A DNA stretch of 64,000 nucleotides. Source: Crossaster papposus. Taxonomy: Eukaryota > Echinodermata > Asteroidea > Velatida > Solasteridae. Numbering within the stretch: the first letter of the stretch is position 1; the number at the start of each line of letters is the position of its first letter. The notes beneath the pieces were generated by a model, which did no database searches, was not told the DNA's origin, and saw nothing but the letters and a program-made list of their open reading frames with translations. A program made the translations under genes and the position numbers. Of this stretch, positions 1-64,000 are shown in pieces. Location: assembly GCA_037893245.1 (NCBI GenBank), contig JBAIAA010000021.1:1550001-1614000 (forward strand), written 5' to 3'.

Positions 1-983
1 CTGTCTCTCATCGGTCTAACTACACGTTGATGGCTGGTGTTATCTCGAGGAAGGGAGACTTTGGGTGTCATGACAACACACCTGTGGTCGCTGAGTTGTA
101 ATGGGTTGTAATGAGCGGGCAGATTAGTGACAATTTTGTCCAGTATAGCCTCTTCACGTGTCGGTTGGTCGACCACCTGCACAAGTGAATTGGACAAAAT
201 AGGATCGAGATCCAATCGGTTGAAATCGCCCAAGATGGCAATTCCAGTATCAGGTTGGAGAGCAAGGATACTATCCACTGCAGTGATGATGTGTTCCAAT
301 AGGGTTGGAGCAATGGGGCTTCGTGGAGGGTAGTACACAGCACCGACGACAATATTAGTAATTGATCGTGGGAGGCGAGAAGGGCAGATATTTACCCAGA
401 TTGCTTCTACATCATCTGGAACGGGAATATTCTCTAGAGAAGTAGCGTTCAAAGAGGATTTGGTGTAAATGGCAACACCACCCCCTCTACGGTCAGTTCT
501 AGGGCGTGAGAACAGGTCTTTTGGCTGTTCAGCAGTGAGCCACGTTTCTGTGATTGCAGCTATATCTATATGGTTGCTGTCCAAGATGAGATTAAGTTCA
601 TCGACTTTGTTGTTGAGAGACCGTGGATTGCACAATAACATCGATGGAAGTCGGTACTGTAACGGGGGTCGTTGCGTAGTAATATTGATAAGGTTCTTGA
701 AAACTGCATGGCCTGGCTTAGAGTGAACTATGGACGCTCGCTTTGATATTCTGACCTGGATTTTACGTCGTTTTTCTACACCAGCTCTACAGCCACGTTT
801 CACAAGTTTGGCGATATGAAGGTCTCTCAAGAGTTCCCATGTCTGGGACGGAAGCACAGTATCTGGTAAATGCTTACCGACTTCCCGAAGTACAGAGGCA
901 GAGTACTGTATAACGAATGTCATCATATCAGCATTGGTGCACAGGCTTGTTGATTTCAGTAACGGTTCAGCTCCAACAATTCA
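1..983 (-). mobile_element. Non-LTR retrotransposon, endonuclease domain (partial)
   Basis: A reading frame on the minus strand is open from an upstream stop near 985 to the left window edge. Read in that frame it gives the order expected of an APE-type endonuclease at the start of a non-LTR retrotransposon ORF2: a basic leader (LVKRGCRAGVEKRRKIQVR), then AAITETWL, RRGGGVAIY, VVGAVYYPP, AILGDFN near 219-236 and finally LQLSDHR near 80-100. In this family the endonuclease nicks target DNA to prime reverse transcription; the RT domain would lie beyond position 1. No frameshift was seen in the visible part. It differs in sequence from the other retroelements here. The clade (CR1/L2-like) is inferred, not shown. 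Confidence 0.8.
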
Positions 984-2636
984 TTGAAATCATTCGTTGA
1001 AATCACTCCAAAATATGTCGCAAAATGTGCCTACACTGTGCACATACTATTTGGAAAGACTATGCACGAAGATAAAAATGTAGATGGCGAAAGTAAATGA
1101 AGATAAAAATGGATTTAAAATTGACTTTGAAATGCAGGGAACACGACTGCTCGTTGCTCACGCAGTGTCAGTGTGGTGGACTTTGTACCGTAAAATGGGA
1201 AACCTTTGTCAATACTTTCAGACAATTTACAATATATTTCTGCATATTAAACAATAATGTTATATTTTTCGTGTTATGTTTTACAATAGAGTTTGGTTTG
1301 AGCCAACAAACATTTTTGACCGTAAACAAAATCCGTTTGCACACAAACAAACTACAAATAAAAATCGATTTGATTGCTCAAACACCCCAGAATTTTCTGA
1401 AAAGCTAAAATTGACGATTGCCCTTGTTACACACAATGAGTTAAATAAGTTCCCGGAAGCGTATTGTACGTTTTATAATCATTTAACGAAATTCAGGGTT
1501 AGGGCAACTTTGGTCAGATCGTTTTGGGAAAAACATTTCGAAAAACATCACATAAAATCCAATTTGATGTTATTTTTCAACTCTTATTTACATAAATAAT
1601 AAAAAAGAAATACACAAATACAAGTAAAATCATCAACAAAAGATTGTTTTTTGCATGTAGTGGCCAAAGATACCCAGCTTGAAAAAGTTGCCCCATTTTA
1701 CGTTATGTTTGTGGGTGGGTCACGGTGCACGTTTATTGGTTCTGATGTGAGAGTTAATATACCCCTTTTCTATCTCTTGGGGTGGAAATAGAATACACCA
1801 GTTAAGGCATCCGCGTTTTGGTATGTCTGACGGTAATAACAAACAGTTTTTTTGCGTGGACGGCACTAATAATCATTAGGGACATCCCCTCTGGAAGATG
1901 GTTTATATACTCTATACTTGGTGTAAGTAATTACCAGGCCTATGTGTTTCCTGCATTTAAAGTAGTTTGATCCTCACAATTACAACCCGCATGTTGAAAA
2001 TACCCCATTGAAATTCCCGCCATGTACAGTACATGTATACGCATCCCATTGAACCTTTTAACAATAGAAGCGGGCCGGGCGTCATTGTAAGCGCCATTGT
2101 ACACATCTGGCGTGTCAGTCACCATCGGGAGGAGGGCGTGTATATACTAATAATTAGAATAATCATGTATATCGTATGCCAGGCCTCTTTACGAATAACA
2201 ACAAGCCAAGGTACAGTGCCGACAGTTCATTGGATGGAACGCAATCACCGCTGACCTCATGAACACTCGCAAGTGCTGATTGGTACGACTTGCGTACGAC
2301 GGTCTAAAACCGTACAATAGCCGTGCGACTGCCGTTCAACTATCCTGCGACTCCCCCCCACAACCCCCCCCCCCCCCCCCCCGAAACATCCGACAACCTG
2401 TACGAGTCCCGCGCAAGCTCCAGGCGTATTTTGTGCTCGTGCGACCTTTGCGCATGTGGTACAGCGCTGTTTAAAAATAAAACAAGAAATAATCGGATTT
2501 CAGTCGGGTTGCTCTGAAACATCACAATTAAAGTACCCAGTTGCAATAATGTCTGTACATGAGGCCTTGTTAAGAATATCACTGTTTACCCATAAGTTCG
2601 ACAGAGCTTGAAGGAGGCCTATCGATATAACTTATA
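984..2636. other. No recognisable gene; AT-rich spacer with poly(C)
   Basis: Only short frames without domain-like sequence are present. The stretch holds AT-rich sequence and a run of 19 C at 2364-2382 next to a GC-rich patch. I see no splice-bounded exon, RNA gene or complete element. Confidence 0.5.
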
Positions 2637-3657
2637 AGCACATACTGTCTTTGTTTATATTTCGACCAATACATTCGACATCATCTGTTTCGAGATCTTC
2701 ACGACGAGAGATAATTAGGGTATCTCGATTGTAAATGGCAACCCCGCCACCATTTCGGTTCCTGTCTTTTTCTGATAATAGAAACATTTGGTAGAGTTAC
2801 AAGTATCTCATCATCAGAGAGTGAGACGTCGCAAAGAGTTGTATTTAAACAGTCAGATGATGTTGAATAGATTTCTAGACATTACAATCTTAATAATTAT
2901 GGTCAAATTTGTTTATGAGGCTTCTCGCATTAAGATGGGGGAATAGGAAACCCCGGAACTTTGATTGCAGATAATGTCATCTGTCTATTTTAGAACCTTG
3001 CCTTGTGGGTTGAGCAGCTCCCTGACCGTTTTGAGATGTTGGTTCCCCTCCAGTCCTCGATAATGTATGGGGATGTTCTGGTCCGGGATACTGTCTACCG
3101 TCATTGATTGATGTGGGTTTGGTGCCGTTTCTAATTGGGGTACGGGTAATACTGGTTGCCCATTCGAAAACTCGTCGGAACATAACGGGTCTCTGTACGG
3201 TCCGCTTCCTCAGGACATCAGAGTATATATTCTGACCGGAAGAGGTTCTCTGATGTTGAATGCGACTATCAAAGGTCTTTGGTGGCCCTGTGATGTGTGG
3301 GATATTGTTCGTGGCGAGCAGACGCACTCCTGTTGAGTTGAGGTGCACGCCGCCCGACACAAGTTGGGTCGAGCTTATGTTTCCGCTGTCAATAAAGCCC
3401 CAGTTATTTCGCTTTGCTATGGACTTAAGCAGATTATTGGAATCAGCTACTCTCTTGCATTGTGGCACCGTTTGGTTTTTACGAGGCATATTCAAGGATA
3501 TAATTGCCACTGATTTTGGTTGTAGTGACTCGCCGAGGGAGGTGATCTGAGCAGCAATGTTGGTTCCAACATGGAGAATTACCTTAGAGACGTCGTGCTT
3601 GGTTGACAGCTTGATTTTGCTCCACGCATGATGTGGAGCAAATCTATATAACGGCAT
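2637..3657 (-). mobile_element. CR1-type retrotransposon fragment: SGNH ORF1 plus start of endonuclease
   Basis: The minus-strand frame at 3657-2977 (226 codons) has the blocks of the SGNH/GDSL-like esterase domain carried in ORF1 of CR1-type non-LTR elements: VILHVGTN, then NNWGFIDSGNIS, then GGVHLNSTGVRLLA, whose GGVHLN-type block normally carries the catalytic Asp-x-x-His; here the Asp position is Gly or Val, so the enzyme may be dead. Downstream on the same strand, around 2637-2770, is an endonuclease fragment (DRNRNGGGVAIYNRDTL). The element is truncated there. A more broken copy lies at 58920-59690 in the same orientation, as part of the larger duplication. Confidence 0.7.
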
Positions 3658-3787
3658 CTTTATGTTGCCATGTTTTGTTAATCCTTTGACTTTTGTGTAC
3701 TATCCACATTTTGTTTTATTTTATGACTAGGCAAAAGTACTGCAGTGTCATTTGATTAACAACATTGACCGGGGAAACCTATATTGA
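3658..3787. other. Ancestral intron sequence left of the L2/CR1 insertion
   Basis: This short stretch matches 59700-59880, including a shared segment ending ACCGGGGAAAC. It ends in TATTGA at 3782-3787, the left copy of the target duplication of the following retrotransposon. Confidence 0.6.
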
Positions 3788-3963
3788 AACCTAAAAATAT
3801 CACTTGAGGCGCTGTCTGAGCTGCTGCCACATTGAGAACGGCTCCAGAAAAGTGGATTATTTTCTGCGATTATACTGCATTAAATGCATTGATCGTAATC
3901 ATCCTCGGATAGTAATTTCTGTCTATTTATCCTTGCAACAATTGGACGCTTTTTGGACCCGAT

Positions 3964-4335
3964 CTATCATGTTCACTATGTAGTTTCGTTCAATTTTTTT
4001 GGAGATTAGCAAACTTATACATTTTTAGAATCTTCAAAGCATGGAAAATCAGAAAATCAATGTTGGCATTTGCGTAGACACCTGCATGGCGGCCATCTTG
4101 GATTTTCAAAATGGCCGCCATGCAGGTGTCTACGCAAAATACGGATTTTCAAAATGGCCACCCTAAAATATATAATTTTTCGGCTTCTAGTCAACCAAAA
4201 AACATAATTTAAGAGGCTAATCCTATGTTTTTTGGGTCAAGGAATCTACTAAAAGCCACACAAAAGGTATGTGAAACCATTTTCTTTATATTTGTAATAT
4301 ATATGCTAATCCTATGTTACGCCACAGAGCGGAAC
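3964..4335. repeat. Left TIR of the Academ-like element
   Basis: This is the inverted counterpart of 9710-10083. It carries an extra perfect hairpin at 4069-4138 that the right TIR lacks. It also contains the CCAAGATGGCCGCC-type motif found in the right TIR. Confidence 0.75.
4069..4138. repeat. Perfect 28-bp hairpin inside the left TIR
   Basis: Arms 4069-4096 and 4111-4138 are exact reverse complements around a 14-nt loop. The arm contains GCGTAGACACCTGCATGG. The right TIR has only one arm, so the second arm is a local fold-back duplication. Confidence 0.85.
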
Positions 4336-5083
4336 AATACTATTCCGCTTACATTTTTTGATCTACAAACTCTTCATGTTACAGGATACAAATTATATGG
4401 CCCCGCCCAAACAAAACTTTCTATTGCTGTGGCCAGAACAACAGAGGGCGACGTTGGGAGTGGTAATCGAGTGCACTTAATTAAATTAGCATTGTTTCAT
4501 TTGTTATGCCCACAATTTACCCTCACTGTTCTATTCTCCCACAGGTATGTTCAATGTAATTACTTATAATTACTTACCTGATAGGCCTAATGAGCTTTAT
4601 TTTGTTTTGCGGATATTGCCTGCCTTATTGAAACTTGTATCTTGGTGACTGGAAATGACTGTAGGTGTGGACTAAATGACTGTTCATGTTGCTAGGACTA
4701 GAGGGTCAGACTAATAGGAATTTAAGTTTCAACTACTGTGAATGTTAGGTATGCGTTATTGAGTACTGTTTTGCATTTATTAAAATTAGCATTGTTTCAT
4801 TTGACATGCCCAAATCAAGCCCTCATTGTTTTTTTTTTGTTTTTTTTATTCTGCGACAGTGAGCTACATGTACTACGCATACCCCCAGAATAATGCACCC
4901 TGGTTAATGTCATTCAATATGCCCATTCCACCATTCCAGGAACAAGGAATCCACCTGTAAGTACACCGTAGCTGGAGTCGTACTTATTCTAACACGTCGT
5001 TCGTTTTCATAAAAAAATGTGTCCTGGCAGCAGTTCAATTCATCTGACTAACGGTGGATGTTGTTCTGTGTCTGTAGGTTATT

Positions 5084-8000
5084 ATGATGGATAAAAGCTC
5101 TTGTTTTGACAACTCCAATGAGCCTGTGGATTGGAAACTATGCATCTTCTGTCAGGAGTCTAACACAAGTAAAGGAGCAGTTGTTCTGAATCCAAGGACC
5201 GAATCTTGATGTGGTGGCAGAGCGAGCCGGTGTACATGATGGAAAATATGTTGCAATTCAGAGACGTCTCCAAGGATGTACAAAAGAGATGCTGCTCGAC
5301 AAGGAAACAATATGGCACCGAAGCTGCTATTCTTCTGCCACAAACCAGACAGAGTTACAGCGAGTCAGAGACCGCTTCGACAAAGCCTTTGTCAAAAGTC
5401 CAGTGCTTTTTTGTCAATCAGATAACGGTCAAGCTCTCCTCACAGTTAGAACAGGGAACTCAGGGAAGGCACTCAGGCAAGCAGTGGATATTTCCCAAGA
5501 TCCAGTGTTGATGACAAGATTAAGGAATGCAATATCGCCTTGTGATGCCTATGCAATAGATGTCAGATATCATAAGCTGTGCTGTACTCAAAATGTGTTC
5601 CATGTCCTCGGGAATCATACCAGTAAAAAAGCCAATTCATCGACGCCAGACCTGCCCTTGCAGATGTCATGCTTGATCGAGTTGATCAATGTTGTTGAAA
5701 TAGAAACTCAAAACAAAGCATATCTCCCCATGGACGTCATAGAACAAAAATACGTCTCCATGCTTGGGGGTAGCCTAGAGGCACAGAAGCACACGCCAAT
5801 GCTGACAAGACAATGGCTGAAGGATAAGATTCTTCATGATTTACCCAGTGTGAATTCCGTGAGGCAGAAATACAGGCGTAAGCCATCAGTTCTTTACTGC
5901 CCTGACGTCTATGGTACAAGACCATTTAAGTGAAATGGACAATACAAAGATTTTGTACAAGGCAGCTAAACTAATACGCAGAAGTATTGCAAACTTCACT
6001 GACGAGAAGAAACAGTCAGACACAGTTACTGTTATGAGCACGGCAGAAGACGTTCTACCAGAGTTGTACAGCCTTATACGATGGATTTTGGTAGGACCTG
6101 AAGAAGAGTTGCAAACAGAGATGAGGCGCAGGACAGTTGACCAATCAGCACTGACATTAAGCCAGAACATCATGTATGCTTTCAAAACCGAAAGGCAGGT
6201 GCAACACCAACCCAAGCAAGCAACAGAAACATTCAGGACACAACATGCCCGAGAAAATCCACAGGTCCTGGGTTTGGCACTTACCATTCATCACGACACC
6301 AGGAACAAGAAACTAATGTGTCTTCTTCATTCACAGAACTATTGTGTACCATACAGTCGGTCAATGCTCTGGGAAACAGCTATAGCTAATGCTGTAGTGG
6401 AAAACACACGGGGGTTCAATGGCCTGTACGTCCCACCCTTCCTCAAAAAAAGGAACCTTTGTGTTCTTTGCGATTGACAATACAGATTTTGCTGAGGACA
6501 CAGCTGATCAGCTGATGGGAAAGGCACCACACATGGGACAATCACTGCAGTGTACCAAAAGGCCAATGCTACAGGAGATGTCATCGCACCCAGTCTCGAG
6601 CTTAGCGAGGCAAATAATCTGTCAGTTGCCCCATATCATGTACCCATCAAGCAATGTAGCAAACCAAAACCTGGACTAGTCAAAAGAGTACAAGAATTCA
6701 AGGTCGACCCAAAAGGGGTTGCAGAGTCCTATAAACTGACCACCCTAGGCTGGCTAATAGCGTCTGCCCTGTCCAGCGACAAGGATAATGGAAAACATAG
6801 CAGCATCCCTGGTTGGGCTGGATTCAAGTCACTCGTGTCACCTGGAAAATCCTTGACCCAAGTTGGTGCACTACCGCTGCTGCCAGAAGTTGCACACGAG
6901 TGGTCTACCATGTTGACTGTGATTCCACAAGCATCCCAGCTGAAGAAATTGGGCGTTGGCGAAGAACACCCAACAGTGATTACCTTCGACATGGCCTTAT
7001 ACGAGAAGGCGGTGCAGATACTGGATTCAAGGGAAGATCTGAAAAGAACAGTTCTTCCCAGGCTGGGTGAGCTTCACACTGCAATGGCTGGACTGAGGGC
7101 ACTTGGCACGTCTATTGAAAATTCTGGGATAGATGATGCGTGGATTGAGGCTGATGTATATGGCTCTGCCACAACACGACAGATCTTGAAGTGTGCCCAC
7201 TACAAAAGAACTATTCGTGCACATATACATACGTACATGGCCCTGTATGAACTTCTCCTAGAGAAATATTTTGCAGAAAAGCCAAACCTCAAATCCATCT
7301 TCTCAAAGCCAGTGAATGAAGTCCAGGAAGCCTTTGCAAGATCAGCAGTTGACATAGGCACTAGTCCAGAATGCATTGCTAATGCCAATGACCACCTGCT
7401 TCAAACCCTCACTGACGAAGATGTTATGGAGCAGCTGAATACATGGGAAGCAGAAAAAGGCTCAAATGCAATGTTCAAGTCAATAACAAATTACCTCCAC
7501 CATGTTGAAACCATCCTGTTCTTCGTCGAGGCTTCAAGAAATGCAGATCTAGTTCTCCACTTGCAAGCTGGAGAGGCACTAAGTAAGCTCTTCTTCGCCC
7601 TGGATCGGATAAATTACAAACGTCTGTGGCCACGGTATATTGCAGACATGCAGGAGCTGAAGTGCAGTCATCCTGAAACCTGGCGTGAACTACTTCAGGA
7701 CGGGAATATTTCTGTCACTAAGAGTGAGATACCATTTGTCTCTATTGGCGCAGATCACGCATGTGAACAACTAAATAGGATGATGAAGATACACTCTGGG
7801 TTAATTGGTATTTCCAATAATGCCAACGCACGACAGCGGTTCTTTCTGGCTGCACCAGAGATGTCACGCCTCTCAACAGAGTTTAAAGGGCAATTTGGTG
7901 TCACTGCTCATAAACCACAAGAACACCATGAGGTACAACCAAGTGCTATCAAGAAAGAGCACCAAGCTATCAACAAGATCAAGGCCGCCATACTGCGTCA

Positions 8001-9405
8001 TGGGAATCCCTTGATGCAGAAGGCGATCAGCTTTACAACTTCATGACACATGCGTATGTTCCCCAAGAGGGTGTTCCACAGATTTTGAATGTCGACAAAA
8101 TTGGCCAGAAACTGTATGAGGAGTACGTTGCTGAACGCATCAAGGGAGACGTCAGCCTATGGGCACCAGTTAAAAAGCAGAACAACTCCATGTTCTTGTC
8201 AGGAATCAAGAAGCAAACTGTCAAGGTCCGCGACCAATCGGTGGATCTGAGAGAAACAAAAGAACTCTTTGGTCGGTTTATGGTTCTAGCCAGATCAAAC
8301 CGGGACATCGATCAGAAGGATGCAGTCGGGAAATATGAGTTTACTCTGACTCCCAGAGCATTGTTTGCTCCAGATGGATCAATGCTTTCATGTACAGACA
8401 AGTCGAAGCTTATACATTGCCTGGAAAAGTTGAGGAAAAACATAGAAACCCATCAGAATGCACAAGCACCAGCATCTGAGGAACATGTTGGTTGGCACAT
8501 CGGCATCAGGCCACACAAGAAGCAACCGTGACATGCAGTTTGAAAACAACAACCATGAGGAGGCTGATACATTAATGATCTGCTTAGCAGCAGCTGCAGC
8601 ACAGCGCTGTACTGAAGCACGGATTGTCTTCTTCAGCCCAGATACCGATGTCTTGGTTCTGGTTATTGCCCACTACGACCAGCTCTGCAAACACACCGCG
8701 ATACGTATGGTATCAGGTACTTTGGAGATTGAGCCAATCTGGAGTGCGCTGGGACGAGACAAGACAGTAGCATTACTGGTATTCCATGCATTCACCGGAG
8801 CGGACAATGTTGGAAAATTCTCTGGTGTAGGAAAAACCAAGTGGTTTCAACAGTACATTAAGGTTCACAGGGACATCATCTCAGCACTGATGAAACTGAC
8901 AGAGGAAGGCGACCTAACACAGGAGGTGAATGATGCATTAGCCAAGTTTGTATGCTTAATGTAGGCCTACTGCCCAAAGGGAATCCATATAACAAGTATT
9001 CCTGACCTGAGGTGGCATCTGTTTTGTAAACATCTGGCAGAAAGCAGCAAGTTGCCTCCTACAGTTGGTGCCCTTGAGGAGCACATTGAACGAGTGCACG
9101 TACAGAGTAGGGTGTGGTGCCAAGCCACCGTGACATGGCAACGTCAGTTTGACCCACTCAAGCATGGCTATTATCAGAATGACCATGATGAGATACTTCC
9201 TACCACCACGAAGGTTCCACCTGCACCACAGGCCATTGTAGAGTTGTTGAGATGTCAGTGTAAAGCCCATTGCATATACCAGAGGTGTTCATGCAGGAGA
9301 CACAACTTGGGGTGCACAGACCTTTGTTAGTGTGGAAGTGACTGCGAAAATGATGCGGACTGTACTGCCCAAAGTGACACTCAGGACAGTGATGAAGATT
9401 TGTGA
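5084..9405 (+). pseudogene. Decayed transposase: N-terminal Zn motif, DDE-like core, XPG/PIN-like nuclease, CXC domain
   Basis: The reading frame starts at ATG 5084 (MDKSSCFDNSNEPVDWKLC) with a CxxC...HxxC zinc-type motif (LCIFCQ, then WHRSCY). It shifts frame near 5207, 5920, 6455, 6535, 8030 and 8500, and has in-frame stops near 8963 and 9328. The longest intact piece is 6550-8046. Candidate catalytic acids are Asp in AIDNTDF (6476-6478), Asp in ITFDMALYEKA (6988-6990) and Glu in HACEQLNRMMK (7765-7767), the last followed by GLIGISNNANARQR, which resembles the Glu region of DDE transposases. After it, HEEADT (8553), FFSPDTDVLVL (8635) and FTGADN (8800) reproduce the acidic spacing of XPG/FEN1/PIN nucleases. 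The C-terminus CQCKAHCIYQRCSCRRHN resembles the tesmin/TSO1 CXC zinc module. Function in DNA excision and integration is inferred from family resemblance. This copy cannot make a protein. Confidence 0.7.
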
Positions 9406-9709
9406 AAGCATAATCGTGAACAATCTCGACCTAGTAGATCATGTGTAAGGAAGTTATATTTCAAGCTAATAACTAACAAGGCTTTTCTTTTTTGCTTTAT
9501 AAACAGTACATGTACCTATAACTTCAAATGACTTGCGGCATGTATTATGTAATAGTCAATCACAAACATAAAGACAGTAGTGCTCATTTACCTTTGTTTA
9601 TTGCTTTTATATAATCCTGAGCACTATTTTGAGGAGTTTATTGGATTCCCTAAACCAGAAAATATAAGATTACATACTTAAATAAGTTTATAGATTGACT
9701 AGATGCCGA
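9406..9709. repeat. Degenerate tandem copy of TIR sequence, internal to the right TIR
   Basis: From about 9540 to 9710 the sequence repeats, with divergence, the pattern of the following TIR segment: CTCATTTACCTTTGTTTATTG, then GAGCACTATTTTGAGG, then AGATTGACTAGATGCCGA. The right end therefore has two tandem TIR-like blocks. Confidence 0.55.
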
Positions 9710-10083
9710 GATAGCGCAAAATATGTATTACGTAACACTGATATGTCACAAATATAAAGAAAATGGTTTTCACATACCTTTTTGTTGTTTTCTATATTCC
9801 TGCGCACTATTGTGTGGCTTTTAGTAGATTCCTTGACCCAGAAAACATAGGATTAGCCTCTTAAATTATGTTTTTTGGTTGACTAGAAGCCGAAAACAGC
9901 GCAAATTGATATGTTATGGCGGCCATTTTGAAAATCCAAGATGGCCGCCAAGCAGGTGTCTACGCAAATGCCAACATTGATTTTCTGATTTTCCATGCTC
10001 TGAAGATTCTACAAATGTATAAGTTTGCTAATCTCCAAAAAAATTGAACGAAACTGTCTTTCTTAACATAGTGAACCTGACTG
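9710..10083. repeat. Right TIR of the Academ-like element
   Basis: Its reverse complement matches 3964-4335. Its outer end reads GAACCTGACT, matching the ends of the short elements at 38024-38601 and 44834-46252. Confidence 0.75.
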
Positions 10084-11770
10084 ACTGAGAAATTGTAAAA
10101 TGTTGGTTTTCATCATTCTAACCGTAAGTCTTGTGCATTTACATGCCCAACTGACCTGGCCCCTTGGTAACCAGCCTGTAGAAGACGCCAAGTTGATTGA
10201 TATGCTAATCAATTCAACTCATGATGTAACTTTCTATGGGACTGCGGTTGCTGATTACAAAATGTCAACACCAAGCCTTCCCCCCGGTTTGCAGTATTCC
10301 AGATCCGAGTTGCTTGCACTTAGACACAGCCGTGGTCGCTCGACTAAGCGTCTACATCCCGATAAACACCGATCACTCAAAGAACTTGGAGTTCTTCGAT
10401 TTAGAGGTCGGCGTGCTGGATGTCACACACGTCGTAAATCCCCCCAAGGTGCCCCAAAACCTGATTTAAAACTAATACATGTCTCCGACAGCACTCTTTA
10501 TGTAACTCTGTGGAACACCCACTCTGTCTGTAACAAATCATTGCTTGTATGCGACTACATACTTTCAAATGACATAGACATCATGTTCCTGACGGAAACA
10601 TGGCTCGGTACGGATGATCAAGTCATTATCAATGAAATCACCCCAGCTGGTTACACGTTCTTTAATATGCCACGATCCGCAGATCGCCATGGTGGCATTG
10701 CTGCCGTTTGCATGTCAAACTTGAACTTGAGGCTTGTCCCTGTTTCATTCGACGTTAGTACATTTGAATATTCAGTCGTCTCAGACAGTAGGCGGAGTAT
10801 CCACTACGTCATCATATATAGACCACCACCTTCTGAGCAGAATCGATTAAAGACATCCACGTTCTTGACTGATTTTGACAATTTGCTAGATGCCGTGAAT
10901 ATCCTGCCAGGAAAGTGGCTCATCCTCGGTGATTTCAATATTCACTTCGACTGCCCAGAAAAATACGATGTTGCCCATGTACGATCATCGCTTTATGCTT
11001 CTTACACAACATGTGTCAGAACCAACTCATACACGTGGCCACACGCTAGACTGGCTCATCACAAGATGTGATGAGGACGGACTGCTTACTTCCCATAATG
11101 TCGACATGAATGACATTTCAGACCATGGCGTCATTTCCGCCTTACTTCAACTTTAGTAAGCCTGAACCCTCAGTAACGACGACAACATACCGAAAGTACC
11201 GCAATATCGACCATGAGGCACTCACAGATGACCTGTCCACCCAGGCTTACAGACATTCACTATGATAACCGCGATATTGACAAACTCGTTGCTGACTTTG
11301 ATACTGCCATCACAGAGGTCCTCAATATACATGCACCATGAACTACTGCAAAGAAAATCAGACGCCGTAAGCCGAAGTGGTACAATGGCTCAGTTGAGGA
11401 CGCGAAACGCGCGCGTCGACGGGCAGAGCGCAGATGGCGGAAGACAAAATCGACTACTGACCGTGCTGCGTACGATTCCACCAAGAAGACCATGCGTGAT
11501 GCCTTGGTCAAAGCCAAATTTGACTTTTTCAGAAGTTTTCTTTCGAACTGCAACCCCAAAGACGCCTTTAGAGTTGTTAACGAACTGACATTCGCACCAA
11601 AGTTGATACCTTCCATACCTGATTCAGCATCAACCCTTGCCAATAACTTTAGCCAATTCTTCACAGATAAAGTTAACAACATTCGGACCAATATAGATAG
11701 TCTTCAGGATAATACAATCACACTCATTGATACACCAATGGTTCCTCAGGACTGTGAACCAGAGTTGTAT

Positions 11771-11926
11771 GACTCGAGTCCAGGACTCGGACTCGAGTCC
11801 GTCTCGAGTCACAATTTTGGTGACTCGGACTTGACTCGAGTCACGTCGGCAAAAGACTCGGACTCGGACTCGGACTCGACTACCATGACTCGGACTTGAC
11901 CTCGAGGACTCGTGACTCGAGTCACG
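11771..11926. repeat. Left GACTCG hexamer array of the hAT element
   Basis: Imperfect GACTCG/CGAGTC repeats in both orientations. They are probably transposase-binding subterminal repeats, by analogy with other hAT elements. Confidence 0.75.
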
Positions 11927-12870
11927 TATTTTCACCAACAATACCTTTTTTATTTTTTTGTAAATATTAAAAACAATTCCAATGATCCGATCGTCATGCA
12001 CATGGATGAATATTAACGTTTAGCACACGAAATAAGCAGTTACACCGATGTTGCAAGTAATAGTGTTCGTGATTACTGCCATGTATAGCGCACGTACATG
12101 TACATTTGTATGTTCAATACGCATAATAACACTGGGATATATATCTCTGTAAAGCATTATTGTGCACGACACCAATATTAACGCTGGTATTCTGTCAACT
12201 TTAACACCATAGCCACTGCTTGATGCATATTACCAGGGAAATAGGAATTCGTCTCCGGAATCCGAATGGCGGCTTTAGCTGGCTGCGGCTATATCGCTAC
12301 CTCTTTTTAATGTTAAAACATAGGCGGCTTACGCGCTGATCCAGCCATAGACGCAACCAAAGCTGACCATAGTCTGGCATGTCTGGTACCTGTAAAAACA
12401 CCGCCTCTATATTGCACTGAGATGGCTGTGTGTTGTTAAAAATAAGATGTCAACTGTCTGACATCATGTACCACCATTATCACTCATGGCTGCACGCAAG
12501 TGCACGGTAACTTCATTAAACCTATTTCCATTATTAAACATGACAGACAGATTTACATAATTTTTTTTATTTGTTTCTCTAAAATATAAAACTTGTTGGC
12601 TACCTGCCTTTCTGAAATAACTAAATCAGTATATAATTTGTTATTTTGAAGAAAAAAAATAATTAAAAGATATTCTGGAGAAGGGGCAAGGAGTATTGGT
12701 AAAACCTAACATAAAATGTTAACTGCAGGCACAGAACTTTGTTTAAATAAAATGTGTTTTATTTTGTCATTTCCAATTCTTATTTTACGACATAATTTGC
12801 GATCAATAGTGATCCAGTCATCTAAGTGAACTGGTTGAAGTATTTTAACTATTTAATTATTTAAACAAGT

Positions 12871-13066
12871 GACTCGTGACTCGTGACTCGGACTCGGACT
12901 CGAACCAAGTGACTCGTGACTCGGACTCGGACTCGGACCAAGTGACTCGGGACTCGGGACTCGGGACTCGGGACTCGGGACTCGGACCAAGTGACTTGGG
13001 ACTCGGACTCGGACTCGGACCAAGTGACTCGGGACTCGGACTCGGACTCGACCTAGGTGACTCGAC
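12871..13066. repeat. Right GACTCG hexamer array of the hAT element
   Basis: Tandem GACTCG units are grouped into higher-order blocks separated by ACCAAGT. The array is longer and more regular than the left one. Confidence 0.8.
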
Positions 13067-14851
13067 TACAACACTGCTGTGAACTATCTGAATTTCATCT
13101 CGTCTCTGACACCGATCTCCTTAATATAATTGATAAGTCAGCCACCAAATCATGTCAATTTGACCCTATTCCGACCTGGCTGCTCAAACAACACAAATAT
13201 ATGTTTCACCCAACACTGACTGTGATTGTCAACGCTTCATTGTCTTCCGGTCATTTTCCAGAGTCGTTACGGCTGGGTGTGATTGCGCTCATACTGAAGA
13301 AACCTTTCTTTAAACAAAGAAGAACTCAAAAATTACCGTCCCGTGTCGAACCTTCGTTACCTGGCCAAGCTCATTGAAAAAGTCGTCTGTAAACAGCTGA
13401 ATGACCACATCAACTACCACCACCTCGCTGACCCCCTACAATCTGCTTACAAGGCTGGACACAGTACAGAGACAGCCCTTCTTTGTGTGCAGAACCATAT
13501 TTTGAACTCACTGAACCTTAACAAAGCTGTGTTCTTAGTTCTTTTAGATTTATCCGCTGCATTTGACACTCTGGACCATGGTATCATGCTGCGTCGGTTT
13601 CAAAATAGGTTTGGCGTTAACGGAACGGCCCTCAAATGGTTTGTTTCGTACTTCCAAGACAGACGGACTCATGTACATCTTGCTGGAGCTGACTCTGACG
13701 AGATGATTCTTCTCTCAGGAGTACCCCAAGGTTCAGTCATTGGCCCCCAAGCTTTTACCGTGTACATCAGTGCAGTCTGTGATATCTTACGTCAGCACGA
13801 CGTCAAATATCACATGTATGCTGACGACATTCAGATTTATTTGGATTTTGATCCTCCCATTCCTAACGATGCACCATGCGCTTTGTTCAGGTTGTCAAAT
13901 TGCATTAGGTGTATCAAATCCTGGATGATTGTAAACACACTTCAACTTAATAATGATTAAACTGAGTTTTGTATTGCCTCGTCTTCTCATCATCAGAAAC
14001 GTTTAAATCACCTCACTCTTACCATCAACAACACCACAATCAAGCCATCCCCAACAGTGAGAAATCTGGGCGTTACATTTGACACTAATATGTCAATGAC
14101 TCCTCACGTCAACAATGCATGCAAATCAATCAATTACCACTTACGAAACATATCTAAGATTCGCAAATATATTGACACAGACACATGCCATGCTGCTGCC
14201 CGAGCTCTAGTCATGTCACGGCTAGACTATTGTAATTTTCTCTTCAATGGCATGAAACCATCGGATATCTGTCGCCTACAAAAACTTCAAAACAATGCTG
14301 CCCGTATCACACTCACACAACCTAAACATTGTTATGCATCACCACTTCTTCGGCAATTACACTGGCTACCTATTTAAAAACGCATCATCTTCAAAACGGC
14401 TGTGAATATGTACAAGACACTATCAGGCACGCATTCACAATACATAATATATTCACTTGACCTCAGTATGCACAACCGCTCGGAGCATAACTTAAAAGTA
14501 CAACGCACATTCAAACATGCAGGTGATAAGGCTTTCTCTGTGGCTGGACCCAGATGCTGGAACTCAATACCTATCAACATTCGTCATTGTAACTCTGTTC
14601 ACCAGTTTAAACGTAAACTCAAATCATATATGTTTTCATCCTAGGTTTGTTCTCATTCTTCATTTTGCAATTCCATTATTTTCTGTTTACGTGGAGTTGT
14701 TCTCAAGCGCATTGAAACCTTTGGAAAAATGCGCTTTATAAATGCCATTATTATTATTATTATTGAATGCAATTATGACTCCGCCCTTAATTATATTTTT
14801 TTCTTGTAGTTTCCTTGAAAGTTTTGAGTTGAATTTTGTTTTGCCTTTCAG

Positions 14852-14962
14852 CTTGCTCAAACCCGCTTGGGATGGAAAGTGGTAACATACCGGACAGCAG
14901 TCTGTCAACATCAGATACAAAATCTAACACTTACGCCAGGGAGTCTCGGCTTAATTCTAATG
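14852..14962 (+). CDS. Discoidin (F5/8C) exon 1, gene copy A
   Basis: A polypyrimidine-AG acceptor (TTGCCTTTCAG) precedes the exon and GTAAAT follows it. The exon is 111 nt, entered and left in phase 1. It encodes the start of an F5/8 type C domain: CSNPLGMESGNIPDSSLST, ending RESRLNSN. This first strand region normally carries the first disulphide Cys and the sugar or lipid-binding loop framework. The matching exon in copy B is 59975-60085. Any upstream exons of copy A (HYR, signal peptide) are not found between 1 and 14851 and may lie left of the window or be lost. Confidence 0.82.
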
Positions 14963-15479
14963 GTAAATTTTAAACATTCCTTAGGCTCGTTTTTAAACGT
15001 CGCGCTTACATGTGCCGAATACAATTAAAAGTAGGATACACCATTGGTAATTGCTTGAATTATTGTGAATAGGTGGATTTGGAGGATGTATTTTATAGTA
15101 AATATTATCTTTTAACTGACCTGTCCGAAGTTTTACAATCATGGATGCAGGGGAAAGCATGTTTTAAACTGGCTGCGGGCAGTGGTTCTTATGTTGTTAT
15201 TGTGGTTTTTTTGCAATCGTCGTTCGGAACATCTAGATATAGGATATCTAAAGCAATCATTTTGCTAGATGCCTACAATCATTATTTACTTTCAAATAAG
15301 TAAGTTACTTCTTAATAATTCAATAGTAACTCTTTTCGGTATCTGCAAATAGTGTATCGTACATTTAAACTTAAATATATATATATATGTATATATTAAT
15401 TAAATTAATTAAATATGTATATTTAATTAAATAAATATAAATTAATTATAATTAATTAAATATGTATATATATATATAT
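14963..15479. other. Intron of discoidin gene A; AT microsatellite
   Basis: The first part matches 60086-60180 and 60930-61310. From 15370 it becomes TATA/TTAATTAA-rich low-complexity sequence that borders the Penelope-derived palindrome. Confidence 0.6.
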
Positions 15480-15565
15480 ATAGAAAATGTGAAAATATAA
15501 ATATAACAGTGCTCACCGGAAATAAGACCGAGCTTTCGGTGCGAATGCACCTTCTTCAGGGAGAA

Positions 15566-16690
15566 TTATGGCTTGTTGTGATGTCCCGCTGGTAGAACAA
15601 ACGCGGAGAAGGTGAACTCCGCGTTCATCCCGTCAGGTTGGAGCGTGCCCAGTTGGAACATCACACGCTGTTCCAAAGATCGGCGCTGCGTGTCCGACGA
15701 TGCCGTGGAAACAACGCAGACGCTCATGTCCTTGGTGGAGTGAGATGGCGCGCCGAAGTGTTGGGCGACAGCCAGGCCGGGTTGTTTCAGCCGAACGCTT
15801 CGGAGATGCTCCGTAAAACGGTCGGCAAGTCGGCGCTTGGTTTCTCCAATATAAAGCAAGCCACAGCGAGTACACTTAATACAGTAAACAAGATTAGTAG
15901 TGGTGCATTTGAAATGGCCGCGGATGTTGAAATGGCCTCGGGGACCAGTGATGGATGATGTATTGTCAACATGTGCACAAGTTTTGCACCTTGGACGCTT
16001 GCAGGGAACAGTTCTGAAGGGGCCGTTGTCGATGGTACAAGTGGTGCTGGGGAGTGTTGACCGAACAACATGGTTGCTGATGGAGCGGTCACGTCTAAAG
16101 GAACATAGGGGGTTCGTAGACTGGGTGAAGATGGCGCAGGTTGCTGGATCTTCCTGCAGCGTCTTGAAGTGCTTGAGGAGGATATTCTTGGCAGCCATGT
16201 TTAGGGGGTGGTAGGTAAGAACAAGAGGAATACGACCTTGTTGCTTCGGGGGGGCTTGTTCCATGGCGGCATTGCGGGTGACCGATGAAACTCTGCGAAG
16301 CGCACCATCAGTCACAGATGATGGGTATCCACGTCGTTGGAAAAAACCTTTCATTTCTTTGCCTCGCTGTTTAAATTGGTTATCCTCGCTGCAAATACGA
16401 CGGAGGCGGAGGAATTGGCTATAAGGGATGGCATCCTTGCATTTCTTGGGGTGAGACGACTCATAATGCAAGTAGCTGTGAGAATCGGTAGCCTTGTAGT
16501 GGACTGAAGTGGAGAGAGAATTGCCATTAATTGACACACTGATGTCGAGGAAGGTGATGGTCTCATTGGAAATCTCAGAGGTGAATTGCACAGCTGGGTG
16601 AAGGTTCTCCGCATACTGGATGAACGTATGGACGTCTTCCACTGACCCAGAAGTGGCACCGATGATGTCATCGATGTACCGTTTGTCGGT
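15566..16690 (-). CDS. Penelope-like RT C-terminus plus GIY-YIG endonuclease (left arm)
   Basis: The meaningful protein starts at KRYIDDIIGATSG, the RT catalytic motif, near 16690; anything further upstream in this frame is antisense of the other arm. After the RT palm comes NETITFLDISVSING, a thumb region, then CKRPRCKTCAHV (Cys-rich linker) and the endonuclease: LVYCIKCTRCGLLYIGETKR with the GIY-YIG-type YC...LYIG pair, followed by an Arg-containing RFTEHLRS helix. The frame is open to the natural C-terminus HHNKP. Upstream RT motifs 1-4 are missing, so the protein is not functional alone. Confidence 0.85.
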   Translation of the reverse strand, partial: TDKRYIDDIIGATSGSVEDVHTFIQYAENLHPAVQFTSEISNETITFLDISVSINGNSLSTSVHYKATDSHSYLHYESSHPKKCKDAIPYSQFLRLRRICSEDNQFKQRGKEMKGFFQRRGYPSSVTDGALRRVSSVTRNAAMEQAPPKQQGRIPLVLTYHPLNMAAKNILLKHFKTLQEDPATCAIFTQSTNPLCSFRRDRSISNHVVRSTLPSTTCTIDNGPFRTVPCKRPRCKTCAHVDNTSSITGPRGHFNIRGHFKCTTTNLVYCIKCTRCGLLYIGETKRRLADRFTEHLRSVRLKQPGLAVAQHFGAPSHSTKDMSVCVVSTASSDTQRRSLEQRVMFQLGTLQPDGMNAEFTFSAFVLPAGHHNKP

Positions 16691-17807
16691 ACGGTACATC
16701 GATGACATCATCGGTGCCACTTCTGGGTCAGTGGAAGACGTCCATACGTTCATCCAGTATGCGGAGAACCTTCACCCAGCTGTGCAATTCACCTCTGAGA
16801 TTTCCAATGAGACCATCACCTTCCTCGACATCAGTGTGTCAATCAATGGCAATTCTCTCTCCACTTCAGTCCACTACAAGGCTACCGATTCTCACAGCTA
16901 CTTGCATTATGAGTCGTCTCACCCCAAGAAATGCAAGGATGCCATCCCTTATAGCCAATTCCTCCGCCTCCGTCGTATTTGCAGCGAGGATAACCAATTT
17001 AAACAGCGAGGCAAAGAAATGAAAGGTTTTTTCCAACGACGTGGATACCCATCATCTGTGACTGATGGTGCGCTTCGCAGAGTTTCATCGGTCACCCGCA
17101 ATGCCGCCATGGAACAAGCCCCCCCGAAGCAACAAGGTCGTATTCCTCTTGTTCTTACCTACCACCCCCTAAACATGGCTGCCAAGAATATCCTCCTCAA
17201 GCACTTCAAGACGCTGCAGGAAGATCCAGCAACCTGCGCCATCTTCACCCAGTCTACGAACCCCCTATGTTCCTTTAGACGTGACCGCTCCATCAGCAAC
17301 CATGTTGTTCGGTCAACACTCCCCAGCACCACTTGTACCATCGACAACGGCCCCTTCAGAACTGTTCCCTGCAAGCGTCCAAGGTGCAAAACTTGTGCAC
17401 ATGTTGACAATACATCATCCATCACTGGTCCCCGAGGCCATTTCAACATCCGCGGCCATTTCAAATGCACCACTACTAATCTTGTTTACTGTATTAAGTG
17501 TACTCGCTGTGGCTTGCTTTATATTGGAGAAACCAAGCGCCGACTTGCCGACCGTTTTACGGAGCATCTCCGAAGCGTTCGGCTGAAACAACCCGGCCTG
17601 GCTGTCGCCCAACACTTCGGCGCGCCATCTCACTCCACCAAGGACATGAGCGTCTGCGTTGTTTCCACGGCATCGTCGGACACGCAGCGCCGATCTTTGG
17701 AACAGCGTGTGATGTTCCAACTGGGCACGCTCCAACCTGACGGGATGAACGCGGAGTTCACCTTCTCCGCGTTTGTTCTACCAGCGGGACATCACAACAA
17801 GCCATAA
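16691..17807 (+). CDS. Penelope-like RT C-terminus plus GIY-YIG endonuclease (right arm)
   Basis: The protein is identical to the left-arm protein from RYIDDIIGATSG to the C-terminus. The apparent extra N-terminus read from ATG 16620 is palindromic antisense sequence and not part of the element. It is truncated at nearly the same codon as the left arm, eight bases shorter, which defines the palindrome centre. Confidence 0.85.
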
Positions 17808-17811
17808 TTCT

Positions 17812-17850
17812 CCCTGAAGAAGGTGCATTCGCACCGAAAGCTCGGTCTTA
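17812..17850 (+). ncRNA. Hammerhead-like motif in the Penelope terminal segment
   Basis: CTGAAGA followed by a GGTGC/GCACC hairpin and GAAA resembles the hammerhead core (CUGANGA, stem II, GAAA). Penelope-like elements are known to carry hammerhead ribozymes in their terminal repeats. There is one extra A between the core and stem II, and stem I was not convincingly found. The same motif occurs in reverse at about 15523-15561 and twice in the small palindrome near 20440 and 20490. Confidence 0.35.
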
Positions 17851-17910
17851 TTTCCGGTGAGCACTGTTATATTTATATTTTCACATTTTCTATATATATA
17901 TATATATATA

Positions 17911-20338
17911 TTCAGTTCAGTTCAGTTCATTTATTTCCACAGGATTCACAAATAAATTCATATAAATATCAAAATAATACAATACAGCTCAACAGGGGAG
18001 TGAATACTGTAAAGGGGCCCAAAAAAGCAAAGCTTGTAAATATGGGACCCTTATACAAACACATACTTGGTTCAAAGTGAATGTTCATATGATTAATTTT
18101 CACCAATTATAACAATAAACTACGTTACACACAATACAAAATACATTAAGTAATACAAACAAGAACAACAAAAACAAAACATAGGCCAACATGGAAATTA
18201 TGTAACAAGATGACTAATTAAATATATATCAACAATAAACATTCAACAAGATTTTCCTAATGAATCGCTTAATGAATTCCATAGTTTAGGTCCTTCATAT
18301 CTAATGTTTTTTTGAGCAAATGAAGTACGAGGTAATAAGGAATGAAAATGAGAAGCTTGCCGAGTAAAAAGAGTATGAAAATCAAAATTCCGAGTAAATA
18401 TTGAATTAATAGAAAAATGTAACGTATTGGAAATACATTGATACATAAGACAACCAAGTTGATAATAATAAATATTCTTGATTTTCAGGGTGTGATGTTT
18501 GAAAAATAAGGAATCAGTATGAGCATTAAATTCAGTAACATTAATTATCCGAAGGGCACGTTTTTGTAAACGAAGTAACCTATTAATATTATTAGATGTA
18601 CAGTTTCCCCAGGCAAGTATTCCATAGTTGAGATACGACACCACCAAAGTATTATACAGAGAAAATAAAATCTCAATGGGAACAAAGGTTTTAATTCTAT
18701 TAATTACACCAATGTTTCGTCTAATAATTTTACATAAATAATCAATATGATTTTCCCAGGTTAATCCAGAGTCAATTACTAAGCCAAGAAACTTCAAACA
18801 ATCTGTTTTCTCAATACATACATTGTTGATCAAGACATCACAAGGAAGTTCACTGATAGAGTTGCTAAACAGCATTCAATTAGTTTTTTTAAGGTTTAGT
18901 GAAAGTTTATTGACCCTGAACCAATTATAAACTGAGATACGCTCATTATTAGCTATTTCAACCAAGGTATTAATATTTCTATGAGAGATGAATAGATTAG
19001 AATCATCAGCAAATGAAATAAATGAAAGTACTTCGGACGATTTGGTAAAGTCATTAATATAAATCAAAAACAATAATGGACCTAAAATTGACCCCTGAGG
19101 CACACCACAATCCAAATTTATAGATGTTGAATTATACGCCCCAACAGAAACATATTGGCTTCTATCAGAAAGATAGCTTTTAAACCACTCTAGAGAGACT
19201 CCACGGATGCCATAATGAGAAAGCTTATACAATAATATATCATGGTCAATTGTATCAAAGGCTTTTGAAAGGTCTAAAAATATTCCGAGAGTATGTTCAT
19301 AGTTATCTTTGGCAATAGAAACTTTATCAATAAAATCAAGAATTGCATGAATAGTTGAGTGTTCACTACGAAAACCATATTGTGAGTTTGTCAATACTTT
19401 AAAATCTATAGTACGATTATACACACATTTTTCAAATATTTTAGACAAACAGGTCAATAATGGAGATTGGCCTATAATTATTAACGCAACTAAAATCACC
19501 ACTTTTAAAAACTGGTATTACTTTGGCAATTTTCAATTGATTAGGCACAGTACCTGTTACAAAAGAAATATTGATAATATGCGCAAGTGGTTTACATATA
19601 GCAGAAATGAAATTCCTAATAACCGAAATACCAACGGAGTCATGTCCCACGCTTTTTTTATTTTGTAGGTTTTTAACAATGTCTGATTCCTCATTTTCAT
19701 CGACTGGGGTAAAGAAAAATGTATTTGGATTTGGGTGACCGAATCCTGATGATAAGGAATTTTTCTGGCAAGATCTGGACCTATGTTAACAAAATAATCA
19801 TTAAAGTAATTAGCAATTTCAGTGGAATTATTAACTAGCTTTCCCTCATGCATAGTACTACTTACAGTATGAAATGACATTTTATTATTCAAAACCGAGT
19901 TAATTACCTTCCAGGTATTACGTATATTATTCTTTTCCTTATCAAATTGATGAGCAAAATAATATTTTTTTGAAATGCGCAATAAACTTATGAGAATATT
20001 TTTATATCTAGTGTATTTAATTTTACGTAAGTTAGTGGGATGATCTAAATAGCGACGATACAGTTTATTTTTCTTATTAATAGATTTTAAAAGTGATTTA
20101 GTTATCCATGGTGCATTAGGTTTAGATTTTGATTTAACTCGGTGAATATGGGAAGTAAGAGGAATATTTTTATTATGCAAAAAACTAAAACGATCAACAA
20201 AATTATTAAATGCCTGTTCAGGATTATTACAAGTATAAATACCTGTCCAGTCAGTAGAATGAAGATCAACATTAAGTCTCTGGAGGTTATCAATAAATAG
20301 TTACGGGCATGTGTAGAAATACAATTATTATATTAAAC
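17911..20338 (-). mobile_element. Jockey-superfamily non-LTR retrotransposon, 5'-truncated
   Basis: This minus-strand element ends at 17911 with a 3' tail of (TGAAC)n after an AATAAA-containing 3' region. It carries RT (frames at 20180-19557, 19650-19441 and 19502-18876) and a C-terminal region (18875-18243). The catalytic box reads SFADDSNLF. The endonuclease is missing through 5' truncation near 20338. It has inserted into AT-rich sequence between the two Penelope palindromes. The exact clade is not determined. Confidence 0.8.
18243..20300 (-). pseudogene. Jockey-like reverse transcriptase, frameshifted
   Basis: Reading along the minus strand: KSKPNAPWITKSLLKSINKK (pre-RT linker), VIPVFKSGD and NNYRPIS (RT motif 1), TNSQYGFRSEHSTIHAI (motif 2), IFLDLSKAFDTIDHDIL (motif A), GVPQGSILGP (motif B), SFADDSNLF (motif C) and then KFLGLVIDSGLTWENHI and LWNSLSDSLG in the C-terminal part. 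Frame changes near 19650, 19450 and 18875 break it into pieces, so this copy is inactive. All catalytic aspartates are retained. It is read antisense to gene copy A, within that gene's intron. Confidence 0.8.
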
Positions 20339-20370
20339 ATAAATTTAAAAAAATATATGTCTATATAGAG

Positions 20371-20565
20371 AGAAAATGTGAACATATAAATATAACAGTG
20401 CTCACCGGAAATAAAACCAAGGTTTCGGTGCGAATGCACCTTCTTCAGGGAGATTTATGGCTTGTTCTCAACGAGCCATAATTCTTCCTGAAGAAGGTGC
20501 ATTCCCACCGAAAGCTCGTTTTTAATTCCGGTGAGCACTGTTATATTTATATTTTCACATTTTCT
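20371..20565. repeat. Small palindrome of Penelope terminal sequences
   Basis: About 92 bp of the Penelope terminal segment is followed, after some 10 nt, by its inverted copy. The ends (AGAAAATGTGAACATATAAA and its partner) match the outer ends of the large palindrome. It is more diverged than the large one and has lost all coding sequence. Confidence 0.8.
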
Positions 20566-21311
20566 ATGCTCTTCAGTGCTACGCAGCATATATAGGGTGT
20601 CCATAAAAAAGCTTATACCCATTTTGAAATTCATATTATTGTAAAACTATGGAATTTGTTCAGAAAAAGATCAATGTCTGTAGAAAGGATAGAATGTCCT
20701 CTGTCAAATGGTACAATGTCATTGCCATGGCTGACTGAACAAACAAGGCATTTATGAAAGGCACTAAAATCGGCACTGTGACAATTTGTTTTTAAGGACA
20801 AATTATTTTGCTGTTTGAATACATTGAACAAGTTATGACAGGGTCCATGAATTTTTTTTCTGATCCATTTCCTTTTGGTGGTACACTTACCTGACAAATT
20901 TAAGGTGATGTACCCTCCACATGGCCACTATTCCTGTTAATGCTTAGCTGGCATCTTCGTCTCATGTCTCATGTCTCTTATAATCCCAACTTGTCACAGT
21001 GTTAGTCCGCTTGAAAGCTCCGTGCACAAGTACTCCCTCAACAGCAAGAAAAGGAGAGTTGGGGAAACACTGTCAAGTTCGACTAGACGTTTGCAATTAA
21101 GTTCGACTTTTGGAACCACTGTCATGCTTACGCCGTGCTAACGTCGCGCTGAATTCAATTGTTTTCGACACGACATTAGCGCGACGTTTGAAACGCGCGG
21201 GCGTAACTAAGATTGATGTATTTCAATGCTCGTCTTCAAATCCTGGCTTCCTAAAAAAACCGACAACAAAACATTTGCTCAACTGTTTTTATTTTGTGTA
21301 AATATCTTTAG
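20566..21311. other. Intron of discoidin gene A with an unidentified repeat
   Basis: 20595-20920 is not present at the copy B locus and begins GGGTGTCCATAAAAAAG, which may be an old transposon end, but no partner end was found. A minus-strand frame at 20897-20631 shows no domain I recognise. From about 21040 the sequence matches 60300 onward. Confidence 0.5.
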
Positions 21312-21505
21312 ACGCATGGTGTAAATATTACCACACCGAACCGCAGTGGATTAGTGTAGACCTGAAAGCAGTGACCACCGTCACTGGACTAATCACCCAA
21401 GGAAGCGCCTTTAGTACGGGCTGGGTGACGTCATTCAAGGTACAATACAGCGACAGTGGGACTAATTGGAGTGACGTCATCAATGCCAACGGTTTGGCAG
21501 TACAG
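21312..21505 (+). CDS. Discoidin exon 2, gene copy A
   Basis: The acceptor is ATATCTTTAG and the donor is CAG|GTAAAT. The exon is 194 nt, entered in phase 1 and left in phase 0. It encodes the core of the F5/8C jelly roll: DAWCKYYHTEPQWISVDL, then TGLITQGSA, then FKVQYSDSGTNWSDV. These are the typical DAW...QWIxVDL and xYSxDG/SxxW signatures. The frame is fully open here, whereas the paralogous exon at 60583-60771 has a 5-bp deletion. Confidence 0.87.
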
Positions 21506-21570
21506 GTAAATGAACATGACAGTAACTTGTAACATGGCAGTTATTGTAAAATATTTATAACCAAATCAGA

Positions 21571-21595
21571 CCCCCCCCCCCCCCCCCCCCCCCCC
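21571..21595. repeat. Poly(C) tract, 25 nt
   Basis: An uninterrupted C run in the intron. The orthologous position in copy B (60837-60847) has 11 C, so the tract length changed after duplication. Confidence 0.9.
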
Positions 21596-21712
21596 ACTCC
21601 TAAAGAATAATATTAACTAACTCTCTTCTGGTACGTGTGGATGTACGTGATGTTCACTTCCAACATATGGCTGTTTTTAATATACATTATTCATGCTTTT
21701 TCTCTCATTTAG

Positions 21713-21848
21713 TTTCGTGGAAACGTGGACGGCGTTAACCAAGTAACCAACTACTTTCCCGCGGTTTTGAACACGCGATTTATCCAAATACGACCTCTCG
21801 CTTGGACCAGAATACTTTGTCTCCGCTTTGAACTGCTGGGATGCAGAG
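21713..21848 (+). CDS. Discoidin exon 3, gene copy A
   Basis: The acceptor is CTCTCATTTAG, phase 0. The exon encodes the end of the F5/8C domain: FRGNVDGVNQVTNYFPAVL, NTRFIQIRPLAW and LRFELLGC with the closing Cys. The 3' boundary can be read two ways. A GC donor (AGAG|GCGAGT) would join to 21937 and give a short CRAA end with stop TGA at 21942. Alternatively the exon simply reads on to TAA at 21854-21856. Both copies A and B keep the GC donor and the downstream acceptor, which favours splicing. Confidence 0.8.
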
Positions 21849-21936
21849 GCGAGTAAATGCAATTAAATAATGTTTTCAAAATCCTCTACTGATCACAAAA
21901 TAAAATCTGTTTTTCTCTTTTTCTTTACTTCTATAG

Positions 21937-21944
21937 CTGCTTGA
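21937..21944 (+). CDS. Possible terminal mini-exon of discoidin gene A
   Basis: CTTCTATAG precedes CTGCTTGA. Joined to the GC donor at 21849 it adds two codons and a TGA stop. The same arrangement is present in copy B at 62110-62117. Confidence 0.45.
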
Positions 21945-22010
21945 GTGACTCGCGTGTCTGGTTTGAAAGCATTGTCGACAGACATTGAAACATCCTTACA
22001 AGTGGCGCGA

Positions 22011-22016
22011 AATAAA
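22011..22016 (+). promoter_or_regulatory. Polyadenylation signal of discoidin gene A
   Basis: AATAAA lies 67 nt after the TGA at 21942. In copy B the equivalent bases read GATAAT, so the signal is lost there. Confidence 0.5.
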
Positions 22017-22139
22017 TAACAGTGACGAAAACAACTCTGATCAATTCAATATTCAATTCAAGATGGTTTATTAAAACCACAAATCGTGACTCACAGGCTA
22101 AATTGCATGTGGTTTAACAGTTATATTTTATTTCAAAGT

Positions 22140-22410
22140 GAACAAAGAAATGCAGGCAAGGCAGGATTTGAACCTGCATGATCCCCACAATGTCGCTTTC
22201 AAGGTTGTATCGTAAAATTGGGCGTGATCCCTGGACACACGGAATTCTGGTGTTTATGACTTCTGACTAGCGCCCTCGAACAAAGATACTGTCAATTCGG
22301 GACACCGCCAACATAGGGCAAGACATAGGCTCAGATAGTCGAGCGTCGGTCCGGTATTCCGGAGGTCGCAGGTTCAAATCTCGCCTTGCCAATTTCTTTG
22401 TTCTATTTGA
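22140..22410. repeat. Inverted pair of tRNA-like sequences (copy A)
   Basis: A tRNA-like module on the plus strand (22317-22390) ends CGCAGGTTCAAATCTCGCC, with box A and box B elements. A partial inverted copy sits at 22152-22175 (GGATTTGAACCTGC). Both are bordered by TTTCTTTGTTC-type sequence, so the unit looks like a short element with tRNA-like termini. The acceptor and anticodon stems do not form a proper cloverleaf. Confidence 0.6.
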
Positions 22411-22671
22411 AATGTATTGCAATTTAATGGTTTCCCTTGTGGTTTATTGTGTATTTATTATATTTTATGTTAGCAATTAGCTAAAACAAATTTAAAATAA
22501 GATTATAAAATTGAGGATGAACAGGAAAAATAAAAAACCTGGTTAATTAAGACATTCATAACAGAATACTAAAGTATAAATACAAAATTGCTCATTTACA
22601 ATTATTACTTGTGCCTATTAATATACTTATACTGTTAATGTTATTTGCGATGGATTTAAAGGAATTGTATA

Positions 22672-23033
22672 CGTTTGGTAATTACTCCCAGGTTAATGGC
22701 AATACAAACTTACTTGGTAAGAAGGACAGCAGCTCTGGATAGTATAATGCATTTTTAGAAACTGTTCACTTCGAAGTACAGCAGTTATGGAAAAAGATAT
22801 TACTTTTTATCCCAAAATATTTGAATCTGAGAAGCGTTACTGCAGTGACGTTTCTCAGATTGTGTATTCTAATGCAGATTATTCTTTCTGCGTGGACATA
22901 ACCGCTCCAGATTTTCAGCAATATCTCAATATTGCTACCACCTTTTGAAATGAAATTTGTACAGGTTAGTTGTATGATATATATCTATAATTATATAGAA
23001 TTGAAACAAACAGTGGGTTCCAATTACCAAACG
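22672..23033. mobile_element. MITE present in copy A, absent in copy B
   Basis: The ends are inverted, CGTTTGGTAATT and AATTACCAAACG, and flanked by TATA on both sides (22668-22671 and 23034-23037). The paralogous locus near 62845 reads AAGTATACATTG with no insert. The 362-bp element is non-coding; its superfamily is unclear from a 4-6 bp duplication. Confidence 0.8.
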
Positions 23034-23452
23034 TATACATTGTGTAGCATTATTAAAGAAGTTCGCTCCTTAAACAAATAGAAACAAAAAATTATTAGAA
23101 AAGGTTTAATTATAAATAGTTCATTATACTATAACGTAAAAACGCACCACCTTTAACTTGTAAATTGCTTTTAAGTTGGCTATTAACAATCTGTGTGGCT
23201 TTAGATGGTTTCAACTAGTGGCACGTAAATTTGTTATGTTTATCATATTTGCTATAAGGTAAATCGTAAACTGTAACTGTTCATTTTAGCTTTAGGACAA
23301 TTTTGTCTTGGTTCAAGATGTCGATAATTTTGTGAGATATGAACTACTCCAGTAGAGGGCGCTCTAGCTTTAAAAAACATAGAAACAATGAAAGTGCACC
23401 GTTCAGGACATATTCCTTGCAATTTGGTGTGCCCTAATAACTTTGGTTTTCT

Positions 23453-24144
23453 AATCAAATAAGAGGGCCTAATATAAAGATCTTCTTCAGAGACTAAATG
23501 GCTGTGTACAAGAAACAAACATATATATAGGGCAACATACAACATGATGCACATCATGGATGGAGGAAGAAACAAAATAAAAAAGCACAAAGTCCAATGG
23601 AACAATCAACAAAAGGAGGATTAGGCTGAGGGATTAAAGGGTGAGGTCAGTAAGGGTAGGATCAAAGTCAGGGTAGGAACAAAAACAGAAGGGGTAAAAC
23701 CACAAGGAAGGGGGTCCAGGGTGGAGATCAAAGGGAAGAACTAACAAAGAGGTATAGATAAGAGTAATGAGGGAGGGGGGGGGGGGGGGGTTAGGAAAAT
23801 AGACAGGGGAAACTTGGAGTGAGAACAAACAAAAACAAAATCCTGGCAAGGAATAAATCTGAAACAATTGAAGTTAATCATTTCCTAGTTGGATGTTAAG
23901 CGCATGTGGTTGAATAGTCCGAAAACGATTCATCCAAACTTTCTCCCGGCTGAGGCGGACTGAGTCTTTCCGGTGGCCAAGTGATTCTATGCCCTGTAGA
24001 ATCATATCGGAAATGCAATGGTTAGGCTGGTCAAAGTGATGTCCGACGGGGGTATCCAGTTTCTTGGTGTTGACAGTCGATCGATGACCGTAGCAACGTT
24101 TTTTTAGGGCATTTTTGGTCTCTCCGACATACTGAACTCCACAA
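23453..24144 (-). mobile_element. Penelope-like element 3' fragment with GIY-YIG domain
   Basis: AACTTTGGTTTTCT (14 bp) is repeated at 23439-23452 and 24145-24158, while copy B has a single related site near 63247. The insert is a 5'-truncated Penelope-like 3' end on the minus strand. It starts inside the endonuclease (CGVQYVGETKNALKKRC, then TPVGHHFDQPNHC) and ends QPHALNIQLGND at 23874. It belongs to a different family from the palindromic copies. A G16 run lies at 23775-23790. Confidence 0.8.
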
Positions 24145-24291
24145 AACTTTGGTTTTCTGTTAGTTTTAGAAGATGGTAATACAATAATTCTTTTTAAAAT
24201 TGTACGAAAGAAAAATGTCGTGTGTTGCATAGTATTTTTTCATTTGGTAATTTTCAGAATTGTACTAAAGATATATAGCGCTGTCATGTTT

Positions 24292-24363
24292 GGGGATTAG
24301 CACAAACGGTAGGGCGCCTGCTTTGCATACGAGAGCTACTATGGATCGATACCCGGATCTTCT
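24292..24363 (+). tRNA. Degenerate tRNA-Ala(TGC)-like sequence, copy A
   Basis: GGGGATTAGC, an anticodon loop TTTGCAT and a T-arm GGATCGATACCC are recognisable. Mutations in the D and T arms make it worse than its copy B partner at 63384. Probably a pseudogene. Confidence 0.45.
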
Positions 24364-24729
24364 AAATTGTCTTTCTCACTTACTTTTTACTGGCATTTCC
24401 TCATATTGCCTTTTAAAATTGTACTAACGGAAAACGTTGTGTCTTGCCACAGCCACTTGCTGTAGATAACATCGTCTCTGTATTTGGAACAGTTACCCTT
24501 TTACTTAAAATCTTAGAATTAGGCAACTGCTATTTTTCTCGACTGTGAATAAAATATTTTCTCATACGCCTCCAACCGTAGAATACACCTGCAAACGAAA
24601 ACATGTTAATAAAACACACCTGTTTTGGGGAGCAACGATTTTTAGGCAAAGCCCGGAGTGCAAAAACTGCTTGATGTGAAGAGAAAACGAGCCCATATAG
24701 ATAGTCTCGTTTGCTTAGACCAAACAAAA

Positions 24730-24900
24730 ACTTAGACGTATGTCACTAACCATGTACGTTTGATAAACAGCAGCTGATCTGAGCACTCTTTATGAATTCG
24801 GGCCAATTTGTGTACGTTCGATCATCAACTGTTTATACACAGTTTAGCCTAGTTAATCGTGATCAAGGGAAAATCACCGTTTATAAATATGGCCCGATAT
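24730..24900. repeat. Dispersed repeat shared with 46040-46200
   Basis: The block containing AACAGCAGCTGATCT and GTTAATCGTGATCAAGGG recurs inside an insertion in the 42-49 kb unit. It is absent from the copy B locus, so it is mobile or was acquired after duplication. Confidence 0.65.
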
Positions 24901-25030
24901 GTTTGTTTAATTTGTCCCCTTTTTTTTATCAAAAAAGAAAAGAAAAAAGGAGGCGGCCTCAAAAAAGGAAGCGGGTGGAGACGCTAAACATGTTTTTTAA
25001 ATATTTATTTGGCCTTATGTCACACTAAGC

Positions 25031-26532
25031 AGATCCTTATAGTTCTTGTATTAACATAGATTCATTATAATTCAAGTGCAGTGCAATATTGTAATTAATG
25101 TGTTTAGTATTGTGACAGTGTTACACGTCATTTTGATTTGATTTTTAATTAAAGTTTATTTCAATCAATATCTTCTGTCAAGTGCCCTCATCTGTCACGA
25201 GAGCTCGTGCTTATTTTATTAGGTACAATGAACAATAGGGCATATATATAGTCTTATTGTCCTAGACACAGACACATGGTTACTGTACTATCCAGCTTAA
25301 TAATTGGATGCGAGCAATTCCTAAAATACACATGAAAACTCCGAAAAGCCATTGGTAAATTAAACTTATGAAGAAGGCCTCCTTTTCATGAGGAATAACT
25401 CAATAATAGCTTAAACATGCTTTCATAAGTTGACCGATTTCTTATTCTTCAGCGGATTTGTGCATCAGATGGACACTCAAGAACGAGTTTTTCGTATTCT
25501 GGGTTGCCAAATGAACATGTTGACATAAGTTTTGTGGACGTACTCGATCATACCGATACAATTATAAACACGTGGTGGGTCAAAAGGGTACACTTTTTAG
25601 GCTTAATTGCATGTTTAAGCCATGAAGACACCAACAAAATACTACTTTAACAACTGGTCCTTGTCCATAATGTTTAGACCTTCAAATTAAACCTTATTTC
25701 AATCCTCTACCTAGTCTTGTTTGCTAGACGATATTAATCGCGGTATATGCAGCGCGCGTAGGCCGCCGATGCGGGCGTCCTTTAACGTAGGCCGTATAAT
25801 TATACCATACACACGCAACGACCTTCGATAACATCGTCTTGTTTAACTGCTCTAATCTCAGCGCGTGACCTCTATACATAATTCAACAGGGAGGTCAAAA
25901 GCATAATGACGCTTGCGCACTGAAGGAAGTTTGTGTTTTAGAAATGAGGTTGTTAGTTAGGTACCTTGCTCTATGGGTACTGTGTGCGCGATAGTACATG
26001 TACATGTACATGAATTATACATGTACACTAACATGTACATCGCGGCAATCAAACGTACAGGATACGTGGACAGTTAGTTATTTATGTCGCGCCGGGTCCG
26101 AACAGACGGTACAATGGCTTCGGCGAAGCCGGGCGCGCCCAGGGGCATCTTTGCTGTAACATCGATTGCTTCGTCCACTCGGTCTGACATTTTTTTCACT
26201 AAACAACGCTATAAACAACAACGCACGCGACGCGCTCACATGGTCTATTACTATGTCCACACGTCGCTGCGACGTACAGAAACTATACCAGTGAGTCAGC
26301 GATTATGCAAGTTACGTCACGCGATTTTTCACGCAACGTCACAGGCGCATGCAAATGAAAAACAATTCTGCTCGGAATTTTCCGAGCGATTAGAGCAGAT
26401 AAACAAGACGGTCTTAGCGAAGGTTTACTCGCGCGTGGTCTACGGCGTACGTTAGAGGGCGCCCCGCATCGCGAAGATTGTCTTGCAAACAAGACTATCC
26501 TCTACCCCGTGTGGTTCCGGATAAATGGCATA
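25031..26532. other. No recognisable gene
   Basis: This single-copy-looking sequence has no domain-bearing frame. ATGTACATGTACATG palindromic repeats lie near 25997-26040. The frame at 26084-26455 has no recognisable motif. Confidence 0.5.
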
Positions 26533-26787
26533 TGTGACCCGCTCCATCGTAATCAGGAATAAGTCGCTGAGGCCGCTTTACGCAATCGGCCGTTAAAGTG
26601 AATGCATGGGTGAAAATCGTGACCAAGTATTTGTGTGTGCTGTCCGTATGATTTTGGTCAATTTTGTTGATTTCGAAGCTGTTTTTCTCGGAATGTGGAT
26701 TCGGCAAATAAATATACATGACCTGTCATCTTCATCAGACCATAACTTTTTTGAGACTTATTCCTGATTTCGACGGAGCGGGTCACA
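26533..26787. mobile_element. TA-flanked MITE (Tc1/mariner-like style)
   Basis: Inverted ends begin TGTGACCCGCTCC on both sides and extend about 33 bp with two mismatches; they are bordered by TA at 26531-26532 and 26788-26789. No coding capacity. Superfamily is inferred only from the TA flank. Confidence 0.7.
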
Positions 26788-26835
26788 TATTCCATCATTC
26801 CCGAAAACGTAATTAGGTCAATTATCGATCTTTGA

Positions 26836-27100
26836 CCCATTCTTAAGTGTATAGTACATGGAGTTGAAACTTAAAAATTAGTTATTCGTAATCAGGATAT
26901 CTTAAAGTACATTTGAGCCAAAACGTGTCCTCGTACGTGACAATACCGATAAAAGTGCTAATTAGCGTTAATTAGGCCATTCTTAAGTGGCTTAGTACAT
27001 TAGTTGAAAACTTAAGAATTGGCTTTTTGAAATAAGACTCCCTTGAAGTACATATGAAAAAAAATTGGTCCTCGTACGCCACCAATACCGATAACATTGT
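26836..27100. repeat. Two degenerate direct repeats, about 140 bp each
   Basis: CATTCTTAAGTG...TAGTACAT...GTCCTCGTACG...AATACCGATAA occurs twice (about 26840-26955 and 26980-27090). A weaker third copy follows the retrotransposon at 29585-29670, so the retrotransposon appears to have inserted into this array. Confidence 0.6.
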
Positions 27101-29524
27101 CTCGATTTGGTGATAACGCGTGAAAATGTCACACCTATAATCTCAAATATTACAATCCACCCTGGACTTTCGGATCACTATGCGATCATGAGCTGCATTG
27201 GCTTTAAGAAGCCACCCCTCCCAACTATAACTGTGAAAACTCGGCGATGGCGTAATATCGATATCACTGCATTTTGTCACGATATTGGAACATGTCTAGG
27301 GCCTATCAAACATCGACCTCGGCACTGATCAGGACCTTGAAGCTTGTGTTGAAGAGTATGAATGTATGGTGCGTGAAAATGTGGACAAACATGCTCCACA
27401 GGCAACACAATCCATCAAAGTTCGACCGGAACCACGTTGGTTTAATGATGACATCCGAGCAGCGAGGAAGATTCGCCGTCAGCTCGAACGGAGGTGGCGT
27501 GCCTACGGCAAGCAAGAGGCTGATCGGCAGAGCTTTCGCAAGCAATGCAATGTTGTGAACGACATGATCAACCAAGCGAAAGTGGGTCACTTTTCATCAC
27601 TGGTGCAGCAAAGCTCTGGAGACCAGAAAAAGCTGTTCAGGGTTATCGACAAGCTATTACACAAGTCTACGTCCCCAGTCCTTCCGTCCTCAACTTCTGA
27701 CCAGGACCTTGCAAATGCATTTTCAGATTATTTTGTCACCAAGATTACGAACATCCGATCCTCATTGATGCCGGTGTCCAACCCCGTCCCACTAGTAGAG
27801 CCACTAGTAGAGCCACATGCAGATCCCAAGTGCAGACTGTCTTATTTTGAGCCTACAAATGTTAACGAAATTAAGCGTGTCATCATGAACTCGCCGTCAA
27901 AATCTTGCGAACTTGACCCTATTCCAACTATGATGATAAAGCAACACATTGATGTGTTTGCTCCTTTTATTACTGAAGTGGTGAACAAATCGTTGGATTC
28001 TGGTTGCTTTCCGGACAACCTAAAGGTTTCCTACATTCGGCCACTTCTAAAGAAGTCCAGCCTGGACAAGGAGATTCTGAAAAACTACAGACCCGTCTCA
28101 AACCTGAAGTACCTGGGAAAAACCATCGAGCGTATTGTCTCATCCCGCATCTCTGACCACATTCAAGACCATGAGCTTTCGGACGTTTTCCAGTCTGCAT
28201 ACAAGCCATTCTACGGGACGGAAGTTGCGCTTGTTAGGGTCAGTAATGATATCCTGTCTTCGATGGATAATGGCGATATCACTGCGCTGGTTATGCTCGA
28301 TTTGAGTGCAGCATTCGATACCGTTGATCATGGCATCCTCTTATCTCGACTTCAAAACTATCTCGGTATACACGACACGGCTCTCGAATGGTGCAGGTCC
28401 TATCTCTCAAATAGAACCCAGCATGTCAGCATTGGCAATGCAATATCAGATCCTGTTGTTTTAGAGTACTCTGTACCACAAGGGTCTGTGCTAGGCCCAC
28501 AGTGGTTTACTCTTTACACCTTGCCAATTCGTGATATCATCTTGAAACATCATCTGAACTACCATGTCTATGCTGACGATACTCAACTCTACATATCCTT
28601 CAAGTCTTTACAGGAGCCTGCCGATTCTTCGATTGCAAGACTGGAGCAATGCATCTCTGAGATCCGATGCTGGATGAAAAACAACTTTCTAAAACTGAAT
28701 GAGGAAAAAACGGAGTTTCTCTTGTTTGGATCACGCCAACAATTAAAAAAGGTGCCTGTGCCATTTATGATAATCGGTGATGCACAGATAGCCCCATCGT
28801 TGCAGGCCCGGAACTTGGGGGTTATATTTGATTCCGCAATGACATTTAAATCTCACGTTGCTAACACTGTCCGTTTGGCATCATTCCAAATTAGAAACAT
28901 TGGTCGTATTCGCAAGTATTTGAATAGAAGTGCTACCGAGCACATTATCCATGCATTTGTGACTTCACGACTAGACAACGGCAATTCACTACTCTACGGA
29001 CTCCCTCAGAATCAAATATACCGTCTTCAACGTCTTCAGAATACTGCTGCCCGCATCATCACCTTATCTAGGAGGAACTGCCACATAACCCCCATTTTGA
29101 AGGAACTACACTGGCTTCCTGTCTCCCAAAGGATTGTTTTCAAACTCATGCTTCTGGTCCACAAAGCTCTAAACAACAAGGCTCCCTACTACATTAAGGA
29201 ACTACTACATGAATATTCTCCAGCAAGAACTCTTAGATCAAGTAACCAGCAACTTCTCAAGGAACCAATTGCTAAACGAACATGGGGCGCCAAATCTTTT
29301 TCTGTTGCAGCTCCTCGACTTTGGAATTCATTGCCACTTGAACTCAGATCATGCCATTGTACAACTAGGTTCAAATCGCTTCTTAAGACTTACTTGATGT
29401 CACAAATTTTCAAGGATTAATTTACTTACTTACTTACTTTACTTGTTGTTGTCTACAGCGCCTTGAGCACCCTGCAGGGTGGATATGTGCGCTTTACAAA
29501 TCTCATTATTATTATTATTATTAT
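27093..29524 (+). mobile_element. L2/CR1-type retrotransposon, 5'-truncated
   Basis: It begins inside the endonuclease (NITIHPGLSDHYAIMSCIGF) and ends with GCGCTTTACAAATCTC followed by (ATT)n. The 3' end resembles that of the element at 3788-14760 but the proteins are clearly different families. Confidence 0.85.
27366..29420 (+). CDS. Reverse transcriptase of L2/CR1 element
   Basis: This is the longest open frame of the window, 684 codons from ATG 27366; the real frame enters earlier (about 27312), after a frameshift from the endonuclease. Motifs in order: EPRWFNDDIRAARKIRRQLE linker (about residues 22-41), KNYRPVSNLKYLGKTIE (motif 1), QSAYKPFYGTEVAL (motif 2), MLDLSAAFDTVDHG (A), YSVPQGSVLGP (B), YHVYADDTQLY (C), NLGVIFDSAM, SRLDNGNSLLYG and a C-terminus PRLWNSLPLELRS. 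All catalytic aspartates are present. Because the 5' part is missing the copy is dead on arrival, but it is young enough to have no RT stop codons. Confidence 0.9.
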   Translation: MVRENVDKHAPQATQSIKVRPEPRWFNDDIRAARKIRRQLERRWRAYGKQEADRQSFRKQCNVVNDMINQAKVGHFSSLVQQSSGDQKKLFRVIDKLLHKSTSPVLPSSTSDQDLANAFSDYFVTKITNIRSSLMPVSNPVPLVEPLVEPHADPKCRLSYFEPTNVNEIKRVIMNSPSKSCELDPIPTMMIKQHIDVFAPFITEVVNKSLDSGCFPDNLKVSYIRPLLKKSSLDKEILKNYRPVSNLKYLGKTIERIVSSRISDHIQDHELSDVFQSAYKPFYGTEVALVRVSNDILSSMDNGDITALVMLDLSAAFDTVDHGILLSRLQNYLGIHDTALEWCRSYLSNRTQHVSIGNAISDPVVLEYSVPQGSVLGPQWFTLYTLPIRDIILKHHLNYHVYADDTQLYISFKSLQEPADSSIARLEQCISEIRCWMKNNFLKLNEEKTEFLLFGSRQQLKKVPVPFMIIGDAQIAPSLQARNLGVIFDSAMTFKSHVANTVRLASFQIRNIGRIRKYLNRSATEHIIHAFVTSRLDNGNSLLYGLPQNQIYRLQRLQNTAARIITLSRRNCHITPILKELHWLPVSQRIVFKLMLLVHKALNNKAPYYIKELLHEYSPARTLRSSNQQLLKEPIAKRTWGAKSFSVAAPRLWNSLPLELRSCHCTTRFKSLLKTYLMSQIFKD

Positions 29525-29789
29525 TAACAAAATTGGGGGGTCATTTTGAGAGTGCCCCCAGGGGGCAGTGCAAGAGTGCCAAACTTAAGAATCCACATTT
29601 TGGGGTTCCCACACATAGTCCTACTCATTTCAGGTGTCAAACCTTTCGTACTCAACAATACCGATAAAAGTCTGCTAGCTCCTGGACTATTTGCTGTGTA
29701 GTCGACAGCATTCAGAGTACTGACACGTCGGCAATTATAACCCTACAGGGAGATTTCAATGATTAAAAATGCAACAGTAGTGTACATGA
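29525..29789. other. Remnant of the repeat array flanking the retrotransposon
   Basis: This stretch includes AATACCGATAAAAGT and CTTAAGAATCC, which match the repeats at 26840-27090. No gene. Confidence 0.45.
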
Positions 29790-32370
29790 CTCAATTAGTC
29801 TCATTTCCAACACGGCAAAATGTCGTATTAGACAAACAGTTTACAAATTGCCCAGCATTATTATGAACGTTTAGCCCCATTTGGTGCAAGTGATCACTGT
29901 TATATTACCATTGAATCTTTATGTCAACTTGCTAAACAGATTAATAGACGAATTATCACACGTTAAATGGATTCTTCAGTCAGACCTTTTGACTGTTGGC
30001 TTATTGATTATGACTGGTGTGGTGCTATTTCGGATTTATCAACTGTGGATCAATTTCAAAAATATGTTAATGATATAACAAATCAATATGGTTTTTATTT
30101 CCCAGAAATTACATTGATTAAGCGTCAAAAAGACAAACCCTGGATTACTCAAAGTATTAAACGTAATCATTACGTAATAGAGTCCAAAGTTTGATCAAAG
30201 AGCAGAAATCTAGGTATTACAATGATTTGATTGTATCACTTAGATCTAATAATCCCGGAAAATGACATCAGCATTTTAAAAAATGTTGGTAATTTTAATT
30301 CGAAATCAAACATAGATTTAACACGCATGTTTTGTAGTTTTTTTTTTATTGTAAAATGATTCATGATTATTTTGCTAGTATTTGCGATCATATTGCCTGC
30401 GCTAGATATCACGCAGCTACCATGTTGCTTACCATCGAAACCCCCGCCAATAATAATCGTTATCAAGTGTTAAAGGAACTGAATCGTCTTGATTTATCAA
30501 AGTCTGGTCACCCGCTCGGATCTACCTGTTAAACTAATTACAAGATTTTCTGTTGAAATTGCTAATCCTTTGACCTATTTATTTTATAATTGTATCAAGA
30601 ATATAATTTTTCCGAACCTGTGGGAAAACTGCCACAATTGTCCGTGTACCAACAGAAAGAAACATTTGCTCTTGTTAAGACCAATTGCACTCACTTCATT
30701 TTTCACTTGTATATTTGAATCATTTATTGCTAAATGAATTTTACAGGTTATTTAATCAAATCTAGATTTTATACATTATGGTAATATGAAGGGTTGTAGT
30801 ACTACACACTATTTAGTAGATATGTTAAATTTCATTATTGGGGGAATTGAAAAACCTGGTTGAAATGGATAAACCTGGTCATTATGCCCAACTCTGTACG
30901 ATTAATTTCACTAAAGTCTTTGATCGGGTAAATCATACAATTGTAATCGAGCAACTTTTATACCTTGGAGTCAGTTTATCCATTGTTCCCCTCATCTGCA
31001 GCTTTTTTACAACACAAACTCAAAATACTAAATTGAGTGGTCATTTCTGCCACTCGTACAATTACGTGTGGTGTGCCGCAGGGTACAAAGTTGGGTCCGA
31101 TTTTGTTTCTGATACTAGTTAATGATGCTGCAATGGACTGCTGCAGACGAGGGAAATAATATGTGGACGACCTCACTCTCGGGGAAATATTGAGATTAAT
31201 CACAAATGCAATATCATCTTCATGAGTTTTCTAGATGGTGTCAACAAAATGTTGTTTTACCTAAAGGCATGTTCCCATTGGACTTAATTTTGTTAGAGTA
31301 CCGCGACTTTTCTTTAGAACGACAAAATTAAATCCAATGGGGACGCACGGTAAACACACCTCCCTGTCTATTTACCGCGACCGTGATGTAAAAAAAACAG
31401 GCCGAAAGAGGTCGCGGGAGACTTCCGCGCAGCCACGGTAAATTATCAGGGCCGCTAAAAAGTCCAATGGGAACGCTCCGCGCTGTAAAACTACCGCGAC
31501 CACGCTGTAAAACGCTATGCATAGGTCAAAGGTGACTGTGCACAGTGCCCGCAATGTGTGACATTCTGCCAGTCTCGAACAGCGAATGTACCGTTCCGTC
31601 GCGGAATATAAGTCCAGGTGGGAACGCGCGGTAGATTCACGCTAAGGAATGCCGCGGTAAGTCTCCGCGTGGCCGCGGAAAAAAAAGTCCAATGGGAACA
31701 CGGCTTAAGACATGTCGTAACTGCGGTTGCACCAACAAGTTTTTAGGCCTGTCCTAAAATGCATATCTTACGACACGCCGTAGGACACGCCCTAGTGTAT
31801 AATAACACCCTGAGTGAAGAAATGGAATAAATAAATAATTATAACTGTATTGGGACCGACGCAGGTCACAATCCCGGTGGTCAAAATTAAACAGCAACTG
31901 TACACAGAATGTGTTCAATCAATTAAACTTGTTTAATTTTCCATACAAAGCAATCAAATTTGATACACCTATCACTCATTTGGAAACAAGAATCCCCCAA
32001 ATGGATCCATGCTATCAGAAGATATGCATGTGCATGGAATACTATTGGAAGCTGAACAAATACACGTAACTAAAAGGGTGCAAAAACGGGTTTGCCATAT
32101 AATTTTGAGTTCTCAATACAACAATTATCATGATGCTTTAATACAAAATACAATTACACAAATTGGAGGTTAGACGGTCTGAACTGTTTATTAATTTAGG
32201 AAGGAAACTATTATACTTTTTTTTCTAGCAGGTTCAGGGATATGCTTCCACCAGAGAGGGAAGATGGTTTTCGACTCAGGAAAAAAACTTCTTCTAGTTT
32301 AATTGTTTCAAGGTGTAATACTGAGCGCTATAAATGCTCAGATATACCTTCATTAGCTAATGTATTGTAA
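29790..32370 (+). pseudogene. Heavily decayed non-LTR retrotransposon
   Basis: Broken frames keep recognisable order: FGASDHCYITIES (endonuclease end), DKPWITQSIKR, RKKHLLLLRPIALTSFFTCI (RT 1), CTINFTKVFDRVNHTIVI (A), a VPQGTKLGP-like block near 31075-31100, YVDDLTLGE near 31160 (C), VTKRVQKRVCHIIL and RDMLPPEREDGFRLRKKT at the C-terminus (about 32230-32285). Dozens of stops and frameshifts, and a MITE at 31266-31704. It belongs to a family different from the L2/CR1 and Jockey-like copies. Confidence 0.7.
31266..31704. mobile_element. MITE inserted in the decayed retrotransposon
   Basis: The ends are GGCATGTTCCCATTGGACTT and, inverted, GCCGTGTTCCCATTGGACTT (two mismatches). The 439-bp interior is richer in GC than the surroundings and contains further internal TCCAATGGGAAC motifs. 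No clear target duplication. Confidence 0.7.
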
Positions 32371-33335
32371 TTGGCTTTTGTCTGTTCAATTTTAAAGTGT
32401 ATACTATTAATTCGAGTATTTTTTATTCATGGTTTTTATTTTTGTAACTTTGAATACTTTGGGTCTTTTGACCACTTTGTTCATTATGTGTGTAAAATAA
32501 ACCACTAATTTACTGCACAATCTTTCGTTTGATTCAGTAGTCCCAGCGTTCCACATCAGTAGACACGCGCATGCGTAACGGCTGATGCAAATCGCAGAAA
32601 AACGCAGAGGCCACTCCCTAACTGTGATCTTTCTGTGGCATGTCGAACGTCTTATAACCTCGCCCGGCTTGGACGGGTTATCTTTGCGCAGAGGCGATAT
32701 CGTAACCAATGAGGCCAAACCGAGGTGCGATTATTGCTAGTTGAAAACTTATCCCAATACCCCGCAATGACGACGTGAAATACCGTCGGCATATGCAATT
32801 TTTGACGGTCTCTACGGGGACCCAAATAATGTAATCGAAAAGTAGAAGAAACAACAATATACAAAATCATATGCAGCAAATTAATTATATTTAGTCACAA
32901 CTACATCCTTTACCTAACTATGACTAAAAGACGTAACTTGCAAACTACAAAATATCTGCATGCCAAGAGACACAAGAATTAATGTTTACACAATTTATTT
33001 ACATATTGATTATTATTAAATACAATTCTTCAATATTTCTGAATTGAACCGATCATTTATATAGGTACAGTGACAATTTACTAATGAATTAAATTACACT
33101 GACTCTGGCTAGTCATCAGTTGTGTCCTTCGCTTTAGGAATTTATAATTTGTCTCTCAAAAGGAAACTAAAATCAGCCAACCTTCTGAATTCAATCTCTA
33201 GCGGTTAAGAGCTAAATCACTCTGATCGGAAATAATTTAAAAAATAAAGGCATGTTCCCACCAATTCGGTGGATTTTCTGGACATTTGTTTCTGTCATTT
33301 TACACACAATTAAGTTATTCAGTCTTAAGCTTGTC
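32371..33335. other. No recognisable gene
   Basis: AT-rich sequence with a short GC-rich patch near 32640-32700. I see no coding or structured element. Confidence 0.5.
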
Positions 33336-33617
33336 GGAACAGCTGTCGTTCCTGTTCCAGTCGCTGCAGAACAGCTCAAAGTTCCTGTTCCAGCCGCTGC
33401 GGAACAGCTATCGTTCCAGTTCCAGTCGCTGCGGAACAGCTCAAAGTTCCTGTTCCAGTCGCTGCAGAACAGCTATCGTTTCAGTTCCAGTCGCTGCGGA
33501 ACAGCTATCGTTCCAGTTCCAGTTCCAGTCGCTGCGGAACAGCTCAAAGTTCCTGTTCCAGTCGCTGCAGAACAGCTATCGTTTCAGTTCAGTCGCTGTG
33601 GAACAGCTCTAAGCTCA
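33336..33617. repeat. Minisatellite, 32-33 bp unit, about 9 copies
   Basis: The unit core is GTCGCTGCGGAACAGCT followed by alternating CAAAGTTCCTGTTCCA or ATCGTTCCAGTTCCA. Because most units are a multiple of three, two frames stay open and mimic a repetitive protein, but there is no other support for coding. Confidence 0.85.
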
Positions 33618-34839
33618 GTTTTGGATGTAGCTACGTGTCACTACTCAAAGCTGATGTACTAAGATGGTTGAACTAGGCACTTACTGCCGTCTGCTGTCAC
33701 TTGGGCGCGGTACTCAAACTAAAGTTGAAAACCATCTACATACGTTAAACAAAAATAACCAAACTACAATAGTACGGTGTAAAATAATATCTCAAACATT
33801 TTTGAAAAGCGTTCAAATCTTCGAAATCTATCAACTTGGGACTTCATTCCGTGAAACAGAAATACTGAAATTTAAAACATTTAACTTACGCCCACAACAA
33901 ATTTCTAGTAGTGTCAAATGCACCCAAAACACATGCACTGATAATCGCTGACAAATGCATGCTATTCAGAATCAGGGAAACCCCTTAAAGGGGCGTGGCT
34001 TGTTAATTTAAAAGTGATATTATATACATAAAACATAATTAATTAACATTTGAAAACATTGTGGATCTTTTCTTAGATTTAACTTACCGTTAGGAATTGA
34101 AAAACTGTAATTGGTGTTCATTTTTGTGTGAATATATGGCGGTTTTCACTTTTTGCCTCCCTTTTTTTCTAGAAATAGACACAGAAAATGACTAAACCCC
34201 CAAAAGAAATGTTGGAAACATATAAATCTGTTCTAGGAGGGCGCTCAACAATCCAAATATCGTTTGGGAATACATTATTTGCGCCCTGTCTGCCCCCCCC
34301 CCCCCTTTTTTTTCCACCCCTATCCACAACAAAAGAATGACACTGCAAATACACCAAAAAGGCAAGCGAGAGTTTTGTGAACCGGAACTTACTCATGCTC
34401 GAGTTTATAACGCAAACGAAAACATCACGTATATACATACACCGTAAACAAGAAAATCGACCCATTTAGCGACGTGCCACTGCGCTGTGTTTTAACGATT
34501 ATGCTTTCGGTCGCGGCACCGTACGTGTATAGGCAGAACAAAGCCCTACTCAATTGTAGAACAAAATCAAAGGAAGGGGTGGGGGAGTATTGAGTACCCC
34601 AATAAATTGCCAAAGTTGTGATTGTATACGACATTGTTTTTGTGGATCCAAAGGGTCAGCTCCCAGCTCCTTTGTACAATCGTACAATGTATAGAAAGGA
34701 CGTGTTCAAAACGGGCTTCCATAACTACGACTGTGTCTATTGTCATCCTGCCGATTACGCGTATGGCGAACACCTAGACAATAGCCATTTACGAGATATT
34801 CGGACGCAGCCTGGCTCGGTGACTGACTATCACAATTTG
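33618..34839. other. No recognisable gene
   Basis: Non-coding sequence with a C13 run at 34293-34305. Nothing else was identified. Confidence 0.45.
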
Positions 34840-35057
34840 TGACACGATCAAGCGAAATCAGTCGGATGTCGGCCCCGGTCAAAAAATGAGTGTTCATGTA
34901 GTTTCAAAGAGGGCATCTGTACGTTTTAAAAACTGAAAACCCCATGTTGATACGATGTTTTGTTGTCGAGTTATGTAAATTTGTTTAAATACCAACGAAG
35001 AATACAGTGCATTTTGGGGATTCGCCGACATCCGACTGATTCGGCTTGATCGTGTTA
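34840..35057. mobile_element. Short MITE, about 33-bp inverted ends
   Basis: ACACGATCAAGC...AATCAGTCGGATGTCGG at 34841-34873 is matched in reverse at 35026-35057 with few mismatches. 218 bp, non-coding. Confidence 0.7.
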
Positions 35058-35228
35058 CGTTTGGAGAAAAGTTGGTACTTTTATTATAAAGAAACACAAT
35101 AAGTTACGATTAAGGCGAGGCGTCATTAGTATGACACGCCGTTCCCCTGCGAGCGCACGCGTTCCTTGGCGTTCCTATTAAATCAATAACAAAAAACAAT
35201 GGGCCTCTCTGCCGGGACGGAACGGGAA

Positions 35229-35254
35229 GGGGGGGGGGGGGGGGGGGGGGGGGG
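35229..35254. repeat. Poly(G) tract, 26 nt, inside the left inverted repeat
   Basis: The mirrored right repeat has a C25 run at 49262-49286 in the same relative place. Confidence 0.9.
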
Positions 35255-37129
35255 TGGGGGGAGTTCAGCCATCCACCGAGGCAGGAACGCGCCATTGTGT
35301 GTACTTGTTATGTAATTGTTGCGTTCCGCTGGTTATTAGCCACGGCAAAACGATCCGAAAAGGTGACAAATAAACGGAAGACGGGCGTAAAGAAAACCAA
35401 CAATTATTAGTCCGCTATTTTGTCCGCTTTGGATGTTTTTGTTAATACAGGTTTATGGTCACATAATTGGGTTTTGTATTGGTAATTTTCATTTGATAAT
35501 TTCTAAGATAGAGTGCCAGTGTGCAAACAGTAATATTTCACGGCTATATTTTGTTTATGTTCACTGCTACTTTTGGTTTTGGTACAATTTAAACAAAATA
35601 CAACTTTTAGGGAACACCTAAAAAAAATAGTTCTGAAATGTTCATGTTTTACGACTATCTATGTTGCGCGACTGTGCGATGGACTTGTAGGCCTACATTT
35701 GTGGATGCATTAACAAAAATGGCAGTGAAAATAAGTTGTTAAGATAACGAAATCCGAACACGTAAATTATTGTACATAAATAAACAGAACGAGTGAGTAA
35801 TCGACTAGTAATGTCTTTGCCAATAACGCTGAATGATGTCTGGTGGAAAGATTCACAAGTTATTATGCTTGCACGACTATTTATTCCCATCTCATGGTAT
35901 TACTGTTCCAATAATCCTATATACCCAAGATATACAAAACACTCGTCAGTTAAATTGTGATATTTTATATCGAGTTTTTAATGCCACTTCGTGTACCTGC
36001 AAATGAAAAGAGAAAGAACCGTTTTTAAAAACAACCGCTAGAACAACATTTCTTTCCGCAATAATTTGTGTCTATGTACATACATTGTACATGTATTCTT
36101 ACTGCTCTATTGTATTCCTGTCGAGCATGGAACGCGGGCAGAACGGGGCTCGTGCGCTCGCGAGAGGACGGGGTAACAACAATAGCCGCGTTCCTCCCGT
36201 TCTGACGCAGTTGAACGGCAGGTCATCTTATGACGCCTCGCCTAACTGCATTTCCTTCCACAATAAACAAATGGAGTCTTCTATTTCCATGACAACCAGA
36301 CACAACTCGATATTGTGCGATAACAATTCTGAAGGTTACATATTGAAAGACGTAATAACAATCATAACAAATAGCCGTGATTTCTAATTTCGAGCTATTC
36401 TTTATACTGTTGACGGAGCGAAGGCGCACGTTCGGCAACGAACCCGTATTAATTAGGCAGTTGGCGTTAAATGCGCATCGCGGTTGCATCGTCGATGTTT
36501 CATTCAAATTCACCAACTCTCACCGTGATTCAATTTCGTCCGAGAAAAATCAGTTTCACACGCTTTTACCAAACCAATTTAGTTAATATTTAGGCCTATC
36601 ATTCAATGTCATCGTTTTGTCACTATTCGTCATTACTGATCAAATTCAGTATTCACAAATCGATTAAAATTCATGTTAAATACATTAGTCTGATGTGTAC
36701 TTGAGTCAAGACTAATTTGTATTTAACATAAGTTTTAAATTGAATGATTAGACGAATTCGATCTCTTAACGCTGCCTTTCGGCAACAACTTAGACGAATT
36801 TGATTGAATAATGAATAATGAATATTAAATTGAAGGATAAATGACTAAATTGGTTTGGTAAAAGCGTTTGAATTATTTTCTCGGATGAAGTTGAATGTGA
36901 GAGTTGGTGAATTTGAATGAAAAATGTTATAACATAGCCGGGAAAACCTATATTGGGCCTATACTGTAATTCGAAGACTGAGTCAAAAAGAAATTTACGA
37001 GAAAACTGTAAAAATGCCCTTTGCAAACCAATGTTTCATCTTTAGTCTATTTCACTGTGAATTGCTGGTGATTAGCCCAACTTGCATAAGACCTGCACAT
37101 CGCTAACGAGGAGAAGTTAACCAGCCACG

Positions 37130-37208
37130 ATGTTTAAGTGGAACATTAATTTTGGACTTGTTGTATACATGCTTATTCTGCTTGGAACCTTTGTAACAAC
37201 AGCATCAG
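37130..37208 (+). CDS. Signal-peptide exon, copy 1
   Basis: ATG starts a 26-codon stretch: a basic N-terminus MFKWN, a hydrophobic core LVVYMLILLGTF and a small-residue end TTAS, typical of a secretory signal. After TCA G comes GTAAGT, a consensus donor, leaving phase 1. The exon at 57815 begins in the matching phase and reads A-TVCYFGQ, so it is the likely partner. A near-identical copy lies at 43983. No TATA box is evident upstream. Confidence 0.65.
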
Positions 37209-37614
37209 GTAAGTTTTTGTTCCCTTTGTTCAAAATGATTAGAAAGATATATAATAAAAATTAAAACCCTATAGCATTATTGATTTTTCATCATGCATTT
37301 AAGTCCGGGAGCTAGCGACATAATATTTCACCCCATTTCACCCATAAGGTTTGACCACTTACAGTTACTAAGGTCGTCCAGGTCAGCCTGCCCCCAGAGG
37401 TGGGGTCTGGCCCCCAGGCCTCTTGAAAAGCCCCCAGAGACGGTTGATTTTACCTCATCTCTTTCATGGACAAGGAAATGAAAAACCGGACCAAATTTTA
37501 AGTATGGAAGATGTGGACAGACCCCCCACGAAGTGCGCCAATAGTCGGTAGTACATTACAAATACACATGTATGTAACAAATTACAAAACGTCAGGTTGG
37601 GAAGGTGTTGTCAG

Positions 37615-37647
<33 letters not shown>

Positions 37648-38023
37648 ACCCAAACTACAAACAGACAAGTTTGGATTCGAGGCATCTCGTGACTGTGTCC
37701 CCCTTCATTTTGCTACTCATTTTTTCTCTATAAAGCTTTGTTTAGAAATGGCAAAAGGGACTTTGGACGTGTGCAAGTCCACAATCTATAATCTCTCCCC
37801 GCAACCTGCACGTATTGATGTTCGCAGGGACTATAATTCGTACACCATTATATACGCACTGTTGAGATTCCTTTGTCTTCGTGTAGTTAGAAAGACACTG
37901 GCCAGTTAAATTTACCTCATCTTAAACATGGACCAAACTTTATCAAATTAAAGTACTAGGGCAGTACAAAAAGAACAAATTCACAACATTTCAAAGGTGT
38001 TTTCCGACCATATATTAACCCAT
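37209..38023. other. Intron-like sequence with a C32 run
   Basis: A GGTCGTCCAGGTCAGCCTGCC block and a 32-base C run (37616-37647) are shared with unit 2. A frame from 37511 crosses the run but is not supported as a gene. Confidence 0.55.
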
Positions 38024-38601
38024 TAGTCAGGTTCATAATGTACATATTGAAAGTTTCGTTCATTTTTTGTGTAGATTTGCTAAACTATACATTTTTGGAA
38101 ACGTTAGGATATACTTAACATGAAAACCAATGTTTTATGGACCTTTATGGACCTTTATTGTGACGTGACACATGAAAAATCAAAGGGTGTCACATTAAAG
38201 GTCCATTGTTTTCAATGGCCTATATCTCTGGAGGTATAAGTCCGATTGGGTTCAAACTTGGTATGCAGATATGGCGAGATGTGGTATAGATATACATTGA
38301 AGTGACATCATGATGACGTTATCGTGTGATTTGTTATGATTTTGTTTAATATTTGGACCTTTAAGCCATATCTCATCAACAGAACATAATACATTTAAAA
38401 TAATTGTTGTAATATGTTTATTGGGTGACGTCATCATGACGTCATCAAAATGCCAATTAAACAGTCCAAGATGGCCGACATAAAGAACCTGAAAACAAAT
38501 GTAAACATTGGTTTGCATGTTAAGTATATCCTAACGTTTCCAATGTATAGTTTAGCAAATCTACACAAAAAGTGACCAGAAATACATGAGAAACCTGACT
38601 A
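38024..38601. mobile_element. MITE related to the Academ-like element (unit 1)
   Basis: TAGTCAGGTT and AACCTGACTA ends are bordered by CAT on both sides (38021-38023 and 38602-38604). Its inverted repeats continue GTTTCGTTCATTTTTTGTG, GATTTGCTAAACTATACATT and AACGTTAGGATATACTTAAC, the first two closely matching the TIR of the 3964-10083 element. The interior has CCAAGATGGCCG, also seen in that TIR. A 3-bp duplication fits the Academ style. Confidence 0.75.
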
Positions 38602-38639
38602 CATGGACAACATTTAGTCAATTTTTTTTTTAAATATGT

Positions 38640-39052
38640 GGCCGGTTTGCGTAATTGTTCTTCCTAGGAGGGTTAGGGGTATTTATCGTAAATGGGCGTA
38701 TCTACACCACACTGAGTGGGAGACACTTCGGTTTTTAGATTCTTACTTTCCCTTAAATTAAACTCACTCCAACAATAAAATTGGAGACCAAAAATAGTCA
38801 ATGAAAAACAAGCAGATACCGAACCTCATTCAAACGATCAATAACCTAACCCATTATCCAATAAGCTACCGTGAGAAGTCGACAGAAGCCGTTTTTCAAA
38901 GTGTTCTAATGTACCTCTGGGCTACGTTTAACTAGTTGAATTAGCAATAACAATGTATTAGCGTCATTGCTAATACATCGTGAGGGGTCTAGAGCCGCCC
39001 ATTTATGATAAGTACCCTAACCATCCTAGGAAAAAATACGCGACCGGTTTAA
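38640..39052. mobile_element. MITE with internal tRNA-like sequence (unit 1)
   Basis: Inverted ends of about 55 bp contain TTCCTAGGAGGGTTAGGGG and ATAAATGGGCG. A minus-strand tRNA-like segment with box A (GTAGCTTATTGGATAATGGG) and a weak box B lies inside, about 38820-38885; the unit 2 copy keeps GGTTCGAAT. A further tRNA-like box A (AACTCAGTCGGTAGAGCA) abuts the right end at 39050-39070. Confidence 0.65.
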
Positions 39053-40965
39053 CTCAGTCGGTAGAGCATCGGACTAAAGATCACAAAGTCCGTGGCCTTG
39101 CGCTTTGAAAAGTGGATTAATCCCTCGCTGTATGGCTGATACCTGTAATAAGCCTCCTCAACTGACCTCTCATCTAGGTTTTCCCAGCCAATTTAAGCAT
39201 AAATTCATTCAATTTAATACCCGTCTCATTAAATGTCGTTTGAAAATGAATGCTCCGTTGCATCAGCATTCAACAGTCAAAAGAAGTAATTCCATTTCAG
39301 CAGTTAGCATTTACTGGCCAAATAAGATAATTCAAAAGTGAATAATGAGGTCGCAAAGATTATTACATTTCATAAAAGCCAGCAGCAAGAGGCTGGTCAA
39401 CCATTCAATGTAATCAATATCAATCGGAAAACATTTTTCAAATGTTTATAGTCAAATTCGTTTCTATGGTATATGCTTTCTGATTTCGTATTTGCCGATA
39501 TAAGGCAGATATTTTAAGAATTCAATTGTACACTAATTCTGCGTTATATACCTTTAAGTAGAGTGATTGTTAACGAAAACTGCATAGCTGGCCGTATTCA
39601 GTATAACCAAATGTCGGCCAAATAACTTTCGGAAAGTGTGTGAGTAGGTATAACTACAACCACGTCTAAACGTGAATGGCTAAATACCTTGGCACGTCTG
39701 AACATTGAAGGCTAAATAAACCAATTAGAAATAAAGAAACGATTAGTAGAAATATACATATAACAGAAAAAGAAAAGGACCAGTGAAAAAACATATACAG
39801 GAAAAGAACATGTTTTGTTTGTTAATTGTATAACAACCTCCTAATGATGTTAAGCTTTTGTTTCTTAAACACTTGTTAGTTTGTATTTTGACATGGTCCG
39901 AACACTAGTAGAAATAGAGAAGAAAACATAAAGACCAGCGCAAACGATCACAAGGCTATGCACAGGCCCCATTCTGCCCGCGTTTCATGCTCAACAGCAA
40001 TACAATAGAGCAGTCACGCGTGCTTGAACGCATTGTGTCAATCAATGTGTCAAAATTGATGCTTATATAAACAGTCCTGAATTGACTGAGTATATTATTA
40101 CCCCGGCTTTTTACGAATCCCAAATAAAGTCGAATCGGATCCACGTCATAATAGTTTGGTTCGCTTCCCCGTGGACCGTTATCCTTAAGTATAAGTCCCA
40201 TGAACGTAATCTTGCAATAAACCCGATAAAAGCCAGACCTCAAAAGCTAGACGATGAAGAATGGACAATTATTCCAAACCTGCATGTATAAGTTCTTTGG
40301 CAATTATAATTCGTGCGCCGAGAGAATACAAGTAACTAAAAGTCATATACAATGGTGCAATAGCTGGCACAATGCAGGCTGGATACATCTGCCGGAATCT
40401 ATTATTACAAATATAAGACGAGGAAACGAACCCAATTATGTGATCATAAACTAACATGATGAGAACCATTTTCTCAATTTCATATGTATTCGTGTCAACA
40501 ATTTTTCACCTAAAATGAAACACTTCTTCCCGGATTAGCAAAATTGTGCCATTAAAAATGTAAAAATTGCTTTTACAAAATATAACAACAAAGATTAGGG
40601 TTTCAACTCTTGAATGGGAAATTACAAAAAGATAACATTTAGAAGCCAAAATGTTATTATGTTGAACAACCTCATGAAATAATGAATACCTTTATTTTTG
40701 TTAAACTGCTTGAACATGTGCTTTGCATGTAACCTTATCACATTGTAGTTTGTAAAAAATGGGGAAAAAAGTTTGTTAATATTGTACATGGCAAAGTGTA
40801 ATGTTTAATATTTAAAAATGCACTTCTCCTTGCTATTTTTTTAGAACGTGGTTTAATACCATGAAATAATGACATTTTAAAATCTACCTTTGATTTGAAC
40901 GTACATAAAGTCAAAATTACAGTGCAGGACATTTCAGTCATTTTGGGCGGACATTACAATACGAT
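39053..40965. other. Unit 1 right part and inter-unit spacer, no gene
   Basis: 39100-40455 is shared with unit 2. 39955-40040 is the inverted match of the repeat end at 42880-42960. 40456-40965 is unique. No coding evidence. Confidence 0.5.
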
Positions 40966-41966
40966 CATAGACCTGCTATTCTGATGTCCATTCAGAATGG
41001 CTGGAGTATGGTTATAGACCGGCTATTCTTATGTTTATCCAGAATGGCCGGAGTATGATAATAGATCGGCTATTCATATATCCATCCAGAATGGCCGGAG
41101 TATGATCATAGACCGGCTATTCTTATGTCCATTCAGAATGTCCGGAGTATGATCAAAGACCGGCTATTCTTATGTCCATCAAGAATGGCCTGGGTGTGAT
41201 CATAGACCGACTATTCTTAAGTCCATCCAGAATGGCCGGTGTATGATCATAGACCGGCTATTCATATATCCATCCAGAATGGCCGGAGTATGATCATAGA
41301 CCGGCTATTCTTATGTCCATCCAGAATATGATCAAAGACCGGCTATTCTTATGTCCATTCAGAATGGCCGAAGTATGATCAAAGACCGGCTATTCTTATG
41401 TCCATCCAGAATAGCCGGAGTATGATCAAAGACCGGCTATTCATATATCCATCCAAAATGGCCGGAGTATGATCATAGACCGGCTATTCTTATGTCCATT
41501 CAGAATGGCCGGAGTATGATCATAGACCGGCTATTCTTATGTCCATCCAGAATATGATCAAAGTCCGGCTATTCTTATGTCCATCAAGAATGGCCGGAGT
41601 ATGATCAAAGACCGGCTATTCTCATGTTTATCCAGAATGGCCGGAGTTTGATCAAAGACCGGCTATTCTTATGTCCATCCAGAATGGCCGGAGTATGATC
41701 AAAGACCGGCTATTCTCATGTTTATCCAGAATGGCCGGAGTTTGATCAAAGACCGGCTATTCTTATGTCCATCCAGAATGGCCAGAGTATGATCAAAGAC
41801 CGGCTATTCTCATGTTTATCCAGAATGGCCGGAGTTTGATCATAGACCGGCTATTCATATATCCATCCAGAATGGCCGGAGTATGATCATAGACCGGCTA
41901 TTCTCATGTCCATTCAGAATGGCCGGAGTATGATCATAGACCGGCTATTCTCATGTCCATCCAGAA
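40966..41966. repeat. Minisatellite, about 47-bp unit, some 21 copies
   Basis: The unit reads GACCGGCTATTCTTATGTCC then ATCCAGAATGGCCGGAGTATGATCATA, with variants including a shortened form lacking GGCCGGAGT. Copies are 80-100% alike. It ends exactly where the inverted-repeat segment ATATGTTTTATAG begins (41967). Confidence 0.93.
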
Positions 41967-43982
41967 ATATGTTTTATAGAGTCGATCCAAAATTGGTCCA
42001 TACCTACAAGGATTGTATGTGGTATACATGTGTGTGTACTGGTTTGTTTTCAGGTAGTTTCACACCGTGGCGAGTAATCATTGATGTTGTCATGAATTGT
42101 TTTTGTCCGCTTTCGATGTTTTTGTTAATACAGGTTTATGGTCACATAATTGGGTTTTTTATTGGTAATTTTCATTTGATAATTTCTAAGATAGAGTGCC
42201 ATTGTGCAAACAGTAATATTTCACGGCTATATTTTGTTTATGTTCACTGCTACTTTTGGTTTTGGTACAATTTAAACAAAATACTTTTAGGGAACACCTG
42301 TTTTGTTAGAAAAAAAATAAGTTTTGAAATGTTCATGTTTTACGACTATCTATGTTGCGCCACTGTGCGATGGACTTGTAGGCCTACATTTTTGGATGCA
42401 TTAACAAAAATGGCAGTGAAAATAAGTTGTTAAGATAACGAAATCCGAACACGTAAATTATTGTACATAAATAAACAGAACGAGTGAGTAATCGACTAAT
42501 GTCTTTGCCAATAACGCTGAATGATGTCTAGTGGAAAGATTCACAAATTATTATATGCTTGCACGACTATTAATTCCCATCTCCCGGCATTACTGTTCCA
42601 ATAATCCTACCCAAGATATTCAAAACATTCGTCAGTTAAATTGTGATATTTTATATCGAGTTTTTAATGCCACTTGTCCGCCTTCATGTACCTGCAAATG
42701 AAAAGAGAAAGAACCGTTTTGAAAAACAACCGCTAGAACAACATTTTTTACCGCAATCATTTGTTATATGTACATATATTGTATATGTATTCTTACTTAA
42801 TATTATAAATGTAGGCCTACGTGTAAAATACATCAGCTACTGGTTGTGCAGTCGTTCTTCACGTCCGCCGCGATTGACACAATTCGTTCAAGCACCCGTG
42901 ACTGCTCTATTGTATTGCTGTCGAGCATGGAACGCGGGCAGAACGGGGCCCGTGTGCTCTCGAGAGGATGGGGTAATTGAACAACAATGGCCGCGTTCCT
43001 CCCGTTCTGACGGAGGGGAACAACGGGTCATCTGAATGACGCCTCGCCTAACTGCATTTCCTTCCACAATAAACAAATAGAGTCTTCTATTTCCATGACA
43101 ACCAGACACAACTCGATATTGTGCGATACAAATTCTGAAGGTTACATATTGAAAGACGTAATAACAATCATAACAAATAGCCGTGATTTCTAATTTCGAG
43201 CCATTCTTTATACTGTTGACGGAGTGAAGGCGCACGTTCGGCAACGAACCAGTATTAATTAGGCAGTTGGCGTTTAATGCGCATCGAGGTTGCATCGTCG
43301 ATGTTTCATTCAAATTCACCAACTCTCACCGTGATTCAAATTCGTGCGAGAAAAATCTGTTTCACACGCTTTTACCAAACCAATTTAGTTAATATTTAGG
43401 CCTATCATTCAATTTCAACGTTTTGTCACTATTCGTCATTACTGATCAAATTCCTCTAAAGTCGTTGTCGAAAGGCAGTATTCACAAATCGATTTCGTCA
43501 CATATCTATTAAAATTCATGTTAAATAAATTAGTCTGATGTGTACTTCAGTCAAGACTAATTTGTATTTAACATAAGTTTTAAATTGAATGATTAGACGA
43601 ATTCGATCTCTTAACGCTGCCTTTCGGCAACAACGTAGACGAATTTGATCGAATAATGAATATTATCGAGCCAATGTTAAAATTGTTGAAATTGAAGGGT
43701 AAATGACTAAATTGGTTTGGTAAAAGCGTGTGAATTATTTTCTGGGATGAAATTGAATGTGAGAGTTGAATGGAAAATGTTATAACATAGCCGGGAAAAC
43801 CTATATTGGGCCTATACTGTAATTCGAAGACTGAGTTAAAAAGAAATTTACAAGAAAACTGTGAAAATGCCCTTTGCAAACCAATGTTTCATATTTAGTC
43901 TATTTCACTGTGGATTGCTGGTGATTAGCCCAACTTGCATAAGACCTGCACATCGCTAACGAGGAGAAGTTAACCAGCCACG

Positions 43983-44061
43983 ATGTTTAAGTGGAACATC
44001 AATTTCGGACTTGTTGTATACATGCTTATTCTGCTTGGAACCTTTGTAACAACAGCATCAG
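43983..44061 (+). CDS. Signal-peptide exon, copy 2
   Basis: The exon has the same 26 codons as the exon at 37130 and the same phase-1 donor (G|GTAAGC). The nucleotide differences seen, such as ATC/ATT and TTC/TTT, are synonymous, which suggests constraint or recent duplication. It is the nearer candidate first exon for the exon at 57815, giving an intron of about 13.75 kb. Confidence 0.65.
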
Positions 44062-44833
44062 GTAAGCATTTGTTTCCTTTGTTCAAAATTATTTGAAAGA
44101 GATATAATAAAACTTAAAACCCTAAAGCATTATTGATTGTCACCATGCATTTAAGTTCGGGAGCCAGCGACATAAGATTTCACCCCCATTTCACCCATAG
44201 GGTTTTGACCCCTTACAGTTACTAAGGTCGTCCAGGTCAGCCTGCCCCCAGAGGTTGGGTCTGGACCCCAGACCCCTTGAAAAGCCCCCCGAGACGGTTG
44301 ATTTTACCTCATCTCTTTCATGGACAAACAAAGAGGGAAAAACCGACCAAATTTTACGCTGGGAAGGTGTTGTCAGACCCCCCACGAAGTGCGCCCACAG
44401 TTAGTAGTATACATTACGAATATGTAAAAACTTACAAAACGTCAGGTTGGAACGGTGTTGTCAGACCCCCCCCCCCCCCCCCCCCCCCACACACACACCA
44501 CAAACTACAAACAGACAAGTTTTGATTCTAGGCATCTCATGACTGTTTCCCAGAAAGGGCGAAACGGACTTTGGCTTGTGCAAGTCCACAATCTATAATC
44601 TCTCCCCGCAACCTGCACGTATTGATGTTCGCAGGGTCGGGACTATAATTCGTACACCAATATACGGACTGTTGACATTCCTTTGTCTTCGTGTAGTTAG
44701 AAAAACATTGGCCAGTTTAATTTACCTCATCTCAAACAGGGACCAAACTTTATCAAAATAAAGTGCTAGGACAGTACAACAAGAACTAATTCACAACATT
44801 TCAAAGGTGTTGTCAGACCATATATTAACCCAT
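44062..44833. other. Intron-like sequence with a C23 run
   Basis: It corresponds to 37209-38023 of unit 1. The C run is at 44466-44488 and is followed by (CA)n. Confidence 0.55.
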
Positions 44834-45596
44834 TAGTCAGGTTCATAATGTACATATTGAAAGTTTCGTTCATTTGTTAGGATATACTTAACATGAAAAC
44901 CAATGTTTACATTTGTTTTCAGGTTCTTTTGGAAAAAATAGACCTTTAATGTGACGTGACACATGGAAAGTCATTGGGTGTCACATTAAAGGTTCATTTT
45001 TTTTCAATGCCCTATATCTCTGGAGGTATAAGTCCGATTGGGTTCAAACTCGGTAGGCAGGTATGGTTGGATGTGGTATAGATATACATTGAAGTGACAT
45101 CATGATGACGTCATCGTGTGATTTTTGTATGATTTTGTTTCATTTTTGAACTTTAGGCCATATCTCATCAACAGAACATATACATTTAATACATTAAATA
45201 TGTTTATTGGGTGACGTCATCATGACGTCATCAAAATGCCAAAATCCCAGATGGCCGCCATAGGAACTTGAAAACAAATGTAAACATTGGTTTTCATGTT
45301 AAGTATTTCCTAACGTTTCCAAAAATGATCACCGGATTATTTTAGTCACGTACAACTAATCTACGGTGGCTAAAACAGAGAAGTGCGCGTGTGGATAAAC
45401 TCCTGTGATCATCGCAATTCAGTAAGAAAATAATCGGTTGTTTATGCTTAGCCGATGTTTAGTGGTCTAGCCGTACATCATTCTATTCACAGCGGATTAC
45501 GTAATATGTTGAATAAAAGGGCATATCTATCTTCGAAAACACGCATATCGCTGTGCTCTGCTGGTCAGCTCAGTTGACACTAGTGGGAGGGTCGCC

Positions 45597-45761
45597 ATGT
45601 CGAAAAAACGCGCTAATAATTTTACTCATGACCAGAAAATGGGTCTCATTGAGTGTGTAATGATGGGGAAAAGTTCTTCCAGTGCTATTTCAATGATACG
45701 CAGCAGATCCATATACGTCTGTCCCACAAGCAAAATGGTAATTTGTACGTACACGAGATAA
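45597..45761 (+). CDS. Short frame resembling a DNA-binding N-terminus
   Basis: 54 codons, starting MSKKRANNFTHDQKMGLIEC. The basic start and the F(T/S)xxxKxxLIE pattern are reminiscent of Myb/SANT- or MADF-like N-termini of PIF/Harbinger-type elements, but no further domain follows. It lies inside the insertion that interrupts the MITE. It could be a fossil of the insertion's own gene or chance. Confidence 0.25.
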   Translation: MSKKRANNFTHDQKMGLIECVMMGKSSSSAISMIRSRSIYVCPTSKMVICTYTR

Positions 45762-45783
45762 ACAAGCCCCTTGGGACGTTTAA

Positions 45784-46017
45784 CCAGTTCGCGCCGGGAT
45801 TATTTTAACATCGCCAAGCCCACGGGCGGGATTATTTTTAACGAAACTCGATCCGAAGCGGGTTCAGGCTGATAGTGCCGGGAAGCACACCCACGCATTT
45901 CCGGCCTTGCTCGCTGCTGACATACATTTCCGAACTTGAACTTGGCGTGTTTATGCGTCATCCGTTTTGAATTTGGGGAATTTTTTGCGTTTATATACGT
46001 CATCCGGCGCGAACTGG
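45784..46017. mobile_element. piggyBac-type MITE, copy 1
   Basis: TTAA flanks both ends (45780-45783, 46018-46021). The ends are CCAGTTCGCGCCGG and its inverse CCGGCGCGAACTGG. 234 bp, non-coding. Confidence 0.85.
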
Positions 46018-46309
46018 TTAACATTTCCTTTGTTACTTTAGACGCATGTCACTGTACGTTTTGTAAACAGCAGCTGATCTAAGCACTCTTTATGAATTCG
46101 GGCCTAGATTTGTAAGTTCGATCATCAACTTTGTATGCACAGTTTAGCCTAGTTAATCGTGATCAAGGGAAAATCACCGTTTATGAATTTGGCCCGTATA
46201 GTTTAGCAAATATACACAAAAAGTGAACGAAATTACATAAGAAACCTGACTACATGCATGTAATACATGGACAAAACTTAGTCGAAATATGTTTTAAAAT
46301 ATTATGCGT

Positions 46310-46738
46310 CCGGTTTGCGCAATTGTTTTTCCTAGGAGGGTTAGGGGTAATTATCATAAATGGGCGTATCTACACCACACTGAGTGGAAGACACTTAGGT
46401 TTTTAGATTCTTACTTTCCCTTAAATTAAACTCACTCCAACAATAAAATTGGAGACCAAAAATAGTAAATGAAAAACAAGCAGATACCGAAATTCGAACC
46501 CCATTCAAACGATCAATAACCTAACCCATTATCCACTAAGCTACCGTGAGAAGTCGACAGAAGCCGTTTTTCAAAGTGTTCTAATGTACCTCTGGGCTAC
46601 GTTTAACTAGTTGAATTAGCAATAACAATGTATTAGCGTCATTGCTAATACATCGTGAGGGGTCTAGAGCCGCCCATTTATGATAATTACCCCTAACCCT
46701 CCTAGGAAAACAAATACGCGACCGGTTTAACTTAGTCG
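46310..46738. mobile_element. MITE with internal tRNA-like sequence (unit 2)
   Basis: This is the copy of 38640-39052. Here the tRNA-like box B is intact on the minus strand (GGGGTTCGAATTTCGG near 46490). Confidence 0.65.
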
Positions 46739-47826
46739 GTAGAGCATCGGACTAAAGATCACAACGTCTGCGGCCTTGCGCTATGACAAGTGGATATAAT
46801 CCCTCGCTGTATGGCTGATACCTGTAATATGCCTCCTCAACTGACCTTTCATATAGGTTTTCCCAGCCAATTTAAGCATAAATTCATTCAATTTAATACC
46901 CGTCTCATTAAATGTCGTTTGAAAATGAATGCTCCGTTGCATCAGCACTCAACAGTCAAAAGAAGTAATTCCATTTTAGCAGTTAGCATTTATTGGCCAA
47001 ATAAGATAATTCAAAAGTGATTCATGAGGTCGCAAAGATCATTAAATTTTATAAAAGCCAGCAGCAAGAGGCTTGTCAACCATTCAATGTTGTCAATATC
47101 AATCGGCAAACATTTTTCAAATGTTTATATTCAAATTCGTTTCTATGGTATATGCTTTCTGGTTTCGTATTTGCCGATATAAGGCAGATATTTTAAGAAT
47201 TCAATTGTACACTAATTCTGCGTTATATACCTTTAAGTAGAGTGATTTTTTACGAAAACTGCATGGCTGGCCGTATTCAGTATAACCAAATGTCGGCCAA
47301 ATAACTGTCGGAAAGTGTGTGAGTAGGTATAACTACAACAACGTCTAAACGTGAATGGCTAAATACCTTGGCACGTCTGAACATTGAAGGCTAAATAAAC
47401 CAATTAGAAATAAAGAAACAATTAGTAGAAATATACATATAACAGAAAAAGAAAAGGACCTGTGAAAAAACATCTACAGGAAAGAACATGTTTTGTTACA
47501 AAACTTGTTAGTTTTTATTTTGACATGGTCCAAACATTAGTAGAAATAGAGAAGAAAACCTAAAGACCAGTACAGCGCAAACGATCACAAGGCTATGCAC
47601 GGGCCCCGTTCTGCACGCGTTTCATGCTCAACAGCAATACAATAGAGCAATCATGGGTGCTTGAACGCAATGTGTCAATCATTGTGTCAAAATGTTTGTT
47701 CATATAAACAGTTCTAAATTGACTGAGTATATTATCCCGGCTTTTTACGAATCCCAAATAAAGTCGAATCGTATCCACATCATATCACTCAGTTTAGTTC
47801 GCTTCCCCGTGGACCGTTATCCTTAA
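46739..47826. other. Unit 2 right part, no gene
   Basis: It matches 39053-40195 of unit 1. Frames here are not supported as coding. Confidence 0.5.
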
Positions 47827-47963
47827 TTAATAAATACCTAGGAGAGTTCAAAGCTTCTGATTGGTCGAGACTCGATCACGTGGAGGGCATTACCACGCAG
47901 TAATTGACCGGGATTTCAAAAATTGAAGCAAATTCACCGTTTATTTCCTAAATAAAAAGGTAT
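47827..47963. mobile_element. TTAA-flanked short insertion, absent from unit 1
   Basis: Unit 1 reads ATCCTTAAGTATAAGTCC. Unit 2 has the insert between two TTAA copies (47823-47826 and 47964-47967). Its left end, ATAAATACCTAGG, matches in reverse the right end of the next insertion. Confidence 0.6.
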
Positions 47964-48189
47964 TAAGTATTAGTCCCATGAACGTAATCTTGCAATAAAC
48001 CCGATAAAAGCCAAACCTCAAAAACTAGACGATGAAGAATAGACAACTATTCCAAACCTGCATGTATCATTAATTTTGGCAACTATAATTCGTGCGTCGG
48101 CAGAATAAAAGTAACTTAAAGTCATATGCAATGGTGCAATAGCTGGCACAATGCAGGCCTGGTACGTCTGCCGGAATCTATTATTAAGG

Positions 48190-48685
48190 GAATAAAATGT
48201 GTGTTCGAAAGGTTTTAATCACTCTGTTTAATACCGCTTGGAGTCTGGGTGCTGATAATTACCCGACCAAACAAACATTTATTCCTATTCATAAATTCTT
48301 TTTTTTGTAAAATTCAGCCCAAAAAGCCCCGAAATCCCGGGAAAATGCAAGTAAATGTCTGTGTTTCGCCATTCTGTGTGTGTCAAATGACATGTTTCCG
48401 CCTCTGTCGCTCTACACAATACATGCAATAAAGCGTATTTACTATGTACCAGACTATTACTGCCATTGGCAACCTCGTTCCCAGGGTGTCGAACTGTACG
48501 CGCCCAACACTAACCCGCTCTTACTATTGGAGACGAGGTAGAGTTGGAAATAAAGTGAGCCTTGGGGACGGGTATAATGCGACATCGCGTGACAGGGTTT
48601 TGTTGCTATCGTCGTTATCGTCCGTTTAATACCGGCCACGTGACGGGCTCTTGACCAATATGAATGCCTAAACTGTCCCAGGTAT
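48190..48685. mobile_element. Second insertion absent from unit 1
   Basis: It splits the unit 1 sequence CTATTATTA|CAAATATAAGACG. The right end (TGACCAATATGAATGCC...CCCAGGTATTTAT) is an inverted relative of the 47827 insertion. Non-coding. Confidence 0.55.
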
Positions 48686-49404
48686 TTATGAATATAAGAC
48701 GAGGAAAACAAACCCATATGTGACCATAAACTGTATTATAAACAAAACATCGAAAGCGGACAAAAACAATTCATGACCACATCAATGATTACTCGCCATG
48801 GTGTGAAACTACCTGAAAACAAACCAGTACATGTACATGTATACCACACCAAATACTTGAAGAGGTTTGGACCGATTTTAGATCGATCCTATAAAACATA
48901 TTTCAGGCTAATCATTTGGGGTTTTTTTTTACGCCCGGCTTCCGTTTATTTGTCACTTTTTCGGATCGTTTTGCTTATACCCCTTCAGCACGATATGTGG
49001 CAGAGGGGTACCCCCCTCTTATCCCTATACCTTATACACACTCAACACTATTGTAACTTAACCCACCCCTCCTTGAAACCTAAAAGGAATTCCTAAGATT
49101 CCGGGAACACAATGGCCAACACAAAAGAGGGGGGGTTTTCTCTGCCACATTCGTGCTTCATATGGTTTTGCTGCTGCTAATAACCTGCCCGTGGTGGAAC
49201 GCAACATTTACAAAACAAAGAAGTACACAATGGCGCGTTCCAGCCTCAGTGGATGGCTGAACCCCCCCCCCCCCCCCCCCCCCCCTCCCCTTCTGACGCA
49301 GGAGAACGGGCCCATTGTTGTTTTAATTGTTCCTGTGCAAGAACGCCAAGGAACGCGTGCGCTAACCGGGGAACGGCATGTCATCTTAATGACGTCTCGC
49401 CTAA

Positions 49405-50377
49405 AAAACTTGACAACAAATTAACTCACAAAGCTAAAACAAATTGTGAAAGACCTAGATCTAGAAGTCTCTCTTACAGGAAAAAGAGGTTGACCTTTAA
49501 AAAATGATTTTATACAGATGATCAAGATATTTAAATCACCCGAAGATTTGTCCGCGCCATTGTTTGTATTTTGCAAATTGCATGCCCCGCTTATGTTATT
49601 TGCACATTGGCCTTTAAATGAAAAGCCTGGCGCTATTTGTATCTGCAGTGCATCGTATCGGTAATTTGTGTATCCAGTATTTGAAGACCCAGTACCCTTT
49701 TATATAGTTCTTTGTAAGGAAGCACCTCTGAGCATTTGCTAAATGTATTTGGCAAAGAGGATGTACCGTACCTGTAAATTGTATTCACCTAAAAGAGGAA
49801 GCGACTCAATTTATTTATATTTTGCAAAACAACAACAACAACAACAAACGACCACAAAAATAACAAAAAAACACACAGTGATGCCCTGCATTTGTATTGA
49901 GCTAAAAAAGTGTCAGCACCTGTGATTTATATTTGCCTTAATAAAGTGCCTCTTGGCTTTTGTATTTTGCTAAGATGGGACCAAATAGTCGTTAAATGTA
50001 TTTGCCCTAAACGAGAAATTGCCTCTTTCTATTTGTATTCTGCGAAATATCCCCACGCCTGTTAATTGCATTTGCCTTTTACGAAGTGCATCTTGTCCCT
50101 TAAGTTTGACCAAAAGGGAAGCGCTGGCAACTGTTATTTTCATTTGCCTTTAGTAATATTAACCCCTGTACTGCCCAAGGGTGGAAAAACTCAAGTGAAA
50201 AATCTAAATCATGGTGAAACAACATCAAATTTACCCTTTTATTGACGTATATTTATATACACAAATGATATTTTGGGCGAGCATCTGGATGTTGGGCACT
50301 GTATCATATTTTGTATGATACACTGGGCGGTCGGGACAATACCTTTACCACATACATATCTTTGTCAATAGTTTCCT
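49405..50377. repeat. Degenerate tandem repeats, about 80-90 bp
   Basis: From about 49550 to 50150, blocks such as TTTGTATTTTGC, AATTGTATTTGCC and AAGTGCCTCTTGG recur in order with heavy divergence. No gene. Confidence 0.5.
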
Positions 50378-50589
50378 TACATCCCAGCAGGCACACGACG
50401 TCTTTCTGACGTAATGTTATGGTTTATTTTAGTCGCGACGTCAGATTACTGAATAGTGACCAAAAGACAACGTCCGATTGGCGACAAGAATTCGACGTAA
50501 GTTTATAACGTCATATTGACGTCGTAGTATGGTTGAAAGGTCGCAACCATGATAACTAAAATGTGACCGAAAATGAACGTTAAATTTTA

Positions 50590-50960
50590 GTCAGAATTAT
50601 AACCAAATAATAACGTCATTGAGCAGACGCTATCATTTTATTGTCAGATTTTAACCATCATTTTATTACCACAAGCTGACCATAACCAAACGTCGGATTA
50701 AGGTTGGTATTATAACCAATTATTAACGTCATTGATCAGACGTTGCACAGACATCATTTTAATTTCAGTTTTTATCCATCATTTTATTACCATAAACTAA
50801 CCTTAACCAAACGTCGGATTAAGGTTGGTATTATAACCAATTATTAACGTCATTGATCAGACGTTGCACATACGTCATTTTAATGTAAGTTTTTAACCAT
50901 CATTTTATTACCACAAGCTGACCATAGCCTAACCAAACGTCTGAACCCAACGATAATTAA
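50590..50960. repeat. Left tandem array, about 121-bp unit
   Basis: Three units contain AACCAAACGTCGGATTAAGG and AACGTCATTGATCAGACGTT. A fourth, separated by about 1.1 kb of inserted sequence, is at 52095-52262. Confidence 0.85.
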
Positions 50961-52094
50961 AATGGAAGTAAAACATTTTCTTGGGCATAAACATATGTAT
51001 TCATGATACAATCAACCAATTTCCAGGTACTTTCATACACATGACCTCATTTGACCTTACTTTCGGACTGTGACACATATGTCACATTGGGCTATCCCGC
51101 ACAAAAATTGCAATGGGGTCAAAGTGAAGTATTTGTATGCTAATTTCCAACTGCAAGATACATGTATCCAAAACAGTGTAGAGGTGAACACTTTCCAGCA
51201 TTAAAACAATTCATTTCAAGTTGGGTGGGAAGGTGGAAGTGGGAAAGGGGTTGGGGGGTTGGGAAAGGGGTTTGGGAAAGGGGGGGGGCCGGGAGGGGGG
51301 AGGGGGCGGGGAAGAGGGGGGGGGGGGGACTTCAGTGTCGACATCCATTGGCTCATCCGCGCCACTGTCATCATCTGAGCTGACATCACTCTGGTTACAA
51401 TCCAATGTTTGCAACACGTCAATGACACGAAGCCTCGTTCGCGTGTGCAAGGCCATAGCACAGTATAGTCTAAAAAGTAAAAACAAACAAAAAAAACAAA
51501 GAGGGGGGGGGGGGGGGGGTCATTTATAAATTTATATTTTACACTTTTAAAACAAAGATGCAGGTTAGCTATGAACTCAAAAAGTCCAGTAACATATATA
51601 TATTTACACAACCTCCCTAGTATTATTTACGCATAGCAACGTGCAGTTGAACATGGTGTGGAGCCAAACTAGTGTGTATGGCACATTGACATTATACACA
51701 AAATATACGTAAGATCCCAAAGTGACGCCGGTGTAACATGAAAGTTCTAGCCCTTCTTACCCACCAATGATACCTGATCACCATAAATTATAAGGCTTTA
51801 TAAAACCGTTACTATCTACTGATCATTCTCATATATTATTTATGTATGGTTCTTACCTAAGAATTGTAGAAAAGAAGCATCCAAAATGGGTTTTCTTGTA
51901 GATCTGTACTTGCAACAAAACTGCCACGTTGGAAGGTCATTACCTCAGCTTATAATACACCAGCTGCCAAAACAGAGGTCGCTATTTGTGTTACATAGAT
52001 GTCACTGTGGGCCTTGGCGGTATGATTTTCTCAAAGAAAGCATTGTTTATTTGTAATGATTTTTCGAAATGTTTGTGACATATACGTCACGTGG
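50961..52094. other. Insertion inside the left array
   Basis: It has palindromic GTGACACATATGTCAC near its left end and GTGACATATACGTCAC near its right end, and G-rich low complexity at 51230-51330 and a G17 run at 51503-51519. Frames crossing these runs are glycine- or proline-rich artefacts. Confidence 0.5.
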
Positions 52095-52262
52095 GGGTCC
52101 CCAGGGTTAGGTTGGTATTATAAGCAATTATGAACGTCATTAAGCAGACGTCGCATAGACGTCATTTTAATGTAGGCTTTTAATCATCATGTTATTACCC
52201 TAAGCCAACCATAACCAAACGTCGGATTAAGGTTGTCCTAAAAACCAATTAATAACGTTGTG
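52095..52262. repeat. Displaced unit of the left tandem array
   Basis: It carries ACCATAACCAAACGTCGGATTAAGG and AACGTCATTAAGCAGACGTC, as in the units at 50590-50960. Confidence 0.8.
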
Positions 52263-52359
52263 GATGATCATGTTCGAATTAAATTTGGTTAAATTGTAAC
52301 GAATTATATACATAAAGTTTCAAACTGCTTGCTGACTAAAGTGACTTGAAATATACAAA

Positions 52360-52430
52360 TCTTAAAAGAGGGCCTGACGTTTCGATCATAACAAAATCTT
52401 TCTCAAAGGCATTGCATACGCCGCCGCGGT
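52360..52430 (-). mobile_element. Penelope-like terminal remnant
   Basis: On the minus strand, TTTGAGAAAGATTTTG then GATCGAAACGTCAGGCCC has the form of Penelope-type ends (core, hairpin, GAAACG). No coding part remains. Confidence 0.35.
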
Positions 52431-53493
52431 ACGATACGCGTACAATGTACGGCGCATGCTCAGTGCAGGCCGGCAGCAGCAGACGAAAAGTGAATCCAGT
52501 AATTTTCTTTCCCGTGTTATTTGCGGAAAGTTGGCAGCCTGCCCAAATCGCCCTTGCGGAAATACTGCATGGTGCGCGGTGCACGTTAACAACGGACCGT
52601 GTACCAGTTAAAAATTAACACATTCTTATTCACATTCAACGCGCCTTAGTAGTGGTAGTGGTACACGTACATGTACGTAAGGGGGGGGGGGGGGGTTACA
52701 AATGGAAGTTGAAACACAATCTAAATTGAAGCATTTTTCAAGAATTGTTTACAAGAGAAGAACACACTCTACATTCTAATCAATACTTCGACAAAATTTG
52801 TTATATTGTAAAGCTCTTGTGTAATTCCCCTCACACAGTGATTAACCCCCCCCCCCATACATTTTTGGTATAGGCCAAATACTTGGTTTCACTTCAATTC
52901 CAGTGTAGTACAGTGCAGTATACGTTCCACGTGCATTGTTCATGAAAAACGAAGGTGCTCTCACGTGCCATCCTGTTCTTCGACATCTTTTCAGGTAGGC
53001 CTATGTTTAATCATAGTTTAATGTTTCCTTTCTATTTAAATATTGATTATGATTTTACTAGTTGCTGGTTGTTATCTCTGGTTTAATAGAGATAATGATG
53101 ACTGCCACTGACTAACAATAGAGCAATAAACTATTTTGCTCCATGCACTAACACTAGAGTACTAACAGTACAGTTCTCCATGGCCTAACAATTTGACAGG
53201 GCGGCATTCATTCATATAGTTCATGTTTTTCCGGGAATTTCCCCTTTAACCAAAGGCTATTTTGAATAATCAAGTAGACTTCCTGTAAGTTCAGGCTTAA
53301 GAGATTAGGTTTTGTATTGGATTTTATTTGTTTGACTTTTCTAACAAAGTGAATTTTCGAGAGGATCTTTTGCATTTCTGTTGAGTTTTATCCACAAAGG
53401 AACAAGGAACAAGGCCTGCATATTTCAAGGGATTTCTCATGTTAGAAAGATTAATGGTTCTTAAGATATATCTTGTTTTTTTACTGTCCCCAG
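52431..53493. other. No recognisable gene
   Basis: The interior of the 50.4-56.2 kb element. A G15 run lies at 52681-52695 and a C run near 52846. Confidence 0.45.
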
Positions 53494-53603
53494 AGAGCGT
53501 GATGAAATCAAAAGATGTGAGCGAAAAAGATGTATATGCAGCACTGGGTCACGTCCTCAAGTATGCACCGGACAGAAAAGGAGGTGGAGGACGTCATCTT
53601 TAA
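53494..53603 (+). CDS. Possible C-terminal exon of an element-encoded protein
   Basis: A pyrimidine-rich tract and CAG acceptor (TTTTTTACTGTCCCCAG) precede an open frame, SVMKSKDVSEKDVYAALGHV then LKYAPDRKGGGGRHL and TAA. The charged, Gly/Arg-rich tail looks like a genuine protein end, possibly from the transposase of the surrounding element. No partner exon was recognised and no family can be named. Confidence 0.3.
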
Positions 53604-53717
53604 TTTTCACATTGACTCTGTACATGTCTGTTTCACATGTCCTTTTCACATAGTCTATGTACACGTCTTTTTGCTATACACTCTGTACACGTCTACGTTA
53701 TGACGTCATCACCTTAA

Positions 53718-53950
53718 CCAGTTCACGCCGGATGACGTATATAAACAAAACAATTTCCCAAAATTCAAAACGCATGACGCATAAACACGCCAAGTTCAAG
53801 TTCGGGAAAGTATGTCAGCAGCGAGCAAGCCGGAAATGCGTGGGTGTGCTTCCCGGCACTATCAGCCTGAACCCGCTTCGGATCGAGTTTAGTTAAAAAT
53901 AATCCCGCCCCTCGGCTCGACGATGTTAAAATAATCCCAGGACGAACTGG
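53718..53950. mobile_element. piggyBac-type MITE, copy 2 (inverted relative to copy 1)
   Basis: TTAA lies on both sides (53714-53717, 53951-53954). The left end is CCAGTTCACGCCGGATGACG; the interior GGAAATGCGTGGGTGTGCTT is the reverse of that in copy 1. Confidence 0.85.
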
Positions 53951-53954
53951 TTAA

Positions 53955-55499
53955 AAGGGACAACTTCACAGACCAATTTTGAACAAACCCTATGTCGATT
54001 CGATTGGGTTGAAAGGTATGCATCTAAGTCAGGAAGAATTGTATGTAAAAATTGCAATGTCATCCTGACGTAATCGTCTGATTTTTTTTTTTTTTAATTC
54101 ATTGAAATTTGCATCATCGATATTCTGTTAACGATATCTACCAAACGTAACAAGATATTTTCTTATTTCTTATTTTTAATCTTAAGTATGCAACACTAAA
54201 GGCGAAAACACTGTGCCGTTACACAAGTGCGATTTTTAATAATAATCTCATCTCTCTGTTCGTTCACACCCACAATGTCGATGTGTTTCCACTTTATTTT
54301 AATATGTCATTGTTCATCCTGTTTAGTTAGATAAGTTCACCGCACTTTAACGTCGAAAAATATACATGTACTGTTGACCAACAAACATCAAAATGTTTTT
54401 GTGTAGATTGTGTGAATGCTGACGCAACCATTATTATTGTCAGTTCTTTGGGTTAAAAAAAAAATAACCATTAACTTAAGAACTGAAATGATAGAGTACA
54501 GGTTTTGTAAATGTTTTCCTAAAAATAAAGATGATGCCATTTGGTACATGGTCACTGTGAGGTCTACGGCATAAAAAAAATACATGTACATGTAACAATT
54601 ACAAAAATAATAAGACATTCACTACATTTTTTTGTATTTATGAATAAATTTAATCCCGTAGTGCATGCTTTTAGAAAAAAACGTTGATACTGTGACGGTA
54701 TTGCCCTCGGACGACTGCCCGGTTCTGTCTCAGCCAATATCGGTGAACGGCCTAACCTATACGGCCGGAGATGCAGATCCGTTTTGGCGGAAGTATACCG
54801 CCAGGCCCGAAGAACACCACCAAATATCACCCTCACACGCTCTCACTCTCTGACAGATGGGGAAACTGGAGAATGATGGGGACCTGACACGCATCCACGT
54901 GATTACGATGATATCTTATTCGCCTACCCAGGCGTTCGGGACACTCTGTCCTACTTAGGACACATATCTAGAACTCCAGGCTTTATTATACAACAACTGT
55001 TGATTAGCGAATTACTTTATACAAATCGGTTAGCAATTAACCCGACCCACACATAAGTATGAGGCTCCCCCACGGTGACTTAGTAATGATTGGTAGGGGA
55101 TTGGATCAGGGACTCGGCGGGACTATGAATACCCACCCTCTGCACGCAACAGCTCTCTCCACTAGTCACGGTAAAACAGCTCGCGACGCTATTCGTGCAG
55201 CGGCTTTTATATGGCGCGCACAGCCAGCTGGTGCCCCCCGCACCCTGGGCAGGAGCACGCGCATTGCCGGGAGCCAGCTAAGGACTGGAGTGCGCCCTCC
55301 CGGCCACGGCATAAAACCACTAAAGACGCATTGCGTTACAATACTGTAGTATTAAACCAGGCGTCAGTTTTAGACCAATTTTGCAGTGGTTTTACCCATG
55401 TGGCCAGTGGCCGACCGACATGGGTAAAACCACTGAAATATTGGTCAATAACGACGTCTGATTGAAGGTGTTCTGACGTAATAATGACAAGCTTTCAAC
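53955..55499. other. No recognised gene; GC-rich island and hairpin
   Basis: AT-rich to 54650, then a GC-richer block at about 54690-54900 and 55060-55320 with no identifiable domain. It may be an unrecognised mobile remnant. The hairpin at 55384-55435 is listed separately. Confidence 0.45.
55384..55435. repeat. Perfect 18-bp hairpin
   Basis: Arms CAGTGGTTTTACCCATGT (55384-55401) and its exact inverse (55418-55435) enclose 16 nt. The pairing extends about 13 bp outward with two mismatches. Confidence 0.85.
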
Positions 55500-56060
55500 A
55501 ATAAAGTGGACTGTCTTCTGACGTTCTTTTGTCTATATTTGACGTCATGTTTGGGGTATTCTATACCGATGTCTAAAAGACGTTCATTTACTGACCGTCC
55601 GCCGACGTTGTTCTTTTGTCTATATTTGACGTCATGTTTGGGGTATTCTACCGACGTTCATTTACTGACCGTCCGCCGACATTGTTCCTTTGTCTATAAT
55701 TGACGTCATGTTTAGGGTATTCTACCGATGTCTAAAAGACGTTCATTTACTGACCGTCCGCCGACGTGGTTCCTTTGTCTATATTTGGCGTGATGTTCGG
55801 GGTATTCTACCGATGTCTAAAAGACGTTCATTTACTGACCGCCCGCCGACGTTGTTCCTTTGTCTATATTTGGCGTGATGTTCGGGGTATTCTATACCGA
55901 TGTCTAAAAGACGTTCATTTACTGACCGTCCGCCGACGTTGTTCTTGTGTCTGTATTTGACGTCACGTTTGGGGTATTTTACCGACGTCTAAATGACGTT
56001 CATTTACACCATTTACTGACCGTCCGACGACGTCGGATTGTGGTCGGAAAAAGACGTCGG
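55500..56060. repeat. Right tandem array, about 86-bp unit
   Basis: Six to seven units carry GACGTTCATTTACTGACCG then TCCGCCGACGTTGTTC and TATATTTGACGTCATG. One unit is shortened by about 12 bp. Confidence 0.9.
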
Positions 56061-56183
56061 ATTATGGTCTAAAAATTACGTCCTACAAACTTTCATATAG
56101 AACCATGAGCCGACCGTCATCCGACGTCGGGATTTGACGTCGATATAACGTTATTATGACCAACTTGTGCCTACTGGGATGTA

Positions 56184-57814
56184 GGATCAAGCCTAAATTG
56201 GAGGTAGGCTTTGATTTGCAATAATACTTGTTAGTTATTAAATATCCAAGAGTAGGGAGAGAGGTACGGGAGAAGAGAGGTGCGGGGACGGGGGGGGGGG
56301 GGGGGGGGAGATCCGCGACACGAGGTGGCAGATATAGAACTCCATAGTTACCTGCAAAAATACCTGTCCATAAAACCATCTAGCCTAAAAGTGAAACGGG
56401 AGCCACAATTTTTGCCACATTTTACCAGGATAGTTGAAGCATCGATTTGACGAAGAGCGGTGATTTGTTGCTTTTTAAACTTTGAAATACCTAGCTTTGT
56501 TTGCAGCGAATTCAACAGCCTCCTCAAAAGCTGAACTGTTCGTCCTTTTTCATGATTAACATTGAACACGTTTACGCCGTTAAACATACATTATTTTTTT
56601 ACAAAATAAAGTAAGCCCCTGGGGATAAGATTCTTGAACGATTTTTGTTGGTCTTGCCCGATTTGTTATTCGGGTCTTGCACGAACATTTTGGTCTTGCA
56701 TAGAAATTGTATTCTTGGTATGATAATGTTGATCTTGGATTTTAAATCTTGCAGAAAAATATTGATCTTCCAGGAAAATGTTTATCTTGGATGATAATTT
56801 GGGTCTTGCAGGACAAATGTGATCTTTAAAAAATGTGCATTAATCTTGAATGATTGTGTTTCTTTACACCCAAATTCACTTGTTGGTACTGGCACATAAA
56901 CAAAGAAAGACAGATCAGAAACGCGCGCACAAAAAGGGGGGTCAGACGCAAAACGGACACAATTTTTGTGAAATTTAAGATGATTCGCCCGAGCCAGACA
57001 ATCGTTATTTTTATTTTGTTTTGTTGTCAGGTCGGGTCGGGTCGGCTTGGAGAGTTCAGATCGGTTTCAGTTCGGATTAGGTTTATATTAACTGTTTTAT
57101 GTTTTGGGCCGGTTTGGACCGTTTTATGGAATGTTTACGGTATTTTGTTGTTTATTATGAACTACCGTTCGCTTTTAACGGTCAACTTGACCGTCTTGGA
57201 TTTGTTTTGCAGTGTGGAATAAATACAAGTGATCAGCGGCGGCGATTTCTCGTCAACGTTTGAGGGGGGGGGGGGGGGGCATAGAAAAAAGCACACGACC
57301 AATAGCAACTTTGATGCAATGATGTCACCCTTATTGTATTTGTTTAATTGTTTGTATTGTTATCAACCACGTATGAAGTACCGATCAGGTATTATACTGC
57401 TGCTATTATGTTCTTAGTAACTTCCGCGTTGTTCATAAAGTTGTGTGTACATTATACCCTGGCCCAGGATAGCTTAATTACCAGACCAGTCGTTCACCAA
57501 TAAAGAAATACGAACAAATATTGGAGATTACATACCCATCCCTGACCAATACTTTTTCGGAAGAACGCACAATCAGTTCAACTGTTATTATAGAGAGAAT
57601 TATGTAATCGGAAATTTGATATGGTACCTTTTGAGTCTCCTGAGTAAATTTTGAAAATTGGTCCTGATATGAGTTTGTTTTGGTGCAAACAAAATTGGGG
57701 CTTACGTGCCCCCCCCCCCCCCCCCCCCCCCCCGGGATCGCCGCCCATGCAAGTGATCCTGCCTTGAAGTGTGTACTTTCGTACCAACGAAGAGTGATTT
57801 GTTTTCTCTTTTAG
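56184..57814. other. Spacer and intron with degenerate repeats and G/C runs
   Basis: 56630-56850 holds a degenerate repeat of GGTCTTGC / GATCTTG motifs about 30 bp apart. G runs lie at 56290-56308 and 57264-57279 and a C25 run at 57709-57733. The pair GGCGGCGAT (57240) and its inverse (57735) suggests a short inverted-repeat element at about 57226-57760. No gene. Confidence 0.5.
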
Positions 57815-58030
57815 CGACGGTCTGCTACTTTGGCCAGGCACCAGACCCGGAATGGAATGATTCCTACCGCTGGATGATCCCGATTGAAGATCCCTGCCGA
57901 TGTACGGAGGTCATGCTCGGAGGGATGAAAATGCCGCGTACATATCGCCTGCCCTTCAGAGTGAAGTATTACGACACCATTTTGCAAAGCCGCAATACGG
58001 ACGAGATTCGAACCTGGCTGAATTGTAGTA
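57815..58030 (+). CDS. Cysteine-containing exon of the HYR-discoidin gene (copy B)
   Basis: The acceptor is TTTTCTCTTTTAG and the donor is A|GTGAGT. The exon is 216 nt, phase 1 to phase 1, fully open. It encodes TVCYFGQAPDPEWNDSYRWM, EDPCRCTEVMLGG, LPFRVKYYDTILQSR and TWLNCS. I do not recognise the domain; four cysteines and no hydrophobic segment suit an extracellular module. Its phase matches the signal-peptide exons at 37130 and 43983 and the HYR exon downstream. Confidence 0.7.
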
Positions 58031-58144
58031 GTGAGTGTTTTGTCAATGTTTTAAAACACATTTGCCGCCAGGTCATTCGATAATTGAGGAACTTTTAAAG
58101 GTACACAACTTTTAAACACCTGACCGATTATACTTGAGTTCTAG

Positions 58145-58365
58145 CAAGTTCGCGCCGGGATTTTGTTTACATTGACCAGACCCAGCCAGGCACGAGATTG
58201 TTTATCACGAACCTCGATCTGAGACGGGTTCAGGCCGGCATTTGTGGGTAGCACACCCTATTTACAGCTTCGATTGCTGCGAGCCGGTTGCTGATAATTC
58301 AGACCTTGCGTGTGACGTGATTATCCGCCATCCGTTTCGAAATCCGGAAAAACATTGCGAACTTG
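58145..58365. mobile_element. piggyBac-type MITE, copy 3, diverged
   Basis: CAAGTTCGCGCCGGGAT starts it and GCGAACTTG|TTAA ends it. The left TTAA is degraded. It lies in the intron between the exons at 57815 and 58581. Confidence 0.65.
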
Positions 58366-58580
58366 TTAAATAACTTACTAAATATTGCCAAACGAAACAC
58401 ACTTTCTCTTAATATTTTTCTCACTAGTAAATTGAATTGAGTGATTATAAGCTTTAATAAACGAAATACCAATTGTCATTAAATTTTACTGCTTTCCAGT
58501 CAAATCTTGTTTATACTGTGAGTATAATCCAAACATTGTAAATACATATGCTGTGTGATGCATTCTTGCGATCATTTCAG

Positions 58581-58823
58581 ATACAAGTTCTCCTAAACCA
58601 GTGTTTTCAGACTGTCCCACTCATGATATCATCGTGGCCAACCCATCGGTTACCTACACCATCCCGACCGCTATTGACGCAGACACCGACGTACCGCTCA
58701 ACGTGTCTTGCAGTCCGACTCAGGCAACGAATTTCACCCAGAACTATACGGTGGTCACTTGCCGGGCCAGCGATGCCGCTGGAAATGTGGGCACGGAAGA
58801 ATGCACCTTCAATGTCACACTTG
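58581..58823 (+). CDS. HYR domain exon (copy B)
   Basis: The acceptor is CATTTCAG and the donor is G|GTAGGT. The exon is 243 nt, phase 1 to phase 1, fully open. It encodes one hyalin repeat: SDCPTHDIIVANPS, then DTDVPLNVSCSPTQATNF, then VTCRASDAAGNVGTEECTFN. The C...C...C pattern and the VxCxAxDxAGNxxxCxFxV ending are diagnostic of HYR. HYR domains occur in extracellular adhesion and complement-like proteins. It joins in phase to the discoidin exon at 59975. Confidence 0.88.
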
Positions 58824-59974
58824 GTAGGTTAATGCTAAACGCAAATTTGGTATAAAGGTGGTTTTGGTAACAAATGAAAGCTAGAGATGTGTGCTAAAAT
58901 GGTACTAAAAATATCACATTTTTGGTTTTGTGGAAGCAGGTCACATTTGGTAGAGTTATCTCATCATCAGAGGTTGATGCGTCGCAAAGTTTTATTTAGA
59001 CAGATGATGTCAAATGGATTTCTAGACATTACAATCTTAATAATTGTGGTCAAATTTGTTAATGAGGCTTCTCACATCAAGATGGACGCAGATAATTCCA
59101 TCTGTCTATTTTAGAACCTTGCCTTGTGGGTTGAGCAGCTCCCTGACCGTTTTGAGATGTTGGTTCTCCTCCTGTCCTCGGTAATGTGTCAGGAGTGTTC
59201 CAATCTGGGATACTGGCTGCCGTCGTTGATTGGGGTGGGTTTGATGCCGTTTCTGATGGGGGTACGGGTAATACTGGTTGGACATTAATAAAACCCGTCG
59301 GAATATCACGGGTCGCTGTAGTCCGCTTTCCCATGACATCAGAGTACAAACTCTGACCGAAAGGGGTTCTCTGATGTGGAATGCGATTAGCAAAGGGGTT
59401 TGGTGGTCCTGTGATGTGTTTATGTTTCCGTTGTTAATGAAGCCCCAGTTATTTCGCTTTGCTACTCTTTTGCACTGTGGCACCGTTTGTTTTTTACGGT
59501 GTATGATCCAAGATATTGTCACTGGTCTTGGTTGTAGTGACTCGCCGAGGGAGGTGATCTGAGCAGCAATAGTCTCCGGGTTGTCGGATGTGTTGTTGGT
59601 TCCAACATGAAGAATAACCTCAGGGATGGCGTGCTTGGTCGACAGCTGTATGACGTGGGGGCAAGATCTTAGATTTTTGCTCCACGCATGATGTGGAGAA
59701 AATCTATAACGGCATCTTTATGTTGGCATGTTTTTTAATCCTTTGACTTTTGTGTATTGTTTCTTTTTCATTCCCTATCCACATTTTGTACCCGACTGTA
59801 ATTTAATTTTATTTTATGACTAGGCAAAAGTACTGTTGTGTCATTTGATTAACAACATTGACCGGGGAAACGTATATGCCTATTGAATGCAATAATCACT
59901 CCACCCTTCATAACAAGTGTTTTTCTTTGAAGTTTTTGTGAGAGTTTTGAGTTGATTTTTGTCTTGCCTTTCAG
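58824..59974. other. Intron with CR1 ORF1 fragment (copy B)
   Basis: 58920-59690 matches the minus-strand SGNH-type fragment at 2750-3650, with more frame disruptions. 59700-59884 corresponds to the site where copy A received its L2/CR1 insertion. Confidence 0.65.
58920..59690 (-). mobile_element. CR1 ORF1 (SGNH) fragment, copy B
   Basis: It keeps KKQTVPQCKRVAKRNNWGFI and a NGQGAAQPTRQGSKI tail, but the catalytic-region blocks are frameshifted and shortened. Same orientation and context as the fragment at 2637-3657. Confidence 0.65.
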
Positions 59975-60085
59975 CTTGCTCAGACCCCCTCGGGATGGAA
60001 AGTGGTATCATACCAGACAAAAGGCTGTTGGCGTCAGATGAAGACCATGACACTCCCGCACGGGAGTCTCGTCTTAATTCTGATG
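59975..60085 (+). CDS. Discoidin exon 1, gene copy B
   Basis: The exon has the same splice sites, length (111 nt) and phases as 14852-14962. It encodes CSDPLGMESGIIPDKRLLAS, ending RESRLNSD. Confidence 0.8.
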
Positions 60086-60582
60086 GTAATTTTTTAACAT
60101 TCGCTTATGCCGTGTCGAATACAATTAAAGGTAGGATAAGCCATTGGTAATTGCTTGAATTATTATGAATGGGTGGATTTGGGGGTTGTATTTTATAGTA
60201 AATGCCGAGGAAAGCAAGACAAATGGCGTTTGTTTTCAACCGGCGTTTTCAACCGGTGTTGATGTTTTATTTTTTTTAATTCATAAAACTCAACGGCAAG
60301 AAATAAAAAGTTGGGGAAACACTTTCAAGTTCGACTAGACGTTTGCAATTAAGTTCGACGTTTGGAACCACTGCCGTGCTTACGTCGTCTTAACGTCGCG
60401 CTAAATGTAATTGTTTTCGACACGGCATAAGCGCGACGTTTGAAACGCGCGGGCGTAACTGAGATTTGTGTTTATATTGTCTGATGTATTTTCATGCTTG
60501 TCTTCAAAACCTGGCTTCCTGAAAAGAAAGACAAAAAACCACATTTGCTTAACCGTTCTTACTTTATTTTAAATATCTCTAG
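60086..60582. other. Intron of discoidin gene B
   Basis: Shared with copy A, without the Penelope and Jockey-like insertions. No other feature was seen. Confidence 0.6.
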
Positions 60583-60771
60583 ACGCATGGTGTGCATATT
60601 ACCACCCCAAACCGCTTTGGATAAGCGTAGACCTGGAAGCAGTGACTATAGTCACTAATCACCCAAGGACACGTCTATCGTAAAAGCTGGGTGACGTCAT
60701 TCAAGGTACAGTACAGCGACAGTGGGACTAATTGGAGTGACGTCATCAATGCCAACGGCTTGACAGTACAG
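60583..60771 (+). pseudogene. Discoidin exon 2, gene copy B, frameshifted
   Basis: Splice sites match copy A, but 5 bp (GGACT after GTCACT) are missing near 60657. The frame then reads TNHPRTRLS and a stop. After the deletion the sequence again matches copy A. Unless this is a sequencing error or the exon is skipped, gene B makes a truncated discoidin domain. Confidence 0.75.
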
Positions 60772-61351
60772 GTAAATGAACACGACAGTAACTTGTAACA
60801 TGATAGTAATCGTAAACCATTTCTAACCAAATCAGACCCCCCCCCCCGAAAGATAGTAATAACTAACTCCTTTCTGGTACGTGTGGATGTCCGTGATGAT
60901 CTCTTCCAACATATTGCTGTTTACGTTAGGGTACGTAGGATACACCATTTAATTGGTAATTGCTTGAATTATTATGAGTCGGTGGGTTGGGGGTGGGGGG
61001 GGGGGTGTATTTTATAGTACATATCGTTTAATTGACCTGTTCAAACTTTTACAATCATGGATGCCGAGAAAAGCAAGAAAAACGGTTTTCAACCGGCGTC
61101 AGTCGGGTAGTGATTCTTATGCTGTTCTTGTTTTGTTCGCGATCACCGTCGGGTGATCGCGATTTTGTTTATAACTATACTTTTATAGATATAAGATATC
61201 CAGCGCAGTCATTTTGCTGGATGCCTACAATTATTATTTACTTTCAAATAAGTAAGATATTTCTTAATAATTCAGTAGTAAACATTTTCAATATCTGCAA
61301 ATGGTGTATTCTACCTTTAATGTACATTATTTACGCTTTTCTCTCATTTAG
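60772..61351. other. Intron of discoidin gene B with local duplication
   Basis: It contains an 11-C run (60837-60847), a G-rich run near 61000 and a second copy of intron sequence from 60130. An inverted CGCGATCACC(GTCGGGTGATCGCG) hairpin sits at about 61137-61162. Confidence 0.5.
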
Positions 61352-61487
61352 TTTCAGGGAAACGTGGACGGCGCTAGCCCAGTAACCAACTACTCTCCCG
61401 CGGTTTTGAACACGCGATTCATCAAAATACGACCTCTCGCTTGGACCAGAATAGTTTGTCTCCGTTTTGAACTGCTGGGATGCAGAG
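61352..61487 (+). CDS. Discoidin exon 3, gene copy B
   Basis: The acceptor is CTCTCATTTAG. The exon encodes FQGNVDGASPVTNYSPAVL, then IKIRPLAWTRIVCLRFELLGC. It ends with the same putative GC donor (AGAG|GCGAGT) as copy A; reading through gives a TGA at 61493. Confidence 0.75.
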
Positions 61488-61546
61488 GCGAGTGAATGCA
61501 ATTAAATAATGTTTTCAAAATCCTCTACAAATGGTCTCTGTCAAAT

Positions 61547-62023
61547 GACTGAGGCTATAAGCCAGGCACTCCGTGCATGACGTCACTTGCTCACATCCAT
61601 GCCCACATACGAATTATAGGTGCCTTGTAAATTAGACTCTGCTCCAGCCGTTCCATATTGTAGACAATATCAACATTTTAAACAAAAAGAACATAATATA
61701 TGCGATAGTCTGGTGGATAATGTACCTGTCTCGATATCCATACGTTGTGGGTTCGAATTCTAGTGTTGCTTTTTTTTTTTTTTTTTTCAAAGTTAATTTT
61801 GGTGAATTATACACCTAAATAATCTCATCTAGATAGGGTCTTATAGAAAAAGGTATAAAAGTCGTGCATACGAAAAACTAGGGACTGTATCCATTTATTT
61901 TGTACATGCGGTACGCCCATGTGTGTTTAGTGTTCTTATCTGGGCGTTTGTAATAGGGTTTTCGATGCAGCCAGTTCTACGTTGTGACGTCATGCACGGA
62001 GTGCCTGGCTTATAGCCTCCGTC
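61547..62023. mobile_element. MULE-like MITE inserted in the last intron of gene B
   Basis: Terminal repeats of about 39 bp begin GAC(T/G)GAGGCTATAAGCC and include CACTCCGTGCATGACGTCA. A perfect 9-bp duplication, CTGTCAAAT, lies at 61538-61546 and 62024-62032. Copy A lacks the insertion. A 9-bp duplication with a G-starting TIR fits Mutator-like elements. 477 bp, no transposase. Confidence 0.85.
61699..61790 (+). ncRNA. tRNA-like module inside the MULE-like MITE
   Basis: Box A (TAGTCTGGTGGATAATG) and box B (GGGTTCGAATTC) are spaced as in tRNA genes and followed by a T21-type run, which could end Pol III transcription. It may be a small SINE or a captured tRNA fragment. Confidence 0.5.
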
Positions 62024-62109
62024 CTGTCAAATACCTCACCTTCATGTTTTTAATTTATTCCCAAGTGGACTATACTGATCTGTTTTCCTCTCTTTCTTTA
62101 TTTCCATAG

Positions 62110-62117
62110 CTGCTTGA
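62110..62117 (+). CDS. Possible terminal mini-exon of discoidin gene B
   Basis: TTTCCATAG precedes CTGCTTGA, the same arrangement as at 21937. It would supply the stop codon if the GC donor is used. Confidence 0.4.
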
Positions 62118-62299
62118 GTGACTCGCGTGTCTGGTTTGATAGCTTTGCCGAAATACATCGAAACATCCTTACAAGTGGCGCGAGATAATTAGCAGTGACG
62201 AAAACAACTCTGATCAATTCAATATTCATTCCAAGATGGTTTATTTAACCACAAATCATGACCTAAAAGCAAATTGCGTGTGGTTTATCAATTATATGT

Positions 62300-62600
62300 T
62301 AATTTAAAGTGAACAAAGAAATTGGCTAGGCGGGATTTGAACCTGCAACCTCGGGAATACCAGAATATCAGGAATATCCTTATTGAGTGATCCCCACAAT
62401 GCCGCTTTCCAGGTTGTATCTTAACATTGGGCATGATCCATGGCCACATGGAATTCTGGTGCTTATGACTTCTGCCTAGATATACTGAAAATTTAGGACA
62501 CCGCCAACATAGGGCAAGATAGCTCAGTTAGCAGAGCGTCAGTCCGGTATTCCGGAGGTCGCAGGTTCAACTCCCGCCTTGCCAATTTATTTGTTCAATT
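62300..62600. repeat. Inverted pair of tRNA-like sequences (copy B)
   Basis: The plus module 62513-62583 reads GGCAAGATAGCTCAGTTAGC, ending GGTTCAACTCCCGCCTTGCC. An inverted partner lies at about 62322-62360. D and T arms are plausible; no normal anticodon arm forms. Confidence 0.6.
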
Positions 62601-63383
62601 GCAAATTTACCTAATTCAGTTTCCCTTGTGGTTCATTGTGTATTCATTATATTGTTAACAATTTGGTAAAACAAATTTAAAACAAGATAATAAAATTGAG
62701 GATGAACCGGAAAAATTTAAAACGTGGTTAATTAAGAGATTCACAAAATAATACTAAAATATAGATAACAACTTGTTTATTTAAAATGATTACTTGTGCC
62801 TAATAATATACTTACAGTTAATGGTATTTGTGATAGATTCAAGTATACATTGTGTAAAATTATTAAAGAAGTTCGCCCCTTAAACAAATGGGGAAAAATT
62901 AGAAAAGGTTTATTAATGAAGAAATAGTCCATTATACTAAGTAAAAACGCATCACCTTTAACTTGTAAATTGCTTGTAAGTTGGTGAATAACAATTGTGT
63001 GTGTCTTTAGATGGTTTCAACCAGTGGCATGTGAATTGTGTATTTTTGTCATATTTGTTATTAGGTAAAGCGTAAACTTTAACTGTTCCTCTTTAGTTTT
63101 AGGACAATTTTGTCTTGGTTCAAGATGTTGATGAATTTGTGAGATATGAACTACTCCAGTAGAGGGCGCTCTATCTTTTAAACATAGGGTAATAGAATCA
63201 ATGAAAGTGCACCGTTCAGGACATATCCTATTTGTTAGGCCCTAAAACATTTGGTTTTCTGTTAGTTTTAGAAGATGGTAGTACAATATTTTTAAATTGT
63301 ACGAAAGAAAAATGTCGTGTGTTGCATGGTATTTCTTTATTTTGTAATTGTCAGAATTGTACTAAAGATCGCTGTCACGTGTT
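62601..63383. other. Downstream flank of gene B, no gene
   Basis: It matches 22400-24290 of copy A without the MITE (22672-23033) and the Penelope fragment (23453-24144), so it shows both empty sites. Confidence 0.6.
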
Positions 63384-63455
63384 GGGGATTAGCTTCAATG
63401 ACAAAGCGCTTGCTTTGCATGCGAGAGATACCGGGATCGATACCCGGATCTTCCA
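63384..63455 (+). tRNA. tRNA-Ala(TGC)-like sequence, copy B
   Basis: 72 nt: D stem GCTT/AAGC, anticodon arm CTTGC-TTTGCAT-GCGAG with anticodon TGC, T stem CCGGG/CCCGG. The acceptor stem pairs poorly (GGGGATT against ATCTTCC). It is better preserved than copy A. Likely a tRNA-derived pseudogene or SINE head; function is possible but doubtful. Confidence 0.5.
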
Positions 63456-64000
63456 AATAATTGTCTTTCTCGCTTATACTTTTTACTGGCATTTCTTCAT
63501 AATTATTGAACAAACAAAAAACGTTGTGTCTTGCCACAGCCACTTACTATAGACATTGCCTCTGTATTAAGAATAGTTCTCCTTTTACTTTAAATCTTAG
63601 AATTAGGCAACTGCTATTTATTTCCTAACTCGTTTCTCGACCGTGAATAAAATATGTTCTCAAAAAGATAATAACATTTATCATTTTTCCCCGGGTTTTT
63701 TTAAAGAAAAGAAAAGAAAGGCGGCGGACTCAAAAAAGAAAGCGGGTGGGGACGCTAAACATGTGTGTTTCGTATTTGGCCTTACCTGTGCCATAACAGC
63801 GCCTTACGAAGATAACTGGACTGGCTAGTGTAATTAAGGGCAGAATATTCGAAAAAAAATTGAACGTTGTGAAAACTTCACAATCATGATTAAACCAGTA
63901 CTCTAGCCATAGAAAGAAAATTTGGCTGAACATAACACGCTGCAGTAGCTGTAAATATAGCGGCAAAGGTGCTGTATGCTTGTACTTGTGCGTCAAATCG
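63456..64000. other. End of duplication copy B and flank, no gene
   Basis: Similarity to copy A ends near 63830 after a purine-rich AAGAAAAGAAAGG block. Nothing was recognised beyond it. Confidence 0.5.

Follow-up and report, generated by a model that had tools for sequence, protein, structure and literature searches.

The closest case that we found to the gene described here is PEP1, a flowering gene of the plant Arabis alpina. There, a tandem duplication covers a portion of the promoter, exon 1, and part of intron 1, with the copies 6.3 kb apart; both copies of exon 1 splice to one exon 2, RACE shows separate start sites, and inactive alleles are mostly mutated in the shared exons (PMC3527215). 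The kind of arrangement considered here is already known. Tandem 5' cassettes with alternative promoters and shared 3' exons are also reported for the chelicerate sDscam and vertebrate protocadherin genes (PMC4835542). By analogy, the chelicerate Dscam cassettes are a more elaborate relative in layout; the sDscam and protocadherin cassettes carry variable domains and generate isoform diversity (PMC4835542), whereas the exons described below encode the same 26 residues. A literature search, a weak one as there was no gene name to go by, found no account of the present gene family with a doubled first exon.

The window analyzed in this study is a stretch of 64,000 nucleotides from the sea star Crossaster papposus (C21:1550001-1614000). 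A tandem array of genes lies on its contig, and the third of them falls within the window. Our preferred reading, to which we assign a probability of roughly 0.7, is that a partial tandem duplication in this gene has given it two alternative first exons for the same protein. That the 5' end of the gene has a duplicated anatomy is close to certain; that both first exons are used is a candidate at about even odds. A segment of about 5-6 kb, reaching from the 5' flank through exon 1 into the start of intron 1, was duplicated in tandem, and both exon copies keep their ATG, frame, and donor. In the scheme that we propose, promoter activity of each front end would give two transcription starts, and each first exon would be spliced to the shared exon 2, so that the same, presumably secreted, precursor would be made from either.

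Both copies of the first coding exon lie on the forward strand and measure 79 nt. Copy A (37130..37208) ends in the phase-1 donor GTAAGT and copy B (43983..44061) in the donor GTAAGC; each has an ATG start and an open frame, and the product of both is MFKWNINFGLVVYMLILLGTFVTTAS, a putative signal peptide by eye. Both point the same way, and a single exon 2 follows, 20.6 kb downstream of A and 13.8 kb downstream of B. The sequence-only reading had described two 79-nt exons with a shared start and phase-1 donor, lying in direct duplicates, and both statements are borne out (35418-40407 against 42101-48186 for the duplicates). Its claim that the exons have the same 26 codons has to be corrected, as the residues are identical but only 24 of the 26 codons are: nucleotides 18 and 24 of the 79 differ, giving the synonymous pairs ATT/ATC and TTT/TTC. 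As in PEP1, two copies of exon 1 precede one exon 2 and the same protein is predicted from each, at a spacing of 6.85 kb as against 6.3 kb, and the window likewise has a direct duplicate of 5' flank, exon 1, and part of intron 1, with exons 2 onward single. Two differences from PEP1 stand out. Both transcripts of the plant gene have been shown, whereas the window gene is an animal gene known from its sequence alone; and the regions upstream of the two exon-1 copies are highly diverged in PEP1 but still alike here.

The array was read in 264 kb of the contig (C21:1410001-1674000; a window position is the region position minus 140000), where a sequence search placed exon 1, exon 2, and the HYR exon, each time in this order, at region positions 17718, 46185, and 46969 in gene 1 and at 103162, 132085, and 132871 in gene 2. 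In gene 3, the window gene, copies A and B of exon 1 are at 177130 and 183983, followed by exon 2 at 197815 and the HYR exon at 198581. Among these three genes, only gene 3 has two first exons. Genes 1 and 2 have one signal-peptide-like exon each, located 28.4 and 28.8 kb upstream of the exons for the Cys-containing, HYR, and F5/8C domains. F5/8C exons lie downstream in all three genes, and gene 1 has a second such domain (PF00754, E 5.1e-23, 82 bits against a cut-off of 28.2, read from exon pieces). The best matches of the F5/8C domains among PDB sequences are to neuropilin-1, and the array probably encodes secreted animal proteins. An apparent nonsense codon at the start of the F5/8C domain in gene 2 was dropped as a candidate, since the donor sites, when compared, point to an intronic position of the stop.

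Self-comparison of the window defined the two duplicate units, both on the forward strand and both made up of 5' flank and exon 1 followed by the start of intron 1. Unit A extends over 35418..40407 and unit B over 42101..48186, the latter with an insertion at about 45322-46196 that A is without. They align in four blocks, 35418-36103 with 42101-42797 (92.2% identity), 36101-38543 with 42901-45322 (86.0%), 38545-40191 with 46196-47829 (89.9%), and 40185-40407 with 47963-48186 (90.6%); the weakest of the duplicate and inverted-arm matches listed in this paper has an E-value of 6e-16. Genes 1 and 2 have sequence at their 5' ends to which most of the duplicated unit aligns at about 80-91%, and we therefore take the unit to be the window gene's own front end. 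Within the 264 kb, most of the unit is matched at gene 5' ends only, except for short pieces, such as 35505-35647, 42795-42986, and parts of the insertion at 45322-46196, that also match elsewhere in the region. To the right of unit B, window positions 49402-49780 match an intron of gene 1 (region 22124-22509) at 86%; unit B thus occupies the usual position, with the remainder of intron 1 behind it, and on these alignments unit A looks like the extra copy.

Two further features of the front ends were observed. Upstream of gene 1, at C21:1424405-1425330 (region 14405-15330), the 5' part of the unit is present once more as a partial copy that lacks exon 1, and front-end duplication may therefore have occurred more than once in the array. 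A long imperfect palindrome (window 36495-36925) is situated a few hundred bases upstream of exon 1; its inverted matches run at about 66-74% among the eight exon-1 flanks compared, and its matches in the 264 kb lie upstream of the four exon-1 copies only.

The surroundings of the units bear on the proposal, made by the sequence-only reading, that the exon had been captured from the host by a transposon. A repeat, here called X, has its first part to the left of unit A (35060..35410, forward strand), its second part to the left of unit B (41961..42100, forward strand), and both parts inverted to the right of unit B (48707..49405, reverse strand), where an insert at about 48975-49161 interrupts it. 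The resulting inverted arms align at 75.9% (35110-35354 with 49405-49162), 88.1% (35345-35410 with 48974-48908), and 87.3% (41961-42160 with 48907-48707). That such arms flank the exon pair, and that pieces of the arm repeat recur elsewhere in the array, is what a transposon or a composite mobile unit bounded by inverted repeats would lead one to expect. Both parts of X stand together just before the unit in gene 1, in the left arm's orientation (region 15943-16418), and again before the partial extra copy of the unit's 5' part (13833-14407), and further pieces occur within the first introns of gene 1 (26422-26564) and gene 2 (106600-106854); matches at region 4618-4806 and 12587-12770 are to the right-arm insert (window 48975-49164) and not to X. 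However, neither direct duplicate has a complete arm pair, contrary to the earlier description of each as bounded by inverted repeats, and there is one inverted X copy only, the one to the right of unit B. On sequence grounds, the layout of X seems to fit a tandem duplication in a repeat-rich place better than it fits a two-ended element.

A search of the whole genome assembly (1.02 Gb, 1841 contigs) with the 79-nt exon also speaks against a mobile unit. Nine candidates were found, and all nine were scored as matches; they are confined to two of the 1841 contigs, although the search skips words that are very common in the genome, so that the lack of further matches is not absolute proof. Four copies are on C21 (1427718, 1513162, 1587130, which is A, and 1593983, which is B) and five on C170 (298691, 334496, 382994, 424424, and 431238), and in all nine the frame is open and the donor is GTAAGC or GTAAGT. 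Nine copies on two contigs are not the many dispersed copies by which the exon was to have been exposed as transposon sequence. Every copy on C21 stands at the 5' end of a gene in the array, and most of the unit is common to the 5' ends of genes 1 and 2, which leaves a captured exon very improbable. Of the earlier alternative, one gene with two promoters and two first exons, the anatomy has held up, with sequence homologous to the surroundings of the exon at the front of both other genes, and the use of both promoters stays at candidate strength.

The junction between the units is occupied by a 47-bp minisatellite of 21.7 copies (40963..41966, assigned to neither strand). A duplication of the front end would not be needed if unit A were instead the remnant of another complete gene that had lost everything from exon 2 on by deletion, the double exon being the scar of that deletion. 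In favor of this, the number of exon-1 copies does differ between the two contigs (four on C21 and five on C170). Yet no match to exon 2, the HYR exon, or the F5/8C exons at a good E-value was found between A and B; the sole hits there are of the third F5/8C query to the minisatellite (E 0.31-0.57), and the other matches lie in the three gene bodies and the second F5/8C domain of gene 1. We consider such a scar improbable, and if it were real the gene would have ended up in the same state.

The contig C170 carries a counterpart of the locus. In C170:420001-450000, unit A, the minisatellite, and unit B are followed by exon 2, HYR, and F5/8C in the same order as in the window, with the two exons at 424424 and 431238. 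The double exon is therefore not an accident of one contig. Window positions 32711-41872 are 99.56% identical to C170 over 9170 aligned columns, and beyond 41872 the blocks of unit B are at 83.5-93.2% and exon 5 of the F5/8C domain is at 84%. This fall in identity past the minisatellite, from 99.56% to 83.5-93.2%, suggests a boundary of recombination or conversion. C170 could represent either the other haplotype or a second cluster. Because the two contigs resemble alternative versions of one region, one might suspect that unit B is an artefact of assembly, for example two haplotypes placed in a row. Nevertheless, the order of A, minisatellite, and B recurs with the same junction repeats on both contigs separately, A and B differ by 8-14% in their aligned blocks, and unit B has its own insertion on C21. 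An artefact is the least probable of the explanations that we weighed.

Under the preferred reading of a partial tandem duplication, either first exon would join the same downstream exons, which were placed on the forward strand. Exon 2 (57815..58030), with splice sites by inspection, encodes a 72-residue Cys-containing domain and runs from phase 1 to phase 1. Its acceptor at 57815, preceded by TTTTAG, is plausible, and phase 1 joins phase 1 in frame; neither Pfam (E up to 1) nor the PDB sequences (E up to 10) yielded a match to the domain. Exon 3 (58581..58823) encodes an HYR-like domain, for which PF02494 scores 21.2 bits (E 3.7e-4), slightly below its cut-off of 21.7. Exon 4 (59975..60085; donor GTAATT, 3' end less certain) begins the F5/8 type C domain, and exons 1-4 as placed form one continuous reading frame. 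The domain continues through exon 5 (60583..60771) and ends in exon 6 (61352..61492), directly after which a TGA follows in frame, and the gene may end after exon 6 or use an earlier donor. Downstream of unit B, the remainder of the 264 kb gave a single hit at a good E-value for exon 2, for exon 3, and for each of the F5/8C exons. Exon 5 lacks five bases that are present in all three comparators (gene 1, gene 2, and the C170 copy), and its frame is shifted. The protein of the window gene is therefore probably truncated in the F5/8C domain, whichever first exon is used, unless splicing avoids the lesion.

This frameshift implies that selection on either first exon of the window gene may be relaxed. 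One tentative but serious alternative to the use of both exons is that only one of them is live, the duplication having left the second as a relic that is still to decay. The exons have diverged so little (2 of 79 positions between A and B, and 1-4 of 79 among the eight pairs compared) that an unused one could still look intact. Moreover, no clear signal of selection on the exon was found in substitutions, residue changes, or conservation across the nine copies, and none that separates A from B. Between A and B, the exon has 2 substitutions in 79 positions compared with 36 in 943 over the 1000 bases upstream, which is not clearly lower; five of the eight variable sites in the nine exon copies change the residue and three do not; and conservation reaches 96.2% upstream at -450, compared with 97.1 and 94.2% in the exon windows, so that the exon is roughly equalled in conservation by some stretches upstream of it. 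Exon conservation as a proof of selection was accordingly tried and found weak.

Against the idea of a relic, the four copies in the doubled arrangement on the two contigs have no stop and no indel and retain intact donors, in flanks that are rich in gaps. The exon lies within the longest gap-free run of the nine-copy alignment (112 columns), and 34 of the 37 gap-free windows of 79 columns, among 1597, overlap it. The copy C170_431238 aligns poorly downstream of the exon and the trees have weak nodes, and no dating is based on them. Given the intact frames and donors, long-term use of both first exons is plausible.

The rest of the window has features of its own. A nearly perfect 2.5-kb palindrome (15437-17934, 98.8%) has a 401-aa frame on each strand with a GIY-YIG match below the cut-off, and looks like head-to-head Penelope-like copies. 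Reverse-transcriptase frames (PF00078) at 13298-13960, 18876-19517, and 27300-29420 probably belong to LINE-like retroelements, and an open frame of 512 aa (6508-8046) has a weak DUF6589 match below the cut-off.

The F5/8C domain is common to the family of the window gene and to neuropilin-1, coagulation factors V and VIII, and lactadherin. The family is unlike those proteins in forming a tandem array and in that the domain comes after a putative signal peptide, a Cys domain with no database match, and one that is HYR-like. Across four copies, exon 2 differs at 0-3 of 70 residues per pair and the HYR exon at 1-15 of 80. The F5/8C sequences compared were those of the window (60583-60771 and 61352-61492), gene 1, gene 2, and C170, and 17 of the 22 positions in three loops vary compared with 16 of the 90 elsewhere (Fisher p 2.4e-7, an optimistic value because the loops were picked after the variation had been seen and the four rows are also related). 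By alignment with neuropilin-1 and the position of its VEGF pocket, the three loops presumably lie at the ligand-binding end.

Partial duplication at the front of a gene is a simple way to a second promoter that leaves the product unchanged, and with several copies of one 5' region at one locus, on two contigs, the front ends could be compared with each other. The duplicated exon may be less interesting than the gene family itself, in which the front is conserved and the F5/8C loops vary. As a speculation that we regard as rather doubtful, the array could encode diversifying secreted recognition proteins, in which the signal peptide and Cys domain stay constant, the F5/8C domain varies mainly in its neuropilin-type ligand loops and is shuffled by recombination between copies or haplotypes, and one member has acquired a second promoter by partial duplication. 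If so, the second promoter would shift the dosage or tissue range of that member and leave its protein unchanged.
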